Shown piece by piece: positions 1-64,000 of a stretch of 64,000 bases of DNA (within the stretch, counting starts at the first letter, position 1; each line of letters starts with the position of its first letter). The DNA comes from Herbiconiux sp. VKM Ac-1786 (GTDB lineage Bacteria > Actinomycetota > Actinomycetes > Actinomycetales > Microbacteriaceae), in contig NZ_JADKSG010000001.1 of the NCBI RefSeq assembly GCF_015350805.1, positions 1,598,513 to 1,662,512 of the forward strand, given 5' to 3'. The notes below the pieces were generated by a model. The model worked only from the letters and a program-made list of their open reading frames with translations, did no database searches and was not told the DNA's origin. The translations under genes and the position numbers were made by a program.

Positions 1-3000
1 CCGACCCCAAGGGCCTCGATTTCACGGTCGGGTTCGTCGACGGCGTGGTGCGCCCGGAGGACCTGAAGGTCGCCGCCGCCACGCTCGCCCGCATCGCCCC
101 CGACGTGCCCGCGTTCCTGCCGCTGCCGCTCCGCGCCGCGGTGCGCCTCGGCGGCGTGATGGCGCCGGTGCTGCCCGGCGTCGTGGTGCCGATCGCGCGC
201 CGTGTGCTGCGGCAGATGGTCGGCCACCTCGTGATCGACGCCACGGACACCAAGCTCGGGCCGGCGATCGCGAAGATCCGCAAGCCGGGCACGCGCCTGA
301 ATGTGAACCTCCTCGGCGAGGCCGTGCTGGGCGAGCAGGAGGCCGGGCGACGGCTCGGCGGCACGATCCGGCTGCTCGGCCGCGACGACGTCGACTACGT
401 CTCGATCAAGGTCTCGTCGACGGTCGCCCCGCACGCGCCCTGGGCCTTCGAGGACTCGGTCGCCGACGTGGTGGCGAAGCTCATCCCCCTCTTCGCCGAG
501 GCCGCGAAGCCGCTGAAGAACGGCCGGCCTGCGAAGTTCATCAACCTCGACATGGAGGAGTACAAGGATCTCGACCTCACCCTCGAGGTCTTCATGCGCC
601 TGCTCGACCGGCCCGAGTTCCGGCAGCTCGAGGCCGGCATCGTGCTGCAGGCCTACCTGCCCGACGCGCTCGCCGCGATGATGCGCCTGCAGGAGTGGGC
701 GGCGAAGCGCCGAGCCCACGGCGGCGCCGGCGTCAAGGTGCGCCTGGTGAAGGGCGCGAACCTGCCGATGGAGCAGGTCGAGGCCTCGCTGCACGGCTGG
801 CCGCTCGCCACCTGGGGCACGAAGCAGGACTCCGACACCAACTACAAGCGCGTCCTCGACTACGCCCTGCACCCCGACCGCATCGGCAACGTGCGGCTCG
901 GCGTCGCGGGCCACAACCTCTTCGACCTCGCCTACGCCTGGATCGTCGCCGGCCGCCGCGGCGTGCGCGACGGCCTCGAGTTCGAGATGCTGCTCGGCAT
1001 GGCGCAGGGCCAGGCCGAGGCGGTCAAGCGCGAGGTCGGCTCGCTGCTGCTCTACACGCCGGTGGTGTCGCCGAAGGAGTTCGACGTGGCGATCGCGTAC
1101 CTGATCCGGCGCCTGGAGGAGGGCGCGTCGCAGGAGAACTTCATGTCGGCCGTCTTCGAGCTGAACGACCGGCCCGAGCTGTTCGAGCGCGAGCGCAGCC
1201 GCTTCACGGCGTCGCTCGAGGCCCTCGACACCGCGGTGCCGCCGGCCCGCCGGGTGGCCGACCGCTTCGCGGAGGTGGGCCGATCGGCGCCCGGCCGCTT
1301 CGTCAGCACGCCCGACACCGACCCGTCGGTGGCCGTCCACCGCGAGTGGGCCGACGGGATCCTGGCAAAGATCGAGGGCAGCACCCTCGGCATCGACACC
1401 GTCGCAGCGGCACGCGTCGAGACCGAGGCCGAGCTCGAGCGCATCGTCGCCGCAACCGTTCAAGCCGGTCGCGCGTGGGCGGAGCTGGGGGCCGCCGAGC
1501 GCGGCGCCATCCTGCACCGCGCCGGCGACGTGCTCGAGGAGCGCCGGGCCGAGCTGATCGAGGTGATGGCCGCCGAGGCCGGCAAGACCATCGACCAGGC
1601 CGACCCCGAGGTCTCGGAGGCCGTCGACTTCGCCCACTACTACGCCGAGCGCGGCCTCGAGCTCGAGGCCGTCGAGGGCGCGACGTTCGTGCCCGCCCGC
1701 CTGACGCTCGTCACCCCGCCGTGGAACTTCCCCGTCGCCATCCCGGCCGGCTCGGCGCTGGCGGCGCTCGCCGCGGGCTCACCCGTGCTGTTCAAGCCGG
1801 CGGGCCTGTCCGCCCGCTCGGGCGCGCTCGTCGCCGAGGCGCTCTGGGCCGCCGGCGTGCCCGCCGACGTGCTGCGGCTCGTCGACGTCGACGAGGAGAC
1901 GCTCGGCCGCCAGCTGGTCTCGCACCCCGCCGTCGACCGGGTCATCCTGACCGGCGCGTTCGAGACGGCCGAGCTGTTCCGCTCGTTCCGCCCGTCGTTG
2001 CCCCTCCTGGCCGAGACGAGCGGCAAGAACGCGATCATCGTCACCCCCTCGGCCGACCTCGACCTCGCCGTCAAGGACGTCGTCGCCTCCGCCTTCGGCC
2101 ACGCCGGCCAGAAGTGCTCGGCCGCGTCGCTCGTGGTGCTGGTCGGCTCGGTGGCGTCCTCGCCCCGCTTCCGCTCGCAGCTGATGGACGCGATCTCCTC
2201 GCTGCCGGTCGGCCTGCCCCACGTCGCGTCGACCCGCATGGGCCCGCTGATCGAGGCGCCCGGCCCGAAGCTCCGGGAGGGGCTGACGACCCTCGGCGCG
2301 GGGGAGTCCTGGCTGATCCGCCCGCGCGCCCTGAGCGACGACGACGCCCGGCTCTGGAGCCCCGGCCTCCGCGACGGCGTCGCCCGCGGCTCGGCGTTCC
2401 ACCGCACCGAGTACTTCGGCCCGATCCTCGGCATCATGACCGCGGCCACGCTGGAGGAGGCCATCGACATCGTCAACGAGGTCGACTACGGCCTCACCTC
2501 GGGCCTGCATTCGCTCGACCGCGGCGAGATCTCGACCTGGCTCGACCGTATCGAGGCCGGCAACCTCTACGTCAACCGCGGCATCACCGGCGCCATCGTC
2601 GAGCGCCAGCCCTTCGGCGGCTGGAAGAAGTCGTCGGTCGGCGCGGGCGCCAAGGCCGGCGGACCGAACTACCTCGTGAACCTCGGGTCGTGGGTGCCGG
2701 CGGCGCCCGCTGCCACCATCGGGTCGGTGCCGGCGACCGTCTCGGCGACAGCCACCGGCTCGGCGACAGCCACCGGCTCGGCGCCCTCCGCCGACGCGGT
2801 TCCGGATGCTCCCGCCCTCCTCCCCGCCGTCACCGCCGTCCTGGCCGCCGCCCGTCGATCGCCCCTCGTCGACGACGACGCCCTGGCGTTCCTCACCCGA
2901 GCCGCGCGGAGCGACGCCCGCGTCTGGAGCGACCGCTTCGGCGCCGCCGTCGACGTCTCGCAGGTCGCCGCCGAGCACAACGTGTTCCGCTATCGCGCGG

Positions 3001-3422
3001 CGGGCGGCACGGTGGTGCGGGCGGGCTCGGCGGCTCCGGCGGTCGAGGTGCTGCGCGTCGTCGCAGCGGCGCTCCGCAGCGGCGACGCGGCCACGGTCAG
3101 CATCGGCGCCCCCGAGCTCGCCGCGCTGCTCGAGGGCCTGCCGGGCGGGCTGCCACTGACGGTGCAGGTCGAGACGGATGCTCAGTGGGCGGCGTCCCTC
3201 GCCGGGCAGGCGCCGGCGCGCATCCGCCTGATCGGCACCCCCGCCGACGAGGTCGTGGCCGCCACCGCCGGACGCCCCGACGTCGCCCTCTGGGCCGGCC
3301 CGGTGACGGAGGCCGGTCGCCTCGAGCTGCTCCCGTTCCTGCGCGAGCAGGCGGTCTCGATCACGGCCCACCGCTTCGGCACCCCAGACCGCGCGCTGGC
3401 CGAGCTGGTCGAGGCGCTCTGA
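1..3422 (+). CDS. putA: Bifunctional proline dehydrogenase / glutamate-semialdehyde dehydrogenase (PutA), 5' end missing
   Basis: Oxidises proline to glutamate in two steps: FAD-dependent proline dehydrogenase, then NAD-dependent aldehyde dehydrogenase. The reading frame is open to the left edge (codons from base 3 read DPKGLDFTVGFVDG), so the GTG at 45 is internal and the true start lies outside. The ProDH barrel occupies about the first 400 visible residues (RLVKGANLPME, KQDSDTNYKR, FEMLLGMAQGQ). The ALDH domain follows, with TPPWNFPVAIPAG and the catalytic Cys in GQKCSAAS near nt 2115; a weakly conserved C-terminal domain closes the protein. A Ser/Thr/Ala linker at about 2740-2790 contains an 18-bp tandem duplication. 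An Lrp-type regulator and a peptide importer lie just downstream, which fits proline and peptide catabolism. The family assignment is secure. Confidence 0.93.
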   Translation, partial: DPKGLDFTVGFVDGVVRPEDLKVAAATLARIAPDVPAFLPLPLRAAVRLGGVMAPVLPGVVVPIARRVLRQMVGHLVIDATDTKLGPAIAKIRKPGTRLNVNLLGEAVLGEQEAGRRLGGTIRLLGRDDVDYVSIKVSSTVAPHAPWAFEDSVADVVAKLIPLFAEAAKPLKNGRPAKFINLDMEEYKDLDLTLEVFMRLLDRPEFRQLEAGIVLQAYLPDALAAMMRLQEWAAKRRAHGGAGVKVRLVKGANLPMEQVEASLHGWPLATWGTKQDSDTNYKRVLDYALHPDRIGNVRLGVAGHNLFDLAYAWIVAGRRGVRDGLEFEMLLGMAQGQAEAVKREVGSLLLYTPVVSPKEFDVAIAYLIRRLEEGASQENFMSAVFELNDRPELFERERSRFTASLEALDTAVPPARRVADRFAEVGRSAPGRFVSTPDTDPSVAVHREWADGILAKIEGSTLGIDTVAAARVETEAELERIVAATVQAGRAWAELGAAERGAILHRAGDVLEERRAELIEVMAAEAGKTIDQADPEVSEAVDFAHYYAERGLELEAVEGATFVPARLTLVTPPWNFPVAIPAGSALAALAAGSPVLFKPAGLSARSGALVAEALWAAGVPADVLRLVDVDEETLGRQLVSHPAVDRVILTGAFETAELFRSFRPSLPLLAETSGKNAIIVTPSADLDLAVKDVVASAFGHAGQKCSAASLVVLVGSVASSPRFRSQLMDAISSLPVGLPHVASTRMGPLIEAPGPKLREGLTTLGAGESWLIRPRALSDDDARLWSPGLRDGVARGSAFHRTEYFGPILGIMTAATLEEAIDIVNEVDYGLTSGLHSLDRGEISTWLDRIEAGNLYVNRGITGAIVERQPFGGWKKSSVGAGAKAGGPNYLVNLGSWVPAAPAATIGSVPATVSATATGSATATGSAPSADAVPDAPALLPAVTAVLAAARRSPLVDDDALAFLTRAARSDARVWSDRFGAAVDVSQVAAEHNVFRYRAAGGTVVRAGSAAPAVEVLRVVAAALRSGDAATVSIGAPELAALLEGLPGGLPLTVQVETDAQWAASLAGQAPARIRLIGTPADEVVAATAGRPDVALWAGPVTEAGRLELLPFLREQAVSITAHRFGTPDRALAELVEAL

Positions 3423-3501
3423 GACGAATCGCACGGGCCGCGGCCCCGCCGGGACGGTTTCGTCCAGATCGTCGCGAACGTGGCCTGAAGGATTCGACGA
3501 A

Positions 3502-3540
3502 ATGCCCGATGCATCAGGACGACACCCGTCGTCGGGCATA
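3502..3540. other. Nested inverted repeats upstream of the 3550 gene
   Basis: ATGCCCGA (3502-3509) pairs with TCGGGCAT (3532-3539). Inside it, GACGAC (3518-3523) pairs with GTCGTC (3528-3533) around a 4-base loop. The two stems share bases 3532-3533, so they are alternatives or partial nests. This could be a putA terminator, an operator, or a leader structure. There is no T-run. Confidence 0.4.
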
Positions 3541-3549
3541 CTCCTTGAC

Positions 3550-3900
3550 GTGAACGAAGCCCCCACCGCCCCCAGTCTCGACGGCCGCGAGTTCGTGATG
3601 GAGTCCTCGACCAACAGCGCGGTCGACCCCGCGTCGCCGTCGCGGTTCCACTATTTCGAGCGCGACGGCGTGATCTGGGGCGACTACGACGGCGACACCG
3701 TGACCTTCGGGCGCTTCGTCGGCACGCGCACCGGGGACGCCCTGCAGGTCTCGTTCGCGCACCAGATGCTCGACGGCGTCACCGTCGTCAGCGGCACCGG
3801 CGGAAGCCGGGTCGAGCTCGACGCCGAGGGCCGCGTGCGGCTCGTCGAGGACTTCGAGATCGACGGCGTCGACCACGTCAGCATCTGCGTCGAGGTCTGA
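3550..3900 (+). CDS. Small conserved protein, lipocalin-like fold suspected
   Basis: About 116 residues from GTG 3550. The core FHYFERDGVIWGDYDG followed by TFGRFVGTRTGD resembles a widespread family of about 115-residue proteins sometimes mislabelled N-acetylglutamate synthase; I recognise the pattern but know no proven function. There is no signal peptide, membrane segment or catalytic motif. Two starts are possible. ATG 3502 has an AAGGA ribosome site 9 bases upstream but runs through an inverted repeat. GTG 3550 lies about 8 bases after a -10-like CATACT, as expected for a leaderless transcript, and places the conserved LDGREF segment near the N-terminus. I favour 3550 only slightly. It lies between putA and the convergent Lrp gene. 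Confidence 0.65.
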   Translation: MNEAPTAPSLDGREFVMESSTNSAVDPASPSRFHYFERDGVIWGDYDGDTVTFGRFVGTRTGDALQVSFAHQMLDGVTVVSGTGGSRVELDAEGRVRLVEDFEIDGVDHVSICVEV

Positions 3901-3954
3901 CCGGAGCCATCGGCAGGGGCCTGCCCGGTGCCGGCGTGCGAGCGCCCACCCGCC

Positions 3955-4542
3955 TCAGCTGCGCGCCGCGTCCCGCCCGTTCCCCGCGGTCGTGAACCGC
4001 GTCATCCCCAGCCGATTCGTCGATCCCGAGCGGTCGGGGATGTCCGAGGGCAGCAGATAGGCCTTCCGCACCACCTCGTCGAGCACCACCACCGACACCA
4101 CCGACTTCACCTCGGGCCGCGCCGCCACGACGCCGGTGACGAAGTCGTGCACGCCCCCGATGTCGAGCGAGCGCACCAGCAGCATCGCGTCGTGCTCACC
4201 CGTCGTGATGCAGCAGTACTCGACGTCGGGCATCTGCAGGATGCCCTCCCGGAACCGGTGCCACGACTGCGGATGCACCGTCACGAACACCAGCGCGCAG
4301 ACGTCGAGCCCCACCTTGCCCGGGTCGACCTGGGCCGAGAACCCGGTGATGACCCCGGAGGCCGTGAGCTGCTCGACCCGGTTGTAGACGCTCGCCCGCG
4401 AGACGTTGACACGCTCGGCGAGGGCCGACATCGAGATGCGCCCGTTCTCCCGGAGGATGGCGAGGATGCGCAGATTGACCTCGTCGAGGCCGCCCCCGCT
4501 TTGTCCAGCGGCCGGGGTCACGGCCTGATCGGTGATCGACAT
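3955..4542 (-). CDS. Lrp/AsnC family transcriptional regulator
   Basis: 195 residues. The N-terminal winged helix (about residues 19-66) reads LDEVNLRILAILRENGRIS then LAERVNVSRASVYNRVEQL; the C-terminal RAM/AsnC effector domain follows (CALVFVTVHPQSWHRF, VEYCCITTGEHDAMLLVRS). Such proteins form octamers and sense amino acids. The start chosen is ATG at 4542, which has GAGGAG 6 bases upstream; longer frames upstream run into the divergent promoter. It is divergent from the peptide importer operon (4667) and convergent towards putA, so it is the obvious candidate regulator of both. Lrp-type activators of putA (PutR) are known in alphaproteobacteria, but the link here is inference. Confidence 0.9.
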   Translation of the reverse strand: MSITDQAVTPAAGQSGGGLDEVNLRILAILRENGRISMSALAERVNVSRASVYNRVEQLTASGVITGFSAQVDPGKVGLDVCALVFVTVHPQSWHRFREGILQMPDVEYCCITTGEHDAMLLVRSLDIGGVHDFVTGVVAARPEVKSVVSVVVLDEVVRKAYLLPSDIPDRSGSTNRLGMTRFTTAGNGRDAARS

Positions 4543-4666
4543 ATCCGACTCCTCACCCGCCGACGGCGGCATTTCGTCCACGATAGTGCCTCTGGGAAAA
4601 AGGACTGCGTCGATTTGTGCCACAGTTTCCCAACACGTCCAGCCGACCCATTCCCAGGAGGCCTCC

Positions 4667-6265
4667 ATGGTTTTCCGCACCACACGCACAACGCGCTCCA
4701 CCCCGACGAGGGTCGCCATCGCCGCGGCAGCGGTCTCGCTCACCCTCCTCGTCGCGGGCTGCTCCTCCGGCCGCACCGACACCGCCGACGGCAGCAGCAA
4801 GACGCTCACCATCAACAAGGCGTTCGACCTCAAGACGGCCGATCCGGGCCGCATGTACGAGCCCACCGGCCAGCTGGTCGACAAGGCGCTCTACGAGACC
4901 CTGCTCACCTTCGAGGGCGGCGACGTCTCCAAGGTCGTCGACGGGCTCGCGAGCCTCGAGCAGTCCGACGACGCCAAGACGTTCACGCTGACCCTGACCG
5001 GCGAGCACACCTTCTCCGACGGCACCGCGATGACCGCCGACGACGTGGTCTTCTCGCTGCAGCGCGTGATCGGCCTGAAGGGCAACCCCTCCTTCCTCCT
5101 CGACGGCGTCACCGTCACGAAGCAGGACGACAAGACCGTCGTGCTCACCACCGAGACCCCGACGCCCGCCCTCCCGGCGATCCTGGCGAACCCGGCCCTC
5201 GGCATCCTGAACTCGAAGGTCGTGAAGGAGAACGGCGGCACCACCGACGAGACCGACACCGCCGAGAAGTTCCTCAACACCACCTCCGCCGGCTCGGGTC
5301 CGTACGTGCTCGACACCCTCGACCTCGCCTCGCAGGTTGTGCTGACCGCGAACGAGAACTACGACGGCGACGCCCCCGGCTACGGCCGCGTGGTCATCCA
5401 GAACGTCGAGGGCGCGACCCAGACGATCAACGTCGAGGGCGGCAGCGCCGACGTGGCGCTCGACCTCTCGGGCACCCAGGCCGAGGCGCTCGGCGACTCG
5501 GTCGAGGTCACGAGCGACCCCTCGGCGAACGTGATCTTCCTGCTGCTCAACCAGAACCCGAGCGTCTCGGCGATCACCTCGAACCCCGACTTCGTGAAGG
5601 CCGTCAAGGAGGCGATCGACTACGACGACCTCGTCTCGATCGCCGGCACCGGCACCGCGCAGGCCTCCGGCGTCGTGCCGAGCATGCTGCTCGGTGCCCT
5701 CCCCGAGAGCGGAGCGCTGACGCAGGACCTCGACGCCGCCAAGGCCGACCTCGCCAAGAGCGGCTACGCCGGCGAGTCGGTGACGCTCAACTTCCCGAGC
5801 GACATCAGCCTGAACGGCATCGACTTCCCGACGATCGCCCAGCGCATCCAGTCGCAGCTGAAGGACGCCGGCATCACGGTCGAGCTCGCCCCGGCCCCCG
5901 TCGCCACCGAGCTCGACGCCTACCGCAACGGCACCGAGACCATGGGCCTCTGGTACTGGGGCCCCGACTACCCCGACCCGAGCGACTACCTCGTGTTCAC
6001 CCCGGGCAACGTCGTCGGCCTCCGCTCCGGCTGGGCCGAGGGCGCGAACCCCGCGATCTCCACGCTGGCCGACGCCGCGGCCGCCGGCGGCTCCGACGAG
6101 GAGCGCCAGTCGCGCTTCGAGGAGCTGCAGACCGCGCTGAACGCCGACGGCCCCTTCATCCCGCTGCTCCAGCCCGGCAACAACATCGCCGCCGCGAAGG
6201 ACGTGACGGGCGTCGTCTACAACGCCGTGTGGACCATCGACATCGCGGCCCTCGCCGCGAAGTAG
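4667..6265 (+). CDS. Peptide ABC transporter substrate-binding lipoprotein (SBP_bac_5)
   Basis: 532 residues. Lipoprotein signal: basic N-terminus, hydrophobic stretch, and lipobox LVAGC with the modified Cys at residue 32. The mature part has the DppA/OppA pattern (LTINKAFDLKTADPGRMY, ALYETLLTFEGGD, FSDGTAMTADDVVFSLQRV, LWYWGPDYPDPSDYL). ATG 4667 is preceded by AGGAGG with good spacing; the open frame starts earlier at 4532 but lies within the divergent promoter. It is the first gene of a six-gene operon that ends in an Xaa-Pro aminopeptidase, so oligopeptides, possibly proline-rich, are the likely ligands. Binding specificity cannot be read from sequence. Confidence 0.92.
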   Translation: MVFRTTRTTRSTPTRVAIAAAAVSLTLLVAGCSSGRTDTADGSSKTLTINKAFDLKTADPGRMYEPTGQLVDKALYETLLTFEGGDVSKVVDGLASLEQSDDAKTFTLTLTGEHTFSDGTAMTADDVVFSLQRVIGLKGNPSFLLDGVTVTKQDDKTVVLTTETPTPALPAILANPALGILNSKVVKENGGTTDETDTAEKFLNTTSAGSGPYVLDTLDLASQVVLTANENYDGDAPGYGRVVIQNVEGATQTINVEGGSADVALDLSGTQAEALGDSVEVTSDPSANVIFLLLNQNPSVSAITSNPDFVKAVKEAIDYDDLVSIAGTGTAQASGVVPSMLLGALPESGALTQDLDAAKADLAKSGYAGESVTLNFPSDISLNGIDFPTIAQRIQSQLKDAGITVELAPAPVATELDAYRNGTETMGLWYWGPDYPDPSDYLVFTPGNVVGLRSGWAEGANPAISTLADAAAAGGSDEERQSRFEELQTALNADGPFIPLLQPGNNIAAAKDVTGVVYNAVWTIDIAALAAK

Positions 6266-6268
6266 CTC

Positions 6269-7348
6269 GTGTCCACCAGCACGAAGGCCGTCCGGTCACC
6301 GCGTTCGCGCGGTGGCCGGGCGGCCCACCCGTTCCTCCGCTACGCGCTGCGCCGCGTGCTCACCTCGCTGCTGCTCGTGGTGGGCGTGACCCTCGTCACC
6401 TTCGTGCTGACGAATCTGGTGCCGGGTGACCCGGTAGCGGCGGCCCTCGGCCAGCGCGCCGCGGAGGACCCGGCGATCGTCTCGCAGTTCCGCGCCACCT
6501 ACGGCCTCGACCAGCCGCTCGTGGTGCAGTACTTCACCTACCTCGGCAATCTGCTGCAGGGCGACCTCGGCGTCTCGACCACCACGCACAACCCCGTGGT
6601 CGACGACCTGGCGAAGGCCCTCCCGGCCACCCTCGAGATCGCGCTCGGCGCCATCGTGCTCAGCGTGGTCATCGGCGTGGTGCTCGGCACCATCGCCGCC
6701 TACCGCCGCGGCAAGGCCTCCGACCACGTGCTCCGCGTGGTGTCGCTGGCCGGCCTCAGCGTGCCGACCTTCTGGCTCGCGCTGGTGCTCTACTACGTCT
6801 TCTACTTCCAGCTGCACATCGCCCCGGGCTCGGGCCGGTTGAGCAGCGACTTCACGACGCCGCCCACGGTGACGGGCCTCTACACGGTGGATGCCCTGCT
6901 GGCCGGTCAGCTCGACACCTTCCTCGACGCGGCCTCGCACCTGTTCCTCCCGGTGCTCGTGCTGACGCTCTACACGGTGGGCCTGCTGACCCGGTTCGTG
7001 CGCACGGCGGTGCTGGAGATCCTCGACCAGGACTACGTTCGCGCCGCCCGCGCCAAGGGTCTGCCGACCCGCACGGTGGTCTTCTCGTACGTGCTGCGGG
7101 GGGCGAGCATCCCGATTCTCACCGTCGTGGGTCTCGCCTTCGGCAGCTTGCTCAGCGGCACCGTGCTGGTCGAGGCGATCTTCGCCTGGCCGGGCATCGG
7201 CTCGTACGCCTACCAGGCCGCCTCACACCTCGACCTGCCCGGCATCATGGGCGTCGGCCTCCTGATCGGCGTGATGTACCTGCTGGTGAACCTGATCGTC
7301 GACCTGCTCTACGGCGTGCTCGACCCGAGAGTGAGGCTGGCCTCGTGA
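6269..7348 (+). CDS. Peptide ABC transporter permease (DppB/OppB type)
   Basis: 359 residues starting at GTG 6269, three bases after the binding-protein stop. The N-terminal TM helix after RYALRRVLTSLLLVVGVTLV leads to the signature NLVPGDPV and GLDQPLVVQYFTYL. About six TM helices are visible, with the permease EAA-type loop DYVRAARAKGLPTRTV near the C-terminus contacting the ATPases. The C-terminus LVDLLYGVLDPRVRL is typical of the family. Its stop overlaps the next start as GTGA, giving tight translational coupling with the DppC-type partner. Confidence 0.92.
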   Translation: MSTSTKAVRSPRSRGGRAAHPFLRYALRRVLTSLLLVVGVTLVTFVLTNLVPGDPVAAALGQRAAEDPAIVSQFRATYGLDQPLVVQYFTYLGNLLQGDLGVSTTTHNPVVDDLAKALPATLEIALGAIVLSVVIGVVLGTIAAYRRGKASDHVLRVVSLAGLSVPTFWLALVLYYVFYFQLHIAPGSGRLSSDFTTPPTVTGLYTVDALLAGQLDTFLDAASHLFLPVLVLTLYTVGLLTRFVRTAVLEILDQDYVRAARAKGLPTRTVVFSYVLRGASIPILTVVGLAFGSLLSGTVLVEAIFAWPGIGSYAYQAASHLDLPGIMGVGLLIGVMYLLVNLIVDLLYGVLDPRVRLAS

Positions 7349-8310
7349 CGGATGCGCGAACCACCCGGCCCGATCCGCGCGACGGCGCCCCGGCCGGCCC
7401 CCGCGACGGTGTCGGCGCCGGGATGCTCGACCCGGTCTCCGCCGCCGGCCCGCGCTGGCGCCGTCCCCGCCTCCGGCTCGGCCGCTGGTCGGCGCCGCTG
7501 GGCCTCCTGGGCGCCGCCGTCGGCATCCTCTGGATCCTCGTCGCCCTGCTCGCCCCCGTGATCGCCCCGCACGACCCGCTCGCGCAGGACCTGCCGATCC
7601 TCCAGGCGCCCGGCGAGGGCACCCTGATGGGCACCGACGCGCTCGGCCGCGACGTGTTCTCCCGGGTGATCTGGGGCGCCCGCGTCACGATCCCGCTCGC
7701 GCTGCTGCTCGTCGTGATGTCGGTGCTGATCGGTGCGATCGTCGGGGCCGTCGCCGGGTTCTTCGGCCGCGCGGTCGACGAGGTGGCCATGCGGGTCACC
7801 GACCTGGTGATGGCGTTCCCCACGGTCATCCTGGCCATGGTCATCGCGGCGGCCCTCGGCGCCTCGCTGCTGAACGCGGTGCTCGCGGCGCTGATCGTCT
7901 CGTGGCCGGCCTACGCCCGGCTCACCCGCGGGCTCGTGCTGGGCCTCCGCTCCTCGAACTACGTCGTGTCGGGGCAGCTGCTCGGCTTCTCACCGCTGCG
8001 CTCGCTCGGCCGCGACATCGCGCCGAACATCGTCGGGCCCGTGCTGGTGCTCGCGAGCCTCGACATCGGCACGGCCATCCTGCTGCTGTCGGGCCTGTCG
8101 TTCCTCGGGCTCGGGGCGAAGCCGCCGACCGCCGAGTGGGGGTCGATGGTGTCGGATGCGATCCAGAACTTCGACGCGTGGTGGATCGGGGTATTCCCGG
8201 GCCTCGCCATCCTCACCGTCGTGATCGCGTTCAACTTTGTCGGCGACGCCCTGCGCGACGCCCTCGACCCGAAGTCGCAGACCATCCGCGGGGGAGGCAC
8301 CACGCTGTGA
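7345..8310 (+). CDS. Peptide ABC transporter permease (DppC/OppC type)
   Basis: 321 residues from GTG 7345, overlapping the previous stop by 4 bases. An Ala/Pro/Arg-rich cytoplasmic N-tail of about 50 residues precedes TM1 (LGLLGAAVGILWILVALLAP). Family markers: IAPHDPLAQDLPILQAPGEG, LMGTDALGRDVFSRVIWGAR, the EAA-type loop around SSNYVVSGQLLGFSPLRSL, and LSFLGLGAKPPTAEWGSM. Together with the DppB-type protein it forms the membrane channel of the importer. The stop overlaps the next GTG by 4 bases. Confidence 0.92.
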   Translation: MTDARTTRPDPRDGAPAGPRDGVGAGMLDPVSAAGPRWRRPRLRLGRWSAPLGLLGAAVGILWILVALLAPVIAPHDPLAQDLPILQAPGEGTLMGTDALGRDVFSRVIWGARVTIPLALLLVVMSVLIGAIVGAVAGFFGRAVDEVAMRVTDLVMAFPTVILAMVIAAALGASLLNAVLAALIVSWPAYARLTRGLVLGLRSSNYVVSGQLLGFSPLRSLGRDIAPNIVGPVLVLASLDIGTAILLLSGLSFLGLGAKPPTAEWGSMVSDAIQNFDAWWIGVFPGLAILTVVIAFNFVGDALRDALDPKSQTIRGGGTTL

Positions 8311-9176
8311 CCGATGCACTCACCATCAGCGGGCTACGCATCCGCACCCGCACGCACGCGATCGTCGACGGGATCGACCTGGCGCTCACGCGCGGCGGCA
8401 TCCACGGGCTGGCCGGGGAGTCGGGGTCGGGCAAGACCATGACGGCGCTGGCCGTGCTCGGGCTGCTGCCCGGGTCGATGACGGCGAGCGGGAGCATCCG
8501 GCTGGCCTCCGATTCTCCCGCCGACGGCCCGGGCATCGAGCTCGTGGGCGCCTCGCGGCAGGTGCTCGGGGCGGTGCGCGGGCGCCGGGTCGCGATGGTC
8601 TTCCAGGACCCGTCGACGAGCCTGCACCCCCAGCTCACCGTCGGCCGTCAGCTCACCGACCACCTGCGCCACCACCTCGGTCTCTCCAAGGCCGCCGCGC
8701 GGTCGAAGGCCGAGGCCCTGCTCGAGCGGGTGCGGGTTCCGGATGCCCGTGCCGCCCTCTCCCGCTACCCCCACCAGTTCTCGGGCGGTCAGCGTCAGCG
8801 CATCGCGATCGCGGTGGCGCTCGCCTGCGACCCCACCGTGCTGCTGGCCGACGAGCCGACCACGGCGCTCGACGTGACCGTGCAGGCCGGAGTGCTGCAG
8901 CTGCTGCGCGAGCTCGTCGATGACGGGGGGCTGAGCATCCTGCTCGTCACCCATGATCTGGGCGTGATGAGCGCCGTCGCCGACGAGGTGACGGTGATGC
9001 GGCAGGGGCTCGTCGTGGAGTCGGCGCCGCGGGAGCAGCTGTTCACCGCGCCGCAGAACGCGTACACGCGGTCGCTGCTCGCGGCGCTGCCGGGGTCGAG
9101 CTTCGAGGAGAGCCCGGAGGAGCTCGTGGAGGAGCTGGTCGAGGGTGCGGACGACGTCGAAGGGGGTGCGCGATGA
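8307..9176 (+). CDS. Peptide ABC transporter ATP-binding protein (DppD/OppD type)
   Basis: 289 residues from GTG 8307, coupled to the preceding permease by a GTGA overlap; the open frame extends further upstream but is shadow coding there. Walker A GESGSGKTMTALAV, Q-loop VFQDPSTSLHPQLTVG, ABC signature FSGGQRQRIAIAVALA, Walker B VLLADEPTTALDV and the H-loop VTHDLGVMS are all intact. The usual C-terminal segment with YTRSLLAALPG follows, ending in an acidic tail. It pairs with the next gene as the second ATPase subunit. Confidence 0.92.
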   Translation: MTDALTISGLRIRTRTHAIVDGIDLALTRGGIHGLAGESGSGKTMTALAVLGLLPGSMTASGSIRLASDSPADGPGIELVGASRQVLGAVRGRRVAMVFQDPSTSLHPQLTVGRQLTDHLRHHLGLSKAAARSKAEALLERVRVPDARAALSRYPHQFSGGQRQRIAIAVALACDPTVLLADEPTTALDVTVQAGVLQLLRELVDDGGLSILLVTHDLGVMSAVADEVTVMRQGLVVESAPREQLFTAPQNAYTRSLLAALPGSSFEESPEELVEELVEGADDVEGGAR

Positions 9177-10027
9177 GCGCGGACACGGTTCTCGAGGCCG
9201 AGGGCGTCGTCGTGGAGTACGGCCGCCGGCCGCCGCTCCGGGCGGTCGACGGGGTCGGCTTCCGAGTCGCCGCCGGGGAGGTCGTGGCGCTCGTGGGCGA
9301 GAGCGGCTGCGGCAAGTCGAGCCTCGCGCGGGCCGTCGTCGGCATCGAGAAGCGCCGCGCCGGCGCCGTGCGCCTGAACGGCTTCGACGTGCCGCCGCTG
9401 GGCCTCCGCCGTCGCAGTCCCGCGATGACGGGCATGCAGATGGTGTTCCAGGATCCGAACTCCTCCCTCAACCCCCGCCGCCGCATCGGCGAGCAGCTCG
9501 CCGACGGCGTGCGCGCGGCCCTCGCCCGGGGCGACGAGGGCTCCGACCCGGCCGACTGGCTGCGCCGGGTGGGGCTCGATCCGGCGATGATCACCCGTTA
9601 CCCGCACGAGTTCTCGGGCGGGCAGAAGCAGCGCATCGCCATCGCGCGGGCCCTCGCGGCCCGGCCGCGGATGCTCGTGGCCGACGAGCCCATCTCCGCC
9701 CTCGACGCCTCCACCCAGACGAGCGTCGCCGCGCTGATGCGCTCGCTGAGCGTCGAGGCCGGCGCCGGGCTGCTGTTCATCTCGCACGACCTCTCGGTGG
9801 TGCGGCGCATCGCCGACCGCGTGCTCGTGATGTACCGCGGCCGGGTCGTGGAGTCGGGCGACACCGAGACCGTCTGGCAGAACCCGCTGCACCCGTACAC
9901 GCGGGCGCTGCTGGCGGCGATCCCGCTTCCCGACGGTCTGGGCCGGCTGCCCCTCGCCCCGGCCGAGGCCGACCGGGCGAGCTGGCTCGAGGACCTGCCC
10001 GCCGCCCTGGAGCGGACCGCCGCGTGA
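9173..10027 (+). CDS. Peptide ABC transporter ATP-binding protein (DppF/OppF type)
   Basis: 284 residues, ATG overlapping the previous TGA (ATGA). Walker A GESGCGKSSLARAV, Q-loop VFQDPNSSLNPRR, signature FSGGQKQRIAIARALA, Walker B MLVADEPISALD, switch FISHDLSVVRRIADR. The C-terminal HPYTRALLAAIP is the family hallmark. It forms a heterodimer with the DppD-type subunit. Its stop overlaps the GTG of the Xaa-Pro aminopeptidase gene, so import and hydrolysis are coupled at the translation level. Confidence 0.92.
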   Translation: MSADTVLEAEGVVVEYGRRPPLRAVDGVGFRVAAGEVVALVGESGCGKSSLARAVVGIEKRRAGAVRLNGFDVPPLGLRRRSPAMTGMQMVFQDPNSSLNPRRRIGEQLADGVRAALARGDEGSDPADWLRRVGLDPAMITRYPHEFSGGQKQRIAIARALAARPRMLVADEPISALDASTQTSVAALMRSLSVEAGAGLLFISHDLSVVRRIADRVLVMYRGRVVESGDTETVWQNPLHPYTRALLAAIPLPDGLGRLPLAPAEADRASWLEDLPAALERTAA

Positions 10028-11502
10028 CCCCCTTGGAGGAGGGCGTGCCGGCGGCATCCGCTCTGTGGACCATGCCCCGGGCCGTGAACCGCAGCCCGCT
10101 GCCGGGTGACGGCGCGTTCATGACCGCGGGCTGGGACGACCCCGAGCCGGTGACCGACCCCGACGACCCGGTGATCGCCTACACGGCCGAGCGGCGGTCG
10201 CGGCTCGCACAGGCGCTGCCGGCCGAGCTGCTGATCATCCCGGCGGGCCTGCCGCGGGTGCGCTCGAACGACAGCGAGCACCGCTTCCGCCCGGGCACCG
10301 ACCACGTCTGGCTGACCGGCAACGACGTCGCCGAGAGCGTGCTCGTGGTCGACACCACGGGCGGCGAGGCGGGGTCGATCCTCTACCTGCGGGCGCCCTC
10401 GGGCCGCGACGGCGACGAGTTCTGGCAGAACGACGCGCTCGGCGACCTCTGGGTGGGGCCGCGTCCGACGCTGGCCGAGACGCAGGCGGCGCTCGGCATC
10501 GAGACCCGGTCGCTGACCGACTTCGCCCGCGATTTCGAACGGGCGGCCAGGCGGGCCCGGCGCATCCGGGTGCTGCCCACGCTCGACGAGGGGGTCGACG
10601 AGCTCGTGCGGCAGACCTGCGGCACCGCGTTCGGGCCGCACCTCGCGCTGAAGGCCGCGCTCGACGAGCTGCGCCTGATCAAGAACGACTGGGAGATCGG
10701 CCAGCTGCAGCTCGCCGTCGACGGCACCGCCCGGGGCTTCGACGACTGCCTCGAGGCCTGGCAGGATGCGCGTGCCGAGCCCCGAGGCGAGCGCTACCTC
10801 GAGGGCACCTTCGCGCGCCGCGCCCTCGTCGAGGGGGAGGGGCCGGCGTACGGCTCGATCGTCGGCGCCGGATCCCACGCCACGACCCTGCACTACACCC
10901 GCAACGCCGGCCCGCTCGTCGACGGCGAGCTCGTGCTGATGGACCTGGGGGTCGAGCTGCCGTCGCTCTACGCCGCCGACATCACGCGCACCCTGCCCGT
11001 CAGCGGAACCTTCACGCCGCTGCAGCGCGACGTCTACTCGATCGTGCTGCGCGCGCAGCAGGCGGGCATCGACGCGCTGCGGGCCGGCGTGCGCTTCCAG
11101 GACTACCAGGACGCCTGCGGGCGCTCGCTGACGGAGGGGCTGATCGAGCTGGGGCTGATCCGCTGCTCGGTCGACGAGGCGATGGCGCCCTCGGCGTCGT
11201 ACCACCGGCGCTGGAGCATCTCGCGGGCCGGGCACATGCTCGGCATGGACGTGCACGACTGCAACCACGCGCCCCACGAGAGCTACCTCGGCGGGGTTCT
11301 CGCGGCGGGCCACGCGCTCACGGTCGAGCCGGGGCTGTACTTCCAGCCGGGCGATCTGACGGTGCCGGCCGAGCTGCGGGGGATGGGCATCCGGATCGAG
11401 GACGACCTCGTGGTCACGGAGACGTCGTCGATCCTGCTGTCGGCGGGGCTGCCGCGGACGCCTTCCGCGGTGGAGGAGTGGATGGGGGCGCTGGCGCGCT
11501 GA
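10024..11502 (+). CDS. Xaa-Pro aminopeptidase (M24B, PepP-like)
   Basis: 492 residues from GTG 10024, whose GTGA overlap with the upstream ATPase stop decides the start. It releases the N-terminal residue from peptides with proline in second position. The N-terminal AMP_N domain (IPAGLPRVRSNDSEHRFRPG) precedes the pita-bread metallopeptidase fold. All five dinuclear-metal ligands are visible: Asp307 (LMDLGVE), Asp319 (AADITRT), His404 (GHMLGMDVHD), Glu435 (TVEPGLYF) and Glu459 (RIEDDL). It is cytoplasmic and the last gene of the peptide importer operon, with putA nearby. That context suggests the proline it helps to release is burned by PutA (inference). Confidence 0.92.
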   Translation: MTPLEEGVPAASALWTMPRAVNRSPLPGDGAFMTAGWDDPEPVTDPDDPVIAYTAERRSRLAQALPAELLIIPAGLPRVRSNDSEHRFRPGTDHVWLTGNDVAESVLVVDTTGGEAGSILYLRAPSGRDGDEFWQNDALGDLWVGPRPTLAETQAALGIETRSLTDFARDFERAARRARRIRVLPTLDEGVDELVRQTCGTAFGPHLALKAALDELRLIKNDWEIGQLQLAVDGTARGFDDCLEAWQDARAEPRGERYLEGTFARRALVEGEGPAYGSIVGAGSHATTLHYTRNAGPLVDGELVLMDLGVELPSLYAADITRTLPVSGTFTPLQRDVYSIVLRAQQAGIDALRAGVRFQDYQDACGRSLTEGLIELGLIRCSVDEAMAPSASYHRRWSISRAGHMLGMDVHDCNHAPHESYLGGVLAAGHALTVEPGLYFQPGDLTVPAELRGMGIRIEDDLVVTETSSILLSAGLPRTPSAVEEWMGALAR

Positions 11503-11580
11503 GCGGCCGGCGCGTTGGCCCGCTGGCTCGCGGGCCCGCTGGCCTGCTGGCTCGCTGGCCTGCCGGCTGCGCTGTCGGTC
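11503..11580 (+). repeat. Degenerate GCTGGC-type short repeats downstream of the aminopeptidase gene
   Basis: The spacer between 11502 and 11643 begins with an array of imperfect hexamers and octamers (GCTGGCTC, GCTGGCCT and variants, about 7 copies). I see no gene, terminator stem or operator in it. It may be slippage-generated. Confidence 0.5.
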
Positions 11581-11642
11581 GGCGCGGTCGTGGGCTCGGC
11601 GTCCGGGCGTGTCGGGGGTGCCGTCCGTAGGATGGGACGACC

Positions 11643-11933
11643 ATGTCCCACCCCGGCAGCACCCCCGCTCCACTCCCCGGCCCCGGCTCCGGCTCAGGCT
11701 CCGGCGCCGCGCCGGAGGCCGACGAGCTCACGCGCCTCATCGCCGACAACGAGACCGACGTCCCCGACCGCCCCGGCGTGCGCGCGGCCCAGGCGGGCAT
11801 CTCGCTCGGCGTGCTGCTCGCGGTCATCGTCCCGGTCGTGGCGCTCCTGATCGCGGCGGTCGTCACGGCCATCGTCTCGACGGCCCCCATCTGGCTCTCG
11901 GGCTTCTTCTGGGGCACCTTCACGGCCCCGTGA
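11643..11933 (+). CDS. Small single-pass membrane protein, unknown
   Basis: 96 residues. A Pro/Gly/Ser-rich N-tail (PGPGSGSGSG) and a charged segment DELTRLIADNETDVPDRPGV precede one or two hydrophobic helices (SLGVLLAVIVPVVALLIAAV, then APIWLSGFFWGTF). The ATG at 11643 has a purine-rich GGATGGGA upstream. Its stop overlaps the next GTG by 4 bases (GTGA), so it is cotranslated with the acetyltransferase. I do not recognise the family. Confidence 0.7.
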   Translation: MSHPGSTPAPLPGPGSGSGSGAAPEADELTRLIADNETDVPDRPGVRAAQAGISLGVLLAVIVPVVALLIAAVVTAIVSTAPIWLSGFFWGTFTAP

Positions 11934-12760
11934 CCGCCGCCCCGCCGCCCGCGCCCCAGCCCGGTGCCGCCGTCGACCCTCCTGCCGCCGTCGTGCCGCT
12001 GGCCGCGGCCGAGCCCGGTGCCGCCGTCGATCCTCATGCCGCCGTCGTGCCGGTGGCCGCGGCCGCGCCACTCGCCGCGGTGGTGCCGCCGGGTGCGGTG
12101 ACGGTGCGAGCGGATGCTCCCGCCACCGCCGACCTCGTCCGCGCCGGCTGGACCGCCGTCGCGTCCTCGTGGGCCGCCGAACTCCGGGTGTCCGCTGCCG
12201 ACGAGGCGGCCGTCGTCGCCCGCCTCGAGCGTCTCGTGGCGCGGGTGTCGCCGCTCGCGCGCATCCGAGAACTCACCCCCGCCGACGCGGACGCCGCCCT
12301 CGCCCTCGACCGCGCCACCCTCCCCGACTACCCCGGAGGCCCGGCCACCCAGCATGACCCCCTCACCCCGACGACCGCCCGCCCCGCCCCCGCCCGCCGA
12401 GCCTGGGGCGCCTTCGCCCGTGCCCTCGCCCCCGGCGCCGCCCCCTCGCTGCTCGCCATGACCTTCACCGCCGAGCCCGCTGCCGCCCGAGCATCCGCCG
12501 ACCCCGCCGACCCCGCCGACCCCGCCGACCCGACGGCGGTCGAGGCGGTCGAGACCGACTTCACGGTGGTGGCGCGCGACTGGCGCGGCCGCGGCCTCGG
12601 CTCGGCGGTCAAGGCGGCCTCCGTGCTGGCCCTGCTCGCCGACGGCCACCGCCGCTTCCGCACCGGCGGCGCCACCGAGAACGCGGCGAGCCTCGCCGCC
12701 TCCCACGCCCTGGGCTACATCGTCGACGAACGCTGGCTCACCCTCGCACCGCCGGTCTGA
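11930..12760 (+). CDS. GNAT-family acetyltransferase with repetitive Ala/Pro N-terminus
   Basis: 276 residues from GTG 11930, coupled to the upstream membrane protein. The first 60 residues are Ala/Pro/Val-rich and contain an 18-residue unit in two tandem copies (54-bp repeats from 11960). The C-terminal GNAT core holds the acetyl-CoA loop DWRGRGLGSAVKAASVLAL and the typical NAASLAASHALGYIVDERW. A (DPA)n tract from GACCCCGCC 9-mer repeats (about 12498-12533) lies just before the core. The acceptor substrate is unknown. The gene's 3' end overlaps the convergent membrane gene by 23 bases. Confidence 0.8.
   Translation: MTAAPPPAPQPGAAVDPPAAVVPLAAAEPGAAVDPHAAVVPVAAAAPLAAVVPPGAVTVRADAPATADLVRAGWTAVASSWAAELRVSAADEAAVVARLERLVARVSPLARIRELTPADADAALALDRATLPDYPGGPATQHDPLTPTTARPAPARRAWGAFARALAPGAAPSLLAMTFTAEPAAARASADPADPADPADPTAVEAVETDFTVVARDWRGRGLGSAVKAASVLALLADGHRRFRTGGATENAASLAASHALGYIVDERWLTLAPPV
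11960..12067 (+). repeat. 54-bp tandem repeat, two copies
   Basis: Units 11960-12013 and 12014-12067 differ at only a few positions and keep the reading frame. Each encodes an 18-residue unit that begins PGAAVDP and contains AAVVP. This looks like a recent in-frame duplication in the acetyltransferase N-terminus. Confidence 0.85.
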
Positions 12761-13562
12761 CGGCGGCAGCCTCCTGCGCCTCGAACCGCGTGGCGACCCG
12801 ACGGGTGATCAGCAGGAGCGCGATGCCGACCGCGAACAGCAGCAGCACCACCGGCACCGCCCGACGGCCGGAGAGGACAAGCAGCGACGCCTCCCAGCCG
12901 AGGTGCAGCACGAGTAGCGCGGCGAGTCCGGCGATCACGACGTCCCAGCGACGACCGCGCGAGACCAGTACGTAGGCGGCGGTCGCCCCGAGGACGGCAC
13001 CGGGCACCGCCTGGGTCGCGAGCCCCGAGAGCACCTGCCAGAGCACGACCACCCCGACCGATGCCGCCTCGGGTGGCTCGGCAGCGGAGAGGACGACCTG
13101 CATCACGGCGAGCCCGGTGCCGACGCCGAAACCGATGACGAGTCCGTCCAGTGGCCCGTGCAGCCGGTTGCGCGCGACCAGCAGCGCCGAGACCGCCCCG
13201 ATCAGCAGCACGATCTCCTCGGCGAAGGGCCCCGTCAGCTGCTCGTTCATCCGAGGACCCGAGGCGAGCCGATCCAGCGTCAACGCGCTGCCGGCACAGA
13301 ACGACGCGCCCATCACGAGCGCCGGGAGCACCGTCGCGACGCGGAGGCGTGACCGTGGCAGCAGCACGAGACCGGCCGCACCCAGCGCAAGCGTGGTGAG
13401 CCCGAGGCTGATGCGGGTCGTCAACTCGGGATCCGGCAGTGCCAGGAGCGACGGCGTCACCACCACGAGCCCGGCCACCACGAGCAGGAGATACAGCCCG
13501 ATCGACGCGCCCGCCCGCCGTCCGGTGCGTGGCCCGGTGGTGCCTGTCAGCGTCTGAGTCAC
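12738..13562 (-). CDS. Polytopic membrane protein, PrsW-like
   Basis: About 274 residues from GTG 13562 (GGTGGGG just upstream); a longer frame to 13658 looks non-native. Seven to eight TM helices. The segment GPFAEEIVLLIGAVSALLV with a paired Glu, then GPLDGLVIGFGVGTGLAVMQ, recalls PrsW-family intramembrane proteases (usual motifs EExxK and GxxFGxGFAxxEN), but the last motif is altered (MQ for EN). Protease activity is therefore doubtful. It is convergent with and overlaps the acetyltransferase by 23 bases. The function is not established. Confidence 0.65.
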   Translation of the reverse strand: MTQTLTGTTGPRTGRRAGASIGLYLLLVVAGLVVVTPSLLALPDPELTTRISLGLTTLALGAAGLVLLPRSRLRVATVLPALVMGASFCAGSALTLDRLASGPRMNEQLTGPFAEEIVLLIGAVSALLVARNRLHGPLDGLVIGFGVGTGLAVMQVVLSAAEPPEAASVGVVVLWQVLSGLATQAVPGAVLGATAAYVLVSRGRRWDVVIAGLAALLVLHLGWEASLLVLSGRRAVPVVLLLFAVGIALLLITRRVATRFEAQEAAAVRPAVRG

Positions 13563-13770
13563 GTCCCCACCCGAGTCCGAGGCAGCGGCGGCTGCCGTCC
13601 CCACTGTGGCAGCGGCACACGCACGGAGGCAAGGGACCGCGCTGGCAGTCACGCTCACGGGGCCGTGGGTCCGCGGTGGCGGTCACGCGCTCGGGGGCCG
13701 AGGGTCGACCGCGGCCGCAGGTGGCCCGGGTGCGGCCGCGTGACGAACCAGCACGACGGATGTGGCGGAA

Positions 13771-13786
13771 ATGTTTGCGTGACCAC
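13771..13786 (+). promoter_or_regulatory. LacI-type operator 1 of the GH30 gene
   Basis: The reverse complement of this 16-mer matches the importer operator at 31621-31636 at 13 of 16 positions. Its core TGTTTGCGTGA (13772-13782) forms a perfect inverted repeat with TCACGCAAACA at 13807-13817. It overlaps a -35-like TTGCGT (13776-13781). Confidence 0.7.
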
Positions 13787-13802
13787 AATGGGGGGTGCCA
13801 TG

Positions 13803-13818
13803 ATGTTCACGCAAACAG
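13803..13818 (+). promoter_or_regulatory. LacI-type operator 2 of the GH30 gene
   Basis: ATGTTCACGCAAACAG matches ATGTTGACGCAAACAT at 31621-31636 at 14 of 16 positions. It overlaps the -10-like CATGAT (13799-13804), 17 bases after the TTGCGT -35, and lies about 20 bases before the GH30 start codon. Bound repressor here would block the promoter. Confidence 0.75.
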
Positions 13819-13839
13819 GCACTCCAACGAAGGACTTCC

Positions 13840-16800
13840 ATGACATCGTCGTCACGCGCCCGCACGGCCGCCGTGGCGGGGTCGATCGCTCTGCTGCTCG
13901 GCGCCTCGGCGCTCGGCGGCGGCGCCGCGGCCTCCGCCTCCGCCTCGCCCTCGAGTGGAGGAGCCCCCGCAGCCGCAGCCCCACAGGCCGCAGCCCCAAC
14001 CCCCCTCACCATCACCCCCAACCCCGCCTACCAGAACCAGGCCTTCGAGGGCTGGGGCACCAGCCTCGTCTGGTTCGCCAACGCCACCGGCGACTACCCC
14101 GCCGAGGTTCGCCAGGACCTCTTCGACAAGGTCTTCGGCGAGGACGGCCTGAACCTCAACATCGCCCGCTACAACATCGGCGGCGGCAACGCCTCCGACG
14201 TGCCGCCCTACCTCCGCCAGGGCGCGGCGGTCGACGGCTGGTGGAACCCCGACCTCGACGCGAGCGACGCCGACGGCCCCATCACCTCCGACTACGCCGA
14301 CCGCGACCGCTACGCCGCCGCCTGGAACCCCGACGACCCGGCGTCCTACGACTTCTCCGCCGACGAGACCCAGCGCTGGTGGGTCGAGCAGCTGAAGAGC
14401 CGCATCACCAAATGGGAGGCCTTCAACAACTCCCCGCCCTACTTCATGACCGAGAGCGGCTTCGTCTCCGGCGGCTTCGACTCGAGCGCCGAGCAGCTGA
14501 AGCCCGAGGCGATCGGTGACTACGTGGCCTACCTGAAGACGGTGGTGCAGTCCGTGGAGGAGCAGGAGGGCATCCGCTTCGACACCGTCGACCCGTTCAA
14601 CGAGCCCAACACGAACTACTGGGGCACGAACCTTGACGAGTCGACCGGATGGCCCAAGCAAGGCGGTCAGGAGGGCGCCCACATCGGCCCCGAGGTGCAG
14701 GACGAGGTCATCAAGGCCCTCGCCGCCGAGCTCGCCGAGGACACCACGACCACCGACGCCGTGATCTCGGCCATGGACGAGACGAACCCCGGCCTGTTCG
14801 CCACCAACTGGAACACCTGGAGCGACGAGGCCAAGGCCGAGGTCGACCAGCTGAACGTGCACACCTACGGCACCGGCGGCCGCCCCTACGCCCGCGACAT
14901 CGCCAAGGCGGCCGACAAGCCGCTCTGGATGAGCGAGATCGAGGGCGACTGGGACGGCTCCGGCGTCAACAACCAGACCAACATCGCCAACGGCCTGGGC
15001 GTCGCGGCCCGCATCACCGACGACCTGCGCGAGCTCGAGCCGAGCGCCTGGGTGCTCTGGCAGCCGGTCGAGGACGCCTACAACATGGAGAAGGTCGAGA
15101 AGCTCAACTGGGGCAGCGTGCAGATCGACTTCGACTGCAACGCCGACGGCGACAGCGTGCGGCGCCTCGCCGACGGCGACGCCGACCCGAGCTGCAAGGT
15201 CGAGACGAACGCGAAGTACAACACGATCCGCAACTTCACGCACTACATCCGTCCCGGTGACCACATCATCCCCTCGACGGATGCGCAGACCACCACTGCC
15301 CTGAAGGCCGACGGCAGCGGCGTCACCCTGGTGCACGCGAACCCGTCGACCAGCGACCGCGCGGTCACGGTCGACCTGTCGGAGTTCGGCACCATCGCTC
15401 CCGGAGCCACCCTCACCCCGATCGTCACCACCGAGTCGCCCGCCGACGACGTGACGGCGAACGCCCTCGTCGAGGGTGCGGCGGTGCCGGTCGACGCGAC
15501 GTCGAAGACGGTCACCGTCACGGTTCCCGCCCGCTCGGTGTCGACCTTCGTGGTGTCGGGCGTCAGCGGCGTGGCCGACACGGCGATCCCGCTCGAGGAC
15601 GGTTCGGCCTACCAGATCGTCGGCACGCAGAGCGGCAAGGCTCTGACGCCGAACGGCGCCATCGCCACCGGTGAGGCGCCCGGCGCGGTCATCACCGCCA
15701 CCACCGCTGAGAACGCGGCCGGCCAGCTCTGGACGGTCGACAAGCTCACCGACGGCCTCAGCAACTCCGAGCGCTACGTGCTCCGGGGTGCGAACGGGCA
15801 GGTGCTCGCCGCCACGTCCGACGGTGTCGTGCTGCGCGACCAGACGCCCGAGCAGGCGGCGGCCGACCGGTCGAGCCAGTGGATCCTGACGACCTCGACC
15901 GGCGCGAGCTGGTCGCTGGTCAACGCCCAGACCGCGACCGCCCTGGAGGTGCCCGGACAGTCGACCGACGAGGGCGCCCCGGTGAACGTCTACCAGTCGA
16001 ACAACGGCGCCAACCAGGCGTGGGGCTTCCGCGACACGGCGCTGCAGGGCTTCCAGCCCGTCACGGTGAACACGGTCGCCGGGGTCGCTCCGGTGCTGCC
16101 CGCGACGGTCACCCCGATCTACGGCTCGGGCGCCGGCATCGCGGTGCCGGTCACCTGGAACACCGAGGGCCTGGACTGGAGCACCCCCGGCACCGTCACG
16201 GTGACCGGTTCGGGAACGGACGCGTTCGGCACGGCGTTCGACAGCGCATCCGCCACCGTGGAGGTCGGCGGCTTCACGTCGACCGACCCGGTCTCGCTGA
16301 CCACCTACGAGGGGGCCGAGCTGCAGAGCGTGATCGACGCGGCGCCGGCCACTGTGCCCGCCCGCATCGGCGCGAGCCCGACGAGCTACGACGCAGCCGT
16401 GACCTGGGACTTCTCGGGTGTCACCTCTGCCGATCTGATGTCGGCCGGCGTGGTGACGGTGCCGGGTGAGGCGGTCTCGAACGACCCCGCTGCTCCGGCT
16501 CTTTCGGCGACGCTCTCGCTGATCGTCACCGTGCCGGGCTCGTCGAACGTGGCTCCGGATGCGGCGACGACCGCCTCGGCCACCTTCACCGAGCCGGGTT
16601 ACAGCGTCGACGCCACCCGCAACCGGGTGCTCGACGACAAGGGCTGGTCGAACTGGGTGAGCAGCTCGAAGCGCGAGTCCGACACGCTGAGCTACGACCT
16701 CGGCTCGGTCAAGACGGTCGACAGCGTCACGCTGCGCTTCTGGAAGGACGGGTCCTCCGAGACCTGGCCGACCTCGCTGACCGTCGAGTACCGCACGCCG

Positions 16801-17811
16801 GCGGGTGACTGGGTGGCGGCTCCGGATGCTCCGACCGCCGTCGTCTCGCCCGACGGAACCGCTCCCGTGGTCGACGTCGCCCTCGGCGGCGTGCAGGCCT
16901 CGGCGGTGCGGGCGACGCTCACGGCGAAACCGGACACGCACATGATCGTGTCGGAGGTGGAGATCTACGCCACCGCGGCCGGCGTCTCGACGGTGTCGCA
17001 GCTCGCGCGGCTCGCGGTCGACGGCGTGGCGATCGAGGGCTTCGACCCGGCGACCACCGTGTACACGGTGCCGTCGTCGGGGTCGCGCATCCCGGTGCTG
17101 CAGGCCTTCGCGGTCGACACCGACGCGACGGTGGCCATCGATCCGGCGACGGATGCGAACGGCGCGGTCGCGACCGTGACCGTCACGGCGCCCGACGGCG
17201 TCGGCGTCACGAGCTACACGGTGCGCTTCGACCGGGCGGTCGCGGTGTCGGCGGTGGTGTCGGGCACGCAGGTCGACGGGGCGTACCGCGTCGGCTCGCC
17301 GCTCTCGGTCGTCGTGACGACCGACCCGGCTGCGGCTTCTGCTTCGGTGCAGTGGATGCGCGACGGGGCCCCCATCGACGGGGCCACCGGTCTCGGGTAC
17401 ACGCCGGTCGCGGCGGATGCGGACCACACCGTCTCGGCGCGGGTCACCGCGGGCGCGGACGGGTACCGCGCGGCGACGGCGGATTCGGCAGCCGTCGCCA
17501 TCGCGGCGGCGGTCGTGCCGCCGGTCGACCCGGGCACGCCCGGCGACCCCGGCACCCCGGGCACCCCGGGTTCGCCCGGAACGCCCGGGACGCCCGGGAC
17601 GCCCGGGACTCCCGGCGCGCCCGGTGGTCCCGGCGACGGCTCGGGCTCGGGCGGCACCGGCTCGGGTGGCTCCGGCTCCGGCTCCGGCGGCTCGGGCTCC
17701 GGCGGCCTCGCCTCGACCGGCGCGGCCCCGCTGCCCCTCGTGGCCGGCGGCCTCCTGGCGCTGCTCCTCGGCGGCCTGGCCCTCGGCCTCCGCCGCCACC
17801 GCCGCGCCTGA
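13840..17811 (+). CDS. Secreted, wall-anchored GH30 glycosidase (endo-1,6-beta-galactanase-like) with multiple accessory domains
   Basis: 1323 residues. A signal peptide (about 1-35) is followed by a GH30 catalytic module (about 55-490: FEGWGTSLVWFANATGDYP, ARYNIGGGN). Acid/base Glu255 lies in DPFNEPN and nucleophile Glu366 in LWMSEIEGD. The pattern fits subfamily GH30_5, endo-beta-1,6-galactanases acting on arabinogalactan side chains. Then come a ricin-type beta-trefoil (about 585-730), two bacterial Ig-like domains, an F5/8-type C (CBM32-like) domain (about 905-1045), a cadherin-like and another Ig-like domain. A Gly-x-Pro collagen-like spacer (about 1230-1265), a Gly/Ser linker, LASTG (1290-1294), a hydrophobic helix and RRHRRA end the protein: a class E sortase signal. 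Twin LacI operators precede it. The substrate is inferred from the family and the regulon. Confidence 0.85.
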   Translation: MTSSSRARTAAVAGSIALLLGASALGGGAAASASASPSSGGAPAAAAPQAAAPTPLTITPNPAYQNQAFEGWGTSLVWFANATGDYPAEVRQDLFDKVFGEDGLNLNIARYNIGGGNASDVPPYLRQGAAVDGWWNPDLDASDADGPITSDYADRDRYAAAWNPDDPASYDFSADETQRWWVEQLKSRITKWEAFNNSPPYFMTESGFVSGGFDSSAEQLKPEAIGDYVAYLKTVVQSVEEQEGIRFDTVDPFNEPNTNYWGTNLDESTGWPKQGGQEGAHIGPEVQDEVIKALAAELAEDTTTTDAVISAMDETNPGLFATNWNTWSDEAKAEVDQLNVHTYGTGGRPYARDIAKAADKPLWMSEIEGDWDGSGVNNQTNIANGLGVAARITDDLRELEPSAWVLWQPVEDAYNMEKVEKLNWGSVQIDFDCNADGDSVRRLADGDADPSCKVETNAKYNTIRNFTHYIRPGDHIIPSTDAQTTTALKADGSGVTLVHANPSTSDRAVTVDLSEFGTIAPGATLTPIVTTESPADDVTANALVEGAAVPVDATSKTVTVTVPARSVSTFVVSGVSGVADTAIPLEDGSAYQIVGTQSGKALTPNGAIATGEAPGAVITATTAENAAGQLWTVDKLTDGLSNSERYVLRGANGQVLAATSDGVVLRDQTPEQAAADRSSQWILTTSTGASWSLVNAQTATALEVPGQSTDEGAPVNVYQSNNGANQAWGFRDTALQGFQPVTVNTVAGVAPVLPATVTPIYGSGAGIAVPVTWNTEGLDWSTPGTVTVTGSGTDAFGTAFDSASATVEVGGFTSTDPVSLTTYEGAELQSVIDAAPATVPARIGASPTSYDAAVTWDFSGVTSADLMSAGVVTVPGEAVSNDPAAPALSATLSLIVTVPGSSNVAPDAATTASATFTEPGYSVDATRNRVLDDKGWSNWVSSSKRESDTLSYDLGSVKTVDSVTLRFWKDGSSETWPTSLTVEYRTPAGDWVAAPDAPTAVVSPDGTAPVVDVALGGVQASAVRATLTAKPDTHMIVSEVEIYATAAGVSTVSQLARLAVDGVAIEGFDPATTVYTVPSSGSRIPVLQAFAVDTDATVAIDPATDANGAVATVTVTAPDGVGVTSYTVRFDRAVAVSAVVSGTQVDGAYRVGSPLSVVVTTDPAAASASVQWMRDGAPIDGATGLGYTPVAADADHTVSARVTAGADGYRAATADSAAVAIAAAVVPPVDPGTPGDPGTPGTPGSPGTPGTPGTPGTPGAPGGPGDGSGSGGTGSGGSGSGSGGSGSGGLASTGAAPLPLVAGGLLALLLGGLALGLRRHRRA
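17523..17640 (+). repeat. Gly-x-Pro collagen-like repeat in the GH30 gene
   Basis: Tandem 9-base units of the GGGACGCCC type, with perfect copies around 17578-17610, encode GTPGTPG-type triplets. They form a rigid spacer just before the Gly/Ser linker and the LASTG anchor. Confidence 0.85.
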
Positions 17812-17847
17812 CCCCACCCACCAGGCCTGAACCAGGCCCACCCACAC

Positions 17848-17880
17848 GGATGCGGCGCACCACCCCGGTGCGCCGCATCC
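17848..17880 (+). terminator. Strong hairpin terminator after the GH30 gene
   Basis: GGATGCGGCGCACC (17848-17861) pairs perfectly with GGTGCGCCGCATCC (17867-17880) around a 5-base loop: 14 bp, nearly all GC. There is no U-tract, as is common in actinobacteria. Confidence 0.8.
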
Positions 17881-18020
17881 GCGTCTCGGGCGAGGGCTCG
17901 GACACGCGTGGCCGGCACCGCGCCCCCTGGAGCGGCGGCGCCGCCCAGGCGTGCGCGGAGCACCCTGGTATGCCGCATCCCACCATTTCGGGCCGGGCCG
18001 GGCCCTTCTCCCACCGAGCC

Positions 18021-18064
18021 GTCGCGAACCGCCCTCTCAGCGCATCGAGAGGGCGGTTTGCGAC
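18021..18064. terminator. Hairpin terminator, probably bidirectional, at the end of the histidine kinase gene
   Basis: 18021-18038 pairs with 18047-18064: 18 positions with one mismatch around an 8-base loop; the core is ACCGCCCTCTC / GAGAGGGCGGT. It sits 20 bases beyond the kinase stop codon on the minus strand and also downstream of the GH30 gene. Confidence 0.8.
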
Positions 18065-18084
18065 GGGTCGATGGCCGCGCGGGG

Positions 18085-19431
18085 TCAGGCGGGCGGGAGG
18101 CGGAGCTCGAGGCGGGCCCCGCCGAGGGGCGACGCCGCGGCGGTGGCCGTGCCTCCGTGTGCCGCCGCGATCGAGGCGACGATCGGCAGGCCGAGCCCCG
18201 ATCCGCCGCTGTCGCGCGCACGCGAGTCGTCGAGCCGCACGAAGCGCTCGAAGACGCGGGAGCGCTCGGCGGGCGGGATGCCCGGTCCGTCGTCGTCCAC
18301 GGTGAGCACGGCGGCGCCGTCGAGGACGGTGCACGCGATCGCGATGCGCCCGCGGGCGTGCCGCGCCGCGTTGTCGCCGAGGTTGCGGAGGGCTCGCTCG
18401 AGCATCCGGGAGTCGCCGTGCGTGCGCGCCGCCGAGACGCCGGTCGCGTCGATCGTCAGCTGGGGAGCGAGCGCGCGGAGCCGCCGCGCCTCGGCGAGGG
18501 CGAGGTCGTCGAGGTCGACGTCACGGGCATCCGGAACCAGGCCCCGCTCGTCGGCGCGCGCGAGCAGCAGCAGGCCGTCGACGAGCTCGGCCATCCGGGC
18601 GGACTCCTCGGCGACGGTGCGCCCGAGGCGCTCGACCGGCAGGCGGTCGGGGTAGGCGAGGGCGACCTCGGCGTTCTGGCGCAGGGCGCTGATGGGGGAG
18701 CGCAGCTCGTGCGAGGCGTCGGACACGAAGCGGCGCTGCCGGCGCTGACTCTCGTCGAGGCGCTCGAGCATGCGGTTCATGGTCTGGGCGAGGCGGTCGA
18801 TCTCGTCGCCCGATCCGGGGGTGGCGATGCGGCGGCCGAGGTCGGCGGCGGTCACCTGCTCGGTGTCGTGACGGATGCGCTCGACCGGCCGCAGGGCCCT
18901 CCCCACGGCGAGCCAGGTCACGAGGGCCATGGCGGCGACGAGCAGCGGCACGGCCACGAGCAGCAGCACGACGGTGGTGCCGACGGCCTCGGCGCGCGGC
19001 CCGTCGTCGACGCCGGCGACGAGCAGCCCGTCGTCGACCTCCTTGGCCGCGACGACGAGCCGATCGTCGTCGCCCGGCACGGAGACCACCCGGCCCGTGA
19101 GGTCGCCGGCATCGCCGTCGCCGTCGTCGTCGCCGGCCGTGACGAGCGGCGGCGCATCCTCGAGCTCGTCGGAGGCCCCCAGCACCACCCCGTCGCGCAC
19201 CACCTGCGCGTACCCGTCGAGCTCGGCGAGCGCACCCGGTCCACCCGCGTCGACCGCGGCCTCGAACCGGTCGAGCTCGAGCTCGGCGGCGGTGGTCGCC
19301 TGGTCGAGCAGACTCTGCGACAGCACGAACGCGAACCCCGCCCCGCCGAGCCCCGCCGACACCGCCACCACGAGCGTCGTGATCACCGTGATGCGCGCCC
19401 GCACCGAGCGGAAGCGGCGGCGCTCACCCAT
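18085..19431 (-). CDS. Sensor histidine kinase (two TM, HAMP)
   Basis: 448 residues. TM1 (about 14-38) and TM2 (about 148-172) flank an extracytoplasmic sensor region rich in Asp/Gly; a HAMP domain follows TM2. HisKA has the phosphorylation site His241 in FVSDASHELRSPIS. The HATPase domain shows LGDNAARHA (N box), VDDDGPGIPPAERSRVFERF (G1/F) and GGSGLGLPIV (G2). ATG 19431 overlaps the regulator's stop by 8 bases. It works with the adjacent OmpR-type regulator and probably senses an envelope signal, with the PepSY protein as a likely output or modulator. The architecture resembles CseC/MtrB-like actinobacterial kinases, but no specific signal can be named. Confidence 0.93.
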   Translation of the reverse strand: MGERRRFRSVRARITVITTLVVAVSAGLGGAGFAFVLSQSLLDQATTAAELELDRFEAAVDAGGPGALAELDGYAQVVRDGVVLGASDELEDAPPLVTAGDDDGDGDAGDLTGRVVSVPGDDDRLVVAAKEVDDGLLVAGVDDGPRAEAVGTTVVLLLVAVPLLVAAMALVTWLAVGRALRPVERIRHDTEQVTAADLGRRIATPGSGDEIDRLAQTMNRMLERLDESQRRQRRFVSDASHELRSPISALRQNAEVALAYPDRLPVERLGRTVAEESARMAELVDGLLLLARADERGLVPDARDVDLDDLALAEARRLRALAPQLTIDATGVSAARTHGDSRMLERALRNLGDNAARHARGRIAIACTVLDGAAVLTVDDDGPGIPPAERSRVFERFVRLDDSRARDSGGSGLGLPIVASIAAAHGGTATAAASPLGGARLELRLPPA

Positions 19432-20098
19432 CGTCGACCACCCGGTACCCCGACCCCCGCATCGTCTCGATCGACGCCCGCCCGAACGGCCGGTCGACCT
19501 TGTTGCGCAGGTGCCGCACGTACACCTCGACGATGTTCGGATCGCCCTCGAAGTCGAAGTCCCACACCGCCCCGAGCACCTCGCGCTTCGACACCACCTG
19601 ACCCGCCCGCGAGACGAGGAACTCCAGCACGCTGAACTCGCGCGTCGTCAGCTCGATCGGCACGTCGCCACGCGTGACCCGCTTGGTCGCCGGGTCGAGC
19701 GCGAGGTCGCCGACGGTGAGCACGGTCGGTCGTTCGGCACCCCCACGTCGGATCAGCGCCCGCAGCCGCGCCACCAGCACCCGGAACGAGAACGGCTTGG
19801 TGAGGTAGTCGTCGGCCCCGGTGTCGAGCGCCTCGACCTGGTCGAGGTCGCCGTCCTTCGCGGTGAGCATGATCACGGGCGTCCAGTCGCCAGCCCGCCG
19901 AAGCTCGGAGCAGATGCGGAACCCGCTCATGCCCGGCAGCATGAGGTCGAGCACGATGGCGGCGTAGTCGTTCTCGCGGGCGAGCCACAGCCCGTCGGTG
20001 CCGTTCGTGGCGGTATCGACGGCGAAGCCCTCGGCCTCGAGCCCGGTCTCGACGGCGCGCAGCAGGTTCAGCTCGTCGTCGATCACGAGGATGCGCAT
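19424..20098 (-). CDS. OmpR/PhoB-family response regulator
   Basis: 224 residues from ATG 20098, with GGAGGGAGA upstream; longer frames are shadow. The receiver domain has acidic pocket VIDDE, phospho-acceptor Asp51 (IVLDLMLPG), MLTAKD and KPFSF. The C-terminal winged helix (about 130-224) shows LTTREFSVLEFLVSR and VEVYVRHLRNKVDRPFG. It ends inside the kinase start, so the pair is translationally coupled. An 11-bp direct repeat typical of this family's sites lies upstream of the PepSY gene next door. Confidence 0.94.
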   Translation of the reverse strand: MRILVIDDELNLLRAVETGLEAEGFAVDTATNGTDGLWLARENDYAAIVLDLMLPGMSGFRICSELRRAGDWTPVIMLTAKDGDLDQVEALDTGADDYLTKPFSFRVLVARLRALIRRGGAERPTVLTVGDLALDPATKRVTRGDVPIELTTREFSVLEFLVSRAGQVVSKREVLGAVWDFDFEGDPNIVEVYVRHLRNKVDRPFGRASIETMRGSGYRVVDDG

Positions 20099-20168
20099 CC
20101 GGTCTCCCTCCGCTCCGTCAACGCTACAAGGGCGGGCCGACATCGCCGGCCCGCCCCGGGTCTCGCCC

Positions 20169-20729
20169 CTACTTCTCGGTGCGCACGACCCCGAACGAGG
20201 CGTCGAGGTCGATGTCGACCTCGGTGCCGTCATCCAGTCGCACCTCGACGTCGTAGGCGTGGTCGGCGTCGCCGCTCGTCTCGGCGTCGGTCACGGTGCC
20301 GCCGCCGGCCTCGGCGATCGCGGCGGCCGAGGCCTTCTCGAGCTCCTCGCCCTGCAGGTCGTCGGGGTAGACGGATGCGCTGCCCGCACCCGCGGCGGCA
20401 CCGACGTCATCGGTGCCGCCGGTGTCACCCACCCGGTCGTCCGCGCTGCTCGACACGACCCCGAACGACCCGTCCAGCTCGACCTCGTAGTACCGCCCGT
20501 CGTCGCCCTTCAGCTCGAGCTCGTACCCGTCGTCGTCGCGCTCGGCCGAGGTCACCGACCCGCCGCCGATCTCCTCGGAGGCCACGGTCGCCGCGCGGTC
20601 GAGGTCACCCCCCGTCAGCGCGTCGGACCCCTCGAACCCGTCGGTCGCGGCATACGCGATCCCGGTGCCGCCGAGCACGAGCACGGCCGCCAGGGCCGCT
20701 CCGCCGATGATCTTCGTCTTCTTCTGCAT
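20169..20729 (-). CDS. Secreted PepSY-domain protein
   Basis: 186 residues from ATG 20729 (GGAGAA upstream). The N-terminus MQKKTKIIGGAALAAVLVLG followed by AYAATDG is a cleavable export signal. Two PepSY-like repeats follow (about 45-90 and 125-186), each ending in a related strand pair: YYEVELDGSFGVV and DIDLDASFGVV. An Ala/Gly linker joins them. PepSY domains are thought to modulate extracytoplasmic proteases. It lies directly upstream of the two-component genes, in the same direction, and has OmpR-type repeats in front. A feedback or sensor-modulating role is inference. Confidence 0.85.
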   Translation of the reverse strand: MQKKTKIIGGAALAAVLVLGGTGIAYAATDGFEGSDALTGGDLDRAATVASEEIGGGSVTSAERDDDGYELELKGDDGRYYEVELDGSFGVVSSSADDRVGDTGGTDDVGAAAGAGSASVYPDDLQGEELEKASAAAIAEAGGGTVTDAETSGDADHAYDVEVRLDDGTEVDIDLDASFGVVRTEK

Positions 20730-20797
20730 GGGGTTCTCCTTCGTGAAGCGAGTGGACACGCACTGCGTGCGAACACCCCCACACTGCCGACCCGCCG

Positions 20798-20815
20798 CTG
20801 AAGCCAGCCTGAAGC
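20798..20815 (-). promoter_or_regulatory. 11-bp spaced direct repeat, probable response-regulator operator
   Basis: On the minus strand GCTTCAG occurs twice exactly 11 bp apart (plus-strand CTGAAGC at 20798-20804 and 20809-20815), upstream of the PepSY start. This is the classic spacing for an OmpR/PhoB-family dimer. A -10-like CAGTGT lies further downstream on the minus strand. It is probably bound by the adjacent regulator. Confidence 0.65.
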
Positions 20816-20885
20816 GTCCGACAGAAGGTGCAAGTCCGCGTGCGGGTCTCCCTCCCCGCGCCGCGGACGCCTAGGCTCGGCCTCG

Positions 20886-21599
20886 ATGACTGACGACGAC
20901 GCGCGAGCGCGACCCCAGCCGGCCGAGCCCGGCGAGCTGCCGACCGCCGACGAGGCGATCGCGGCGCTGTCCGACCGGGCCGGCGCCTTCTACAGCGCGC
21001 TGATGAACGAGCACTTCGTGCTGGAGTCCGCGCGGGGCATCACCGTGAGCGAGGCCAGCAGCCGCGCCGCCCTGTACCTCACGACGCTCTCCAGCAGCCT
21101 CGTCGCCTTCGGCTTCCTCGCGCAGACCGACTACGCGCTGGGGTTCCTCATGGTCGTGATCCCGGTGATCTTCCTCCTCGGCATCTTCTCGTACGAGCGC
21201 CTCGTCGAGATCTCCCTCGAGGACGTCGCCGCCCTCGAGGCGATCCAGCGCATCCGCGCGGTCTACGCGACGACGCTGCCGGGCGCGGCGAAGTACTTCC
21301 CGCGCCCGACCGGCCCGCACGGCCCGAACGAGATGCTGCCCATCGGCCGCCGGCAGTCCTGGATCGGCGTCTTCTTCACGACCGCCACCGTGATCGCCGT
21401 CGTGAACTCGATGGTCGCGGGGGCGGGCGTCGCCATCATCGTCGTGCAGACGACGTCCCTGCCCACCGCGTCCATCCTGATCGGCCTCGGCACCGCTGCG
21501 CTCCTGGCCGTGCTGCACGGCCTCTACCAGGAGTACCGCTACGCGGCCCTGCGCCGCTTCGTGCAGAGCACCCGCCGACACGACGAATCGGCTCGCTGA
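20886..21599 (+). CDS. Four-TM membrane protein, unknown
   Basis: 237 residues. An acidic N-tail is followed by a predicted amphipathic segment (LSDRAGAFYSALMNEHFVLE), paired TM helices at about 58-105 (LYLTTLSSSLVAFGFL, MVVIPVIFLLGIFSYERL), a cytoplasmic loop with IQRIRAVYATTLPGAAKYF, and paired TM helices at about 155-210. The C-terminal tail is basic (RRFVQSTRRHDESAR). It resembles uncharacterised actinobacterial membrane proteins; I cannot name a function. It is convergent with the alsD gene. Confidence 0.7.
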   Translation: MTDDDARARPQPAEPGELPTADEAIAALSDRAGAFYSALMNEHFVLESARGITVSEASSRAALYLTTLSSSLVAFGFLAQTDYALGFLMVVIPVIFLLGIFSYERLVEISLEDVAALEAIQRIRAVYATTLPGAAKYFPRPTGPHGPNEMLPIGRRQSWIGVFFTTATVIAVVNSMVAGAGVAIIVVQTTSLPTASILIGLGTAALLAVLHGLYQEYRYAALRRFVQSTRRHDESAR

Positions 21600-21654
21600 C
21601 CGTCTGGCCGCTGACCGTGTCGATAGGTGCGGATGCTCGCGCCCGCGCCGCGCG

Positions 21655-22410
21655 TCAGCCGGAACGCCCCGCCCCCGCCGATCCCTCCGCCTGCTGCTCC
21701 TGCCGTTGAAGGTCGGCCAGGTCGATGCTCGCGGCGCGGTAGTCGGCCGTGTCGGGCAGCACGAGCCGCAGCTCCGAGATGGGGGCGATCGAGACCCGGC
21801 CCCCGGTGAGGGTGAGGTCGAGCACGTGCCCGCCGTGGCTGCGGCTGTCGTCGACGTAGTGCAGGTGGTAGCCGGCCACCGAGATCGCGGCCTCGAACGA
21901 CGGGGTGCGGAAGCCGGCCACGGTGCCCCGTGTCTCGTCGAGGGTGCTGATCGCCTCGTGCGCGGCGGCCTCGGTCAGCGGCGGGTACGGCTTCTGCTGC
22001 TCGCCGACCGTGCGGGTGCGCAGCGGCGCGAAGGTGCCGTCGACCCGCACCGCCACGGGCAGGTTCACGCCGTCGGTGACGTGGTCGATCCGCGTCGTGA
22101 GGTCGGCCAACGAGGTCGGCACCGTGACGTCGAAGCTCTGGGTGCTGCGGAAGTGCATCACCGCGGCGAACGGCGTCTTGTCCGTGGGCGACGCGATGTG
22201 CACGCTGCCGTCATCGCGGAGGTGGTAGCAGATCCCGCCGAGCACGACCATCTCACCGTCGAGGTGGTTGAAGGTGCCGAGCCCGAAGTCACCGTGCGTG
22301 AGGAGCTGCTCGATGGTGACGTCGCCGTCGTAGAGCCCCGACAGCAGGGCCGCCATGGTCGAGGTCTGGTAGACGGCGTAGTCGTCCTGGGTGTCGACGG
22401 AGGAGCTCAT
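21655..22410 (-). CDS. alsD: Alpha-acetolactate decarboxylase
   Basis: 251 residues; converts 2-acetolactate to acetoin. Family segments: YQTSTMAALLSGLYDGDVT, LLTHGDFGLGTFNHLDGEM, the zinc-site region, GTVAGFRTPSFEAAISVAGY, and HLHYVDDSRSHGGHVLD with the ligand His residues. The start ATG at 22410 overlaps the alsS stop by 4 bases (ATGA), so this is an alsS-alsD operon. It provides neutral overflow metabolism of pyruvate to acetoin. A broken second copy of this gene lies near 50.9-51.1 kb. Confidence 0.93.
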   Translation of the reverse strand: MSSSVDTQDDYAVYQTSTMAALLSGLYDGDVTIEQLLTHGDFGLGTFNHLDGEMVVLGGICYHLRDDGSVHIASPTDKTPFAAVMHFRSTQSFDVTVPTSLADLTTRIDHVTDGVNLPVAVRVDGTFAPLRTRTVGEQQKPYPPLTEAAAHEAISTLDETRGTVAGFRTPSFEAAISVAGYHLHYVDDSRSHGGHVLDLTLTGGRVSIAPISELRLVLPDTADYRAASIDLADLQRQEQQAEGSAGAGRSG

Positions 22411-24086
22411 TCGAAGGACTCCTCGTCGAGCTCGGCGGCGATGTCGGCATTGCGGCTGTAGTCGACCGCGATGTCGATGATCGACACCCCGTCCTCCGCG
22501 AGCGATTCCCGCAGGGCGGCCTCGAACTCCTCGTAGCCCGTGACCCGGCGTCCTTTCGCGCCGAACGCCTCGGCGAAGGCGACCGTGTCGTAGTCGCCGA
22601 GCTGGATGCCCGAGGTGCGGCCGTACTTCAGCTGCTCCTGGAACGCCACCATGTTGTAGGTGTTGTCGCGCATGATGATGTGCGTGAACGAGACGCCGAG
22701 CCGCTTGGCGGTCTCCAGCTCCTGCGCCGAGAACAGGAAGCCGCCGTCGCCGGAGACGGACACGACCTGCGTGCCGGGCCGCACCAGCGCCGACGCGATG
22801 CCCCAGGGCAGCGAGACGCCGAGGGTCTGCTGGCCGTTGGAGAACAGCAGGTGCCGGGGCTCGTAGACGCGGAAGTGGCGGGCCATGAAGATGTAGTTCG
22901 AGCCGATGTCGCACGCGACCGTGGCGTCGTCGTCGAGGATCTCGCGCAGCTGCAGCACCAGTCGTGCCGGGTCGACGAGGCCCTCGCCCGCGTCGGCCTC
23001 GCGCGCCGCGTCGTCGATGGCGGCGAGGTCCTGGCGGCGCTTCGCCGCGCTCTCGGCCGCGGCCGCGGAGAGCTTCAGCCCTGCGATGGCGGGCCGCAGC
23101 GCGTCGACGGTGGCGGCGACGTCGCCCCGGAGCTCCAGGCTCGGCCGGTAGTGGTTGTCGTACGCGGCCGGGACGGAGTCGATGTGGATGACCCGGCGCT
23201 CGACCTCGGAGTTCCAGATCACGGGGTCGTACTCCACCGCGTCGTAGCCGACGGCGATCACGAGGTCGGACTCGTTCAGCGTGATGTCGGCGGGCTGGTT
23301 CTTGAACAGGCCCACCCGCCCGAGGTAGTGGTCCTCGAGCTCCCGCGAGACGAGGCCGGCGGCCTGGAAGGTCTCGATCACCGGCAGTTCGGTCTCGGTG
23401 AGCAGGGCGCGCAGGGCGCGGGTGCTCTCCACGTCGGCGCCGCGGAGGCCGACCAGCAGCACCGGGCGCTCGGCGGCGCGGATCAACCCCGCCGCGAGGT
23501 CGATGTCGGCCTGGGCGGCAGGTCCGAGCTTCGGCACGGCGAGCATCCGGCCCCCCTCGGACACGGCGGTGGTCGCCCCGGCCATGACACTGGCCGAGAG
23601 CACGACGGCCGTCGCGCCCTTGGGCTCGGTCATCGCGGAGCGGAAGGCGTTGACGACCGCTTCGGACACGTCGTCGGGGTCGGTCGACTCGACGGTGGAC
23701 TTGGTGACCGTGCCGAGGAAGGCGGCTGCATCCATCGACTGGTGGGTGCGCTTCAGGCGGTCGGAGAGCTGCACGGCACCGGCGAGGGCCACGACCGGGT
23801 CCTGCTCGGTGTTGGCGGTGAGGAGGCCGGTGGCGAGGTTCGTGGTGCCGGGGCCCGAGGTCACCAGCACGACTCCGGGCACCCCCGTGAGGCGGCCGAC
23901 GGCGGCCGCCATGAAGGCGGCGTTCTGCTCGTGGCGGCAGACGATCAGCTCCGGCCCCTCGTCGTTCGTCGCGTCGAAGACGGCGTCGACCTTCGCTCCG
24001 GGGATGCCGAAGATCCACTTCACTCCGGCTGAGGACACGATGTCCAGGACGTGGTTCGCGCTGCGGGACGGTTCGATCTCGAGCAT
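22407..24086 (-). CDS. alsS: Acetolactate synthase, catabolic type
   Basis: 559 residues; ThDP-dependent condensation of two pyruvates. FGIPGAKVDAVFD and the catalytic Glu in CRHEQNAAFMAAAVGR mark the N-domain, VTSGPGTTNLATGLLTANTE the conserved loop, and GDGGFLFSAQELETAK with MRDNTYNMV the ThDP motif. No regulatory-subunit gene is nearby and it is coupled to alsD, which fits the catabolic AlsS type rather than the branched-chain biosynthetic enzyme. It is divergent from the PoxB-like gene across a 196-base promoter region with repeats. Confidence 0.92.
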   Translation of the reverse strand: MLEIEPSRSANHVLDIVSSAGVKWIFGIPGAKVDAVFDATNDEGPELIVCRHEQNAAFMAAAVGRLTGVPGVVLVTSGPGTTNLATGLLTANTEQDPVVALAGAVQLSDRLKRTHQSMDAAAFLGTVTKSTVESTDPDDVSEAVVNAFRSAMTEPKGATAVVLSASVMAGATTAVSEGGRMLAVPKLGPAAQADIDLAAGLIRAAERPVLLVGLRGADVESTRALRALLTETELPVIETFQAAGLVSRELEDHYLGRVGLFKNQPADITLNESDLVIAVGYDAVEYDPVIWNSEVERRVIHIDSVPAAYDNHYRPSLELRGDVAATVDALRPAIAGLKLSAAAAESAAKRRQDLAAIDDAAREADAGEGLVDPARLVLQLREILDDDATVACDIGSNYIFMARHFRVYEPRHLLFSNGQQTLGVSLPWGIASALVRPGTQVVSVSGDGGFLFSAQELETAKRLGVSFTHIIMRDNTYNMVAFQEQLKYGRTSGIQLGDYDTVAFAEAFGAKGRRVTGYEEFEAALRESLAEDGVSIIDIAVDYSRNADIAAELDEESFE

Positions 24087-24167
24087 CCGTTCTCTCCTTC
24101 GTCACAGAGGGGCCGGCAGTGCCCCTGGTGTCGAAAACCTACGGATGCCCGCTCCCGCCGTCACTGG

Positions 24168-24193
24168 ACCGTGCGCGCAACACCGTGCGCGCA
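24168..24193 (+). repeat. 12-bp direct repeat between alsS and poxB
   Basis: ACCGTGCGCGCA occurs at 24168-24179 and again at 24182-24193 (14-bp period). It lies in the divergent promoter region and is a candidate regulator site. Confidence 0.6.
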
Positions 24194-24235
24194 TTGTCGA
24201 GAACCCGGTCGACTCGCTTGCCAAACCGGGCGGCT

Positions 24236-24252
24236 TCTCCAAGTGTTGGAGA
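24236..24252. promoter_or_regulatory. Palindrome upstream of the PoxB-like gene
   Basis: TCTCCAA-GTG-TTGGAGA, a perfect 7-3-7 inverted repeat about 30 bases before ATG 24283. This is a typical size for a dimeric repressor operator. No candidate regulator is encoded next to it. Confidence 0.55.
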
Positions 24253-24282
24253 TGTTCCACTCACGCAGGGAGAAGGGCCACC

Positions 24283-26007
24283 ATGTCGACCGTCGCCGAG
24301 ACCATCGTCGCCACGCTTCGCGAGAACGGCATCCGCCGGATCTACGGTCTGCCGGGCGATTCGCTGAACGGGTTCACGGATGCGCTGCGGAAGGACGGCC
24401 GCATCGACTGGGTGCACGTCCGGCACGAGGAGGCGGCCGCCTTCGCCGCGGCCTCCTCGGCCGAGCTCACGGGAGAGCTGGCCGTCTGCGCCGGGAGCTG
24501 CGGCCCGGGCAACCTGCATCTGATCAACGGTCTCTACGACGCGAACCGGTCGCGCGTGCCCGTGCTCGCCATCGCCGCCCACATCCCCACCGCCGAGATC
24601 GGCTCCGGCTACTTCCAGGAGACCCATCCGCAGGAGCTCTTCCGGGAGTGCTCGGTCTACGTCGAGTACGTGGCCGACACCTCGCAGATGCCGCGCCTGC
24701 TCGAGATCGCGATGCGGGCCGCGGTGGAGAAGCGCGGGGTCGCGGTGCTCGTCATCCCCGGCGACGTGCTGCTCGCCCACTCCGAGCACCACCGCGCGGT
24801 GCGCGTGGAGCAGGCCAAGCCGCGCATCCTGCCCTCGGAGGCGGAGCTGGGGCGCAGCGCCGAGATGCTCAACCACGCGAGCCGGGTCACGATCCTGGCG
24901 GGTGCGGGCGTTCAGGGGGCCCACGACGAGGTCATCGCCCTCGCCGAGCGCCTGCAGGCGCCGATCGTGCACGCCCTCCGCGGCAAGGAGCACATCGAGT
25001 GGGACAACCCGTACGACGTCGGCATGACCGGGCTGCTCGGCTTCGCCTCCGGCTATCGGGCCATGGAGGACGCGGACGTGGTGCTCATGCTCGGCACCGA
25101 CTTCCCCTACCAGCAGTTCTACCCCTCGCGGGCGAAGTACATCCAGGTCGACATCCGCGGTGAGCAGCTCGGCGGGCGGCACCCGATCGACATCGGGCTC
25201 GTCGGCACCGTCAAGGACACGGCCGAGGCCCTCCTCCCCCTGCTGACCGGCTCGCGTCACAGCCACCACCTCGACGAGGCCCGCGCGCACTACCGCCGCA
25301 CGCGGGAGAAGCTCGACGACCTCGCCGTCCCCTCCGGGCACGGGAAGCCGCTGCACCCGCAGTACGTCGCCCGGGTGCTCGACCGCCTCGCCGACGACGA
25401 CACCGTGTTCATCCCCGACGTCGGATCGCCGGTGATCTGGGCGGCGCGATATCTCACCATGAACGGGAAGCGCCGGGTGATCGGCTCGTTCGTGCACGGC
25501 TCGATGGCGAACGCGGTCTCGCACGCCATCGGCGCCCAGTCGACCTTCCCCGACCGGCAGATCGTCGCCATGGCGGGCGACGGAGGGCTGACGATGCTGC
25601 TCGGGGAACTCATCACGATCGTGCAGAACGATCTGCCGGTGAAGATCGTGGTCTTCGACAACTCGTCACTGAACTTCGTCGAGCTGGAGATGAAGGCGGC
25701 GGGGTTCCCGAGCTTCGGCACGGAGCTGAAGAACCCCGATTTCGCCGCCGTCGCCGAGGCGATCGGAATCGCCGGCTTCCGGGTGGACGAATCCGACCAG
25801 CTCGAGGACGCGATGGCGAAGGCCCTCGCCCACGACGGCCCGGCCCTGATCTCGGTGCGCACCGACCGTCAGGAGCTCTCGATGCCGCCCAACGTGACCC
25901 TCGAGCAGGCGAAGGGCTTCACGCTCTACGCCATCCGCACCGTGCTGAGCGGGCGCGGGGACGAGCTGCTCGACCTGGCGTCGACCAACTTCCGCCAGTT
26001 CATCTGA
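24283..26007 (+). CDS. poxB: ThDP-dependent pyruvate oxidase / pyruvate:quinone oxidoreductase (PoxB-like)
   Basis: 574 residues from ATG 24283 (GGGAGAAGG upstream). N-domain: YGLPGDSLNGFTDALRKDG, catalytic Glu in VRHEEAAAFAAA, SCGPGNLHLINGLYDANRSR. The central FAD/Rossmann-like domain spans about 190-340. The C-domain ThDP motif starts at Gly432 (AGDGGLTMLLGEL) and continues FDNSSLNFVELE. The C-terminal extension (about 540-574) could be the membrane-binding tail of PoxB. It decarboxylates pyruvate to acetate and CO2, passing electrons to quinone in PoxB; the closely related phosphate-dependent oxidase is the alternative. It is the second ThDP enzyme in the cluster. Confidence 0.88.
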   Translation: MSTVAETIVATLRENGIRRIYGLPGDSLNGFTDALRKDGRIDWVHVRHEEAAAFAAASSAELTGELAVCAGSCGPGNLHLINGLYDANRSRVPVLAIAAHIPTAEIGSGYFQETHPQELFRECSVYVEYVADTSQMPRLLEIAMRAAVEKRGVAVLVIPGDVLLAHSEHHRAVRVEQAKPRILPSEAELGRSAEMLNHASRVTILAGAGVQGAHDEVIALAERLQAPIVHALRGKEHIEWDNPYDVGMTGLLGFASGYRAMEDADVVLMLGTDFPYQQFYPSRAKYIQVDIRGEQLGGRHPIDIGLVGTVKDTAEALLPLLTGSRHSHHLDEARAHYRRTREKLDDLAVPSGHGKPLHPQYVARVLDRLADDDTVFIPDVGSPVIWAARYLTMNGKRRVIGSFVHGSMANAVSHAIGAQSTFPDRQIVAMAGDGGLTMLLGELITIVQNDLPVKIVVFDNSSLNFVELEMKAAGFPSFGTELKNPDFAAVAEAIGIAGFRVDESDQLEDAMAKALAHDGPALISVRTDRQELSMPPNVTLEQAKGFTLYAIRTVLSGRGDELLDLASTNFRQFI

Positions 26008-26041
26008 CCAGCCGGTTCATCTGAACGACCGATTCATCTGA
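25998..26041 (+). repeat. 17-bp direct repeat, three copies, around the poxB stop codon
   Basis: GTTCATCTGA (or ATTCATCTGA) recurs at 25998, 26015 and 26032, exactly 17 bp apart. The first copy contains the poxB stop and each copy repeats a TGA. It probably arose by tandem duplication of the gene end. Confidence 0.8.
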
Positions 26042-26056
26042 CGACAGGGGCGACCG

Positions 26057-27676
26057 ATGAGTACAGTTCGCGAACAGTTCTGGAGCCTCGCGGCCGAGCT
26101 CGGCATGACGACCGTGTTCGGCAACCCGGGGTCGACCGAGATGACGTACCTGGCCGACTTCCCCGATCACCTGCGCTACGTCCTGGGCCTGCAGGAAGGC
26201 GCCGTGACCTCGATGGCCGACGGGTTCGCCCAGGTCACCGGCGGCCCGGTGCTGGTGAACCTGCACACCGCCCCGGGCATCGGAAACGCGATGGGGGCCC
26301 TCCTGACCGCGCGCGACAGTCGCGCACCGCTCGTCATGACGGCCGGCAACCAGGTGCGCTCGATGCAGACCTCGCGCCAGTGGCTGACGAACGACGAACC
26401 GACGCTGCTGCCCAAGCCGGCGGTCAAGTTCGCCTTCGAGCCGCCGCGACCGCAGGACGTGCCGGCCGCCCTCGCCCGGGCCGTGCACCTGGCGATGTCC
26501 CCGCCCCGGGGTCCGGTCTTCCTCTCGCTGCCGATGGACGACTACGACCAGACCGCCGACGACGATCAGACCGCCGACCTGGCCGCGCGGGCGATGGCGC
26601 TGCGCGCCGCCCCCGACCCGGCGGCGCTGCGCGAGGTGGCTGAGGCGCTCGCCGCGGCCCGCAACCCGGTGCTCGTGCTCGGCCTCTCGGCAGACGCCCT
26701 CGGCGGCCGCGACGACGCCATCGCCCTCGCGGAGCGCCAGAACCTGCCCGTCTGGGCGGCGCCGAGCAGCGGGCGGAGCGTCTTCCCCAGCGACTCCCCG
26801 CTCTTCGCGGGCTACCTGCCGTTCGGCTACCAGCTCATCAACGACGCGCTGGCCGGCCACGACCTCGTGCTGGTCGTCGGGGCGGCGGTGTTCACCACCT
26901 ACCCCGACGTGCCCGGCCGGGTCGTGGCGACGGGGACCCGGCTCATCCAGATCAGCGAGGACCCCGACGAACTCGCCCGTGCCCCGCTCGGCGACGCCCT
27001 GCTCGGTGACCCGGCGCTCGCGCTGGCGGCGCTCCGTCGGGCGGCCGACAGCGCCCCGGCCACCGACCGGCCCACGCCGCCACGGCGCGCCCCGGCCCCG
27101 ACTCCGCAGGGCGCATCCGCCGGTCAGCCGGTGACGCCGGCCGAGCTGTTCGCCACCCTCGGGCCGGCCCTGCCCGCCCGGCTGCGCCTGACCAACGAGT
27201 CGCCGTCGAACCTCGCCGACTTCCACGCCCACATGCCGGTGACCTTCGCGCCGGCCGGCTACCTCAACTCCCCGAACGGCGGCCTCGGCTACGGCTTGCC
27301 CGCCGCCGTGGGCGCCGCCATCGCCGATCCGCGCACCCCCGTGCTCGCCACCATCGGCGACGGCTCGCTGCAGTACACCGGGCAGGCGCTCTGGACCGCC
27401 GCCCAGCAGGGCGCCGACGTCGTCACCATCGTCATGCGCAACGACGCCTACGACATCCTCAAGGCGTACTCCGTCTTCGAGAAGGTCGACCGGGTGCCGG
27501 GCCTCGACCTCCCCGGCCTCGATCCCGTGGCCTACGCCGGTGCCTACGGGGTGCCGGGCCATCGGGTCGACGGTGGCGCGGACGCCGTTCGCGACGCCGT
27601 GCTCGAGGCGCTGGAAGCCGGCGGCCCGCACCTCATCGAGGTGCCCATCGACCCCACCGTGCCGCCGCTGATCTGA
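26057..27676 (+). CDS. Benzoylformate decarboxylase-like ThDP enzyme (active-site His altered)
   Basis: 539 residues, ATG 26057 with AGGGGC upstream. It closely follows the MdlC pattern: FGNPGSTEMTYLADF (Ser of the active site), LQEGAVTSMADGFAQ, NLHTAPGIGNAMGAL (first active-site His), NQVRSMQ and the ThDP motif GDGSLQYTGQAL near residue 434 with MRNDAYDILK. However, the segment aligning with VFRYHQYDP of P. putida BFD reads VFTTYPDVP, so the second catalytic His (His281) is apparently Tyr. A Pro/Ala/Thr-rich insertion lies at about 330-355. Substrate is therefore uncertain: a 2-keto acid decarboxylase or ligase. It lies 50 bases after the PoxB-like gene, probably in the same operon. Confidence 0.82.
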   Translation: MSTVREQFWSLAAELGMTTVFGNPGSTEMTYLADFPDHLRYVLGLQEGAVTSMADGFAQVTGGPVLVNLHTAPGIGNAMGALLTARDSRAPLVMTAGNQVRSMQTSRQWLTNDEPTLLPKPAVKFAFEPPRPQDVPAALARAVHLAMSPPRGPVFLSLPMDDYDQTADDDQTADLAARAMALRAAPDPAALREVAEALAAARNPVLVLGLSADALGGRDDAIALAERQNLPVWAAPSSGRSVFPSDSPLFAGYLPFGYQLINDALAGHDLVLVVGAAVFTTYPDVPGRVVATGTRLIQISEDPDELARAPLGDALLGDPALALAALRRAADSAPATDRPTPPRRAPAPTPQGASAGQPVTPAELFATLGPALPARLRLTNESPSNLADFHAHMPVTFAPAGYLNSPNGGLGYGLPAAVGAAIADPRTPVLATIGDGSLQYTGQALWTAAQQGADVVTIVMRNDAYDILKAYSVFEKVDRVPGLDLPGLDPVAYAGAYGVPGHRVDGGADAVRDAVLEALEAGGPHLIEVPIDPTVPPLI

Positions 27677-27698
27677 CGGCCCGCCGCCTCGGCGCCGG

Positions 27699-28589
27699 CT
27701 ACGGGCGCGCCGTGCGGTCGGCTTCGCGGTCGGGGTCGCGGTCGCGTGTGCGGTCGGTGACGAGGAACACGGCCAGCAGGGCGACGGCGATGTAGGCGAT
27801 GCTGAAGAGGCCGGCGATGCTGAGCAGGCCCGTCGAGCCGCCGGCCGCGGGGGAGTGGGTGTCGATGCCTCCCGCCGCGAGGATCGTGGTGGGGTCGGTG
27901 GCGGCGTGCAGCAGGATCACCCAGACGAGACGGCCCGTGGCACGGAGCGCGAGGTACATCATCGCGCCGAACCCGAAGGCGTAGACGACGGTGAGGGCGA
28001 CGGTGGCCACGTCCTGTCCGCTGATGATGTTGCCGGCGTGCAGCAGGGCGAAGAACAGCGAGGAGAGCACGAAGACCAGACGCTCGTGGTAGCCGCCGCC
28101 GCGCAGCATCCGCACGATGATGCCGCGCGTGGCGAGCTCCTCGGTCAGCCCGATGCAGAGGCCGAGGAACAGGATCGCGAGCACCTGCGCGACCGACCAC
28201 GCCGACCACCGGGTCGCCACGAGGCGCACCACGATCGGGATGAGCACGAGCACGACGGCGACCCACATCCAGGCCCGTCCCCGAACGGGCTGCCGCGCGA
28301 AGAGCGGGCGCAGCCAGCCCAGGGACTGCGCGAACAGCAGCAGCAGCACCCCGGCGAGCAGGATCGGCACCGCGACGCCGAGGAGCACGCTCAGCGGCGT
28401 GCTCAGGATGTCGTCGCGCTCGACGAGCCCGGCGGCCAGGGTCGTCACGCCGAGTGCGAGAAGCTGGTAGACCCCCCAGTACGCGACCAGGAAGAGCAGC
28501 GCCTTCCACCACGTGCCCGCGTCCCAGAACCGCACCCAGCGGGAGGCGCGATCGTGTTCGGCCTGCTGCGTGTGCTCGAACCCCGTCAT
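27699..28589 (-). CDS. CPBP-family intramembrane metalloprotease-like protein
   Basis: 296 residues from ATG 28589 (GGGGGAC upstream); an ATG at 28622 would add 11 residues. About eight TM helices. All CPBP motifs are present: EExxxRG as TEELATRGIIVRML, FxxxH as FALLHAGNI, and HxxxD as LLHAATDPTTIL. Family members (Rce1/Abi-like) include CAAX-type proteases and bacteriocin-immunity proteins. The C-tail is Arg/Asp-rich. It is convergent with the ThDP enzyme gene; no neighbour suggests a peptide substrate. Confidence 0.85.
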   Translation of the reverse strand: MTGFEHTQQAEHDRASRWVRFWDAGTWWKALLFLVAYWGVYQLLALGVTTLAAGLVERDDILSTPLSVLLGVAVPILLAGVLLLLFAQSLGWLRPLFARQPVRGRAWMWVAVVLVLIPIVVRLVATRWSAWSVAQVLAILFLGLCIGLTEELATRGIIVRMLRGGGYHERLVFVLSSLFFALLHAGNIISGQDVATVALTVVYAFGFGAMMYLALRATGRLVWVILLHAATDPTTILAAGGIDTHSPAAGGSTGLLSIAGLFSIAYIAVALLAVFLVTDRTRDRDPDREADRTARP

Positions 28590-28705
28590 GCGTCCCCCGT
28601 GCTCTCCGCCCACCACGGGCATCCGGGAACCACTCTGCCTCAGTACTCGTGATCTGCCGCCGGAGTGGTCATGTCCCGTTCACCTGCGGTGCCTACTGTG
28701 CGACG

Positions 28706-28921
28706 GTGGCTGAACGACACTGGAGCACTGCGGCTCTCCTTCTCCGCATGGACATCGCCCTCGTGCTCGACGGGAATCGCGGTGCGGTGTCCGCGGAACG
28801 CGCGCGGCTCCGACTGGAACTCGTGGACATCGTCAGAGACGTGGACTTCGGGGTCCTCAAGACGGATGCGGCCGTGCCGCGACTCGAAGCGCTCCTGGAC
28901 GCCGCGAAGTCCGCCGCGTAG
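28706..28921 (+). CDS. Small protein of unknown function, probably leaderless
   Basis: 71 residues from GTG 28706; ATG 28748 is an alternative. It reads VAERHWSTAALLLRMDIALV, then an Arg/Glu-rich helix (SAERARLRLELVDIVRD) and FGVLKTDAAVPRLEALLDAA. GC3 is high from the ATG on, like neighbouring genes. A -10-like TACTGT ends about 8 bases before GTG 28706, which fits a leaderless mRNA. No ribosome site is seen. I recognise no family. Confidence 0.5.
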   Translation: MAERHWSTAALLLRMDIALVLDGNRGAVSAERARLRLELVDIVRDVDFGVLKTDAAVPRLEALLDAAKSAA

Positions 28922-28949
28922 AAGACGCGGCCACCAAGGACCGGAGCGC

Positions 28950-29642
28950 TCACCGGTCGTGGTGGTGCTCGTGGTCGTGGTGGTCGTGTTCGTCCGCGTC
29001 GTTCTCGAGCAGCATGCCGACCGACGTCGCGCAGGCGTCGCCACGCCACGCCTCGACGCCCTCGCGGATGGCGAAGGCGGCGATGACCAGGCCGGCCACC
29101 GCATCCGCCCACCACCACCCGAAGAGGCTGTTCGCGACGAGGCCGACCAGCACCGCGGCCGAGAGCCAGGTGCAGACGAGCGTCTGCTTGGAGTCGGCGA
29201 CCGCGGTGGCCGAACCGAGCTCGCGGCCGGCGCGGCGCTCGGCGAACGAGAGGAACGGCATGACGACGACGCTGAGCGCCGTGATGGCGATGCCGAGCGG
29301 GGAGTGCCGAACCGGCTCCTGCCCGGCCAGCGCGAGCACCGACGAGACGGTCACGTAGGCGGCGAGGGCGAAGAACGCGACCGCGATGACGCGGAGCGTG
29401 CCCTTCTCCCACCGCTCGGGGTCGCGACGGGTGAACTGCCACGCCACCGCGGCCGCCGAGAGCACTTCGATCACGGAGTCGAGCCCGAACCCGATCAGCG
29501 CCGCCGACGACGCGATCGACCCGGCCGTGACGGCCACCACGGCCTCCACCAGGTTGTAGGCGATGGTCACGCCGACGATGAGACGGATGCGCCGCTGCAG
29601 CACCCCGCGACGCCCCTCGGCGAGAGCCGGCGTGGTCGTCAT
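28950..29642 (-). CDS. Cation diffusion facilitator (heavy-metal efflux)
   Basis: 230 residues, ATG 29642 overlapping the regulator stop (ATGA). Five to six TM helices; TM2 carries SAALIGFGLDSVIEVLSA (Asp of the metal site), and TM5 carries CTWLSAAVLVGLVANSLFGW and WADAVAGLVIAAFA (second Asp). There is no separate large C-terminal cytoplasmic domain. Instead the protein ends in a His-rich tail (DEHDHHDHEHHHDR) likely to collect metal ions. It is paired with a CmtR-type sensor, so Cd, Pb or Zn export is expected. Confidence 0.88.
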   Translation of the reverse strand: MTTTPALAEGRRGVLQRRIRLIVGVTIAYNLVEAVVAVTAGSIASSAALIGFGLDSVIEVLSAAAVAWQFTRRDPERWEKGTLRVIAVAFFALAAYVTVSSVLALAGQEPVRHSPLGIAITALSVVVMPFLSFAERRAGRELGSATAVADSKQTLVCTWLSAAVLVGLVANSLFGWWWADAVAGLVIAAFAIREGVEAWRGDACATSVGMLLENDADEHDHHDHEHHHDR

Positions 29643-29971
29643 GCGCAGGTGCACCCGTCGCCGTCGCAGCAGTCGGGTTCGACGCGGAGCACCACGCGGA
29701 GCAGCTCGTCGAGCGCCGAGGTCAGGTGCGTGTCGGTGAGGCGGTACCAGGCCCGCCGGCCGTCGGGCATCGACTCGACGAGGCCGCAGCCGCGCAGGCA
29801 CGCGAGCTGGTTCGACATGACCTGCCGCGAGACGCCGAGCGCGTCGGCGAGAGCCGAGGGGGAGGCCGGCGCCTCCCGCAACGCGAGCAGGATGCCCGCG
29901 CGGGTCGGGTCGGCGAGAGCGTGACCGAGCCGCGAGAGTGCGGCCGTGTGGGTGAGCGTCGCGGTGGTCAT
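29639..29971 (-). CDS. cmtR: ArsR/SmtB-family metal sensor, CmtR type
   Basis: 110 residues. Winged helix: LGHALADPTRAGILLALREA and LADALGVSRQVMSNQLACLR. Cys58 and Cys62 in ACLRGCGLVES match the Cys57/Cys61 pair of mycobacterial CmtR, and Cys101/102 in the tail PDCCDGDGCTCA can supply the third ligand (Cys102 in CmtR). Such sensors release DNA on binding Cd(II) or Pb(II). It heads a two-gene operon with the CDF exporter and has an almost perfect palindrome just upstream. Confidence 0.88.
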   Translation of the reverse strand: MTTATLTHTAALSRLGHALADPTRAGILLALREAPASPSALADALGVSRQVMSNQLACLRGCGLVESMPDGRRAWYRLTDTHLTSALDELLRVVLRVEPDCCDGDGCTCA

Positions 29972-29980
29972 GTCCTGACG

Positions 29981-29998
29981 ATACAGCAGTTGCTGTAT
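29981..29998. promoter_or_regulatory. Palindromic operator of the CmtR/CDF operon
   Basis: ATACAGCA-GT-TGCTGTAT: 8-bp perfect arms with a 2-base centre, ending 10 bases upstream of the regulator start. The TACAGCA/TGCTGTA arms also supply a -10-like element. Autoregulation by the ArsR protein is expected. Confidence 0.75.
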
Positions 29999-30103
29999 TC
30001 AGGCCGTGCTGAACTGCGGGAGGCGCCGTCAGGGCGGGCAGACCTCCGGCTGGCAGCCGGGCAGGTTCACGGCTTGAATGAGAGCGACGAGGGGACGTTC
30101 CAG

Positions 30104-30403
30104 GTGAGCAATTCGGAGGTGCGCCCGTGGTGGCTCGTCGTGGCGCGGCCGCTGGGCTTCGTCCTCGCCCTGCTCGGCGCCCTCGGGTTCTTCGCGACGG
30201 TGAGCCAGCTGGGCGCGTCACCGGGTGCGGCGACGTTCCTCGGGCTCGTGGGCGGGCCGCTGATCGTGCTGGCCGGCTACCACGTGGGCACCAGCGGCGC
30301 GACGGGCCGCCCGCGCCCGCGGCTGCGCGCGCGAGTGCTCGCGTTCGCGGTGCTGCCCGTGGCGCTCGCGGGCGCGCTGGTGCTCCTGCTGACGGGCCGA
30401 TAG
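30104..30403 (+). CDS. Small three-TM membrane protein, unknown
   Basis: 99 residues from GTG 30104, with GAGGGG about 9 bases upstream; longer frames overlap the CmtR operator and regulator. MSNSEVRPWWLVVARP leads into TM1 (LGFVLALLGALGFFATV), TM2 (AATFLGLVGGPLIVLAGYHV), a basic loop (GRPRPRLRARV) and TM3 (LAFAVLPVALAGALVLLLT). I do not recognise the family. It is divergent from the metal-efflux pair and convergent with lacI. Confidence 0.65.
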   Translation: MSNSEVRPWWLVVARPLGFVLALLGALGFFATVSQLGASPGAATFLGLVGGPLIVLAGYHVGTSGATGRPRPRLRARVLAFAVLPVALAGALVLLLTGR

Positions 30404-30473
30404 ACGGCCCGTGCGGATGGGCGCCGCATCGTGCTCGTCACGATCAGCGTCCGTGGAAGGATGCGCGCGCCGC

Positions 30474-31535
30474 CTACCGCCCCGAGACCCCCCGCGCCGC
30501 CCCCGTCGACTCCCGCACCACGAGCTCCGTCGGCACCGTCGTCACCCCGCCGAGACCCGACGGCCCGGACAGCGCCGCGCCCCCCGCCGCGATCTGCTCG
30601 AACAGCCGCTCCATCGCCAGCCGCCCCACCGAGTGGAAGTCCTGCCGCACCGTCGTCAGCGGCGGCCAGAACGAGTGCGCCTCCTCCATGTCGTCGTAGC
30701 CCACGACGCTCACGTCGCCCGGGATGTCGCGTCCGAGCTGGTGCAGCGCCCGCATCGCGCCGAGCGCCATCTGGTCGTTGGCGGCGAAGATCGCGGTGAC
30801 GGTGGGGTCGGCGGCCAGCGCGAGCGTGATCTGGTACCCCGACTCGGTCGACCAGTCGCCGTGGTGCACCGACGGCGGTGTGATTCCGGATGCACGCAGC
30901 GTCGAGCGCCACGAGTCCTCCCGGTGCATCGCCGAGAACGAGGTGGTCGGCCCGGCGATGTGGTGCACCTGGCGGTGGCCGAGGTCGAGGAGGTGCTGGG
31001 TCGCGAGCCGCGCGCCCTCGATCTGGTCGTTGTCGACCACCGCGTATCCGGAGCCCGCGTTGGAGTCGATGACCACCACCGGCAGGCCCGGCGGCAGCGC
31101 GATCTCGCCGCGGTCGATGAGGTGGGCCTCGAAGACGATGACGACGCCGTCGACCGCCTGGTCGTTCAGGCGGCGGTAGGCGCCGGAGACCGCACCGAGG
31201 GTCTGGTCGGCGAGCGGGATGAGCGTGACCGAGTAGTCGGCCTTGGCGGCCTCGGTGGCGATGGCGTCGAGCGTGCGCATGTTGCCGAAGGTGGCGAGGG
31301 TGAACATGATCACGCCGATGCTGTTGAAGCGGCCGCGCTTGAGGGCGCGGGCGGCGCCGTTCGGGCGGTAGCCGAGCGCCTGCATCGAGGCGAGCACCCG
31401 GTCGCGCGTCGACTCGTCGACGTTGGTGAGGCCGTTCGAGACGCGGGAGACGGTCTGCGACGAGACGCCGGCGTGCTGGGCGACGTCGGCCATCGACGGC
31501 GGCCGGCGCTGGCCGGACTTCAGCGTGTCGGTCAC
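30474..31535 (-). CDS. LacI-family regulator of the arabinogalactan importer
   Basis: 353 residues from GTG 31535 (AGGGGA upstream). HTH near the N-terminus: MADVAQHAGVSSQTVSRVSN followed by the hinge GYRPNGAARALKRGR. The effector domain is of periplasmic-binding type (IGVIMFTLATFGNM, VDGVVIVFEAHLIDRGEI, FAANDQMALGAMRALHQLG, VVGYDDMEEAHSFWPPLTTV). It is divergent from the importer genes; two 16-bp operators in the shared promoter (31587, 31621) recur before the GH30 gene. The ligand is probably an oligosaccharide of galactose and/or arabinose (inference). Confidence 0.93.
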   Translation of the reverse strand: MTDTLKSGQRRPPSMADVAQHAGVSSQTVSRVSNGLTNVDESTRDRVLASMQALGYRPNGAARALKRGRFNSIGVIMFTLATFGNMRTLDAIATEAAKADYSVTLIPLADQTLGAVSGAYRRLNDQAVDGVVIVFEAHLIDRGEIALPPGLPVVVIDSNAGSGYAVVDNDQIEGARLATQHLLDLGHRQVHHIAGPTTSFSAMHREDSWRSTLRASGITPPSVHHGDWSTESGYQITLALAADPTVTAIFAANDQMALGAMRALHQLGRDIPGDVSVVGYDDMEEAHSFWPPLTTVRQDFHSVGRLAMERLFEQIAAGGAALSGPSGLGGVTTVPTELVVRESTGAARGVSGR

Positions 31536-31582
31536 GGATTCCCCTCGAGAGTGGTGCGAGACGCATCGACCCCCGTCGACGC

Positions 31583-31610
31583 TTGCATGGTTACGTCAAC
31601 ATGTTATGCT
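31583..31610 (+). promoter_or_regulatory. Promoter of the sugar importer operon
   Basis: TTGCAT (-35, 31583-31588), 16-base spacer, TATGCT (-10, 31605-31610). Operator 1 fills the spacer and operator 2 lies just downstream of the expected start point, a layout for strong repression. Confidence 0.6.
31587..31602 (+). promoter_or_regulatory. LacI operator 1 of the importer
   Basis: ATGGTTACGTCAACAT. It matches the reverse complement of operator 2 (ATGTTTGCGTCAACAT) at 14 of 16 positions and lies between the -35 and -10. Confidence 0.75.
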
Positions 31611-31620
31611 CGTGCCGTTC

Positions 31621-31636
31621 ATGTTGACGCAAACAT
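31621..31636 (+). promoter_or_regulatory. LacI operator 2 of the importer
   Basis: ATGTTGACGCAAACAT, a near-palindrome with a central CG, 34 bp from operator 1. The two operators at the GH30 promoter match it at 13 and 14 of 16 positions. Confidence 0.78.
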
Positions 31637-31688
31637 ACGGTCAACCCGAGCAGAACGAGCGAAACTCCCCCATCGAAGGAAGTGGACG

Positions 31689-32597
31689 ATGACGTCGGCG
31701 ACAGCAGCCACACCCCGCCCCATGCGGCGGGCCCGACGCGATTGGCGGGGCTGGGGCTTCGTCGGCCCGTTCATGATCGTGTTCCTCGCGGTGCTGGTCG
31801 CGCCGGTGGTCTACGCGATCGTGCTGTCGCTGTTCCGCCAGCAGCTCGTCGGCGGCTCCGGCTTCGTCGGCCTCGGCAACTACGTGCAGCTGTTCCAGGA
31901 CGCGAAGTTCTGGGAGTCCCTGTTCCGCGTGACGCTGTTCCTCGTCATCCAGGTGCCGATCATGCTGGCGCTGTCGCTGTTCGTGGCGCTCGCCGTCGAC
32001 AGCGCGCGGCTGCACGGCTCGAGCTTCTTCCGCATCGCGATCTTCCTGCCCTACGCCGTTCCCGGTGTCGTCGCCGCCCTGATCTGGGGCTTCATGTACG
32101 GCAACCAGTTCGGCCTCTCCGGCTCGATCAACGACCTCGTCGGCTTCGAGCTGCTGCAGCCGTTCAGCTCGCAGTGGGTGCTGGCCTCGATCGGCAACAT
32201 CGTCACGTGGGAGTTCATGGGCTACAACATGCTCATCTTCTACGCGGCGCTGAAGGTCGTCCCCACCGAGCTCTACGAGGCGGCCGAGCTCGACGGTGCC
32301 GGGCAGTTCCGCATCATCTCGGGCATCAAACTGCCCGCGCTCCGCGGCTCCATCGTCATCGCCACCGTGTTCTCGATCATCGGCAGCTTCCAGCTGTTCA
32401 ACGAGCCGAACCTGCTGCAGAACCTCGCGCCGAACGTCATCTCGAGCTACTTCACGCCCAACATGTACGCCTACAACCTCTCGTTCGCCGGTCAGCAGTT
32501 CAACTACTCCGCCACCGTCGCGATCGTGATGGGCATCATCACCGCCGTCATCGCCTACATCGTGCAGCTGCGCGGTTCCCGTCAGGAGGTGCGCTGA
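31689..32597 (+). CDS. Sugar ABC transporter permease, MalF type (CUT1)
   Basis: 302 residues from ATG 31689 (AAGGAAG upstream); the frame is open far upstream but overlaps lacI and the operators. Six TM helices begin at WGFVGPFMIVFLAVLVAPVV. The EAA loop reads LYEAAELDGAGQFRIISGIKLPAL. Signature pieces: IFLPYAVPGVVAALIWGFMY and FSIIGSFQLFNEPNLLQN. It is the first gene of the importer operon. As in most actinobacterial CUT1 systems there is no local ATPase gene; a shared MsiK-type ATPase elsewhere would be needed. Confidence 0.93.
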   Translation: MTSATAATPRPMRRARRDWRGWGFVGPFMIVFLAVLVAPVVYAIVLSLFRQQLVGGSGFVGLGNYVQLFQDAKFWESLFRVTLFLVIQVPIMLALSLFVALAVDSARLHGSSFFRIAIFLPYAVPGVVAALIWGFMYGNQFGLSGSINDLVGFELLQPFSSQWVLASIGNIVTWEFMGYNMLIFYAALKVVPTELYEAAELDGAGQFRIISGIKLPALRGSIVIATVFSIIGSFQLFNEPNLLQNLAPNVISSYFTPNMYAYNLSFAGQQFNYSATVAIVMGIITAVIAYIVQLRGSRQEVR

Positions 32598-32598
32598 G

Positions 32599-33510
32599 TT
32601 GAGCGCCGTCACCGAAACCGTCAAGAGATCCCGTCGCCCGAACTACGTGCGGCCGAGCAAGGCACCGCGCCAGCGCAAGTCGATCGTGCTGACGATCGTC
32701 ATGGCGATCGTCGTCATCTACTCGATCGTGCCGCTGCTCTGGCTCGTCATGAACGCCACGAAGGACCAGGGCGACCTGTTCTCGAGCTTCGGCCTCTGGT
32801 TCGGCAGCGACTTCAACCTCTGGCAGAACATCGTCGAGACCGTCACCTACCGCGACGGCATCTTCGTGCAGTGGTTCGGCAACACGCTCCTCTACGTCGT
32901 CGTCGGCGCCGGTGGCGCGACCTTCCTCGCGACGGTGGCCGGCTACGGCCTGGCCAAGTACAACTTCCCCGGCCGGCGCGCGGTGTTCGCCGTGGTGCTG
33001 GGTGCGGTCGCCATCCCCGGCACGGCGCTGGCGGTGCCCACGTTTCTGATGTTCAGCCAGCTCGGCATCACCAACACGCCGTGGGCGGTCATCCTGCCCT
33101 CGCTGATCAGCCCGTTCGGCCTCTACCTGATCTGGAACTTCGCGGTCGACGCGGTGCCCACCGAGATCCTCGAGGCGGCGCGGATGGACGGGGCGAGCGA
33201 GATCCGCACCTTCTTCACCATCTCGCTTCGGCTGCTCTCGCCCGGCATCGTGACGGTGCTGCTGTTCGCCATCGTGGCGACCTGGAACAACTACTTCCTC
33301 CCGCTGATCATGCTCTCCGAGCCCACCTGGTACCCGCTCACCGTGGGCCTCAGCCAGTGGAGCGCGCAGGCCAGCGGCGTCGCGGCCCAGCCGATCTACA
33401 ACCTGGTGATCACCGGTGCGCTCCTCACCATCGTGCCGATCGTGATCGCCTTCCTGTTCCTCCAGCGCTTCTGGCAGTCGGGCCTGAGCGCCGGAAGCGT
33501 CAAGCAATGA
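32599..33510 (+). CDS. Sugar ABC transporter permease, MalG type (CUT1)
   Basis: 303 residues starting at TTG 32599, one base after the previous stop; AGGAGGT at the end of the upstream gene supports this unusual start. Six TM helices. The EAA motif is ILEAARMDGASEIRTFFTISL; LPSLISPFGLYLIWNF and ATWNNYFLPLIML are family hallmarks. It partners the MalF-type permease. Confidence 0.93.
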   Translation: MSAVTETVKRSRRPNYVRPSKAPRQRKSIVLTIVMAIVVIYSIVPLLWLVMNATKDQGDLFSSFGLWFGSDFNLWQNIVETVTYRDGIFVQWFGNTLLYVVVGAGGATFLATVAGYGLAKYNFPGRRAVFAVVLGAVAIPGTALAVPTFLMFSQLGITNTPWAVILPSLISPFGLYLIWNFAVDAVPTEILEAARMDGASEIRTFFTISLRLLSPGIVTVLLFAIVATWNNYFLPLIMLSEPTWYPLTVGLSQWSAQASGVAAQPIYNLVITGALLTIVPIVIAFLFLQRFWQSGLSAGSVKQ

Positions 33511-33565
33511 CGCACGATCACCCCCAGCACCCCTCCACAACGAAGAAGTTCGAAAGGAACCCCCG

Positions 33566-34912
33566 ATGAAGATCACGTCCCGGAGGTCGACACTGCGCCG
33601 TGTCGCCCTCGCCACAGCAACCACCTTCGCCCTCGGGCTCTCGCTCGCGGCCTGCGCCTCGGGCGGCAGCTCGTCGAGCGGCTCCGGCTCGGCCGACGAC
33701 ATCGAGGCCGCGCTCGAGAAGGGCGGCACGCTGACCTACTGGAGCTGGACCCCCTCGGGCGAGGCCCAGGTCGCCGCCTTCGAGAAGGCCTACCCGAACG
33801 TCGACGTCAAGCTCGTCAACGCCGGCACCAACACCGACGAGTACACCAAGCTGCAGAACGCGATCACCGCCGGCTCCGGTGCCCCCGACGTGGCCCAGGT
33901 CGAGTACTACGCCATCCCGCAGTTCGCGCTCTCCGACTCCCTGGTCGACCTGAGCTCCTACGGCTTCGGCGACCTCGAAGACCAGTACAGCGGCGGCCCG
34001 TGGAGCTCCGTCTCCTTCGACGGCAAGATCTACGGCCTGCCCCAGGACTCCGGCCCCATGGCCATGTTCTACAACAAGACGGTCTTCGACCAGTACGGCA
34101 TCGCCGTGCCCACCACCTACGACGAGTACGTCGCCGCGGCCGAGAAGCTGCACACGGCCGACCCGTCGAAGTACATCACCTCCGACACGGGAGACCCCGG
34201 CTTCGCCACCAGCATGATCTGGCAGGCGGGCGGCAAGCCGTTCACCGCCGAGGGCACCGACGTCTCGATCGACCTGCAGGACGACGGCTCCAAGAAGTGG
34301 GCCGACACCTGGAACAAGCTCAACGAGGGCGGCCTGCTCTCCAGCACCCCGAGCTGGGGCGACGAGTGGTACAAGGGCCTCGGCGACGGCAGCATCGCGA
34401 CGCTGCTGACCGGTGCGTGGATGCCCGGCGTGCTCGAGTCCTCGGTGGCCGACGCCTCCGGTGACTGGCGCGTGGCCCCCATGCCCACCTACGACGGCAC
34501 CCCGGTGACCGCCGAGAACGGCGGCGGCGGACAGGTCGTGCTGAAGCAGTCGAAGAACCAGGCCCTCGCGGCCGGCTTCCTGAAGTGGCTGAACTCCGAC
34601 CCCGAGTCGATCAAGGTGTTCCTCGCCTCGGGCGGCTTCCCCGCCACCACGGCCGACCTCGAGTCGCCCGAGTTCCTCGCCCAGACCCCCGAGTACTTCG
34701 GCGGTCAGGCCATCAACGAGGTGCTCGTCGACGCGTCGAAGAACGTGCCCACCGGCTGGCACTACCTGCCCTACCAGGTCTACGCCAACAGCATCTTCGG
34801 TGACACCGTCGGCCAGGCCTACGAGAACAAGGGCGACCTGAACGAGGGTCTCACCACCTGGCAGGACCAGCTGGCCGACTACGGCAGCCAGCAGGGCTTC
34901 ACCGTCAAGTAG
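33566..34912 (+). CDS. Sugar-binding lipoprotein (SBP_bac_1)
   Basis: 448 residues, ATG 33566 with AAAGGAA upstream. Lipoprotein signal with lipobox LAAC (Cys30), then a Ser/Gly linker. The mature domain follows the CUT1 binding-protein pattern: LTYWSWTPSGEAQVAAFEKA, KLQNAITAGSGAPDVAQVE, YGLPQDSGPMAMFYNKTVFD, GAWMPGVLE and ENGGGGQVVLKQSKNQALA. Trp and Tyr residues are plentiful, as in oligosaccharide binders. It is placed third in the operon and followed by a strong hairpin. The ligand is inferred to be arabinogalactan fragments. Confidence 0.92.
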   Translation: MKITSRRSTLRRVALATATTFALGLSLAACASGGSSSSGSGSADDIEAALEKGGTLTYWSWTPSGEAQVAAFEKAYPNVDVKLVNAGTNTDEYTKLQNAITAGSGAPDVAQVEYYAIPQFALSDSLVDLSSYGFGDLEDQYSGGPWSSVSFDGKIYGLPQDSGPMAMFYNKTVFDQYGIAVPTTYDEYVAAAEKLHTADPSKYITSDTGDPGFATSMIWQAGGKPFTAEGTDVSIDLQDDGSKKWADTWNKLNEGGLLSSTPSWGDEWYKGLGDGSIATLLTGAWMPGVLESSVADASGDWRVAPMPTYDGTPVTAENGGGGQVVLKQSKNQALAAGFLKWLNSDPESIKVFLASGGFPATTADLESPEFLAQTPEYFGGQAINEVLVDASKNVPTGWHYLPYQVYANSIFGDTVGQAYENKGDLNEGLTTWQDQLADYGSQQGFTVK

Positions 34913-34920
34913 TCCCTCGG

Positions 34921-34953
34921 AGCGCGGCGGTCGGCGACCCCGGCCGCCGCGCT
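34921..34953 (+). terminator. GC-rich hairpin between the binding-protein gene and the glycosidase genes
   Basis: AGCGCGGCGG (34921-34930) pairs perfectly with CCGCCGCGCT (34944-34953), 13-base loop, 8 bases after the stop codon. It may be a partial terminator or an mRNA 3' stabiliser that keeps binding-protein mRNA abundant relative to the downstream enzymes. Confidence 0.65.
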
Positions 34954-34963
34954 TCGTCCGTTC

Positions 34964-34980
34964 TCCGGGAAAGCGCTCCA
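34964..34980 (+). promoter_or_regulatory. Second, different LacI-type box upstream of the GH51 gene
   Basis: TCCGGGAAAGCGCTCCA has the AAAGCGCT core common to many LacI/GalR operators. It is unlike the ATGTTnACGCAAACAT operators of the importer. It lies 45 bases before the GH51 start. Confidence 0.45.
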
Positions 34981-35024
34981 TCAGCGCGCGCGACCCCGAA
35001 CACGCACCTCCAGAAAGGCTCCGG

Positions 35025-36611
35025 ATGCTCTCCGCCCGACTCTCGATCGACCCCGGCACGTCGATCGGCGTCGTCCCCCGGCGGCTCTTCGGCACCTTCG
35101 TCGAGCACATGGGCCGAAGCGTCTACGAGGGCATCTACGAGCCCACCCACCCGGATGCGCGGCCGGACGGCTTCCGCGCCGACGTGCTCGCCCTCGTGCA
35201 GGAGCTCGGCGCCACCACCGTGCGCTACCCCGGCGGCAACTTCGTCTCGGGCTACCGCTGGGAGGACGGGGTCGGCCCGCGCGAGAGCCGCCCGGTGCGG
35301 CTCGACGCCGCCTGGCACAGCGTCGAGACCAACCAGGTCGGCCTGCACGAGTTCGCCGACTGGGCCCGCGAGGCCCGGCTCGAGCTGATGTACGCCGTCA
35401 ACCTCGGCACCCGCGGTATCGCAGAGGCCGCCGACGTGCTCGAGTACGCCAACCACCCGGCCGGCACCGCACTCGCCGAGCGCCGGCGCGCGAACGGGGC
35501 CGAGGAGCCCTTCGGCATCCGCCTCTGGTGTCTCGGCAACGAGGTCGACGGCCCCTGGCAGATCGGCCACAAGACGGCCGACGAGTACGGTCGGCTCGCT
35601 GCCGAGACCGCCCGCCTGATGAAGTTCGTCGACCCCGGGGTCGAGCTCGTCGCCGCCGGATCCTCCAACGCCGAGATGCCGACGTTCGGCGAGTGGGAGC
35701 GCACCGTGCTGCGCCACACGATCGGCCTCGTCGACCACATCTCGCTGCACGCCTACTACGAGGAGTCCGACGGCGACGCCGCCAGCTTCCTCGCCTCGGG
35801 CACCGCCCTCGACCGGTACATCGAGCAGGTGGCCGCGATCATCGACGAGGCGGGCGCGGGGCCGGAGTCCGAGCATCCGGTCGGCATCAGCGTCGACGAG
35901 TGGAACGTCTGGTACCAGCGGCGCTGGAACGAGATCGACAAGCCGGTGGTGATGAACGGCGCCTGGCCCGAGCATCCGCGCCTGATCGAGGACGCGTACT
36001 CGGTGACGGACGCCGTGGTCGTCGGCTCGCTGCTCGTGTCGCTCCTGCGCCACGGCGACCGCGTGACCATGGCGAACCTGGCGCAGCTGGTGAACGTGAT
36101 CGCACCCATCCGCTCGGAGCCGGGCGGGCCGGCGTGGCGGCAGAGCACCTTCTTCCCGTTCCAGCGCGCCGCGGCGCTCGCGCACGGGCGGGTCGTCACG
36201 CCCGTGGTCGAGGTGCCTAGCATCCGCACCGCCGTGCACGGGGAGGCGCCGCTCGTCGACGCCGTCGCGACCGTGCGGGACGACGGCGGGATCGTGCTGT
36301 TCGTCACGAACCGTTCGCTCGATCAGGAGGTCGCTCTCGAGGTGGCCCTGGGCGACGTCGTGGGCGGCGCCGGGTCGGCGGGCCGCGCATCCGCTCTGCA
36401 GCTGGTGAGCGCCGAGACGCTCTGCACCCCGCCCGGCGGTGATCGCCACACCGTCAACGACGCCGGCGCCCAGCCTGTCGGGATGACCGACCTTCGCGGG
36501 GTGAGCCTCGACGGCGCCCTGCTCACCGCCACCCTGCCGGCCCTGTCGTGGTCGGTCGTGGTGCTCGCGCCCTCGGGCGCCCTGAACTCTGAGGAGCAGC
36601 TCGATGTCTGA
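35025..36611 (+). CDS. abfA: Alpha-L-arabinofuranosidase (GH51)
   Basis: 528 residues with no signal peptide, so cytoplasmic. Family markers: RRLFGTFVEHMGRSVYEGIY, TTVRYPGGNFVSGYRWEDG, acid/base Glu173 in CLGNEVDGPWQ, HAYYEE and nucleophile Glu292 in SVDEWNVWY. The C-terminal beta-sandwich spans about 385-510. ATG 35025 follows AGAAAGG. It removes terminal arabinofuranose from imported oligosaccharides. Its stop overlaps the GH35 start by 8 bases. It belongs to the importer locus and complements the extracellular GH30 enzyme. Confidence 0.94.
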   Translation: MLSARLSIDPGTSIGVVPRRLFGTFVEHMGRSVYEGIYEPTHPDARPDGFRADVLALVQELGATTVRYPGGNFVSGYRWEDGVGPRESRPVRLDAAWHSVETNQVGLHEFADWAREARLELMYAVNLGTRGIAEAADVLEYANHPAGTALAERRRANGAEEPFGIRLWCLGNEVDGPWQIGHKTADEYGRLAAETARLMKFVDPGVELVAAGSSNAEMPTFGEWERTVLRHTIGLVDHISLHAYYEESDGDAASFLASGTALDRYIEQVAAIIDEAGAGPESEHPVGISVDEWNVWYQRRWNEIDKPVVMNGAWPEHPRLIEDAYSVTDAVVVGSLLVSLLRHGDRVTMANLAQLVNVIAPIRSEPGGPAWRQSTFFPFQRAAALAHGRVVTPVVEVPSIRTAVHGEAPLVDAVATVRDDGGIVLFVTNRSLDQEVALEVALGDVVGGAGSAGRASALQLVSAETLCTPPGGDRHTVNDAGAQPVGMTDLRGVSLDGALLTATLPALSWSVVVLAPSGALNSEEQLDV

Positions 36612-38433
36612 GTCCACCCCCGCCGCCGGCCCCGCCTCGCGGTTCTCGATCGGCCCCGAGCAGTTCGAGCTCGACGGAGAGCCCGTGCGCATTCTCTCGG
36701 GGGCGCTGCACTACTTCCGGGTGCACCCCGATCTGTGGCGCGACCGCATCCGCAAGGCGCGCGAGATGGGCCTGAACACGATCGAGACCTACGTCGCCTG
36801 GAACGCGCACGCTCCCCGCGAGGGCGAGTTCGACCTGAGCGGCGGCCTCGACCTCGGGCGGTTCCTCGACGACGTGGCGGCCGAGGGCATGCACGCCATC
36901 GTGCGCCCCGGCCCCTACATCTGCGCCGAGTGGGACAACGGCGGCCTGCCCTCGTGGCTCTTCACCAGCGGCACCGTCGGGGTGCGTCGCGACGAGCCCC
37001 AGTACCTGGCCGCCGTGCAGAACTACCTCGAGCAGCTCGCTCCCGTGCTCGTGCCCCGGCAGATCGACAACGGTGGGCCGATCATCCTGGTGCAGATCGA
37101 GAACGAGTACGGCGCGTACGGTTCCGACCCGGTGTACCTCGAGAAGCTCGTCGCCATGAACCGCGGCATCGGCCTGACCGTGCCCTTCACCACGGTCGAC
37201 CAGCCCACCGACGAGATGCTCGCGAACGGCAGCCTGCCGAGCCTGCACAAGACGGGCTCGTTCGGATCGCGCTCGGCCGAGCGCCTCGCCACCCTGCGCG
37301 AGCACCAGCCCACCGGGCCGCTGATGTGCTCGGAGTTCTGGGACGGCTGGTTCGACTTCTGGGGCGCCCACCACCACACGACCTCCACCGCGCAGTCGGC
37401 CGCCGACCTCGACGAGCTGCTCGCGCTCGGGGCGTCGGTCAACATCTACATGTTCCACGGCGGCACCAACTTCGGCTTCACCAACGGCGCCAACGACAAG
37501 GGCGTCTACCAGCCGATCGTCACGAGCTACGACTACGACGCCCCGCTCGACGAGGCCGGGTTCCCGACGGCCAAGTACTGGGCGTTCCGAGAGGTGCTGG
37601 CGAGGTACAACCCGTCTCTTCCGGATGCTCGGCCCTCCGTGGCGCCGTCGGCCCCCGCGTTCCGGGTGCCGCTCACCGCGGCGCTGCCGCTCGATGCGGC
37701 GACGAACCTGCTCGGGGAGTGGGTGGCGTCGGATGCGCTGCCGACGATGGACGCGCTCGGCCTGTTCCGCGGGTTCGCGCTGTATCGGACGGAGATCGAC
37801 ACGACTTCCTCGTCCTCGTTCTCCGCCTCTGCTCCCGTGCTCGAGCTCGGGGAGGTGCGGGACCGGGCGCTCGTGCGTCTGAACGGCGTCACGCTGGGGG
37901 TGCTCGCCCGCGACCACCACGACAGCCGCATCGCGCTGCCGGCCGGGGTGCGCGGAACCCTCGACATCCTCGTGGAGGACCAGGGCCGCGTCGACTACGG
38001 CCCCCGCATCGGCGAGCCCAAGGGCCTGATCGGGCCGGCCTGCCTGAACGGCGAGCAGCTGCGGCGCTGGACGGTGCTGCCCCTGCCGCTCGATGACCTC
38101 GAGGCGGTGACGGGCGCGCTCGAGGCGACCGCCGCATCCGTCACCGGGCCTCTCGCCGGTGCGCTCGCCGGCCCGGCCTTCGGCTACGCGACGTTCGACG
38201 TCGACCCGGGTGCCGACCTCTACCTCGACACCCGCGACTGGGGCAAGGGCGCGGTCTGGGTGAACGGCTTCAACCTCGGCCGCTACTGGTCGCGCGGCCC
38301 GCAGCACACCCTCATCGTCCCGGCGCCGCTGCTCCGCCCGACGGGCAACACCCTCGTGCTGCTCGAGCTGCACGCGGCGGCCGCCACGGCGACCTTCGTC
38401 GCGTCACCCGACCTGGGCCACACCGACTTCTGA
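36604..38433 (+). CDS. Beta-galactosidase (GH35)
   Basis: 609 residues, cytoplasmic (no signal). TIM barrel: PVRILSGALHYFRVHPDLW, GLNTIETYVAWNAHAPREG, VRPGPYICAEWDNGGLPSWL. Acid/base Glu168 in QIENEYG and nucleophile Glu244 in MCSEFWDGWFDFWG; YMFHGGTNFGFTNGA follows. C-terminal jelly-roll domains (about 375-600) include GAVWVNGFNLGRYWSRGPQ. The ATG overlaps the arabinofuranosidase stop and has GAGGAG upstream. It cleaves terminal beta-galactose, as expected for galactan side chains after arabinose removal. Confidence 0.94.
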   Translation: MSESTPAAGPASRFSIGPEQFELDGEPVRILSGALHYFRVHPDLWRDRIRKAREMGLNTIETYVAWNAHAPREGEFDLSGGLDLGRFLDDVAAEGMHAIVRPGPYICAEWDNGGLPSWLFTSGTVGVRRDEPQYLAAVQNYLEQLAPVLVPRQIDNGGPIILVQIENEYGAYGSDPVYLEKLVAMNRGIGLTVPFTTVDQPTDEMLANGSLPSLHKTGSFGSRSAERLATLREHQPTGPLMCSEFWDGWFDFWGAHHHTTSTAQSAADLDELLALGASVNIYMFHGGTNFGFTNGANDKGVYQPIVTSYDYDAPLDEAGFPTAKYWAFREVLARYNPSLPDARPSVAPSAPAFRVPLTAALPLDAATNLLGEWVASDALPTMDALGLFRGFALYRTEIDTTSSSSFSASAPVLELGEVRDRALVRLNGVTLGVLARDHHDSRIALPAGVRGTLDILVEDQGRVDYGPRIGEPKGLIGPACLNGEQLRRWTVLPLPLDDLEAVTGALEATAASVTGPLAGALAGPAFGYATFDVDPGADLYLDTRDWGKGAVWVNGFNLGRYWSRGPQHTLIVPAPLLRPTGNTLVLLELHAAAATATFVASPDLGHTDF

Positions 38434-38573
38434 CCCGCCGCGCCCGCGCCCCTCGCCCCGCCCCGCCCTCGGACACGCGGACTTTGATGGGTCCCACGCG
38501 GTACTCGTCGTTAGCGGAGGAATAGTCAGGTACAGTCGACTTCCACGAGGACGACACGAGAGACGAGTGGCCC

Positions 38574-39035
38574 ATGCGCACGAGAACTCGGATCGTCGGG
38601 GTCGTCCTCTGGGCTGTCGCGCTGACCTGCGGTGTGATGGGTTCCGATCCGCCGTCTCATACGTACGGCGATCCGGCTGTTCGACGTGGTGACGACCCGA
38701 CGAACGACTTCATTGCCGAAGTCGGCCAGGAGTTCATCGACAACCAGCGCATCCTGGGTGAGTTGAAGGGGTGGATCCTGGAGCAACCAGGGGTCGAGCA
38801 GAGCGGCTACATCGATCAGGTCAATGACGCTGCCCACCCCGCCACCCGGCTGCTCTGGTTCGGAGACGATCCGCTGAAGGCGGCCGTGCTCGATCAGGCA
38901 CGTGCTCGCGGCATCACGGCGTCGGTGGAACAGCGCCCCCAGCCCTTGTCCGTCATCAATTCGATCGCCGCTCGGATCTCCGACCGGCTCGAGAACGACA
39001 GTGCCACTCTGCGGCTCTCGAGGGTTCTCGACTGA
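38574..39035 (+). CDS. Secreted protein of unknown function
   Basis: 153 residues. The N-terminus MRTRTRIVGVVLWAVALTCG looks like an export signal; ALTC is a poor lipobox. The rest is soluble and polar, with a helical segment DPTNDFIAEVGQEFIDNQRI, an aromatic RLLWFGDD, then DQARARGITASVEQRPQPLS. The codons are less GC3-rich than the neighbours. A -10-like TACAGT lies about 40 bases upstream. I do not recognise a family. Confidence 0.65.
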   Translation: MRTRTRIVGVVLWAVALTCGVMGSDPPSHTYGDPAVRRGDDPTNDFIAEVGQEFIDNQRILGELKGWILEQPGVEQSGYIDQVNDAAHPATRLLWFGDDPLKAAVLDQARARGITASVEQRPQPLSVINSIAARISDRLENDSATLRLSRVLD

Positions 39036-39214
39036 CTTCCCGCCTTGACGGGTGAGGTTTCCCGAGCGCGAGTCGCAGGGGCCGGGGCAGTGAGCGGAGG
39101 CTGACCCGGTGCCGCAGCCGACCGACGCCCGGCCCGACCGGCGTCGCGGCAGGTCGGGCCGACGCGAGGGTAGCGGCCCGGCATCAGCGCGGTCTGCGCG
39201 CCGCGACCTCGGAC

Positions 39215-39913
39215 TCAGTCGAGGGCATCGGTTACCGCGACCGCGGGGTCGGCGGGCGGGCCCGAGACCGTGCAGACCTTGATGCCCTCCGGGTCGCGGT
39301 CGGTGTGGGCGCGCTGCACCGGGATCACGACGGTCCAGGTTCCGGGCACGTACTCCGTCACCCGACTGTCGGCGAAGGTCGCGGTCGAGGTCGTCGGGGC
39401 CGCCGGGATGAGGGTGCCGTCGGGGGTCGTCCGGTCGGTGTCCCACGGGTCGGGAGCCGCCACGCAGAGGTCGAAGGCGGTCTGGGCGGTCAGGGTTGAC
39501 TCAGTCCCGGTGTCGGTGCCGGTGCCGGTGCCGGTTCCATCGCTGCCGGCGCCCTCTTCGTCGGACGGGGTCGTCGGCGTGGATGGCGGCGGTGTGGGGG
39601 ATGGGCTCGCGGTGGGGCTGGGCGCGACGGTCACCGGGCCGGGCCCCGCCGGCGCTCCGCCGCCCGGGAGCAGCGGCACCCCCGTCACCACGACCACCAC
39701 GGCGATCGCCGCGACGCCCGCCACCCCCGCGAACCCGCCCGCGGCCGCCGCGAGCCGACGGCGGCCCGCCCGGGCCGGGGCGCGGCGCAGGTCCTCGCGG
39801 GCGTGCTCCACGAGGAGGGAGCGCAGGAGGCGCCGCTGCGCGGGTTGGAGCTCGTCGGATTCGGACGGGCTCGTCGAGTCATCGGGGATCGGGCTGCCGG
39901 GCATCCGGTTCAT
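39215..39913 (-). CDS. Single-TM protein paired with an ECF sigma factor (possible anti-sigma)
   Basis: 232 residues. The cytoplasmic N-part (about 1-58) is LQPAQRRLLRSLLVEHARED then Arg/Ala-rich; one TM helix follows (GVAGVAAIAVVVVVTGVPLL); then a Pro/Ser/Thr linker and an exported domain with two Cys (FDLCVAAPDPWDTDR, GIKVCTVSGP). ATG 39913 overlaps the sigma stop by 4 bases, the usual arrangement for a sigma/anti-sigma pair. No zinc-binding anti-sigma motif (HxxxCxxC) is visible, so its role is inferred from position only. Confidence 0.72.
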   Translation of the reverse strand: MNRMPGSPIPDDSTSPSESDELQPAQRRLLRSLLVEHAREDLRRAPARAGRRRLAAAAGGFAGVAGVAAIAVVVVVTGVPLLPGGGAPAGPGPVTVAPSPTASPSPTPPPSTPTTPSDEEGAGSDGTGTGTGTDTGTESTLTAQTAFDLCVAAPDPWDTDRTTPDGTLIPAAPTTSTATFADSRVTEYVPGTWTVVIPVQRAHTDRDPEGIKVCTVSGPPADPAVAVTDALD

Positions 39914-40509
39914 TGCGCACCTCCGGCGCTCGAGGTGGTCAGGTCGGTCAGCACGTCGGCGCTCAGTCGCCGGCGCGCGCGGGAGAGGCGCGACTTCACG
40001 GTGCCGGGTGCGACCCCGAGCAGCTCGGCGGCGTCGGCCGTCGAGACGCCCTGGATGACGCAGAGCGCGATCACGTCGCGGTCTCGGGCGGGCAGTCGTC
40101 GCAGCGCCGTCAGGGTGCGGGATGCCAGAGCCGAGCGGTCGAGGCGCTCGTCGACCCGGTGGGCGTGGTCCTCCGCGAGGGCGGACGACCCGTCGGCCGT
40201 GTGCAGCCGTCTGATCAGGGCGTCGGCGCGGCGGCGCGAGCGGCGGGCGTTCCGCGCGAGGTTGTTCGTGGTCACGGCCAGCCAGGCGATGATCGATCCG
40301 TCGACCATTCGCACCGACTCCCGGCGGCGCCACGCCTCGAGGAAGACGAGGGCGGTGAGGTCCTCGGCGTCGTGCACGGATTCGCTGAGGCGCCGCGCCT
40401 GACGGAAGACCCGCGCGTGGTGCAGGTCGAACACCTCCCCGAAGGCGTCGGGGTCTCCCGCGCGGGCGCGCTCCCAGAGGGCGGGTTCGTCGATGCTTCG
40501 GCTGGTCAC
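39910..40509 (-). CDS. ECF-type RNA polymerase sigma factor
   Basis: 199 residues from GTG 40509; longer frames lack conservation. Region 2: FGEVFDLHHARVFRQARRL then DAEDLTALVFLEAWRRR and WLAVTTNNLARNARRSRR. Region 4: LRRLPARDRDVIALCVIQGV then AELLGVAPGTVKSRLSRARR. No good ribosome site precedes GTG 40509 and translation may be leaderless. It is coupled by ATGA to a membrane protein gene that may hold it inactive. The stimulus is unknown. Confidence 0.9.
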   Translation of the reverse strand: MTSRSIDEPALWERARAGDPDAFGEVFDLHHARVFRQARRLSESVHDAEDLTALVFLEAWRRRESVRMVDGSIIAWLAVTTNNLARNARRSRRRADALIRRLHTADGSSALAEDHAHRVDERLDRSALASRTLTALRRLPARDRDVIALCVIQGVSTADAAELLGVAPGTVKSRLSRARRRLSADVLTDLTTSSAGGAQ

Positions 40510-40632
40510 ACTTAGGAGTGTCCGGCATCGGGTGCCCGGTTCCCGATCGGCGAGCGGCGACACGTGAGCGCAGCGGCCTGCAGTGCGCCGGGTCGACACC
40601 GGGTGGGCGGCCCGGCGCCACCGCCAGCGAGG

Positions 40633-41055
40633 TCAGCCCGCCCAGGCCATCTCGACGTCGAACACCCACGTGACCCCGAACGGGTCGGTCGCCATGCCGT
40701 AGAGCGGCGCCCAGGCCGCCGGCGCCAGCGGCACGAGCACCGTCGAGGCCGCGGCGAAGGCGCCCCAGTACCGCTCGATCTCCGCGGCGTCGCTGCTGCG
40801 GATCGACACGAACAGCGGGATCACGCCCGGCGCGTACTCCGTGTGCGACGGCACGTCGTACGCCATCACCCGGAAGCCGTCCGGCGACTCGACCTGGCCC
40901 CACAGGAGCTGCGAGGCCTCCGCCGGCTCGGTCACGGCGTGCGCGTCGGCGTAGCTGACGGCGGCGAGCTGGCCGCCGAACACCGACTGGTAGAACTCCA
41001 GCGCCGCCCGGGCGTCGCCGCGGAAGTTCAGGTGGGGGGTGGTGGCGATCGCCAT
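40633..41055 (-). CDS. VOC-superfamily (PhnB/glyoxalase-like) protein
   Basis: 140 residues, ATG 41055 with GGAG upstream. The pattern LNFRGDARAALEFYQSVFGG, VMAYDVPS and MATDPFGVTWVFDVE is that of the PhnB subgroup of VOC proteins. The pairing is divergent with a WYL regulator, a frequent actinobacterial arrangement, across a 132-base promoter region. Substrate and catalytic activity are unknown. Confidence 0.85.
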   Translation of the reverse strand: MAIATTPHLNFRGDARAALEFYQSVFGGQLAAVSYADAHAVTEPAEASQLLWGQVESPDGFRVMAYDVPSHTEYAPGVIPLFVSIRSSDAAEIERYWGAFAAASTVLVPLAPAAWAPLYGMATDPFGVTWVFDVEMAWAG

Positions 41056-41187
41056 GGTGTCTCCTTCGATGAGCGGATGCCCGGCGAGCGCTCCCGCCGG
41101 GCCACGCCGCGACGACCTGCCGCGACGGCTCCACTCTCTCGGCAGAAGCGGTCAGTTCCAGTCCGCTTCTCGAAATACAGTGGACCC

Positions 41188-42171
41188 ATGAGCTCGACCT
41201 CGCGGATGCTGACGCTCCTCTCCCTGCTGCAGACCCGCCGCGACTGGCCGGGCGGCGTGCTGGCCGAGCGCCTTGAGGTCAGCCCCCGCACCGTGCGCCG
41301 CGACGTCGACCGGCTGCGCGAGCTCGGCTACCGCATCGGCGCGGTCAAGGGCCCCGACGGCGGCTACCGACTCGACGCCGGATCCGAGCTGCCCCCGCTG
41401 CTCTTCGACGACGACCAGGCGATCGCGCTCGCCGTCGCCCTCCAGCACGCCACGGCCGCCGGCGCCGGGGTCGAGGAGGCCGCCGTCCGCGCTCTCACCA
41501 CGGTGCGCCAGGTGCTGCCCGCGCGCCTGCGTCACCGGCTCGACGCCCTGCGCTTCACCACCCTCAAACCGCGGGTTCCGGATGCTCCGCCCACCGATCC
41601 CGAGCTGCTGATCGCCCTCTCCACCGCCGTCCGCGCCCGCCAGGTGCTGCGGGTCGACCACGTGAAGCCGGGGGCCGACGCCGACCAGGATCCGCCGCCG
41701 CCCCGACGCGTCGAACCGCACCACCTCGTCGCCTCGGCCGGGCGCTGGTACCTCGTGGCGTGGGATCTCGATCGCGACGACTGGCGCATCTTCCGCGCCG
41801 ACCGACTCGCGCTGCGCACCCCCGCGGGCGCCCGGTTCGCACCGAGAGCGGTGCCCGGGGGAGACGTGCGGGCCTTCGTCGCGGCACGGTTCAAGGGCTC
41901 GACCGCGGGCGACGAGTGGCCGTGCCGGGGTTCAGTGGTGCTCGACCGCCCTGTCGAGGAGGTGCAGTCGTTCGTCGGCGACGACGCGGTCACCCCGCTC
42001 GACGACGGAAGGGTGCGCGTCGAGGCGGGCGCCTGGTCGTGGCCGGCGCTCGCCGCCTCGTTCGCCCGCTTCGACGCCGCTATCAGCGAGGTGCAGCCGG
42101 CGGAGCTCAGAGCGGCGTTCGGCGAGCTGGCCGAACGGGCAGCGGTCGCTTCGAAGTCGCGTTCGAAATGA
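41188..42171 (+). CDS. WYL-domain transcriptional regulator (YafY type)
   Basis: 327 residues from ATG 41188; the frame is open upstream but overlaps the divergent VOC gene. N-terminal HTH_11: MLTLLSLLQTRRDWPGGVLA then LEVSPRTVRRDVDRLRELGY and GAVKGPDGGYRLDAG. The WYL domain follows, with HHLVASAGRWYLVAWDLDR and the basic FRADRL stretch, then a WCX-type C-terminus. It senses an unknown ligand and probably controls the VOC gene. A TACAGT -10-like element just upstream (41175-41180) leaves little room for a leader. Confidence 0.88.
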   Translation: MSSTSRMLTLLSLLQTRRDWPGGVLAERLEVSPRTVRRDVDRLRELGYRIGAVKGPDGGYRLDAGSELPPLLFDDDQAIALAVALQHATAAGAGVEEAAVRALTTVRQVLPARLRHRLDALRFTTLKPRVPDAPPTDPELLIALSTAVRARQVLRVDHVKPGADADQDPPPPRRVEPHHLVASAGRWYLVAWDLDRDDWRIFRADRLALRTPAGARFAPRAVPGGDVRAFVAARFKGSTAGDEWPCRGSVVLDRPVEEVQSFVGDDAVTPLDDGRVRVEAGAWSWPALAASFARFDAAISEVQPAELRAAFGELAERAAVASKSRSK

Positions 42172-42203
42172 CAGCGGTGTAACTGCTTCTAACGCTCCGG
42201 GCG

Positions 42204-42326
42204 GTGTTCACAGGCTGGGGAGGGGGAGTTTCCACACCCTGGATCGGCGGAGATTCGCGCTTCTGACAAGTTGTCCCCGTCTTGTGCACGCGTTCTCCAC
42301 AGATCCATCCACAGCCTGTGAACAAC
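42204..42326. promoter_or_regulatory. Cluster of DnaA-box-like sequences
   Basis: Against TT(A/G)TCCACA: GTGTTCACA (42204, 7/9), GTTTCCACA (42228, 7/9), TTGTCCCCG (42271, 7/9), TTCTCCACA (42293, 8/9), CCATCCACA (42305, 7/9) and, on the minus strand, TTGTTCACA (42326-42318, 8/9). In addition TGTTCACAGGCTG (42205-42217) and CAGCCTGTGAACA (42312-42324) are a perfect 13-bp inverted repeat. No dnaA, dnaN or parAB is nearby, so this is not an obvious origin. Confidence 0.55.
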
Positions 42327-42345
42327 CGGTGTTCGAAGCTCGCGC

Positions 42346-42936
42346 TCAGATGCGCGGCGTGTCGCCGGGAGGGGCCGCGTGGCGCGCGGAGGAGTCGTCG
42401 TCGACGGGCACTTCTTCGCGACGCACGACGAGGCGCTCCTCGCGGAGCACCTGCCCCTCCTCGATGTCGGGCACCGGCGGCACGTCGCCCGCCGCATGCT
42501 CGGGCGTGTGGTCGCGGTCGCCGTCCCGGCGGTCGTGGACGCGATCCGCGTCACGGTCGGCAGCCTCGCGGGCGGCGGGTTCCCCGACGGCGGCCGCCGG
42601 AGCGGCGTCGGCACGCGCATCCTGAGCCTCGCCCACGTAGTGACGCCGGAGCTCGTCTTCCTGCTCGGGGCTGATGCCGCCGGCGGCCTCGTGGCGGGGC
42701 GCGTCCTTCACGAGGGCCGCCGGGTACGAGACGTAGACGTCGTCGCGCTCCCAGCGGGCGTCGTCGAGGGGCACCAGCCGGGTGGCGTGGCCGAGGAAGC
42801 CCGTGTGCACCTCGGCGAAGGTCGGATGCCCGTCGGCCGCATCGACCAGCACCGTCGTGATGCGGCCGATCTTGGTGTCGTCGGCGCCGAACAGAGTGGC
42901 CCCGATGATGCTCTGGATGTTGGAGGAGGGCAGCAT
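42346..42936 (-). CDS. PRC-barrel domain protein
   Basis: 196 residues from ATG 42936, only 2 bases after the upstream membrane gene. The N-terminal PRC barrel (about 1-85) reads IIGATLFGADDTKIGRITTV and HTGFLGHATRLVPLDDARW. A long acidic/Arg-rich low-complexity region follows, ending in LREERLVVRREEVPVDDD, which recalls the YsnF/DUF2382 stress domain but is too short to be a full copy. Such proteins are common in stress-response groups of soil actinobacteria. Function unknown. Confidence 0.78.
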   Translation of the reverse strand: MLPSSNIQSIIGATLFGADDTKIGRITTVLVDAADGHPTFAEVHTGFLGHATRLVPLDDARWERDDVYVSYPAALVKDAPRHEAAGGISPEQEDELRRHYVGEAQDARADAAPAAAVGEPAAREAADRDADRVHDRRDGDRDHTPEHAAGDVPPVPDIEEGQVLREERLVVRREEVPVDDDSSARHAAPPGDTPRI

Positions 42937-42938
42937 CG

Positions 42939-43688
42939 TCAGCGCCCCAATCCGGCGCGGTCGACCTTGCGGTGGAAGCGCATCCCGGCCACCCCGCCGA
43001 GGAGGGCGCCGACGAGGCTCGTGACGGCCGCGACCACGGCGGTGATGATGCCGGTCGTGGTGAGTGCGCCCTCGTTGACCGGGATGCGCGGGAAGCTGTT
43101 CAGGTTGCCGAGCACGTCGACCTGGCTGCCGCCGATCGCCGCCACGATGGCGACGACGACCGCGATGACGATGGCCCAGATCCACACGGCGAGGCCCTGC
43201 TTGAGGCCGTCGAAGCGGGCCATCCGGCCAGCGACGTAGCCGCCGCAGAAGTAGGCGATCAGGATGATCACGACCAGCGCGATGGCGCCGACGATGCCGA
43301 CCGTGGTGGCCTGCTCGTCGCTGACCTGCACGCTGCCGTCATCGCGGATGCCGAGGCCGATCGCGACCCCGGTCGCCGCGACCAGCGCGGTCAGGATGAC
43401 GGCGGTGCCCGTGGCGGTCAGCCAGCCGAAGAAGGCCGAGCCGAACTTGAAGCCGCCGAACTCGCGGCGCTCGCGCTCGACGACGTCCTGGCGGAGGGTG
43501 CTGCGCTCCTCGAGCGGCACCGAGCCGCCGGCCGTGGTGCCTGCTGCCGTCGATCCGGCGACCGTCGAGCCGGTGGCCGCCGATCCTGCGGGAACCGACC
43601 CTGCGGGCGCCGATCCGGCCGGCACCGATCCGGTGGTCGAGTCCGCCGGCACCGAGCCGGCCCTGCGATCGGGGTCTGACATGGTCAT
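42939..43688 (-). CDS. Four-TM membrane protein with repetitive Ser/Ala/Pro N-tail
   Basis: 249 residues from ATG 43688 (GGAAGGA upstream). The first 70 residues contain pentapeptide-like units (AGSVP, AGSAP, AGSTV, AGSTA), then ERSTLRQDVVERERREFGGF. Four TM helices follow (ILTALVAATGVAIGLGI, VGAIALVVIILIAYFCGGYV, AVWIWAIVIAVVVAIVAAIG, GIITAVVAAVTSLVGALLGG) and a basic tail. The GGYVAGRMARFDGLKQG loop is typical of TIGR04086-like uncharacterised proteins. It is cotranscribed with the PRC-barrel gene. Confidence 0.75.
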   Translation of the reverse strand: MTMSDPDRRAGSVPADSTTGSVPAGSAPAGSVPAGSAATGSTVAGSTAAGTTAGGSVPLEERSTLRQDVVERERREFGGFKFGSAFFGWLTATGTAVILTALVAATGVAIGLGIRDDGSVQVSDEQATTVGIVGAIALVVIILIAYFCGGYVAGRMARFDGLKQGLAVWIWAIVIAVVVAIVAAIGGSQVDVLGNLNSFPRIPVNEGALTTTGIITAVVAAVTSLVGALLGGVAGMRFHRKVDRAGLGR

Positions 43689-43830
43689 GCTGAGTCCTTC
43701 CGTCGACGGCGGGCTCACGCCACCGTGCTCCTGACTCCAGTCAGCACCCGTTGACCGATTCCCGCCCGCCCTGGACAGTGGTCGCGCCCCGCGCTATAAC
43801 CCGGCTGAAGCCGAGTGTGAGCTGCACCAG

Positions 43831-43856
43831 GCGGTAGCCGACCTGACGACTACCGC
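43831..43856. terminator. Weak inverted repeat after the LuxR gene
   Basis: GCGGTAG (43831-43837) pairs with CTACCGC (43850-43856), 12-base loop, about 35 bases beyond the regulator stop on the minus strand. The rest of the 43689-43891 spacer shows nothing I can name. Confidence 0.35.
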
Positions 43857-43891
43857 GCGAATCTACCCATGCGTGAAGTGCACTCGGTCGG

Positions 43892-46732
43892 CTAGATGGG
43901 GCCCAACTCGGCGTAGCGCTCGGCTACCTCCCGTCGCGTGTTGAGGCCCCACTTCGCATAGATGTGTCGGATGTAGGTGACGACGGTGTGCGGAGAGACC
44001 AGCAGTTCATCGGCGATTTGCTGCGTCGTGAGGCCGGAACTGATGAACGCTGCGACCTGACGTTCCCGGGGGGACAGCCCTGTTGCATCCCTGGCATCTG
44101 TGGGGCTGATGGGTCGCTGATGAACACCCTTGCTTCTCAGCATCTGGAGCACGCGGGTGGCGTCGCGGGTGGCACCGCAGCGCGTATAGAAATGCAACGC
44201 GTCGGTCAGGGCAGTTGTGGCTTGTTTCGGGGTCGCTGAGTAGATGCCGACGGCCTCGAACAGGGTTCCCGTGACGAGAGGGCGGCATTCGTCCCGAAGT
44301 TGTTCGGCAGCGGCCAGGAGGTCGTTAGCGGAGCGGTCCCGGATACCGCGCGCGGCCCGAGCGACGGCGGCGACGAAGACGTTCGTTGAATTCTTGTCGG
44401 CACGGTCCTGTGCAACCTCGACGACGACGTCAACGGCATCAAGGTCGCCGGCGACCTGACAGATGAAGGCGAGCACGAAATCGTCAGCGAAATCAGCGGG
44501 GGTGGTCATCGAGGGAGTCGCGTCCCGCAGCGTCGCGATGGCAAGGCGGGAGTATTCGTACGCTTCGTCTGGCTTCATCCGCTCTTGTGCCTCCATGGCG
44601 AGACTCCATCTGCCGGTGCGTGTGAGACCCACGCTGTCGGCAAGACTCTGGATGAGTGGGCGGACCCTCTCTCGCAGCGGTACGTCTCCGGTGCGGAGGG
44701 AGATGCGATGTAGAACGACTCCTGCGGTGGCGTTCATGAAGTCGCCAAGCCCCAGCTGCTCTCCAAGCTCGAGGACAGTTTCGGCCTGTGCCCGGGCATC
44801 GTCCAACCGGCCGAGGCTGTACAGAACCCGCGATCGGACCATCATCCAATAGGCCTCGGCGAGGACGTTCTTTGCGGCGCGGACTTCTGCCAGACCGTCG
44901 TCGGTGAGCCGAAGAGCTTCGTCGCAGTGGCCTGTGCTGTTCCGCATGAAAGCCAACCAGAGGCCTTCCGGGAGCCAGAGTCCGGTCGGGATACCGAGGT
45001 GGGTTACACGGTCCAGCGCTTGCCGCTGTAGCCGTTCGGCCGTGTCGAAGTCGCCTTGGTAGAAGACCAGCACGGATTCTGTCGCGTCGAGCGTGGCCAA
45101 AGCGAGCCCATCGCGGCCGTCGTCTGACGCCTCCCGAGCGAGAGCCAGACTGGTGCGCAGCCCTTGTTCATCAGCCTTGTTGGCGAAGTTGAGGGCGCGG
45201 ACGGAGAGCAGCCCGACGCGTGACTCGTCCGAGATGCCCGGTATGGCAAGACCCGCCGCAGACTCGCGGAGTGCGCCGTCGAAGTCCGACTCGGTGAGTT
45301 GGCGTGCCAGAGCGAGACTGACCCGCGCGCGAGCGTCAGGGCTGAGAAGCGGCCTCAGCGTGCGGCTCATTTCCATGGCCTCTTCGATTCGTCCTCCAGC
45401 GAGGACGAGGGGAAGCATGGCCGCGACTCGGTCGGCATGAGCCGCGTTACCGGAGGTGAGTTGAGCGCCGGTGATGACGAGTTCAGCGGCTCCTTGCACG
45501 TCCGTGGAGGAAAGCTGCTGAGCGGCGAGGAAGAGAAGCTCGATCGACTCATCGTCGCCGGCCTCAGCGACCGACACGATCGCCGACGCGAGAGTGGCAA
45601 CCCCTTCCCCGGCGCGGAGGCGACGGTGGATCACCTCACGGGTCATGGCCCGGCGAAGCGAGGGCGACAAGCTCTCGCTCGCCGCCGCCTGAACGGTGTC
45701 GTGACGGAAGGCGAAGGACGTGCTCGTGTCGACCACGAAACCCAGGTCGAGAAGCTCTTGAAGCGCGGGTGCGGCCGCAGCAGCGGTCTGGCCCAGGATG
45801 TCGAGTACTCCGCTGAGGGGGAAGTCCCTGCCGTAGAGACTCCCGATCTGCGCGATCCGTAGCGCATCGCGACTCAGATGACTCAGCCGGTCCCTGGCAG
45901 ATGTTCCGAAACGAGCGGGGAGGGTGTCGTCATCAAGATCGATGACCCCGCGGGCAGATTGGAGCAGACCCTCCTCCTCCAGGCCGCGGAGGAGCTCGAG
46001 GACGAGCAGGGGATACCCGGCGGCGCGAGTGAGAGCTTGCTCGACTCGTGGCCCAGGCTGACTGCCGAACGCGTCTCGAACCATGTCATCAACCGCAATC
46101 TTGTCCAGCGGCGGGAGGTCGATGGTGGGAGTGAGTTCGCCGATCCGTGCGAGGAATCGTTGATGTGCTGCACTGTAGACCCCGGTGCGGCTGGCCAGAA
46201 GCCAGTACACCGGGACGCCTTGCAGGTCGTGGATGAGTGCGGTGATGGCGCCGAGAGATCCTGCGTCCAACCACTGCAGGTCATCGACTATGACCAGCGC
46301 ACCGGACTTGCTGGCTTGGCTCTCCAGCGACTCGGCGATCATGCGGGTCAGCCAGTATTTCGGTGCCGGCGAGAGCATGAGCGGGCCCAGGTCATCGTTG
46401 GTCACCAGGGGCGGATCGGTTCGTGTTGCCGCGCCGATCAGCGCGCCCAGCGGCGAGAGAGCCGAGTCGATGTCGGGCGCGACGACCATGGTTGTCCAGT
46501 TGCGATCTGCCGCAATGTGCAATGCGTGCTGCAACAGTCGCGTCTTCCCGATACCCGGGTCGCCGGAGATGAACGTGACGGCCTGATCGCCGGCAGCGGC
46601 GACGTCGAAGCCGTGCTCGATCTGACGGGTTTCGGCTTCACGGCCGCGAATGGCCGCGTGGTAGCGGCCGGCACCCATTCCAGAGAGCGCGTCGAGGCCG
46701 AGTCGGCGCGCCTGACGGCCATCAGCAAGCAC
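43892..46732 (-). CDS. Large ATP-binding LuxR-family (LAL/MalT-like) regulator
   Basis: 946 residues. Start uncertain: GTG 46732 has GGAGGG but almost no spacing; ATG 46678 gives 928 residues starting MGAGRYHAAIRG. Domains: AAA/STAND ATPase with REAETRQIEHGF, Walker A SGDPGIGKTRLLQ and Walker B LVIVDDLQWLD; a long alpha-helical/TPR region (about 370-860); and a C-terminal LuxR HTH (LSPRERQVAAFISSGLTTQQ, then SPHTVVTYIRHIYAKW). GC and GC3 look clearly lower than in surrounding genes, which suggests separate ancestry. It is divergent from the SRPBCC gene, whose promoter bears a 14-mer shared with two other promoters, so it is a prime candidate activator of the block. Confidence 0.9.
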   Translation of the reverse strand: MLADGRQARRLGLDALSGMGAGRYHAAIRGREAETRQIEHGFDVAAAGDQAVTFISGDPGIGKTRLLQHALHIAADRNWTTMVVAPDIDSALSPLGALIGAATRTDPPLVTNDDLGPLMLSPAPKYWLTRMIAESLESQASKSGALVIVDDLQWLDAGSLGAITALIHDLQGVPVYWLLASRTGVYSAAHQRFLARIGELTPTIDLPPLDKIAVDDMVRDAFGSQPGPRVEQALTRAAGYPLLVLELLRGLEEEGLLQSARGVIDLDDDTLPARFGTSARDRLSHLSRDALRIAQIGSLYGRDFPLSGVLDILGQTAAAAAPALQELLDLGFVVDTSTSFAFRHDTVQAAASESLSPSLRRAMTREVIHRRLRAGEGVATLASAIVSVAEAGDDESIELLFLAAQQLSSTDVQGAAELVITGAQLTSGNAAHADRVAAMLPLVLAGGRIEEAMEMSRTLRPLLSPDARARVSLALARQLTESDFDGALRESAAGLAIPGISDESRVGLLSVRALNFANKADEQGLRTSLALAREASDDGRDGLALATLDATESVLVFYQGDFDTAERLQRQALDRVTHLGIPTGLWLPEGLWLAFMRNSTGHCDEALRLTDDGLAEVRAAKNVLAEAYWMMVRSRVLYSLGRLDDARAQAETVLELGEQLGLGDFMNATAGVVLHRISLRTGDVPLRERVRPLIQSLADSVGLTRTGRWSLAMEAQERMKPDEAYEYSRLAIATLRDATPSMTTPADFADDFVLAFICQVAGDLDAVDVVVEVAQDRADKNSTNVFVAAVARAARGIRDRSANDLLAAAEQLRDECRPLVTGTLFEAVGIYSATPKQATTALTDALHFYTRCGATRDATRVLQMLRSKGVHQRPISPTDARDATGLSPRERQVAAFISSGLTTQQIADELLVSPHTVVTYIRHIYAKWGLNTRREVAERYAELGPI

Positions 46733-46812
46733 CCCTCCACGGTATCGAGCCGATTGGGGCTGGACCTGGCCCCCTCACAACCACCCTCAGCACCATGCGA
46801 TATCCGCGACAG

Positions 46813-46851
46813 AACCGGGGGATGTGGGGATCCCGGGGCCGAATCTACGGT
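46813..46851 (+). promoter_or_regulatory. Shared promoter element, copy A (SRPBCC gene)
   Basis: AACCGGGGGATGTG (46813-46826), 18 bases, then CTACGGT (46845-46851; -10 TACGGT). The same 14-18-7 layout occurs at 57455 and 58089. The expected transcript start is near 46858, about 80 bases before the SRPBCC gene. Confidence 0.65.
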
Positions 46852-46936
46852 TCCACATGCGGGTTTCAGACCCGATGAAGTGGCCCCCGGTCACGCATCC
46901 CCGCCGGGAACCCGGCACAACCGGAAGGAAAATCCA

Positions 46937-47506
46937 ATGAGCGTTATGGTTCGCGACGACCTCGTGCTTTCGCACGCCGTTGTCACCGCCGACGTGACCG
47001 CACCGTTCGAGTACGTCGACATCGAGCAGTGGCTGAAGACCCTGCCGACGCACGAGTATGAGCGCTGTGCGCCTGGCGACCACAAGGCCGCCGGTTACAC
47101 CGTGGATGACGACGGCACCCCGATGTCGATCAACGTCGAGATGATCGGCACCGGCCTGGTCATCCAGCAGTACCGCTACGAGGTCGCCAGCCCCACCTAC
47201 TGCAAGATGGTCTCGATCTCCGACGTCTACTCGGCCGCCGGCTGGACCACCACCCAGGTCATCTGGGAGCTCGGCATCGAGCAGCTCGAGGGCGACCAGC
47301 TCCGCTACGTCAACACCGTCACCTCGCACCCCACCGAGGACTTCTTGAAGTTCATCATCGACAGCGGCCAGACGTTCGAGGAGGCCGCCGCCGCCCGCCA
47401 GCACGCCTCCGGCGCCCACTGCGAGGTCGAGACCCCGCACTACGCCCGCAGCATCGCTGCGTTCGCGAAGGCCCGCGCAGCCGAGGCCGAAGCGGCCAAG
47501 GCCTGA
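46937..47506 (+). CDS. SRPBCC-like protein, unknown function
   Basis: 189 residues, ATG 46937 with GGAAGGAAA upstream; the open frame extends far upstream antisense to the LuxR gene, but that part is shadow. SHAVVTADVTAPFEYVDIEQ, then a beta-rich core MSINVEMIGTGLVIQQYRYE, VYSAAGWTTTQVIWELGIEQ and a long C-terminal helix (HYARSIAAFAKARAAEAEAA). This looks like a START/SRPBCC hydrophobic-pocket fold. It is the first gene of the block and under promoter copy A. Ligand unknown. Confidence 0.7.
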   Translation: MSVMVRDDLVLSHAVVTADVTAPFEYVDIEQWLKTLPTHEYERCAPGDHKAAGYTVDDDGTPMSINVEMIGTGLVIQQYRYEVASPTYCKMVSISDVYSAAGWTTTQVIWELGIEQLEGDQLRYVNTVTSHPTEDFLKFIIDSGQTFEEAAAARQHASGAHCEVETPHYARSIAAFAKARAAEAEAAKA

Positions 47507-47526
47507 GCCGCGCCCGAGGATCAGAA

Positions 47527-47685
47527 ATGACCACGGACGACGTGCATGACGAGCACCACACCACTGAGGTGCACGAACACGGCGAAGGATGCGGACATGA
47601 AGCGGTCGCCCACGGCGACCACGTCGACTACATCCACGACTCGCACCGTCACGCCCTGCACGGGGACCACTACGACGAGCACTGA
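47527..47685 (+). CDS. His/Asp/Glu-rich microprotein (52 residues)
   Basis: ATG 47527 with GAGGA 8 bases upstream; stop TGA 47683-47685. Of 52 residues, 14 are His and 14 are Asp or Glu, with one Cys (GEGCGHEAVAHGDHVDYIHD, then SHRHALHGDHYDEH). I recall similar small actinobacterial proteins annotated, without proof, as a zinc transporter component. It has no membrane helix, so soluble metal binding or buffering is more plausible. It follows the SRPBCC gene by 20 bases and is closed off by a strong hairpin. Confidence 0.78.
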   Translation: MTTDDVHDEHHTTEVHEHGEGCGHEAVAHGDHVDYIHDSHRHALHGDHYDEH

Positions 47686-47694
47686 GTAGCCAGC

Positions 47695-47727
47695 TGATCG
47701 AAGGGGGCTACGAGCCCCCTTCGATCA
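47695..47727 (+). terminator. Perfect 15-bp hairpin after the microprotein gene
   Basis: TGATCGAAGGGGGCT (47695-47709) pairs with AGCCCCCTTCGATCA (47713-47727) around a 3-base loop. It would end or attenuate the transcript only 30 bases before the next gene, which has no obvious promoter of its own. Confidence 0.85.
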
Positions 47728-47757
47728 CGGCCGCGCCCAGAAGGGAAACCAACCTCG

Positions 47758-48753
47758 ATGTCCTTTGCGATCCGTTTCACTCACCCGGGTCCCCCTGACG
47801 TCCTGCACCTTGTGCGGGTCGAACCGCCGGAACCAGGACCGCACGACGTGCGCATCGAGGTCGCCGCGGCCGGGGTGAACAACGCCGATCTGCTCGAACG
47901 GCGCGGGCACTACCCCGTGCCACCGAACGCCCCACCCGGCCTCGGACTCGAGGTCGCCGGCACCATTACCGCGCTCGGCAGCGCGGTCACCACCTGGAAG
48001 CTCGGCGACCGGGTCTGCGCCCTCGTCGCCGGAGGTGGCTACGCCGAGGCAGCGATCGCGCCCGCAGCCCAGGTGATGCCTGTTCCGGCCGGCCTCAGCA
48101 TGATCGAAGCGGCCGCGCTACCCGAGGTTGCCTGCACCGTGTACTCCAACCTCGCCATGATCGCCGGTCTGAAGGCCGGGCAGGCTGTGCTCATCCACGG
48201 CGCCGGAGGGGGCATCGGTTCGTTCGCGATTCAGTGGGCGACCGCGATCGGCGCACAGGTCATCACCACCGCCGGCAGTGAGGCGAAGACCCAAGCGGCG
48301 CTCGACCTCGGAGCGGTCGAAGCGGTCAACTACCGCGCCGCGGACTTCGTCAGCGCGACCCTGGACGCCACCGACGGCCGGGGCGTTGACGCGATCCTGG
48401 ACATCGTCGGCACCACCTACCTCCGCCGCAACATGGAGTGCCTCGCCGACGACGGGCACCTGGTCATCATCGGAGGAGCGGTAGGACCGGTCACTTTTGA
48501 CCTGTGGGAGCTGCTCTCCCGCCGCGCGAGCATCTCCGCCACCCTCCTACGAGGCCGCCCCGCACACCAGAAAGCAGCAATCGTCGCCGGCGTCACCCGC
48601 GACGTGCTGCCCCTGCTCGAGGCGGGCGAGATCCGTGCTGTGGTCGACACTGTGTTCCCGCTTGCCGAAGCATCCCTCGCCCACGAGCTGCTCGAGTCGG
48701 GCCGAACAGTCGGGAAAGTCGTCCTCGAAACCAGTCGTCACCGGCCCCGCTAA
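47758..48753 (+). CDS. NAD(P)H:quinone oxidoreductase, zinc-independent MDR type
   Basis: 331 residues, ATG 47758 with AGAAGGGAA upstream. GroES-like N-domain (EPPEPGPHDVRIEVAAAGVN, NADLLERRGHYPVPP, PGLGLEVAGTI), no structural-zinc Cys cluster. Rossmann domain with VLIHGAGGGIGSFAIQWA (about 145-162) and a PIG3/QOR-like C-part (FDLWELLSRRASISATLLRG). It reduces quinones or enones with NADPH. It comes just before an MFS pump, suggesting detoxification (inference). Confidence 0.88.
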   Translation: MSFAIRFTHPGPPDVLHLVRVEPPEPGPHDVRIEVAAAGVNNADLLERRGHYPVPPNAPPGLGLEVAGTITALGSAVTTWKLGDRVCALVAGGGYAEAAIAPAAQVMPVPAGLSMIEAAALPEVACTVYSNLAMIAGLKAGQAVLIHGAGGGIGSFAIQWATAIGAQVITTAGSEAKTQAALDLGAVEAVNYRAADFVSATLDATDGRGVDAILDIVGTTYLRRNMECLADDGHLVIIGGAVGPVTFDLWELLSRRASISATLLRGRPAHQKAAIVAGVTRDVLPLLEAGEIRAVVDTVFPLAEASLAHELLESGRTVGKVVLETSRHRPR

Positions 48754-48765
48754 GAGACCATAATC

Positions 48766-50430
48766 ATGACTGACACCGCCGCCGACACCGCCACCGGTCC
48801 GGTTCGAGTGCTCGCGCCGTTCACGGTGCCGATCTTCCGCGCACTGTGGATCGCCGCCCTGGTCAGCAACATCGGCAGCTGGATGCAGACCGTTGGCGCG
48901 CAATGGTTCATGGTCGAGCAGAACAGCCCACCGCTGCTCATCGCACTCGTTCAGACAGCTTCCGCCGCACCCGTGCTTCTGCTCGGAATCCCCGCCGGAG
49001 TTCTCGGTGAGCTCCTCAACCGACGGGGCCTGCTGATCTGGGTGCAGGCCGCGCAAGTGCTCATCAGCGCCGGCCTCGTCGCCCTCACCGCGGCGGGAGA
49101 GATGACCCCCTACCTGCTGCTCGTGCTGACACTGCTGCTGGGCGCCGCATCCGCGGTGCAGCTGCCCGCCTACGAAGCGATCTCCGCCGAGATCGTGCCG
49201 ACACGCATGATCCCGAATGCGGCCTCTCTTAGCGCGATCTCCGTGAACCTCGCCCGAGCGATCGGTCCGGCCATCGCGGGCCTGCTGCTGTCCAGCCTCG
49301 GCGTTGCGTTCGTCTTCGCGTTGAACCTCGCCTCCTTCGCGGTGTTCTTGATCGTGCTGATCGGGTGGCGAAGCTACCGCCCCGACCTGCACCAGCCCGA
49401 ACGATTCATCGATGCGACCCGGGCTGGCGTCCGCTACGTCACCCACTCCGGCGTCGTTCGCCGCCTCTATGTCCGGCTGGGCCTGTTCGTCGTGCCGGGC
49501 AGCGTCCTCTACGCGCTGCTGCCGGTACTGGCGACCGACCAGTTGGGCCTGGACTCCGCCGGTTACGGGGTCCTCCTCGCCGGTCTCGGCGTCGGAAGCG
49601 TTGCGGCAGCATTCTTCGCCCCGATCGTGCGGGACCGGTTCGGACCCAACCACACCGTGCTGATCTCCTCAGCACTGTTCGGCGCAGGAACAGTGGTCGT
49701 GGCCCTCTCCCCGTCTCTAGCGCTGACTCTGCCGGTGCTCGCCGTCGTCGGCGCCGCCTGGATCGGAGTCGTCGCCACCCTCAACGGGGTCGTCGAGTCC
49801 TTCCTCCCCGTCTGGGTTCGAGCTCGAGGGCTGTCCATCTACCAGATGGTGCTGTTCGGTTCCCTCGCCGTCGGAGCCGCAGGGAGCGGCGGAGTCGCCG
49901 GCTGGGCCGGCACCGCCATCACAACGGCGGCCGCCGGCATCATCGTGATCGTCGTCACCGCCTCACAGCTGCTGTGGCCCCTTCTCCCGACCGCCGAGAA
50001 GAAGCGCCCCACCGCACCGTTCCCGCTCGCACCCGACCAAGGCGCCGACATCGATCCCCAAGGGCTGACCCTCGTGCTCGTCCGCTACGACGTGCCCGAG
50101 GAGAACCGGGCGGCGTTCGTGGAGCAGATGCGACTCGTGGAACACAGCCGCCGGCGCACCGGAGCCCGGACGTGGACGCTCTACCAGGACCGTGAGAGCC
50201 CGGGCGAGCTCGTTGAAGTCTTCGGGGTGGGGAGCTGGCAGGAGCACCTGCAGCAACACAGCACCCGCCCCACCCAGTACGACGACGAGACCATCCACAC
50301 CGCCAGCGCCCTCGCCTCAACCATCGACGTGCACCACCTCATCCAAGTCGGCCGCACCCGCATCGCCTTCCCCGTCACCTCAACTCAGATCGCCCGACGT
50401 CACCACATGAAGCAGGAGAACCAGCCATGA
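48766..50430 (+). CDS. MFS exporter (MFS_3 type) with C-terminal soluble domain
   Basis: 554 residues. Twelve TM helices over about residues 15-410 begin with FTVPIFRALWIAALVSNIGS and MQTVGAQWFMVEQ, typical of the EntS/MFS_3 group. After the last TM, a 130-residue tail (LVLVRYDVPEENRAAFVEQM, RTWTLYQDRESPGELVEVFG) resembles an antibiotic-biosynthesis-monooxygenase-like ferredoxin fold seen in other MFS_3 proteins. The stop overlaps the next ATG (ATGA). Export of a small organic compound or siderophore is likely; the substrate is unknown. Confidence 0.85.
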   Translation: MTDTAADTATGPVRVLAPFTVPIFRALWIAALVSNIGSWMQTVGAQWFMVEQNSPPLLIALVQTASAAPVLLLGIPAGVLGELLNRRGLLIWVQAAQVLISAGLVALTAAGEMTPYLLLVLTLLLGAASAVQLPAYEAISAEIVPTRMIPNAASLSAISVNLARAIGPAIAGLLLSSLGVAFVFALNLASFAVFLIVLIGWRSYRPDLHQPERFIDATRAGVRYVTHSGVVRRLYVRLGLFVVPGSVLYALLPVLATDQLGLDSAGYGVLLAGLGVGSVAAAFFAPIVRDRFGPNHTVLISSALFGAGTVVVALSPSLALTLPVLAVVGAAWIGVVATLNGVVESFLPVWVRARGLSIYQMVLFGSLAVGAAGSGGVAGWAGTAITTAAAGIIVIVVTASQLLWPLLPTAEKKRPTAPFPLAPDQGADIDPQGLTLVLVRYDVPEENRAAFVEQMRLVEHSRRRTGARTWTLYQDRESPGELVEVFGVGSWQEHLQQHSTRPTQYDDETIHTASALASTIDVHHLIQVGRTRIAFPVTSTQIARRHHMKQENQP

Positions 50431-50873
50431 CCACCACCATCGACGACCTCGTCGGAGCCTGGAGATTCGTCAGCTCCGAGGAAGTCTTCGCCGACGGCGA
50501 ATGCCGACCCCAGTTCGGCCCGAAAGCCGACGGGTACCTCAGCTACAGCCCCAACGGCATCGTCACTGCGGTCCTGGGCAGCATGACCCGCCCGGCCAGC
50601 AGCGCCCCCACCCCCGAGACCGCCACCGACGCGGAGATCGTCGCCATGGCACGCGACTTCATCGCCTACGGCGGCCCGTTCACCCTCGACTCCGACACGG
50701 ACACCGTCACCCACCACATCGACATCGCCCTGTTCCCCGGATGGCAGGGCGGAACCCAGGTCCGCACCTTCACCGTCCACGGGAACCTGCTCTACGGCAA
50801 GACACTCCCCGCGATCACGCCCGACGGCCGAAGCTTCCACGTCGAGTTGACGTGGGGCCGGGTGCACTCATAA
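50427..50873 (+). CDS. Lipocalin-like domain protein
   Basis: 148 residues, coupled to the MFS gene by ATGA. LVGAWRFVSSEEVFADG and GPKADGYLSYSPNGIVTAVL with FIAYGGPFTLDSDTDTVTHH match the Lipocalin_5 family of small beta-barrel proteins. It has no signal peptide. It may bind a hydrophobic ligand that the neighbouring oxidoreductase and pump handle (inference). Confidence 0.82.
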   Translation: MTTTIDDLVGAWRFVSSEEVFADGECRPQFGPKADGYLSYSPNGIVTAVLGSMTRPASSAPTPETATDAEIVAMARDFIAYGGPFTLDSDTDTVTHHIDIALFPGWQGGTQVRTFTVHGNLLYGKTLPAITPDGRSFHVELTWGRVHS

Positions 50874-50891
50874 CCCCGCATCCCGCAACTG

Positions 50892-51111
50892 AGTCGGCTG
50901 CTCCAGCACGGCGACTTCGGGCTGGGGGCCGGAGACCGCCTCGACGGTGAAAGCCGCGCTCGAGGTGCTCACCGAACGCATCAACGCCGCGACCGGTGGC
51001 CAGATTCCATCCATCCTCAACACATTCGCGCCCACCACCGGAACTGCGGCAGGGTTCCGCACACCCGCATTCGAGGCCGGGCTATCCGTTCCCGGCTACC
51101 ACCTCCACTAA
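50892..51111 (+). pseudogene. Remnant of an acetolactate decarboxylase gene (alsD)
   Basis: One frame starting at about 50895 reads RLLQHGDFGLGAGDRLDGE, matching LLTHGDFGLGTFNHLDGEM of the intact enzyme at 21.7-22.4 kb. After a frame change, the sequence from about 50950 reads AALEVLTERINAATGGQ, then TTGTAAGFRTPAFEAGLSVP and GYHLH followed by TAA, matching GTVAGFRTPSFEAAISVAGYHLHY. About 100 central residues and the C-terminal zinc-site region are missing. It is therefore a doubly truncated, frameshifted copy. Confidence 0.82.
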
Positions 51112-51151
51112 ATCGACCATCCCCGATCACCTCTCACTCAAAAGGAACGTC

Positions 51152-52270
51152 ATGAGCACCCCCTCCCGCCACGTCGCGTCCCTCGTCGACGCCGCACCCA
51201 CCTTCGAAAGCGACCTCGGCTCGGTCGCCCAACTGAGCACCGGCAACTTCCCGATCCTGGACGGCATGACCCTCAAGAGGATCGTGCTCGAGCCCGGTGC
51301 GATCCGGGAACCGCAGTGGAACGTCAACTCGAACCAGATCGCCTACGTCACCCGCGGGACCGTGCTGGTATCGATGCTCGCCACCGGCGACGAGTTCGCA
51401 ACGTTCCTGGTCAAGACCGGGCAGATGTATCACGTCGCCTCCGGCGCGATCTACCACATCGAGAACGTGGGGGAGGGGCAGGCGGAGATCATCGCCGCCC
51501 TCCGCACCGGCGACCCGCAGCACTTCTCTTTCCAGAACAGCGTCAACGTGATGAGCAACGCCGTGCTCGGCAACACCTACGACCAGCCGGACTCCGCATT
51601 CGAGGGGTTCCCGCGCGGTGACGCCCCGCAGATCATCCGCAGAACTGGTACCGCCAGCATCCCCGACAACGTCGGTCTGCCCAACGCCCACCTGTTCGAC
51701 GCCGAAGGGCAGATCGCCCCGCTGGCCTACCCGTACGGACACGCGAAGCTGGCCCGCAAACAGTTCTGGGCAGCCCTGGAAGACCTGTCGATGTACTCCC
51801 TGAACATCACCGGCGGCGGCATGCGCGAACCGCACTGGCACCCGATCACCGCCGAGCTCGGGTACGTCAAGAGCGGCCACGCCCGCATGACCGTCCTGGA
51901 CCCGGACGGCACCGTCGACACCTACGAGCTGAACCCCGGCCAGGCGTACTTCGTACCGCGTGCATACCCGCACCACATCGAAGCGCTCAGCGAGGAGGGG
52001 ATCGAATTCCTGATCTTCTTCGACCAGTTCGTCCCCGGTGACGTCGGCTACCGCGCCACCGCGACCGCCTTCTCCCGGGAGGTGCTCGCCGCCACGTTCC
52101 AAGTCCCCGAACGAGAGCTGCCGGAGTTCCCGTTCACCCCCATCGACCCGCTCATCGTGCCGCGGAACAATCCCCGCGACCCGATTGCCACGCCGAAGGG
52201 GCCGGCCACCCGGTCATTCAGAGCTTCGAGCCGGGCGAGGACTGGTTCTGGGACGACCGCACCAGCCTGA
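51152..52270 (+). CDS. Bicupin (oxalate decarboxylase-like), N-terminal cupin lacking metal ligands
   Basis: 372 residues from ATG 51152 (AAAGGAA upstream). Two cupin domains: about 25-170 and 195-340. The C-terminal cupin keeps metal-binding residues: His228 and His230 in MREPHWHPITAELGY, and the later His in YPHHIEAL. The equivalent N-terminal site reads IREPQWNVNSNQIAYV (Gln55, Asn57), so it should not bind metal in the usual way. The last 20 or so residues (about PATRSFRASSRARTG onward) are out-of-frame translation of a zinc-finger gene remnant, so the native C-terminus was probably lost by deletion. Substrate unknown. Confidence 0.8.
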   Translation: MSTPSRHVASLVDAAPTFESDLGSVAQLSTGNFPILDGMTLKRIVLEPGAIREPQWNVNSNQIAYVTRGTVLVSMLATGDEFATFLVKTGQMYHVASGAIYHIENVGEGQAEIIAALRTGDPQHFSFQNSVNVMSNAVLGNTYDQPDSAFEGFPRGDAPQIIRRTGTASIPDNVGLPNAHLFDAEGQIAPLAYPYGHAKLARKQFWAALEDLSMYSLNITGGGMREPHWHPITAELGYVKSGHARMTVLDPDGTVDTYELNPGQAYFVPRAYPHHIEALSEEGIEFLIFFDQFVPGDVGYRATATAFSREVLAATFQVPERELPEFPFTPIDPLIVPRNNPRDPIATPKGPATRSFRASSRARTGSGTTAPA

Positions 52271-52372
52271 CACCGCCCGAGAGCCACCCCCACCCACAAA
52301 CAGTTCCAAGACCGGCAGATCGTCTCCCCGGAACTGGAGAGCGCTCCTGGAAGAGCGCGAAGGACTTGTTCG
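52183..52372 (+). pseudogene. C-terminal remnant of a UBP-type zinc-finger protein gene
   Basis: A different frame from the bicupin reads DCHAEGAGHPVIQSFEPGED then WFWDDRTS and TPPESHP, the well-known C-terminal half of bacterial UBP-type zinc-finger proteins. A further frame change restores SSPRNWRALLEEREG. The N-terminal zinc ligands are gone. It overlaps the end of the bicupin reading frame, so a deletion appears to have fused the two genes. Confidence 0.7.
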
Positions 52373-52405
52373 ACCCACCACCACACCCACCAGGAGGTTC
52401 CAACC

Positions 52406-53878
52406 ATGAGCACCACCATCGATCAGAACGCCCCCGCCACTCCCGTCTACACCGACGTCCCGGTCGGGATCGACGCGACGGGGCAGCGCACCGAGTTCGA
52501 CAGCATGGGCACCGTCGACGTCCCTGCAGACCGCTACTGGGGTGCGCAGACCCAGCGGTCGCTGCAGCACTTCTCGATCGGCAACGACCACATGCCCATC
52601 GAGGTGTACCGCGCCTACGGCATCGTGAAGAAAGCGGCCGCCCTGGTCAACCAGGAAGCAGGCCGACTCCCGGACTGGAAGGCGAAGGTTATCGTGCAGG
52701 CCGCTGACGAGACCATCGCCGGCAAGCTCGATCAGGAGTTCCCGCTGTACGTGTGGCAGACCGGGTCGGGCACGCAGAGCAACATGAACATCAACGAGGT
52801 GCTCTCCAACCGGGCCATCCAGCTGCTCGGCGGCACGCTGGGTTCTCAGGTGCCGGTGGGCCCGAACGACGACGTGAACATGGCGCAGTCGAGCAACGAC
52901 TCGTTCCCGACCGCGATGCACATCGCTGCGATCACCGAGATCGACGAGCGCCTCCTCCCGAAGCTGCGCGAACTGCACGCCGAGATCGACGCGAAGGCGA
53001 AGAAGTGGATGGGCGTCGTGAAGATCGGCCGCACCCACCTCGAGGACGCCGTGCCGCTCACGGTGGGCCAGGAGTGGTCGGGCTATGCGGCGATGCTCGA
53101 GGGCGTCATCCGTGAGGTCGAGCACTCCCGCGAGGGGTTGCTGCAGCTCGCGCTCGGTGGAACCGCGGTCGGCACGGGCCTGAATGCGCCCGCGGGGTTC
53201 TCGGAGAAGGTCGCGGCGAAGATCGCGGAGCTGACGGGCAAGAAATATGTCACCGCCGCGAACAAGTTCGAGGCGCAGGGCTCCCTCGATGCCATCGTGC
53301 GCGCCCACGCGGCCCTCCGCGGGGTCGCGGTGTCGTTGATGAAGATCGCCAACGACATGCGGTGGCTCGCCTCGGGCCCCCGCACCGGGTTCGCCGAACT
53401 CGTGCTGCCCTCCAACGAGCCGGGGTCGTCAATCATGCCGGGCAAGGTGAACCCGACCCAGTGCGAGGCGATCGTGATGATCTCCATCCAGGTGCTGGGC
53501 GATGACTCGGCGGTGGCGTTCGCGGGCTCGCAGGGCAACTTCGAGCTCAACGCGATGCGGCCGATCATCATCAACAACTTCCTGCACTCGGCCCGCATCC
53601 TGGGCGACGGGGTCGAGAAGTTCCTCACCTACTCGGTGAAGGGCACCGAGCTGAACGAGAAGAAGATCGCCTCCTACGTGGGCGAGAGCCTGATGCTCGT
53701 CACCGCCCTCAGCCCCGTGATCGGCTACCAGAACGCCGCCCACATCGCCGAGAGCGCCCTCGCCAACGACCAGACCCTCCGCGAAGCGGCGCTGGCCTCG
53801 GGCAAAGTCACCGCGGAGCAGTTCGACAAGATCGTCGTCCCCGCGTCCCTCGTCGGGAACGGCGTCGGCGGCGCCTGA
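52406..53878 (+). CDS. fumC: Class II fumarate hydratase
   Basis: 490 residues, with GGAGG before ATG 52406. It has an extra N-tail of about 25 residues before TEFDSMGTVDVPADRYWGAQ. Conserved segments: VWQTGSGTQSNMNINEV, MAQSSNDSFPTAMH, KIGRTHLEDAVPLTVGQE, and the fumarase/aspartase signature GSSIMPGKVNPTQCE near residue 340. It interconverts fumarate and malate without an iron-sulfur cluster. Its presence in an accessory block suggests a stress-resistant or second copy (inference). It overlaps the ThrE gene by one base. Confidence 0.94.
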   Translation: MSTTIDQNAPATPVYTDVPVGIDATGQRTEFDSMGTVDVPADRYWGAQTQRSLQHFSIGNDHMPIEVYRAYGIVKKAAALVNQEAGRLPDWKAKVIVQAADETIAGKLDQEFPLYVWQTGSGTQSNMNINEVLSNRAIQLLGGTLGSQVPVGPNDDVNMAQSSNDSFPTAMHIAAITEIDERLLPKLRELHAEIDAKAKKWMGVVKIGRTHLEDAVPLTVGQEWSGYAAMLEGVIREVEHSREGLLQLALGGTAVGTGLNAPAGFSEKVAAKIAELTGKKYVTAANKFEAQGSLDAIVRAHAALRGVAVSLMKIANDMRWLASGPRTGFAELVLPSNEPGSSIMPGKVNPTQCEAIVMISIQVLGDDSAVAFAGSQGNFELNAMRPIIINNFLHSARILGDGVEKFLTYSVKGTELNEKKIASYVGESLMLVTALSPVIGYQNAAHIAESALANDQTLREAALASGKVTAEQFDKIVVPASLVGNGVGGA

Positions 53879-55164
53879 TGATCAAGAAGACCGTTCGGGC
53901 TGCGGCCCCGGCGACGAGCGAATCCGATCAGGATCTCGTCGCCGGGGCGGCAGCCCTGCTGCAGGCCTCCGGAGAATCCACCTCGGTGACTCTCGCCGCC
54001 GTGGAACGGATGAACCGAGGCCTCGGGACCGACTTCGCCTTGGTCCCTGGATGGACGTCGGTGACCGTCACCGACCAGTCCGCACAGAACGCGCTGCCGG
54101 CCAGGATCGTGCCGGCAGCGCCGACCGGCATCTCGATGCGGGCCGTCGCCGTGCTGATGCGCACCATCGACCAGCTCGGCGACAAAGCGGCCGGCCGGGC
54201 CGACCTGGTCACAACGCTCGGCCGCGCCCACGCAGTGCGGCCCGCGAACCTCTGGATCTTCCTGATCGCCTGCGCAACCGGGGCCGGCTCCCTGGCGATC
54301 ATCTTCGGCGCTCAGGATGCCACGGCGGTACTGCTGGCCGCCGGCAGCGCCGCGCTCGGCGGTGCGATCAGGCGTCTGCTCGGCCGGGCGCACATCGGAC
54401 CGATCGGCCAGGTGTTCGCCGCCGCGTTCCTCGCCGGCATCATCGGCGGGCTCGCGGTGCAGGCCGATCTCAGTTCGTCGCTGCGGCTGATCGCGGTGTG
54501 TCCGGCGATGATCCTGGTGCCCGGCCCGCACATCCTGAACGGTGCCCTCGACCTGCTGGCCCTGCGCATCCCGCTCGGCTTCGCCCGACTCGGGTACGCC
54601 GCACTCCTGCTGCTCTCAATCGGCACCGGCCTGGCGATCGCGCTGGCGCTCTTCGGCACCAACCTGCCCACCGACCCGGCCGGTCGCACCGTACCGTTTT
54701 GGCTCGACGTCGTCGCCGCCGCGATCGCCGCAGCGTCGTACCCGGTGTACTTCTCGATGCCCTACCGGCTCATCGTCTGGCCGGTGATCATCGGGGCGGT
54801 GGCGCACGGGTTGCGGTGGTGGGCGATGAGCGTCTGGGACATGAACATCGTGGTGGGCGCGTTCCTCGCCTGCCTGCTCGTCGGGATCGTGCTCGCCCCG
54901 GTCGCGCACCGGCTGCACATCCCCTTCGCCGGCATCGGCTTCGCGGCCGTGGTGTCGCTCGTGCCGGGGGTGTTCGTGTTCCGGGCGATCGACGCCCTCG
55001 ACAGCCTGCCGTTCGGGGGAGCTGACCCGCAGCTGCTCGGCGGGATCTCCGATGGCACCACTGCGGTGCTCATCATCATGGCGATGGCAGTCGGTCTGGC
55101 CGTGCCGATGCACCTCTACGGGCAGTTGCAGCAGCAACGATCACGACGCGGGGCACGCGCATGA
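53878..55164 (+). CDS. Threonine/serine exporter family membrane protein (ThrE)
   Basis: 428 residues, ATG overlapping the fumarase stop by one base. The N-terminal soluble DUF1212 part (about 15-115: LLQASGESTSVTLAAVERMN, IVPAAPTGISMRAVAVLMRT) is followed by about ten TM helices; the second half is the ThrE_2 module (WPVIIGAVAHGLRWW, FAAVVSLVPGVFVFRAIDAL). Corynebacterial ThrE exports Thr and Ser, but many family members have unknown substrates. ATGA coupling to the YoaK gene. Confidence 0.88.
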   Translation: MIKKTVRAAAPATSESDQDLVAGAAALLQASGESTSVTLAAVERMNRGLGTDFALVPGWTSVTVTDQSAQNALPARIVPAAPTGISMRAVAVLMRTIDQLGDKAAGRADLVTTLGRAHAVRPANLWIFLIACATGAGSLAIIFGAQDATAVLLAAGSAALGGAIRRLLGRAHIGPIGQVFAAAFLAGIIGGLAVQADLSSSLRLIAVCPAMILVPGPHILNGALDLLALRIPLGFARLGYAALLLLSIGTGLAIALALFGTNLPTDPAGRTVPFWLDVVAAAIAAASYPVYFSMPYRLIVWPVIIGAVAHGLRWWAMSVWDMNIVVGAFLACLLVGIVLAPVAHRLHIPFAGIGFAAVVSLVPGVFVFRAIDALDSLPFGGADPQLLGGISDGTTAVLIIMAMAVGLAVPMHLYGQLQQQRSRRGARA

Positions 55165-55856
55165 ACAGGGCGATCTTCATCCCGACCGCGCTCAGCCTGA
55201 TCGCCGGCGTGACCGACGTCACCAGCTGGCTGCTGCTCGGCGGGTTCTTCTCCGCCCACGTCACCGGCAACCTGGTCGTGATCGCCGCCGATATCGTCAC
55301 CGGCACCCGGCCCGACATCGTCGCTCTGCTGGCGATCCCCGTGTTCATCCTCACCACGGCGATCGCGACTGTCGTCGCCCGGCGGATCGGCTCGAACGCT
55401 CCCCGGGTGACTACGGTGCTGTTCGGTGCGCAGGCCGCGTTCCTGGTGTCCGCCGGCGTGCTCTCGTTCACGACTGTCGCGTCGGCGCATCCGAAGGACG
55501 GGATGGCCATCGTGATCGGGATCTGCGCGGTGTGTGCGATGGCGTTCCAGAACGCCTACCTGCATATCGTCCCGCCGAGGGCGCTGTCCACCGCGGTGAT
55601 GACCGGCAACCTCGTTGCCGCGACCGTTGCCGCCACCGACATTCTTCGCACCCGCGGCGAAGCGCCTGACGCCAGGGCGAAGTGGACTGCGAGCTGGCCA
55701 CTCCTGGCTGGGTTCATCGGCGGCTGCCTGATTGGTGCCGGGGGAGCTACCCTCTTCAGTGACCACGCCGCCATCATCCCTGCGGTGCTCGCGGTCGCTC
55801 TCCTGATCGTCGTGCTCGCACCCCGCACCCGAACCCGAACGAGAGCGGCAACCTGA
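55161..55856 (+). CDS. YoaK/DUF1275 family membrane protein
   Basis: 231 residues, six TM helices. The family pattern is clear: ALSLIAGVTDVTSWLLLGGF then FSAHVTGNLVVIAADIVTG, AFQNAYLHIVPPRALSTAVM and TGNLVAATVAATDILRTRG. Start and upstream stop overlap as ATGA. Transport is suspected for the family but no substrate is proven. It is the last gene of the fumC-thrE-yoaK operon. Confidence 0.88.
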   Translation: MNRAIFIPTALSLIAGVTDVTSWLLLGGFFSAHVTGNLVVIAADIVTGTRPDIVALLAIPVFILTTAIATVVARRIGSNAPRVTTVLFGAQAAFLVSAGVLSFTTVASAHPKDGMAIVIGICAVCAMAFQNAYLHIVPPRALSTAVMTGNLVAATVAATDILRTRGEAPDARAKWTASWPLLAGFIGGCLIGAGGATLFSDHAAIIPAVLAVALLIVVLAPRTRTRTRAAT

Positions 55857-55927
55857 TTTCGGGCAACCACTGAGGGGTGGAGTGAGGGGGCCAGTCAGGC
55901 GACTCGAACGACTCGTAGCTTTGAAGC

Positions 55928-56467
55928 ATGAGTGATCAAAATCACCTGCGCGGTGACGCGGCACCGTGGGAGCAACTGCTGGACCCCTGGCGGCCCCTTC
56001 CCGCAGTTGTGATCGACCGCCGACTGAATGTGCTCGCAGCGACTGACGTCGCTCAGAGTCTTTCGGGGGCCTTTCAGATCGGGGCGAACATGGCCCGGTT
56101 CACATTCCTATCAGCGGATAGCCAGCCCGCGCACCCGAGCTGGCGGGAGGCGGCATCCGCAACTGCTGGCCTTCTCCGCTCTTTCGTCGACGAGCATGAC
56201 GGCGACCGCGCCTCCCAGCGCATCCTGGGGGAGCTGGCGGCCGAATCGCGCGACTTCTCGGAAATGTGGGCGGACCCCAACACGCGGATGCCCACAACAG
56301 GCCCAATCGTGTTCGAAGGAACCCCCGCCGGAACAGTTACCTGCACATACAGTGTGCTGGGTGTGTCAGGTCAGGACGACTGCGCAGTCCTCGTGTTCGT
56401 CCCCTCTGACGCTGCCGGACGGGAGGCGGTTGAACGCTTGGCGGCGAGCTCGTCGGTTTCGAACTGA
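55928..56467 (+). CDS. Free-standing MmyB-type ligand-binding domain protein (no HTH), copy 1
   Basis: 179 residues. It aligns with the ligand-binding domain (MLTR_LBD) of MmyB-type regulators but has no DNA-binding part: LLDPWRPLPAVVIDRRLNVL then AATDVAQSLSGAFQIGANMA. Its paralogue at 57524 has W..(P)PA...DR.LNV.A..D.A...S..F..G.N..R..F in the same order. The C-part reads IVFEGTPAGTVTCTYSVLGV. ATG 55928 lies about 7 bases after a -10-like TAGCTT, suggesting a leaderless mRNA. Its last 97 bases overlap the convergent regulator gene. It may sense the same ligand as, or pair with, that regulator (inference). Confidence 0.72.
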   Translation: MSDQNHLRGDAAPWEQLLDPWRPLPAVVIDRRLNVLAATDVAQSLSGAFQIGANMARFTFLSADSQPAHPSWREAASATAGLLRSFVDEHDGDRASQRILGELAAESRDFSEMWADPNTRMPTTGPIVFEGTPAGTVTCTYSVLGVSGQDDCAVLVFVPSDAAGREAVERLAASSSVSN

Positions 56468-57354
56468 CCCGGCCGGTCACGTAGCTCGGCACCATGATTG
56501 GTTGCCTTGCCGCGTGCGGCGAGATAGGCGAGGGCGTCGGCTCCTCGTGAGCCCGCTGCAGCGAAGTGCAGGGTGACGGAGAGGTTGGCCGGTCCGGGAA
56601 CGTTGAGCGTCTGCCAGCTGAGTTCCACCCAGCCGAAGGTCTCCACCTCGAACATGCTCGTGCCGCTGAGCTGCGGTTTTGCCTCGTGCAGCGCCCAGAT
56701 TCGTCGGAACGCGGGGTGGCGCTCGGAGAGGAGGCCAAGGACCTCGCGGAATTTCGGGTCGGCGGGGTCGCCGTTGAATCGGAGAGCGGCCGTCAGATTG
56801 CGAAGCGCGCCTTCCCAGCCGGCCTCTTCGACAGTGCGCCGGTCATAGTCCGAGGGTTGGGCGCAGAAGGCTGCATAGTCGTCGTAGGCGGCGACCAGGT
56901 GGTTAATCCCTGGCACCAGAATGCTGGACGCGAGCGCAGTGGCCAGCGGATTCACGGCTAGGACGTTCTGGTTGGCGTCGCAGACATAGGCCGGCATGTG
57001 CGACCACTGGGTGAGCAGCTCCGCCACAGCGTCGTTGATCTGCTCTTCGGGGGCAGCACGAATGAAGGGTTGCGGCTGGGCGAGTTTCATCAGGTACTGC
57101 CGGCCCTCCCCGTCGAGCAGAAGCGCACGAGCGAGACCGACGACGACCTGGTCCGAGGGGCGGCTGTCTTTGCCCTGTTCAAGGCGCAGGTAGTAGTCCA
57201 GGCTGACACCGGCGAGGTCGGCGACTTCTTCTCGTCGAAGTCCTGGGACTCGACGGCCCGGGAGTCGCAGGATGCCGACATCTTCGGGCTGCACCGTCTC
57301 ACGACGAGCGCGTAGGAAGGCGCCCAGCGTGTTCTCGGGCCCGATCGAGCGCAT
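56371..57354 (-). CDS. MmyB-type XRE-family transcriptional regulator
   Basis: 327 residues, ATG 57354 with GGAGG upstream. N-terminal HTH_31 (about 8-80: LGAFLRARRETVQPEDVGIL, GLRREEVADLAGVSLDYYLR, LEQGKDSRPSDQVV). The ligand-binding domain starts at about residue 105 (LLTQWSHMPAYVCDANQNVL) and runs through WVELSWQTLNVPGPANLSVT. Mycobacterial homologues bind a fatty-acid-like ligand. The last 32 residues overlap the convergent neighbour and may not be functional. A -10-like TATAGT precedes the gene on the minus strand. It is flanked on both sides by HTH-less LBD proteins. Confidence 0.9.
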   Translation of the reverse strand: MRSIGPENTLGAFLRARRETVQPEDVGILRLPGRRVPGLRREEVADLAGVSLDYYLRLEQGKDSRPSDQVVVGLARALLLDGEGRQYLMKLAQPQPFIRAAPEEQINDAVAELLTQWSHMPAYVCDANQNVLAVNPLATALASSILVPGINHLVAAYDDYAAFCAQPSDYDRRTVEEAGWEGALRNLTAALRFNGDPADPKFREVLGLLSERHPAFRRIWALHEAKPQLSGTSMFEVETFGWVELSWQTLNVPGPANLSVTLHFAAAGSRGADALAYLAARGKATNHGAELRDRPGQFETDELAAKRSTASRPAASEGTNTRTAQSS

Positions 57355-57454
57355 GCGACGTCCTCCAGAAATGGGTGTGACTATAGGATTTATTCTTCCC
57401 TACAAGACATATCTGGCGGGGGCGAAAACGGCTGTCTGTGGCCTGGTTCGGGAC

Positions 57455-57493
57455 AACCGGCGGCTGTGAAGGTGACCCCGGTTTTACTACCTT
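57455..57493 (+). promoter_or_regulatory. Shared promoter element, copy C (LBD protein 2)
   Basis: AACCGGCGGCTGTG (57455-57468; 12 of 14 identical to copies A and B), 18 bases, then CTACCTT (57487-57493; -10 TACCTT). It lies 31 bases before the LBD gene. Confidence 0.62.
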
Positions 57494-57523
57494 GGGCACG
57501 GGCGGAGTGAATAGCGTTGGGGC

Positions 57524-58054
57524 ATGCGCGACGAGGGTTCACCGGGCGTCGTTCCCGCTGAAGCGTTGCAGATGATCAACGCGTGGACCGCGGTCCCGGC
57601 TTTCATCAGGGACCGTTACCTCAACGTCATCGCGTCCAACGACCTCGCCAAAGAGATTTCGCCGATCTTCAACGAGGGCGTGAACCTCGTCCGGGTCGTT
57701 TTCTGCGCGGGGCAGCTGCCAGCCGGAGTGCAGACTGTTCCTCAGCAGCTCGCTGACAAGCTGAAAGAGGCTCTGGCCCTGTACGAGTGGGACGCGGAGT
57801 TCGAAGAGCTTGTGGAGGAGCTATCCGCCGCCAGCCCTGAATTCGTGCAAGCGTGGGCTGGAGCCTCCGACACAGTTGAACCTCTGCCGTTCTCCGTGCA
57901 TCACTCACAGGTCGGGCCGCTCTCCCTCACCTATCAAGCGATGACAATGCCAGGTCAATTCGATCTATCTCTCGCCGTGCTGCGCGGCACCGACGACGAC
58001 TCCCGAGCCGCTCTGCAGCGTCTTGCCGAGCTCACCGGTCCGGACCAGTCCTAG
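57524..58054 (+). CDS. Free-standing MmyB-type ligand-binding domain protein (no HTH), copy 2
   Basis: 176 residues. MINAWTAVPAFIRDRYLNVI then ASNDLAKEISPIFNEGVNLV and RVVFC follow the MLTR_LBD pattern directly from the N-terminus, so the helix-turn-helix is absent rather than hidden upstream. FVQAWAGAS and a short beta-rich C-part (HHSQVGPLSLTYQAMTMPGQ) complete the domain. It is a paralogue of the protein at 55928. It has its own promoter with the shared 14-mer. Possible roles: anti-regulator, ligand buffer, or heteromeric partner of the MmyB-type regulator. None is proven. Confidence 0.75.
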   Translation: MRDEGSPGVVPAEALQMINAWTAVPAFIRDRYLNVIASNDLAKEISPIFNEGVNLVRVVFCAGQLPAGVQTVPQQLADKLKEALALYEWDAEFEELVEELSAASPEFVQAWAGASDTVEPLPFSVHHSQVGPLSLTYQAMTMPGQFDLSLAVLRGTDDDSRAALQRLAELTGPDQS

Positions 58055-58088
58055 CCGAATCGAACCGACCAGGTGAGGTCGGCGGCCA

Positions 58089-58127
58089 AACCGGGGGATG
58101 TGAGCTCGGCAACGCTGCTTCTACTGT
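58089..58127 (+). promoter_or_regulatory. Shared promoter element, copy B (MFS gene)
   Basis: AACCGGGGGATGTG (58089-58102), identical to copy A, then 18 bases and CTACTGT (58121-58127; -10 TACTGT). The MFS start codon is 63 bases further on. Confidence 0.65.
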
Positions 58128-58190
58128 CGCTCTGACCAGCGCAGACCCTCCGGGTCCAGACGTTGCCGCCCGAGCAAAGGACAATGCCGC

Positions 58191-59525
58191 ATGCCCCACC
58201 TCACCGGCCCCGGCGAGGACCCCATCGCACCATCAGCGCAGCGCAGCGCGACCACCACCCGGCACGCGCCGCAGCGGCGACGAGGTCGCCACTCCGACAC
58301 TTACGGGCTGACAGCGATGACCAGCGTCCTCTTCCTGTTCTTCGCCGCGGCAGCAGCACCGTCCCCCCTGCTTCCCCTCCTATTGAAGGAGTGGGGATTT
58401 CAGCCGTGGCTTCTCACCTTCGCGTTCGCGGTCTACGCCCTCGCCATTCTGGTGGCGTTACTGGTGGTCGGGCGGCTTTCCGACCACATCGGCCGCCGCC
58501 CCGTGATCCTGGCCGCCACAACCCTCGAGCTCGCATCCATGATCATCTTCTTGGTTTCCGAGAACATCTGGGTCTTCGTCATCGCTCGCACCCTGCAGGG
58601 ACTCGCAACAGGAGCAGCGACCGGTGCGATCTCCGCCGCCATCGCCGACTTCGCGGGCGAACACCGCGCTCGTCTAACCGCCACCCTCGGAAGCGTCGGA
58701 CCGCTCGCAGGCCTTGCCGCAGGAGCTGTCTTCGCCGGAACTATCGCCGAGTTCCAGCCCGACCCCAAACCAGTCATCTTCGCCGTCCTGGCAGTCCTTT
58801 TCGCGATCGGCCTGGCCGGGATCGCAGCGGTACGGGAATCGTCATCCAAGCGGCCAGGCGCAGCCCGCAGCCTCACCCCGCGAGTCGCCGTTCCCCGCGC
58901 AGCCAGACGGGCGTTCTGGAAGGCAATCCCCATCGCGGTCGCCGTATGGATGGCCGGCGGGTTCTACCTCTCCGTCGTCGGCGAGACAGCTCGAGACCTG
59001 CTCGCCATCACCGATGAACTCGACACCAGCCTCCTCATCGCTGGCCTCTCCGCCACAGGTGCGGTCACGGTCATCATCAGCCAGCGACTCCGCGCCCGTA
59101 CCGGCGCGACCATCGGAGTGCTCTTGATCGCCCTGGGCATGCTCAGCGGCATTCTCGCGATCCAGAACGGCTCGGTCGTGCTCCTGATCATCGGAACCGT
59201 CGTGAGTGGCGCCGGTTTCGGCATGGCATTCGCCGGCGCCGTCGGGCTCGTCATCCCGCATGCCCGAGCTCACGAACGCGGAGAGCTGTTCTCCGCGATC
59301 TACGTCGTCAACTACCTCGCCTTCGGAATCCCCGCGATCGGCGCGGGTCTTTTCATCACGCCCCTTGGACTTTCAGCTGCCGTCCTGCTCTACGCGGCCG
59401 CGGTCGTCGCTGTCGCCGTCATCGGCGTCGCCGTGCAGGCACTCCCGAACAGGGATGCCCGCCGCACTCAGCGGCACGAACCACCAAGCCCCGTCATCAG
59501 CCCTGAAAAGAGACCCGCACCATGA
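58191..59525 (+). CDS. MFS transporter (drug-efflux-like)
   Basis: 444 residues; ATG 58191 has AAAGGA 10 bases upstream (58175-58180). A 40-residue basic N-tail precedes twelve TM helices. The intracellular loop between TM2 and TM3 has [17 protein letters not shown], and TM4/5 has [19 protein letters not shown], as in 12-TM multidrug exporters. The C-tail is hydrophilic. The stop overlaps the ATG of the broken acetate-permease gene (ATGA). It is transcribed from promoter copy B. Confidence 0.88.
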
Positions 59526-59907
59526 CCGACACCACCCCCGCCACGGCCGTGCTCGGCCTCGGCCTGTTCTACGGCGGCATCGCCCAGCTGATCGCTGGCA
59601 TCTGGGAGTTCGTGCAGGCCAACACCTTCGGCGCCCTCGCGTTCGTCTCCTATGGGGCGTTCTGGCTTGCCTGCTGGTGGACCATCACCAACCCCGAGAT
59701 CCTCAAGGAAGCCGGGGAGCGGGGATGGGCACATTCCTCATGCTCTGGGCTGTGTTCACGACCTTTATGATCGTGCCCTGCATCACCCGGATCGCCGGCT
59801 ACACCGGCCTCATCGTCGGCGTGCTCGGCCTCTACGGATGCTTCGCCTCCGTGGTGAACGCCACCTGGCGCCGGTCGATCATCCCCCTCGGCAGCCGCGA
59901 CGCCTGA
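59522..59907 (+). pseudogene. Frameshifted, shortened acetate/succinate permease gene (SatP/YaaH/GPR1 family)
   Basis: The first frame gives [40 protein letters not shown] and WLACWW, the N-terminal half of the AceTr family. It breaks at the G-run 59721-59724, ending at a stop near 59770. The next frame continues with [19 protein letters not shown] and GYTGLIVGVLGLYGCFASVV then NATWRR. Even after joining, about two TM helices between FMIVP and ITRIAGYTG are missing, so this is more than a sequencing slip. Confidence 0.75.
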
Positions 59908-59957
59908 TCCCCGCCCCCTGACCCCCGACCGATGACCCCGAAACGAGAGGCACTGCC

Positions 59958-60515
59958 ATGACCAACGATCCCAACTGGAAGCTCCCGAGCGTTCCGGCCT
60001 TCAGCCTCACCAGCCCCGACTTCACCAACGGCGGCGAACTGCCGCTCTGGGTGCGCGGCGCAGCTGCCGGCGGCGAGGACCGCTCCCCGGAGCTCCACTG
60101 GGAAGGCGCCCCCGCCGGTACCAAGAGCTACGTGCTCACCGTCTTCGACCCCGACGCCCCGAGCGGCTCCGGCTTCTGGCACTGGACCCTCATTGACATC
60201 CCAGGCGACGTCACTTCGCTGCCCGCCGGCGCTGGCACCGATGATTCCCTCCTGCCCGCCGGCGCGGCTCGCCGCCGCAACGAGTACGGCACCGACGTGT
60301 TCATCGGCGCCGCGCCGCCCGCCGGTACCGGTCCCCACCGCTACACCTACACGCTCAGTGCCCTGGATGTGCCCACCCTCGAGGTCGCATCGGACGTGAC
60401 CCCGGCGATCGTCGGCCTCCGCCTGCGCCCGCACATCATCGGCCGTGCCCAACTGATCGGTCTCACCCAGACAGCAACGGACGGCACGCCCGAGCCGCTG
60501 ACAACAGGCTCATGA
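59958..60515 (+). CDS. YbhB/YbcL-family PEBP-like protein
   Basis: 185 residues, ATG 59958 with GAGAGG upstream. The phosphatidylethanolamine-binding-protein pattern is clear: AFSLTSPDFTNGGELP, GEDRSPELHWEGAPAGTKSY, VFDPDAPSGSGFWHWTLIDI then the ligand-site region NEYGTDVFIGAAPPAGTGPH and YTYTLSALDV. It has no signal peptide. Function in bacteria is not settled. It is the last gene of the accessory block; the 60516-60639 spacer beyond it shows no gene. Confidence 0.9.
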   Translation: MTNDPNWKLPSVPAFSLTSPDFTNGGELPLWVRGAAAGGEDRSPELHWEGAPAGTKSYVLTVFDPDAPSGSGFWHWTLIDIPGDVTSLPAGAGTDDSLLPAGAARRRNEYGTDVFIGAAPPAGTGPHRYTYTLSALDVPTLEVASDVTPAIVGLRLRPHIIGRAQLIGLTQTATDGTPEPLTTGS

Positions 60516-60639
60516 CGAGGCGGCGGGCCTGTTCGGATGGCTTGCGTTTCTGGGCAGATGACCGCGGCGCAGACCCTGCGAGGAGCGCCGATGGTTGTCG
60601 TGGAGTGCTCAAACACCGAGCGCTTCACGGCCACTCGGG

Positions 60640-61686
60640 TCAGGCCGCGCGGCGGCGGCCATACAGCGAGATCACCACGAGGATGATCGCCCCGTAGATG
60701 AGCTGCTGGATGTTCGAGCCGAGGTTCAGCACCGTGACGAGCGTCGCCACCTGCGCCAGCACGAGCGCTCCGCCGACGGTGCCGACGACCGAGCCGCGGC
60801 CGCCGAAGATGGAGGCGCCGCCCACCACGACCGCCGCCACCGACGAGAGCAGGTAGCTCGCGCCCATGGTGGCCGAGGCCTGCTGGTAGTAGCCCACGAT
60901 CACGATGCCGGCGAAGGCCGCGAGGGCGCCGCTCAGCATGTAGCCGGTGATGCGGATGCGGTCGACCGGCAGCCCTGCCAGTCGCGCGGTCTCGGCCGCG
61001 GCTCCCACCACGAACAGCGAGCGGCCCCAGCCGGTGAACGAGAGCACCAGCTGCAGCACCACCATCAGGGCGAGGCCGAGCGGGAGCACCGCCGGCATCG
61101 AGATGCCGAGGACGGAGAGCTTGGCCGAGGTGATCGCGATCACGAAGTCGGGCGTGACGGTGAGCTCCGAGAAGTTGAACGCCAGCAGGATGACTCCGAA
61201 CAAGAGCCCGTTCATCGCGATCGTCGTGACGATGGGCGTGAGGCCGAGCTTGGCGATCACGGCGCCGTTGAAGAAGCCGATCACCGCACCCGCTGCCAGG
61301 GCGGCCACGAAGGCGCCGAGCGGGCCGAGCGGCCCGACCAGAGCCAGGAAGGCCAGCGCCGACAGGCCGATCGTGTTCGGCACCGACAGGTCGATGCCCG
61401 CCTGGATGACCGCGATCGTCTGCCCGAACGAGGCGATGGCCAGGATGATCGCGAAGGTCGCCGTGCCGATCAGCGACTCCACGGTCACCAGGTTGGGCCG
61501 GATCAGCCCGCCGATCGCGAACAGCACCAGGAACGCCACCAGCGGCCAGACGGCGCGGGGGACCCGGCCCAGGATCGAACCGAACGACGGTCGGCCGACG
61601 GCGCCCGTGGTCGACGTGCCCGCATCCGGAGACGGCGACGAAGAGGACGACGGAGAAGGAGATGAGGGAGGAGCGACGGTGGTCAT
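60640..61686 (-). CDS. Sugar ABC transporter permease (CUT2, RbsC/YjfF-like)
   Basis: 348 residues from ATG 61686 (GAAGGGAA upstream). The N-tail is Ser/Pro-rich (SSPSPSSSSSPSPDAG). About nine to ten TM helices. Family markers: IAVIQAGIDLSVPNTIGLSA, GFFNGAVIAKLGLTPIVTTI and SIFGGRGSVVGTVGGAL. The start overlaps the neighbouring permease stop by 4 bases (ATGA). With that gene it forms the channel of a ribose/galactose-type importer. Confidence 0.9.
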   Translation of the reverse strand: MTTVAPPSSPSPSSSSSPSPDAGTSTTGAVGRPSFGSILGRVPRAVWPLVAFLVLFAIGGLIRPNLVTVESLIGTATFAIILAIASFGQTIAVIQAGIDLSVPNTIGLSALAFLALVGPLGPLGAFVAALAAGAVIGFFNGAVIAKLGLTPIVTTIAMNGLLFGVILLAFNFSELTVTPDFVIAITSAKLSVLGISMPAVLPLGLALMVVLQLVLSFTGWGRSLFVVGAAAETARLAGLPVDRIRITGYMLSGALAAFAGIVIVGYYQQASATMGASYLLSSVAAVVVGGASIFGGRGSVVGTVGGALVLAQVATLVTVLNLGSNIQQLIYGAIILVVISLYGRRRAA

Positions 61687-62723
61687 GAACGGATTCCCTT
61701 CACGCGGAACGCGACTCTGCGCCACACGACGGGCAGTCCCACGACCGCCACGATGATCAGTGCGCTGATGACGTACTGCCAGTACGAGTTGACCCCGGCG
61801 AAGAACAGCAGGTTGCCGATGAGACCCAGGGTGCAGGCCGCCAGGATGGTGCCGATGATGCTGCCGCGCCCGCCGGTGAAGGCGGCGCCCGCGAGGGCCA
61901 CGGCGGCGATCGACGACAGGAGGTACGGGTCGCCCGAGCGCGGGTCGCCCGTGACGGTCGAGGAGGCGAGCATCATGGCGCCGAACGAGGTCAGCACGCC
62001 GGCCAGTCCGAAGGCGAGCAGCTTGGTGAGCCGGGCGTTGATGCCGGCGGCACGCACGCTCTCCATGTTCGAGCCGACGCCGTAGATGTGCCGGCCGAGT
62101 GCCGTGCGCTGCAGCAGCAGCCACAGCCCCACGGCGATCACCGCGAGCCACACCAGCGCCACCGGTACGAAGGGCAGCAGCTCGCCGCTGGTGGCGAGGT
62201 AGATCTCCTTCGTGACGCCGCCGCCCGGCCGGTCGAGCACCTCGCGGGCCAGCGAGCCGAAGATGAACGCGCTCGCCAGGGTGACCGCGATGGCCGGCAA
62301 CCCGGCGTACGCGACGAGGAAGCCGTTGAACAGGCCGCATCCGAGCCCCACCAGCACCGCGAGCAGGATCGCCACGGGCACCGGCAGGGTGAGCAGCTGC
62401 GTGGCGAACACCACGTTGCAGAGGCTCATGACGGCGCCGATCGAGATGTCGATGCCGCCGACGAGCACCACCACGAGCTGCCCGAGCGCCACCAGGGCGA
62501 GCGGCACCACGAGGTTCGAGGCCGTCTGCAGCTGGAACCGCGTGAGCAGCTCGGGGTTGATGATGACGTAGACCACGAAGAACACCGCGAACGCGGCGAT
62601 CGGCGCGATGGCGCCCTCGCGGCGCAGGCGGGTGAGGCCGGTGCTGTTCCAGCCGCGACGGCGCGGCGGCGGCGGCGGAGGAGGCGGCGTGGATGGTGCG
62701 CGAGGCGGGGAGATGGCGGTCAT
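61683..62723 (-). CDS. Sugar ABC transporter permease (CUT2, RbsC/YtfT-like)
   Basis: 346 residues from ATG 62723, overlapping the ATPase stop (ATGA). A polyproline N-tail precedes the TM core. LGQLVVVLVGGIDISIGAVM, FNGFLVAYAGLPAIAVTLAS, YGVGSNMESVRAAGINARLT and GAAFTGGRGSIIGTILAAC are the usual CUT2 permease segments. A two-permease layout is that of the YtfT/YjfF galactofuranose system and relatives, which would fit a galactose-rich diet (weak inference). Confidence 0.9.
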   Translation of the reverse strand: MTAISPPRAPSTPPPPPPPPRRRGWNSTGLTRLRREGAIAPIAAFAVFFVVYVIINPELLTRFQLQTASNLVVPLALVALGQLVVVLVGGIDISIGAVMSLCNVVFATQLLTLPVPVAILLAVLVGLGCGLFNGFLVAYAGLPAIAVTLASAFIFGSLAREVLDRPGGGVTKEIYLATSGELLPFVPVALVWLAVIAVGLWLLLQRTALGRHIYGVGSNMESVRAAGINARLTKLLAFGLAGVLTSFGAMMLASSTVTGDPRSGDPYLLSSIAAVALAGAAFTGGRGSIIGTILAACTLGLIGNLLFFAGVNSYWQYVISALIIVAVVGLPVVWRRVAFRVKGIRS

Positions 62724-64000
62724 CGGAGATCCTCCTCGTCGGTGGTGAGACTGATGGAGCCCGTGGAGCCGACCGCGGCGCCGACGATCGCATCCGCCGT
62801 CAGCCGCCCACCGGTGAGCTCGTCGGCGACCTTGCCCTGGTAGAGCACGACCACCCGGTGGCAGACGTGCACGAGCTCCTCCACCTCGGTCGAGAACCAC
62901 AGGATGCCCACACCCTGCTTCGCGAGGTCGACGATCGCCCCGTAGAGCTCCTGCTTGGCGCGCACGTCGATGCCGCGGGTGGGGTCGTGCAGCAGGATGA
63001 CCGTCCGCGAGCGATCCATCCAGCGACCGAACACGAGCTTCTGCTGGTTGCCGCCCGAGAGCGATCCGGCCAGCTCGTTCGAGCCGCGCGTGCGCACCGA
63101 CAGAGCGCTCAGGATGCCGTCGATCCAGCCTCGCTCCATCGCCAGGCGGGGTCGCCCACCGAGCTGGTAGGCCTTCAGCCAGGGGGCGAGGAGGTTCTCG
63201 CCGACGCTCATCTCGAGGGCGAGGCCCTCGCGTTTGCGGTCTTCGGGCACGTAGCCGAGGCCGTGGCGCACGGAGCGCACCGGGGTGGTGCCCTTGATGC
63301 GGCGGCCGGCGATCGTCCACTCGTCGGCGACCGCGGGGGCGGCGCCGAAGAGGGCGCGCAGCAGCTCGGCCTGGCCGTGGCCCTGCAGGCCGCCGATGCC
63401 GAGGATCTCGCCCGCGCCGAGCGACAGGCTGACCCCGTCGAGGCCCTCGGAACGGAGCTCGGTGACCGACAGGGCCACCGCATCCGTCGTTCGCTCGGGC
63501 GGATCGGGGAAGAAGCGCTCGGCCTCCCGGCCGGCCATCAGCGAGATGAGCTCGTCGTCGGTCCAGCCGCCGCGCACGAACTCGCCGGCCACCTGGCCGT
63601 CGCGCAGCACGGTGCCGCGGTCGGCGATCTCGGCGATCTCACCCAGGCGGTGCGAGACGTAGATCACGCTGCCGCCGGCGGCGGTGAGCTCCCGGATGCG
63701 CGTGAACAGCCACTGCACGCCGGGCGGCGTGAGGGCCGAGGAGGCTTCGTCGAGGATGAGCAGGCGGGGCTTCCCGGCGAGCGCGCGGGCGATCTCCACC
63801 AGCTGCCGGTCGGCGAGCGAGAGGGTGCCGACGGCGGCGCGCGGGTCGATGTGGGGGAGGTCGAAAGCACTCAGCAGAGCGGATGCTGCCGCCACCGACT
63901 TCTTCTGCGAGAAGCCGCGCAGGGGAGCGCCGTCGGGGAGGGAGAGGTTCTCGGCCACGGTCCAGTCGGGCACGAGGGCCAGCTCCTGGAAGGCGCAGCG
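62720..64000 (-). CDS. Sugar ABC transporter ATP-binding protein (CUT2, duplicated ABC), N-terminus outside window
   Basis: At least 426 residues; the frame stays open to the right edge, where codons read FQELALVPDWTVAENLSLP. The first ABC cassette shows LSLADRQLVEIARALAG and Walker B LLILDEASSALT, then YVSHRLGEIAEIADRG. The second cassette shows GIGGLQGHGQAELLRALFG (the degenerate Walker A usual here), VPEDRKREGLALEMSV, signature LSGGNQQKLVFGRWM and HDPTRGIDVRAKQELY. It energises the two downstream permeases. The substrate-binding protein is not in the window. Confidence 0.92.
   Translation of the reverse strand, partial: RCAFQELALVPDWTVAENLSLPDGAPLRGFSQKKSVAAASALLSAFDLPHIDPRAAVGTLSLADRQLVEIARALAGKPRLLILDEASSALTPPGVQWLFTRIRELTAAGGSVIYVSHRLGEIAEIADRGTVLRDGQVAGEFVRGGWTDDELISLMAGREAERFFPDPPERTTDAVALSVTELRSEGLDGVSLSLGAGEILGIGGLQGHGQAELLRALFGAAPAVADEWTIAGRRIKGTTPVRSVRHGLGYVPEDRKREGLALEMSVGENLLAPWLKAYQLGGRPRLAMERGWIDGILSALSVRTRGSNELAGSLSGGNQQKLVFGRWMDRSRTVILLHDPTRGIDVRAKQELYGAIVDLAKQGVGILWFSTEVEELVHVCHRVVVLYQGKVADELTGGRLTADAIVGAAVGSTGSISLTTDEEDLR

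Follow-up and report, generated by a model that had tools for sequence, protein, structure and literature searches.

Three promoters in a 64,000-nucleotide stretch of the genome of Herbiconiux sp. VKM Ac-1786, referred to in the following as the window, carry copies of a 14-base sequence upstream of the -10 hexamer, and the question raised by this locus is which protein reads it. A preliminary description of this DNA had assigned the element to one activator or to one alternative sigma factor, and had named a divergently encoded LuxR/LAL protein and an MmyB-type regulator as the nearest candidates.

Extent of the repeated element

The sequence AACCGGGGGATGTG occurs exactly at 46813-46826 and 58089-58102, and with two changes at 57455-57468, and each copy is followed by N18 and CTACNNT, as had been reported. 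When these parts are scanned together as a 39-mer (14-mer, N18, and CTACNNT), the sites starting at 46813, 57455, and 58089 of the window are the only ones with at most two mismatches in the whole 3.89 Mb genome, with none for the reversed control; shuffles gave a mean of 0.06 matches at up to three mismatches, and a count of three was reached in none of 100. The expected number of joint matches (14-mer with at most two mismatches plus CTACNNT) is about 5e-5 per 64 kb, a figure that disregards the freedom of choice of the preliminary reading. Taken alone, the 14-mer is ordinary, with 24 matches of AACCGGNGGNTGTG against 21 of the reversed control at up to one mismatch. Nine 14-mers of the window lie within three mismatches: the three with at most two have CTACNNT at N18, and the remaining six, with three mismatches, do not.

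The sequence conserved among related loci is a tandem of C(A/G)(T/G)GnGATGT-like half-sites, repeated directly every 22 bp, and a TANNNT -10 lies 19-20 nt 3' of it. This tandem starts 19 nt upstream of the 14-mer, and the related promoters preserve the core of the latter but not its AACC part, so that the 14-mer does not correspond to the natural unit; the AACC prefix, considered as a recognition element, was rejected, being absent from the conserved part. Likewise, the distance to the -10, exact at the three sites of this genome, is 18 or 19 nt (TGTG to TANNNT) in related promoters, and is hence nearly, rather than strictly, constant. Pairs of G.GA[TG][GA]T in 18 sources with a LAL locus occur 21 times at 22 bp, all within the boxes already tabulated, while none of the other spacings from 8 to 60 exceeds 6 occurrences. 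Of 24 tandem boxes, several of them near-duplicates from sister species, 23 have TANNNT 19 or 20 nt past the final GATGT, as does site 57455. A conserved 5'-leader hairpin after the -10, apparent by eye in many SRPBCC leaders, was discarded, as z was below -2 in only 3 of 13 leaders.

The genome itself holds exactly two tandem boxes at up to one mismatch (46794-46826 and 58070-58102, boxes 1 and 3 in Table 1), and none for the reversed control. The view that all three sites are read alike is supported for 46813 and 58089, but site 57455 does not fit the tandem model, with scores of -5.7, -12.9, and -30.6 in three scorings; in H. moechotypicola, no box was found upstream of the relative of the LBD2 gene that follows this site.

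Table 1. Features of the locus, in window coordinates
Feature	Position	Strand	Evidence or remark
LAL regulator, 946 aa with GTG as the called start, proposed to read the element	43892..46732	-	Pfam AAA_16 1.1e-13, GerE 4.6e-13
Distal half-site CATGCGATAT, tandem box 1	46794..46803	+	motif comparison
Proximal half-site CGGGGGATGTG, tandem box 1	46816..46826	+	core of the 14-mer 46813-46826; -35 position
-10 hexamer TACGGT (predicted)	46846..46851	+	equal distance in related promoters
SRPBCC protein, 189 aa, first gene past box 1	46937..47506	+	name from the preliminary description; no Pfam or NCBIfam match at E 0.001
His-rich protein, 52 aa, probable operon member	47527..47685	+	adjoins SRPBCC gene in several loci
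PIG3-type NAD(P)H quinone oxidoreductase, probable operon member	47758..48753	+	TIGR02824 407 bits, cut-off 297
MFS_3 transporter, probable operon member	48766..50430	+	Pfam MFS_3 1.4e-125
Lipocalin_5 protein, probable operon member	50427..50873	+	Pfam 1e-27
XRE/MmyB-type regulator (HTH_31 + MLTR_LBD), here without tandem box	56371..57354	-	Pfam domains
Direct repeat CGGCTGT (57429-57435 and 57461-57467), 32 bp apart, LBD2 promoter	57429..57467	+	by eye, chance level not computed
Third 14-mer copy with N18 and CTACCTT	57455..57493	+	no distal half-site at 22 bp
LBD2, stand-alone MLTR_LBD domain protein, no HTH match	57524..58054	+	Pfam 2.9e-27
Distal half-site CAGGTGAGGT, tandem box 3	58070..58079	+	motif comparison
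Proximal half-site CGGGGGATGTG, tandem box 3	58092..58102	+	
-10 hexamer TACTGT (predicted)	58122..58127	+	
MFS_1 transporter past box 3	58191..59525	+	Pfam MFS_1 2.4e-32

Co-occurrence of the tandem with LAL genes

The protein encoded divergently from box 1 has the organization of the LAL family, i.e., about 900 residues with an N-terminal ATPase (AAA_16, residues 29-175) and a C-terminal LuxR helix-turn-helix (GerE, residues 886-937), along with a weak TPR match below cut-off. Its best NCBIfam match is MalT (4.6e-10), limited to the helix-turn-helix; assignment as a MalT equivalog (NF003420) was rejected, since the whole protein reaches 38.2 bits against a cut-off of 537. The LuxR domains of the LAL proteins from loci with a box are alike in the recognition region.

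Among the promoters of SRPBCC genes, the tandem was found in 10 of the 12 with a divergent LAL gene versus 1 of the 53 without (Fisher 4e-9, kinship ignored), where the counts omit L030 and L031 (the genomes of L043 and L040) and the matrix was trained on boxes found via an earlier matrix and pattern. The single promoter with a tandem but no divergent LAL has a 919-aa AAA_16 + GerE protein, a diverged LAL, within its cluster, and in the two loci with a divergent LAL but no box at this promoter, the box stands before an XRE gene beyond the 3' end of the LAL gene. A box is present at the locus in the genome studied here and in all 11 of the 50 other genomes or records whose LAL is at least 55% identical, while the pattern relaxed to one mismatch matches in 50 of 50 genomes and is therefore unspecific; both lists of 50 omit 11 of the 60 loci (L048, L050, L051, L065, L068, L083, which shares its genome with L075, L084, and L088-L091). 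The exact pattern has 18 matches in 12 of 17 genomes or records, 15 of them within the clusters and 3 elsewhere, and P. aksuensis has a box though its LAL is just 29% identical. Finally, a search of 394 genomes of the class by LAL alone, which made no use of the motif and scored two candidates per genome, returned two more LAL loci, one of them with a strong box (27.6). At the other (L151), the box upstream of an XRE gene is weaker (17.8) and is accompanied by a second, non-promoter-like match of 14.7.

Candidate readers of the element

Co-occurrence, repeat geometry, and likeness to known LAL operators support the proposal of a single activator, for which the divergent LuxR/LAL protein is the candidate, and we consider it likely that the tandem is the operator of this MalT-like LAL activator. 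Upon sensing a ligand, the protein would adopt its ATP form and multimerise, and two of its C-terminal LuxR domains would occupy the half-sites in head-to-tail order. With the half-sites 22 bp, or about two helical turns, apart, both domains would lie on the same side of the helix. The proximal half-site, whose centre is about 37 bp upstream of the predicted start, would stand in for the -35 hexamer, and the bound LAL would recruit the housekeeping polymerase to the TANNNT -10. The targets in this genome would be the SRPBCC/His-rich/quinone-reductase/MFS/lipocalin unit and the MFS pump at 58191.

In a rival reading, the XRE/MmyB-type regulator, the other candidate of the preliminary description, binds the element and the LAL is a linked passenger. 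The gene is located between the sites, and a relative lies beside the LAL in the fetched stretches of 5 of 12 compared box loci (L037, L039, L043, L055, and L060), so that linkage alone is no proof of the binder. However, tblastn (E 1e-8) found no XRE relative in the fetched stretches of seven box loci (L029, L033, L034, L035, L036, L038, and L086), although one could lie outside these stretches. Moreover, the MmyB/MltR family, whose combination of XRE HTH and MLTR_LBD is encoded in the window, is expected on two-fold symmetric operators, going by the excerpt of the source (PMC3406030), whereas the element is a direct repeat. Relatives of the XRE/MmyB gene are themselves preceded by a box in seven other genomes and look like targets rather than readers, and this reading is quite unlikely. 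A promoter class of an alternative sigma factor would suit the near-constant distance to the -10, and an ECF-sigma-like ORF, judged by eye, lies nearby (39910-40599), yet the -10 is an ordinary sigma70-like TANNNT, the two half-sites of the element, about two helical turns apart, extend to about 50 bases upstream of this hexamer, and nearly all LAL-less SRPBCC promoters lack the element. For the ECF-like ORF, the one sigma candidate considered, tblastn also found no relative in the 17 other stretches fetched around LAL genes, and this origin is highly improbable.

The LAL protein might instead act on the tandem as a repressor or an autoregulator, considering that the start of box 1 and the called start codon of the divergent LAL gene are 62 bp apart and that a repressing LAL protein, SCO6993, is described for Streptomyces in the excerpt of PMC9628970. 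This is unlikely, given that many boxes precede genes other than the divergent partner of the LAL and that the proximal half-site is placed where the MalT proteins of E. coli and Actinoplanes activate, according to the portion of PMC7567727 at hand.

Relation to known LAL systems and significance

By sequence, and with predicted starts, the direct-repeat layout with one half-site in the -35 position is that of a MalT-type operator. In the excerpts of PMC7567727 and PMC6099782, on which the following comparisons draw, MalT of E. coli and Klebsiella shares with the present system the LAL/STAND architecture and two direct-repeat sites, one overlapping the -35 region, and its boxes read GGGGA(T/G)GAGG. 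Against this consensus (PMC7567727), the half-site GGGGATGTGG of box 1 agrees at 9 of 10 positions and GGGGATGTGA of box 3 at 8 of 10, so that both deviate from it, with GATGTG here in place of GATGAGG; in addition, the 22-bp period is fixed here and the unit contains no maltose genes. MalT of Actinoplanes sp. SE50/110 is also an actinobacterial LuxR/MalT-like activator with a region-confined regulon and a GGATGA core overlapping the -35, but it uses an inverted repeat, TCATCC-N5-GGATGA, and serves a maltose-dependent region of 51 genes (PMC7567727). TpdR of Rhodococcus jostii TMP1, another actinobacterial LAL activator, has two direct repeats of which the proximal one overlaps the -35; its upstream box is required for activity, and binding by TpdR was proposed rather than footprinted. 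It differs in its 15-nt repeat TnnAAnnGCGGAnTC with a 28-bp period, and in its role in tetramethylpyrazine catabolism (PMC6099782).

No described regulon with this element or this LAL clade was found in the open-licence literature, among the matches listed, and the tandem appears to be a new, putative operator of a known, MalT-like LAL kind. A precise operator and a small regulon, both putative, can be assigned to a LAL clade for which no description was found; its members come from Herbiconiux, Microbacterium, Rhodococcus, Williamsia, Actinoplanes, and Promicromonospora, with a more distant one from Curtobacterium. As the operator is short and strongly patterned, it is testable by one reporter or footprint assay. 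The comparison further suggests a hierarchy from LAL to XRE/MmyB, in which the two candidate regulators of the preliminary description are tiers and not alternatives. More tentatively, and with less than even probability, the locus may represent a cross-genus cassette, whose STAND activator would act through a tandem operator of its own on genes for detoxification and export and, in many genomes, on an XRE/MmyB regulator of a second tier. Ligand-binding domains that stand alone, like LBD2, would in that case serve as ligand buffers or co-regulators, and the tier in charge of the core SRPBCC operon would be rewired from genome to genome.

The promoter pattern and its repeat unit

The pattern AACCGGNGGNTGTG-N18-CTACNNT, a 39-mer attributed to three promoters in the preliminary description, has exact matches in the window at 46813, 57455 and 58089, each on the forward strand; shuffled windows yield a mean of 0.06 matches at up to three mismatches. 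The genome scan suggested there returned only these three matches at up to two mismatches in 3,892,806 bases (4 contigs). The 14-mer AACCGGNGGNTGTG by itself is not rare, with 24 matches at up to one mismatch versus 21 for the reversed control; CTACNNT follows at N18 in 3/3 window copies with up to two mismatches and in 0/6 with three, and a joint match would be expected about 5e-5 times per 64 kb if motif, spacing and hexamer are taken as pre-set. The rarity resides, then, in the combination of 14-mer and -10.

Regarding relatives, the full 39-mer is nearly missing (a one-mismatch match in 1 of 98, own genome excluded), and the SRPBCC protein is present in 4 of 349 family genomes, its own counted. 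Comparing promoters side by side shows that CGGGGGATGTG is kept in the congener Herbiconiux moechotypicola, and likewise on a plasmid of Rhodococcus qingshengii. In both it adjoins a divergent gene for a LAL (large ATP-binding LuxR/MalT-type regulator), and a second GATGT-like half-site lies exactly 22 bp upstream. The AACC part is not conserved in these promoters; conservation of the 14-mer in related loci holds for the core only. The two half-sites are termed a tandem, or box.

Among 18 LAL-locus sources, G.GA[TG][GA]T pairs occur 21 times at 22 bp, all of them tabulated boxes; no other spacing is found more than 6 times. TANNNT stands 19 or 20 nt past the last GATGT in 23 of 24 boxes, the exception being Actinoplanes solisilvae, with AACGTT. 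The own genome holds exactly two tandem matches at up to one mismatch (reversed control, none), and 15 of 18 exact matches in 17 other genomes or records fall inside these clusters; with one mismatch the pattern is present in 50/50 genomes tested and is therefore unsuitable for extending the regulon. Many SRPBCC promoters carry an inverted repeat after the -10, for example CGGGT-TTCAG-ACCCG; the folding energies of the leaders lie mostly within those of shuffles (z below -2 in 3/13).

Features of the window and of related loci
Feature	Locus	Position	Strand	Remark
ECF-sigma-like ORF	window	39910-40599	-	by eye; ~3.3 kb past LAL 3' end
LAL	window	43892-46732	-	putative reader
Box 1	window	46794-46826	+	before SRPBCC
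Inverted repeat	window	46852-46895		also in related leaders
SRPBCC gene	window	46937-47506		
LBD1	window	55928-56467		stand-alone MLTR_LBD protein
LBD1/XRE overlap	window	56371-56467		convergent
XRE/MmyB regulator	window	56371-57354	-	flanked by LBD1 and LBD2
CGGCTGT	window	57429, 57461		read from sequence; 32 bp apart
Site 57455	window	57455-57468	+	third 14-mer copy
LBD2	window	57524-58054		stand-alone MLTR_LBD protein
Box 3	window	58070-58102	+	before MFS pump
MFS pump	window	58191-59525		
Transporter remnant	window	59522-59905		broken, GPR1/FUN34/YaaH-like, by eye; just past MFS pump
SRPBCC + His-rich genes	L029 (R. qingshengii plasmid)	17714-19528		two tandem copies
GGCTAGCACTACC-like element	L050, L052-L054, L056, L058, L059, L065, L066, L069, L073, L074, L077, L079, L080, L083, L085			upstream of SRPBCC

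Linkage of the box to LAL genes

A scan of the species-genome collection by SRPBCC alignment gave 60 named loci, and a divergent LAL orthologue is found at 12 loci in all: the window, Microbacterium (6), Actinoplanes, Williamsia (its second SRPBCC copy), Promicromonospora, H. moechotypicola and the Rhodococcus plasmid. A first matrix, built from seven related SRPBCC promoters with the window left out, scores 30.5 at 46794 and 21.9 at 58070 (best scores in three shuffled windows, 5.5, 8.2 and 9.8). A second matrix, trained solely on boxes preceding other genes and applied to 65 SRPBCC promoters, finds a box in 10/12 with a divergent LAL versus 1/53 without, kinship being ignored; it depends partly on the first, because its training boxes came via that matrix or the pattern, and its third-best window score (12.0) lies within the LBD2 gene. 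The one LAL-less promoter with a box, in Paractinoplanes aksuensis (L036), belongs to an operon convergent with a gene for a 919-aa AAA_16+GerE protein, 29% identical to the window LAL. In the two divergent-LAL loci without a box at SRPBCC, M. hominis and M. trichothecenolyticum, the tandem sits instead between LAL and the XRE/MmyB gene.

In a motif-free check, the LAL protein was searched in 394 class genomes; apart from the own genome, at least two carry a LAL, at 60% and 50% identity, and more may exist, since two candidates were scored per genome. Both loci carry a tandem inside the 1.5 kb fetched either side: one has CATGCGATGT-N12-CATGCGATGT past the LAL 3' end (27.6), and the other a weaker tandem immediately before an XRE/MmyB gene (17.8), with another hit at 14.7 in that stretch. 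The lower-identity LALs of Curtobacterium (42%) and M. galbinum (45%) are each accompanied by a box before XRE, in Curtobacterium 230 nt from the frame start; there XRE occupies LAL's place beside SRPBCC, and no box is directed at SRPBCC.

Putative target genes and site 57455

The box precedes the SRPBCC operon in 11 promoters and the XRE/MmyB gene in seven genomes (the Microbacterium sp. strains UFMG61 and USTB-Y, M. hominis, M. trichothecenolyticum, M. galbinum, Curtobacterium and G375). It also precedes a YaaH-family transporter in locus L060, of which L055 has a cut-down relative. In R. qingshengii a further LAL-like regulator lies behind the box (perhaps also in L147 and L150, judged by position), and in the window alone the MFS pump does. 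What looks like a broken remnant of a GPR1/FUN34/YaaH-family transporter in the window has an intact counterpart in L060, with its own tandem box. On the R. qingshengii plasmid the box is found solely at the LAL-proximal SRPBCC/His-rich copy. Neither stand-alone MLTR_LBD protein has a helix-turn-helix match, and relatives of the ECF-sigma-like ORF are absent from 17 other LAL-locus stretches.

The copy at 57455 resembles the other two beyond chance expectation and has TANNNT at 20 nt. Its core, GGCGGCTGTG, departs from GATGT at the A, a base present in the search patterns and in nearly all boxes; there is no distal half-site 22 bp away, its first-matrix score is -30.6, and nothing similar lies upstream of the H. 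moechotypicola LBD2 relative. The spacing of the two CGGCTGT copies would be three helical turns. The site may be a weak or altered one, or a promoter of other origin.

A candidate reader and possible rewiring of the operon

LAL proteins are STAND ATPases, and for MalT the cited text describes inducer-driven multimerisation with cooperative box binding (PMC4381067). MalT sites are given as direct repeats (PMC6099782, citing Vidal-Ingigliardi 1991) with the sequence GGGGA(T/G)GAGG, overlapping the -35 (PMC7567727). Against the site as quoted there, the half-site GGGGATGTGG agrees at 9/10 positions, and its relation to the -10 resembles that of MalT sites. The LuxR domains of box-bearing LALs have an SPHTVVT(H/Y)IRHIYAKWG-like stretch in common, which varies in R. 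qingshengii, Curtobacterium and M. galbinum; L036 departs from it further. Because of the MalT-like half-site, its relation to the -10 and the similar LuxR domains, we assign the element to the window LAL, as a MalT-like and probably activating operator. The analysis shows sequence, spacing, conservation and linkage; binding, activation, a ligand and start sites are inferred. The single activator proposed earlier, with the divergent LAL as one candidate, would accordingly read 46813 and 58089; the copy at 57455, lacking the distal half, may or may not belong with them.

In Mycobacterium/Mycolicibacterium loci, SRPBCC promoters that lack LAL have a GGCTAGCACTACC-like element in common (17/53 LAL-less promoters versus 0/12 with LAL), which suggests rewiring of the operon to another regulator in those loci. 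As had been stated for the element, no description of the half-site, 22-bp period, gene set or LAL-before-XRE/MmyB order was found in the open-licence literature, among the matches listed. LAL regulators with direct-repeat operators, MalT and TpdR, are already known, and what is new here is an operator and its regulon, of this known type.
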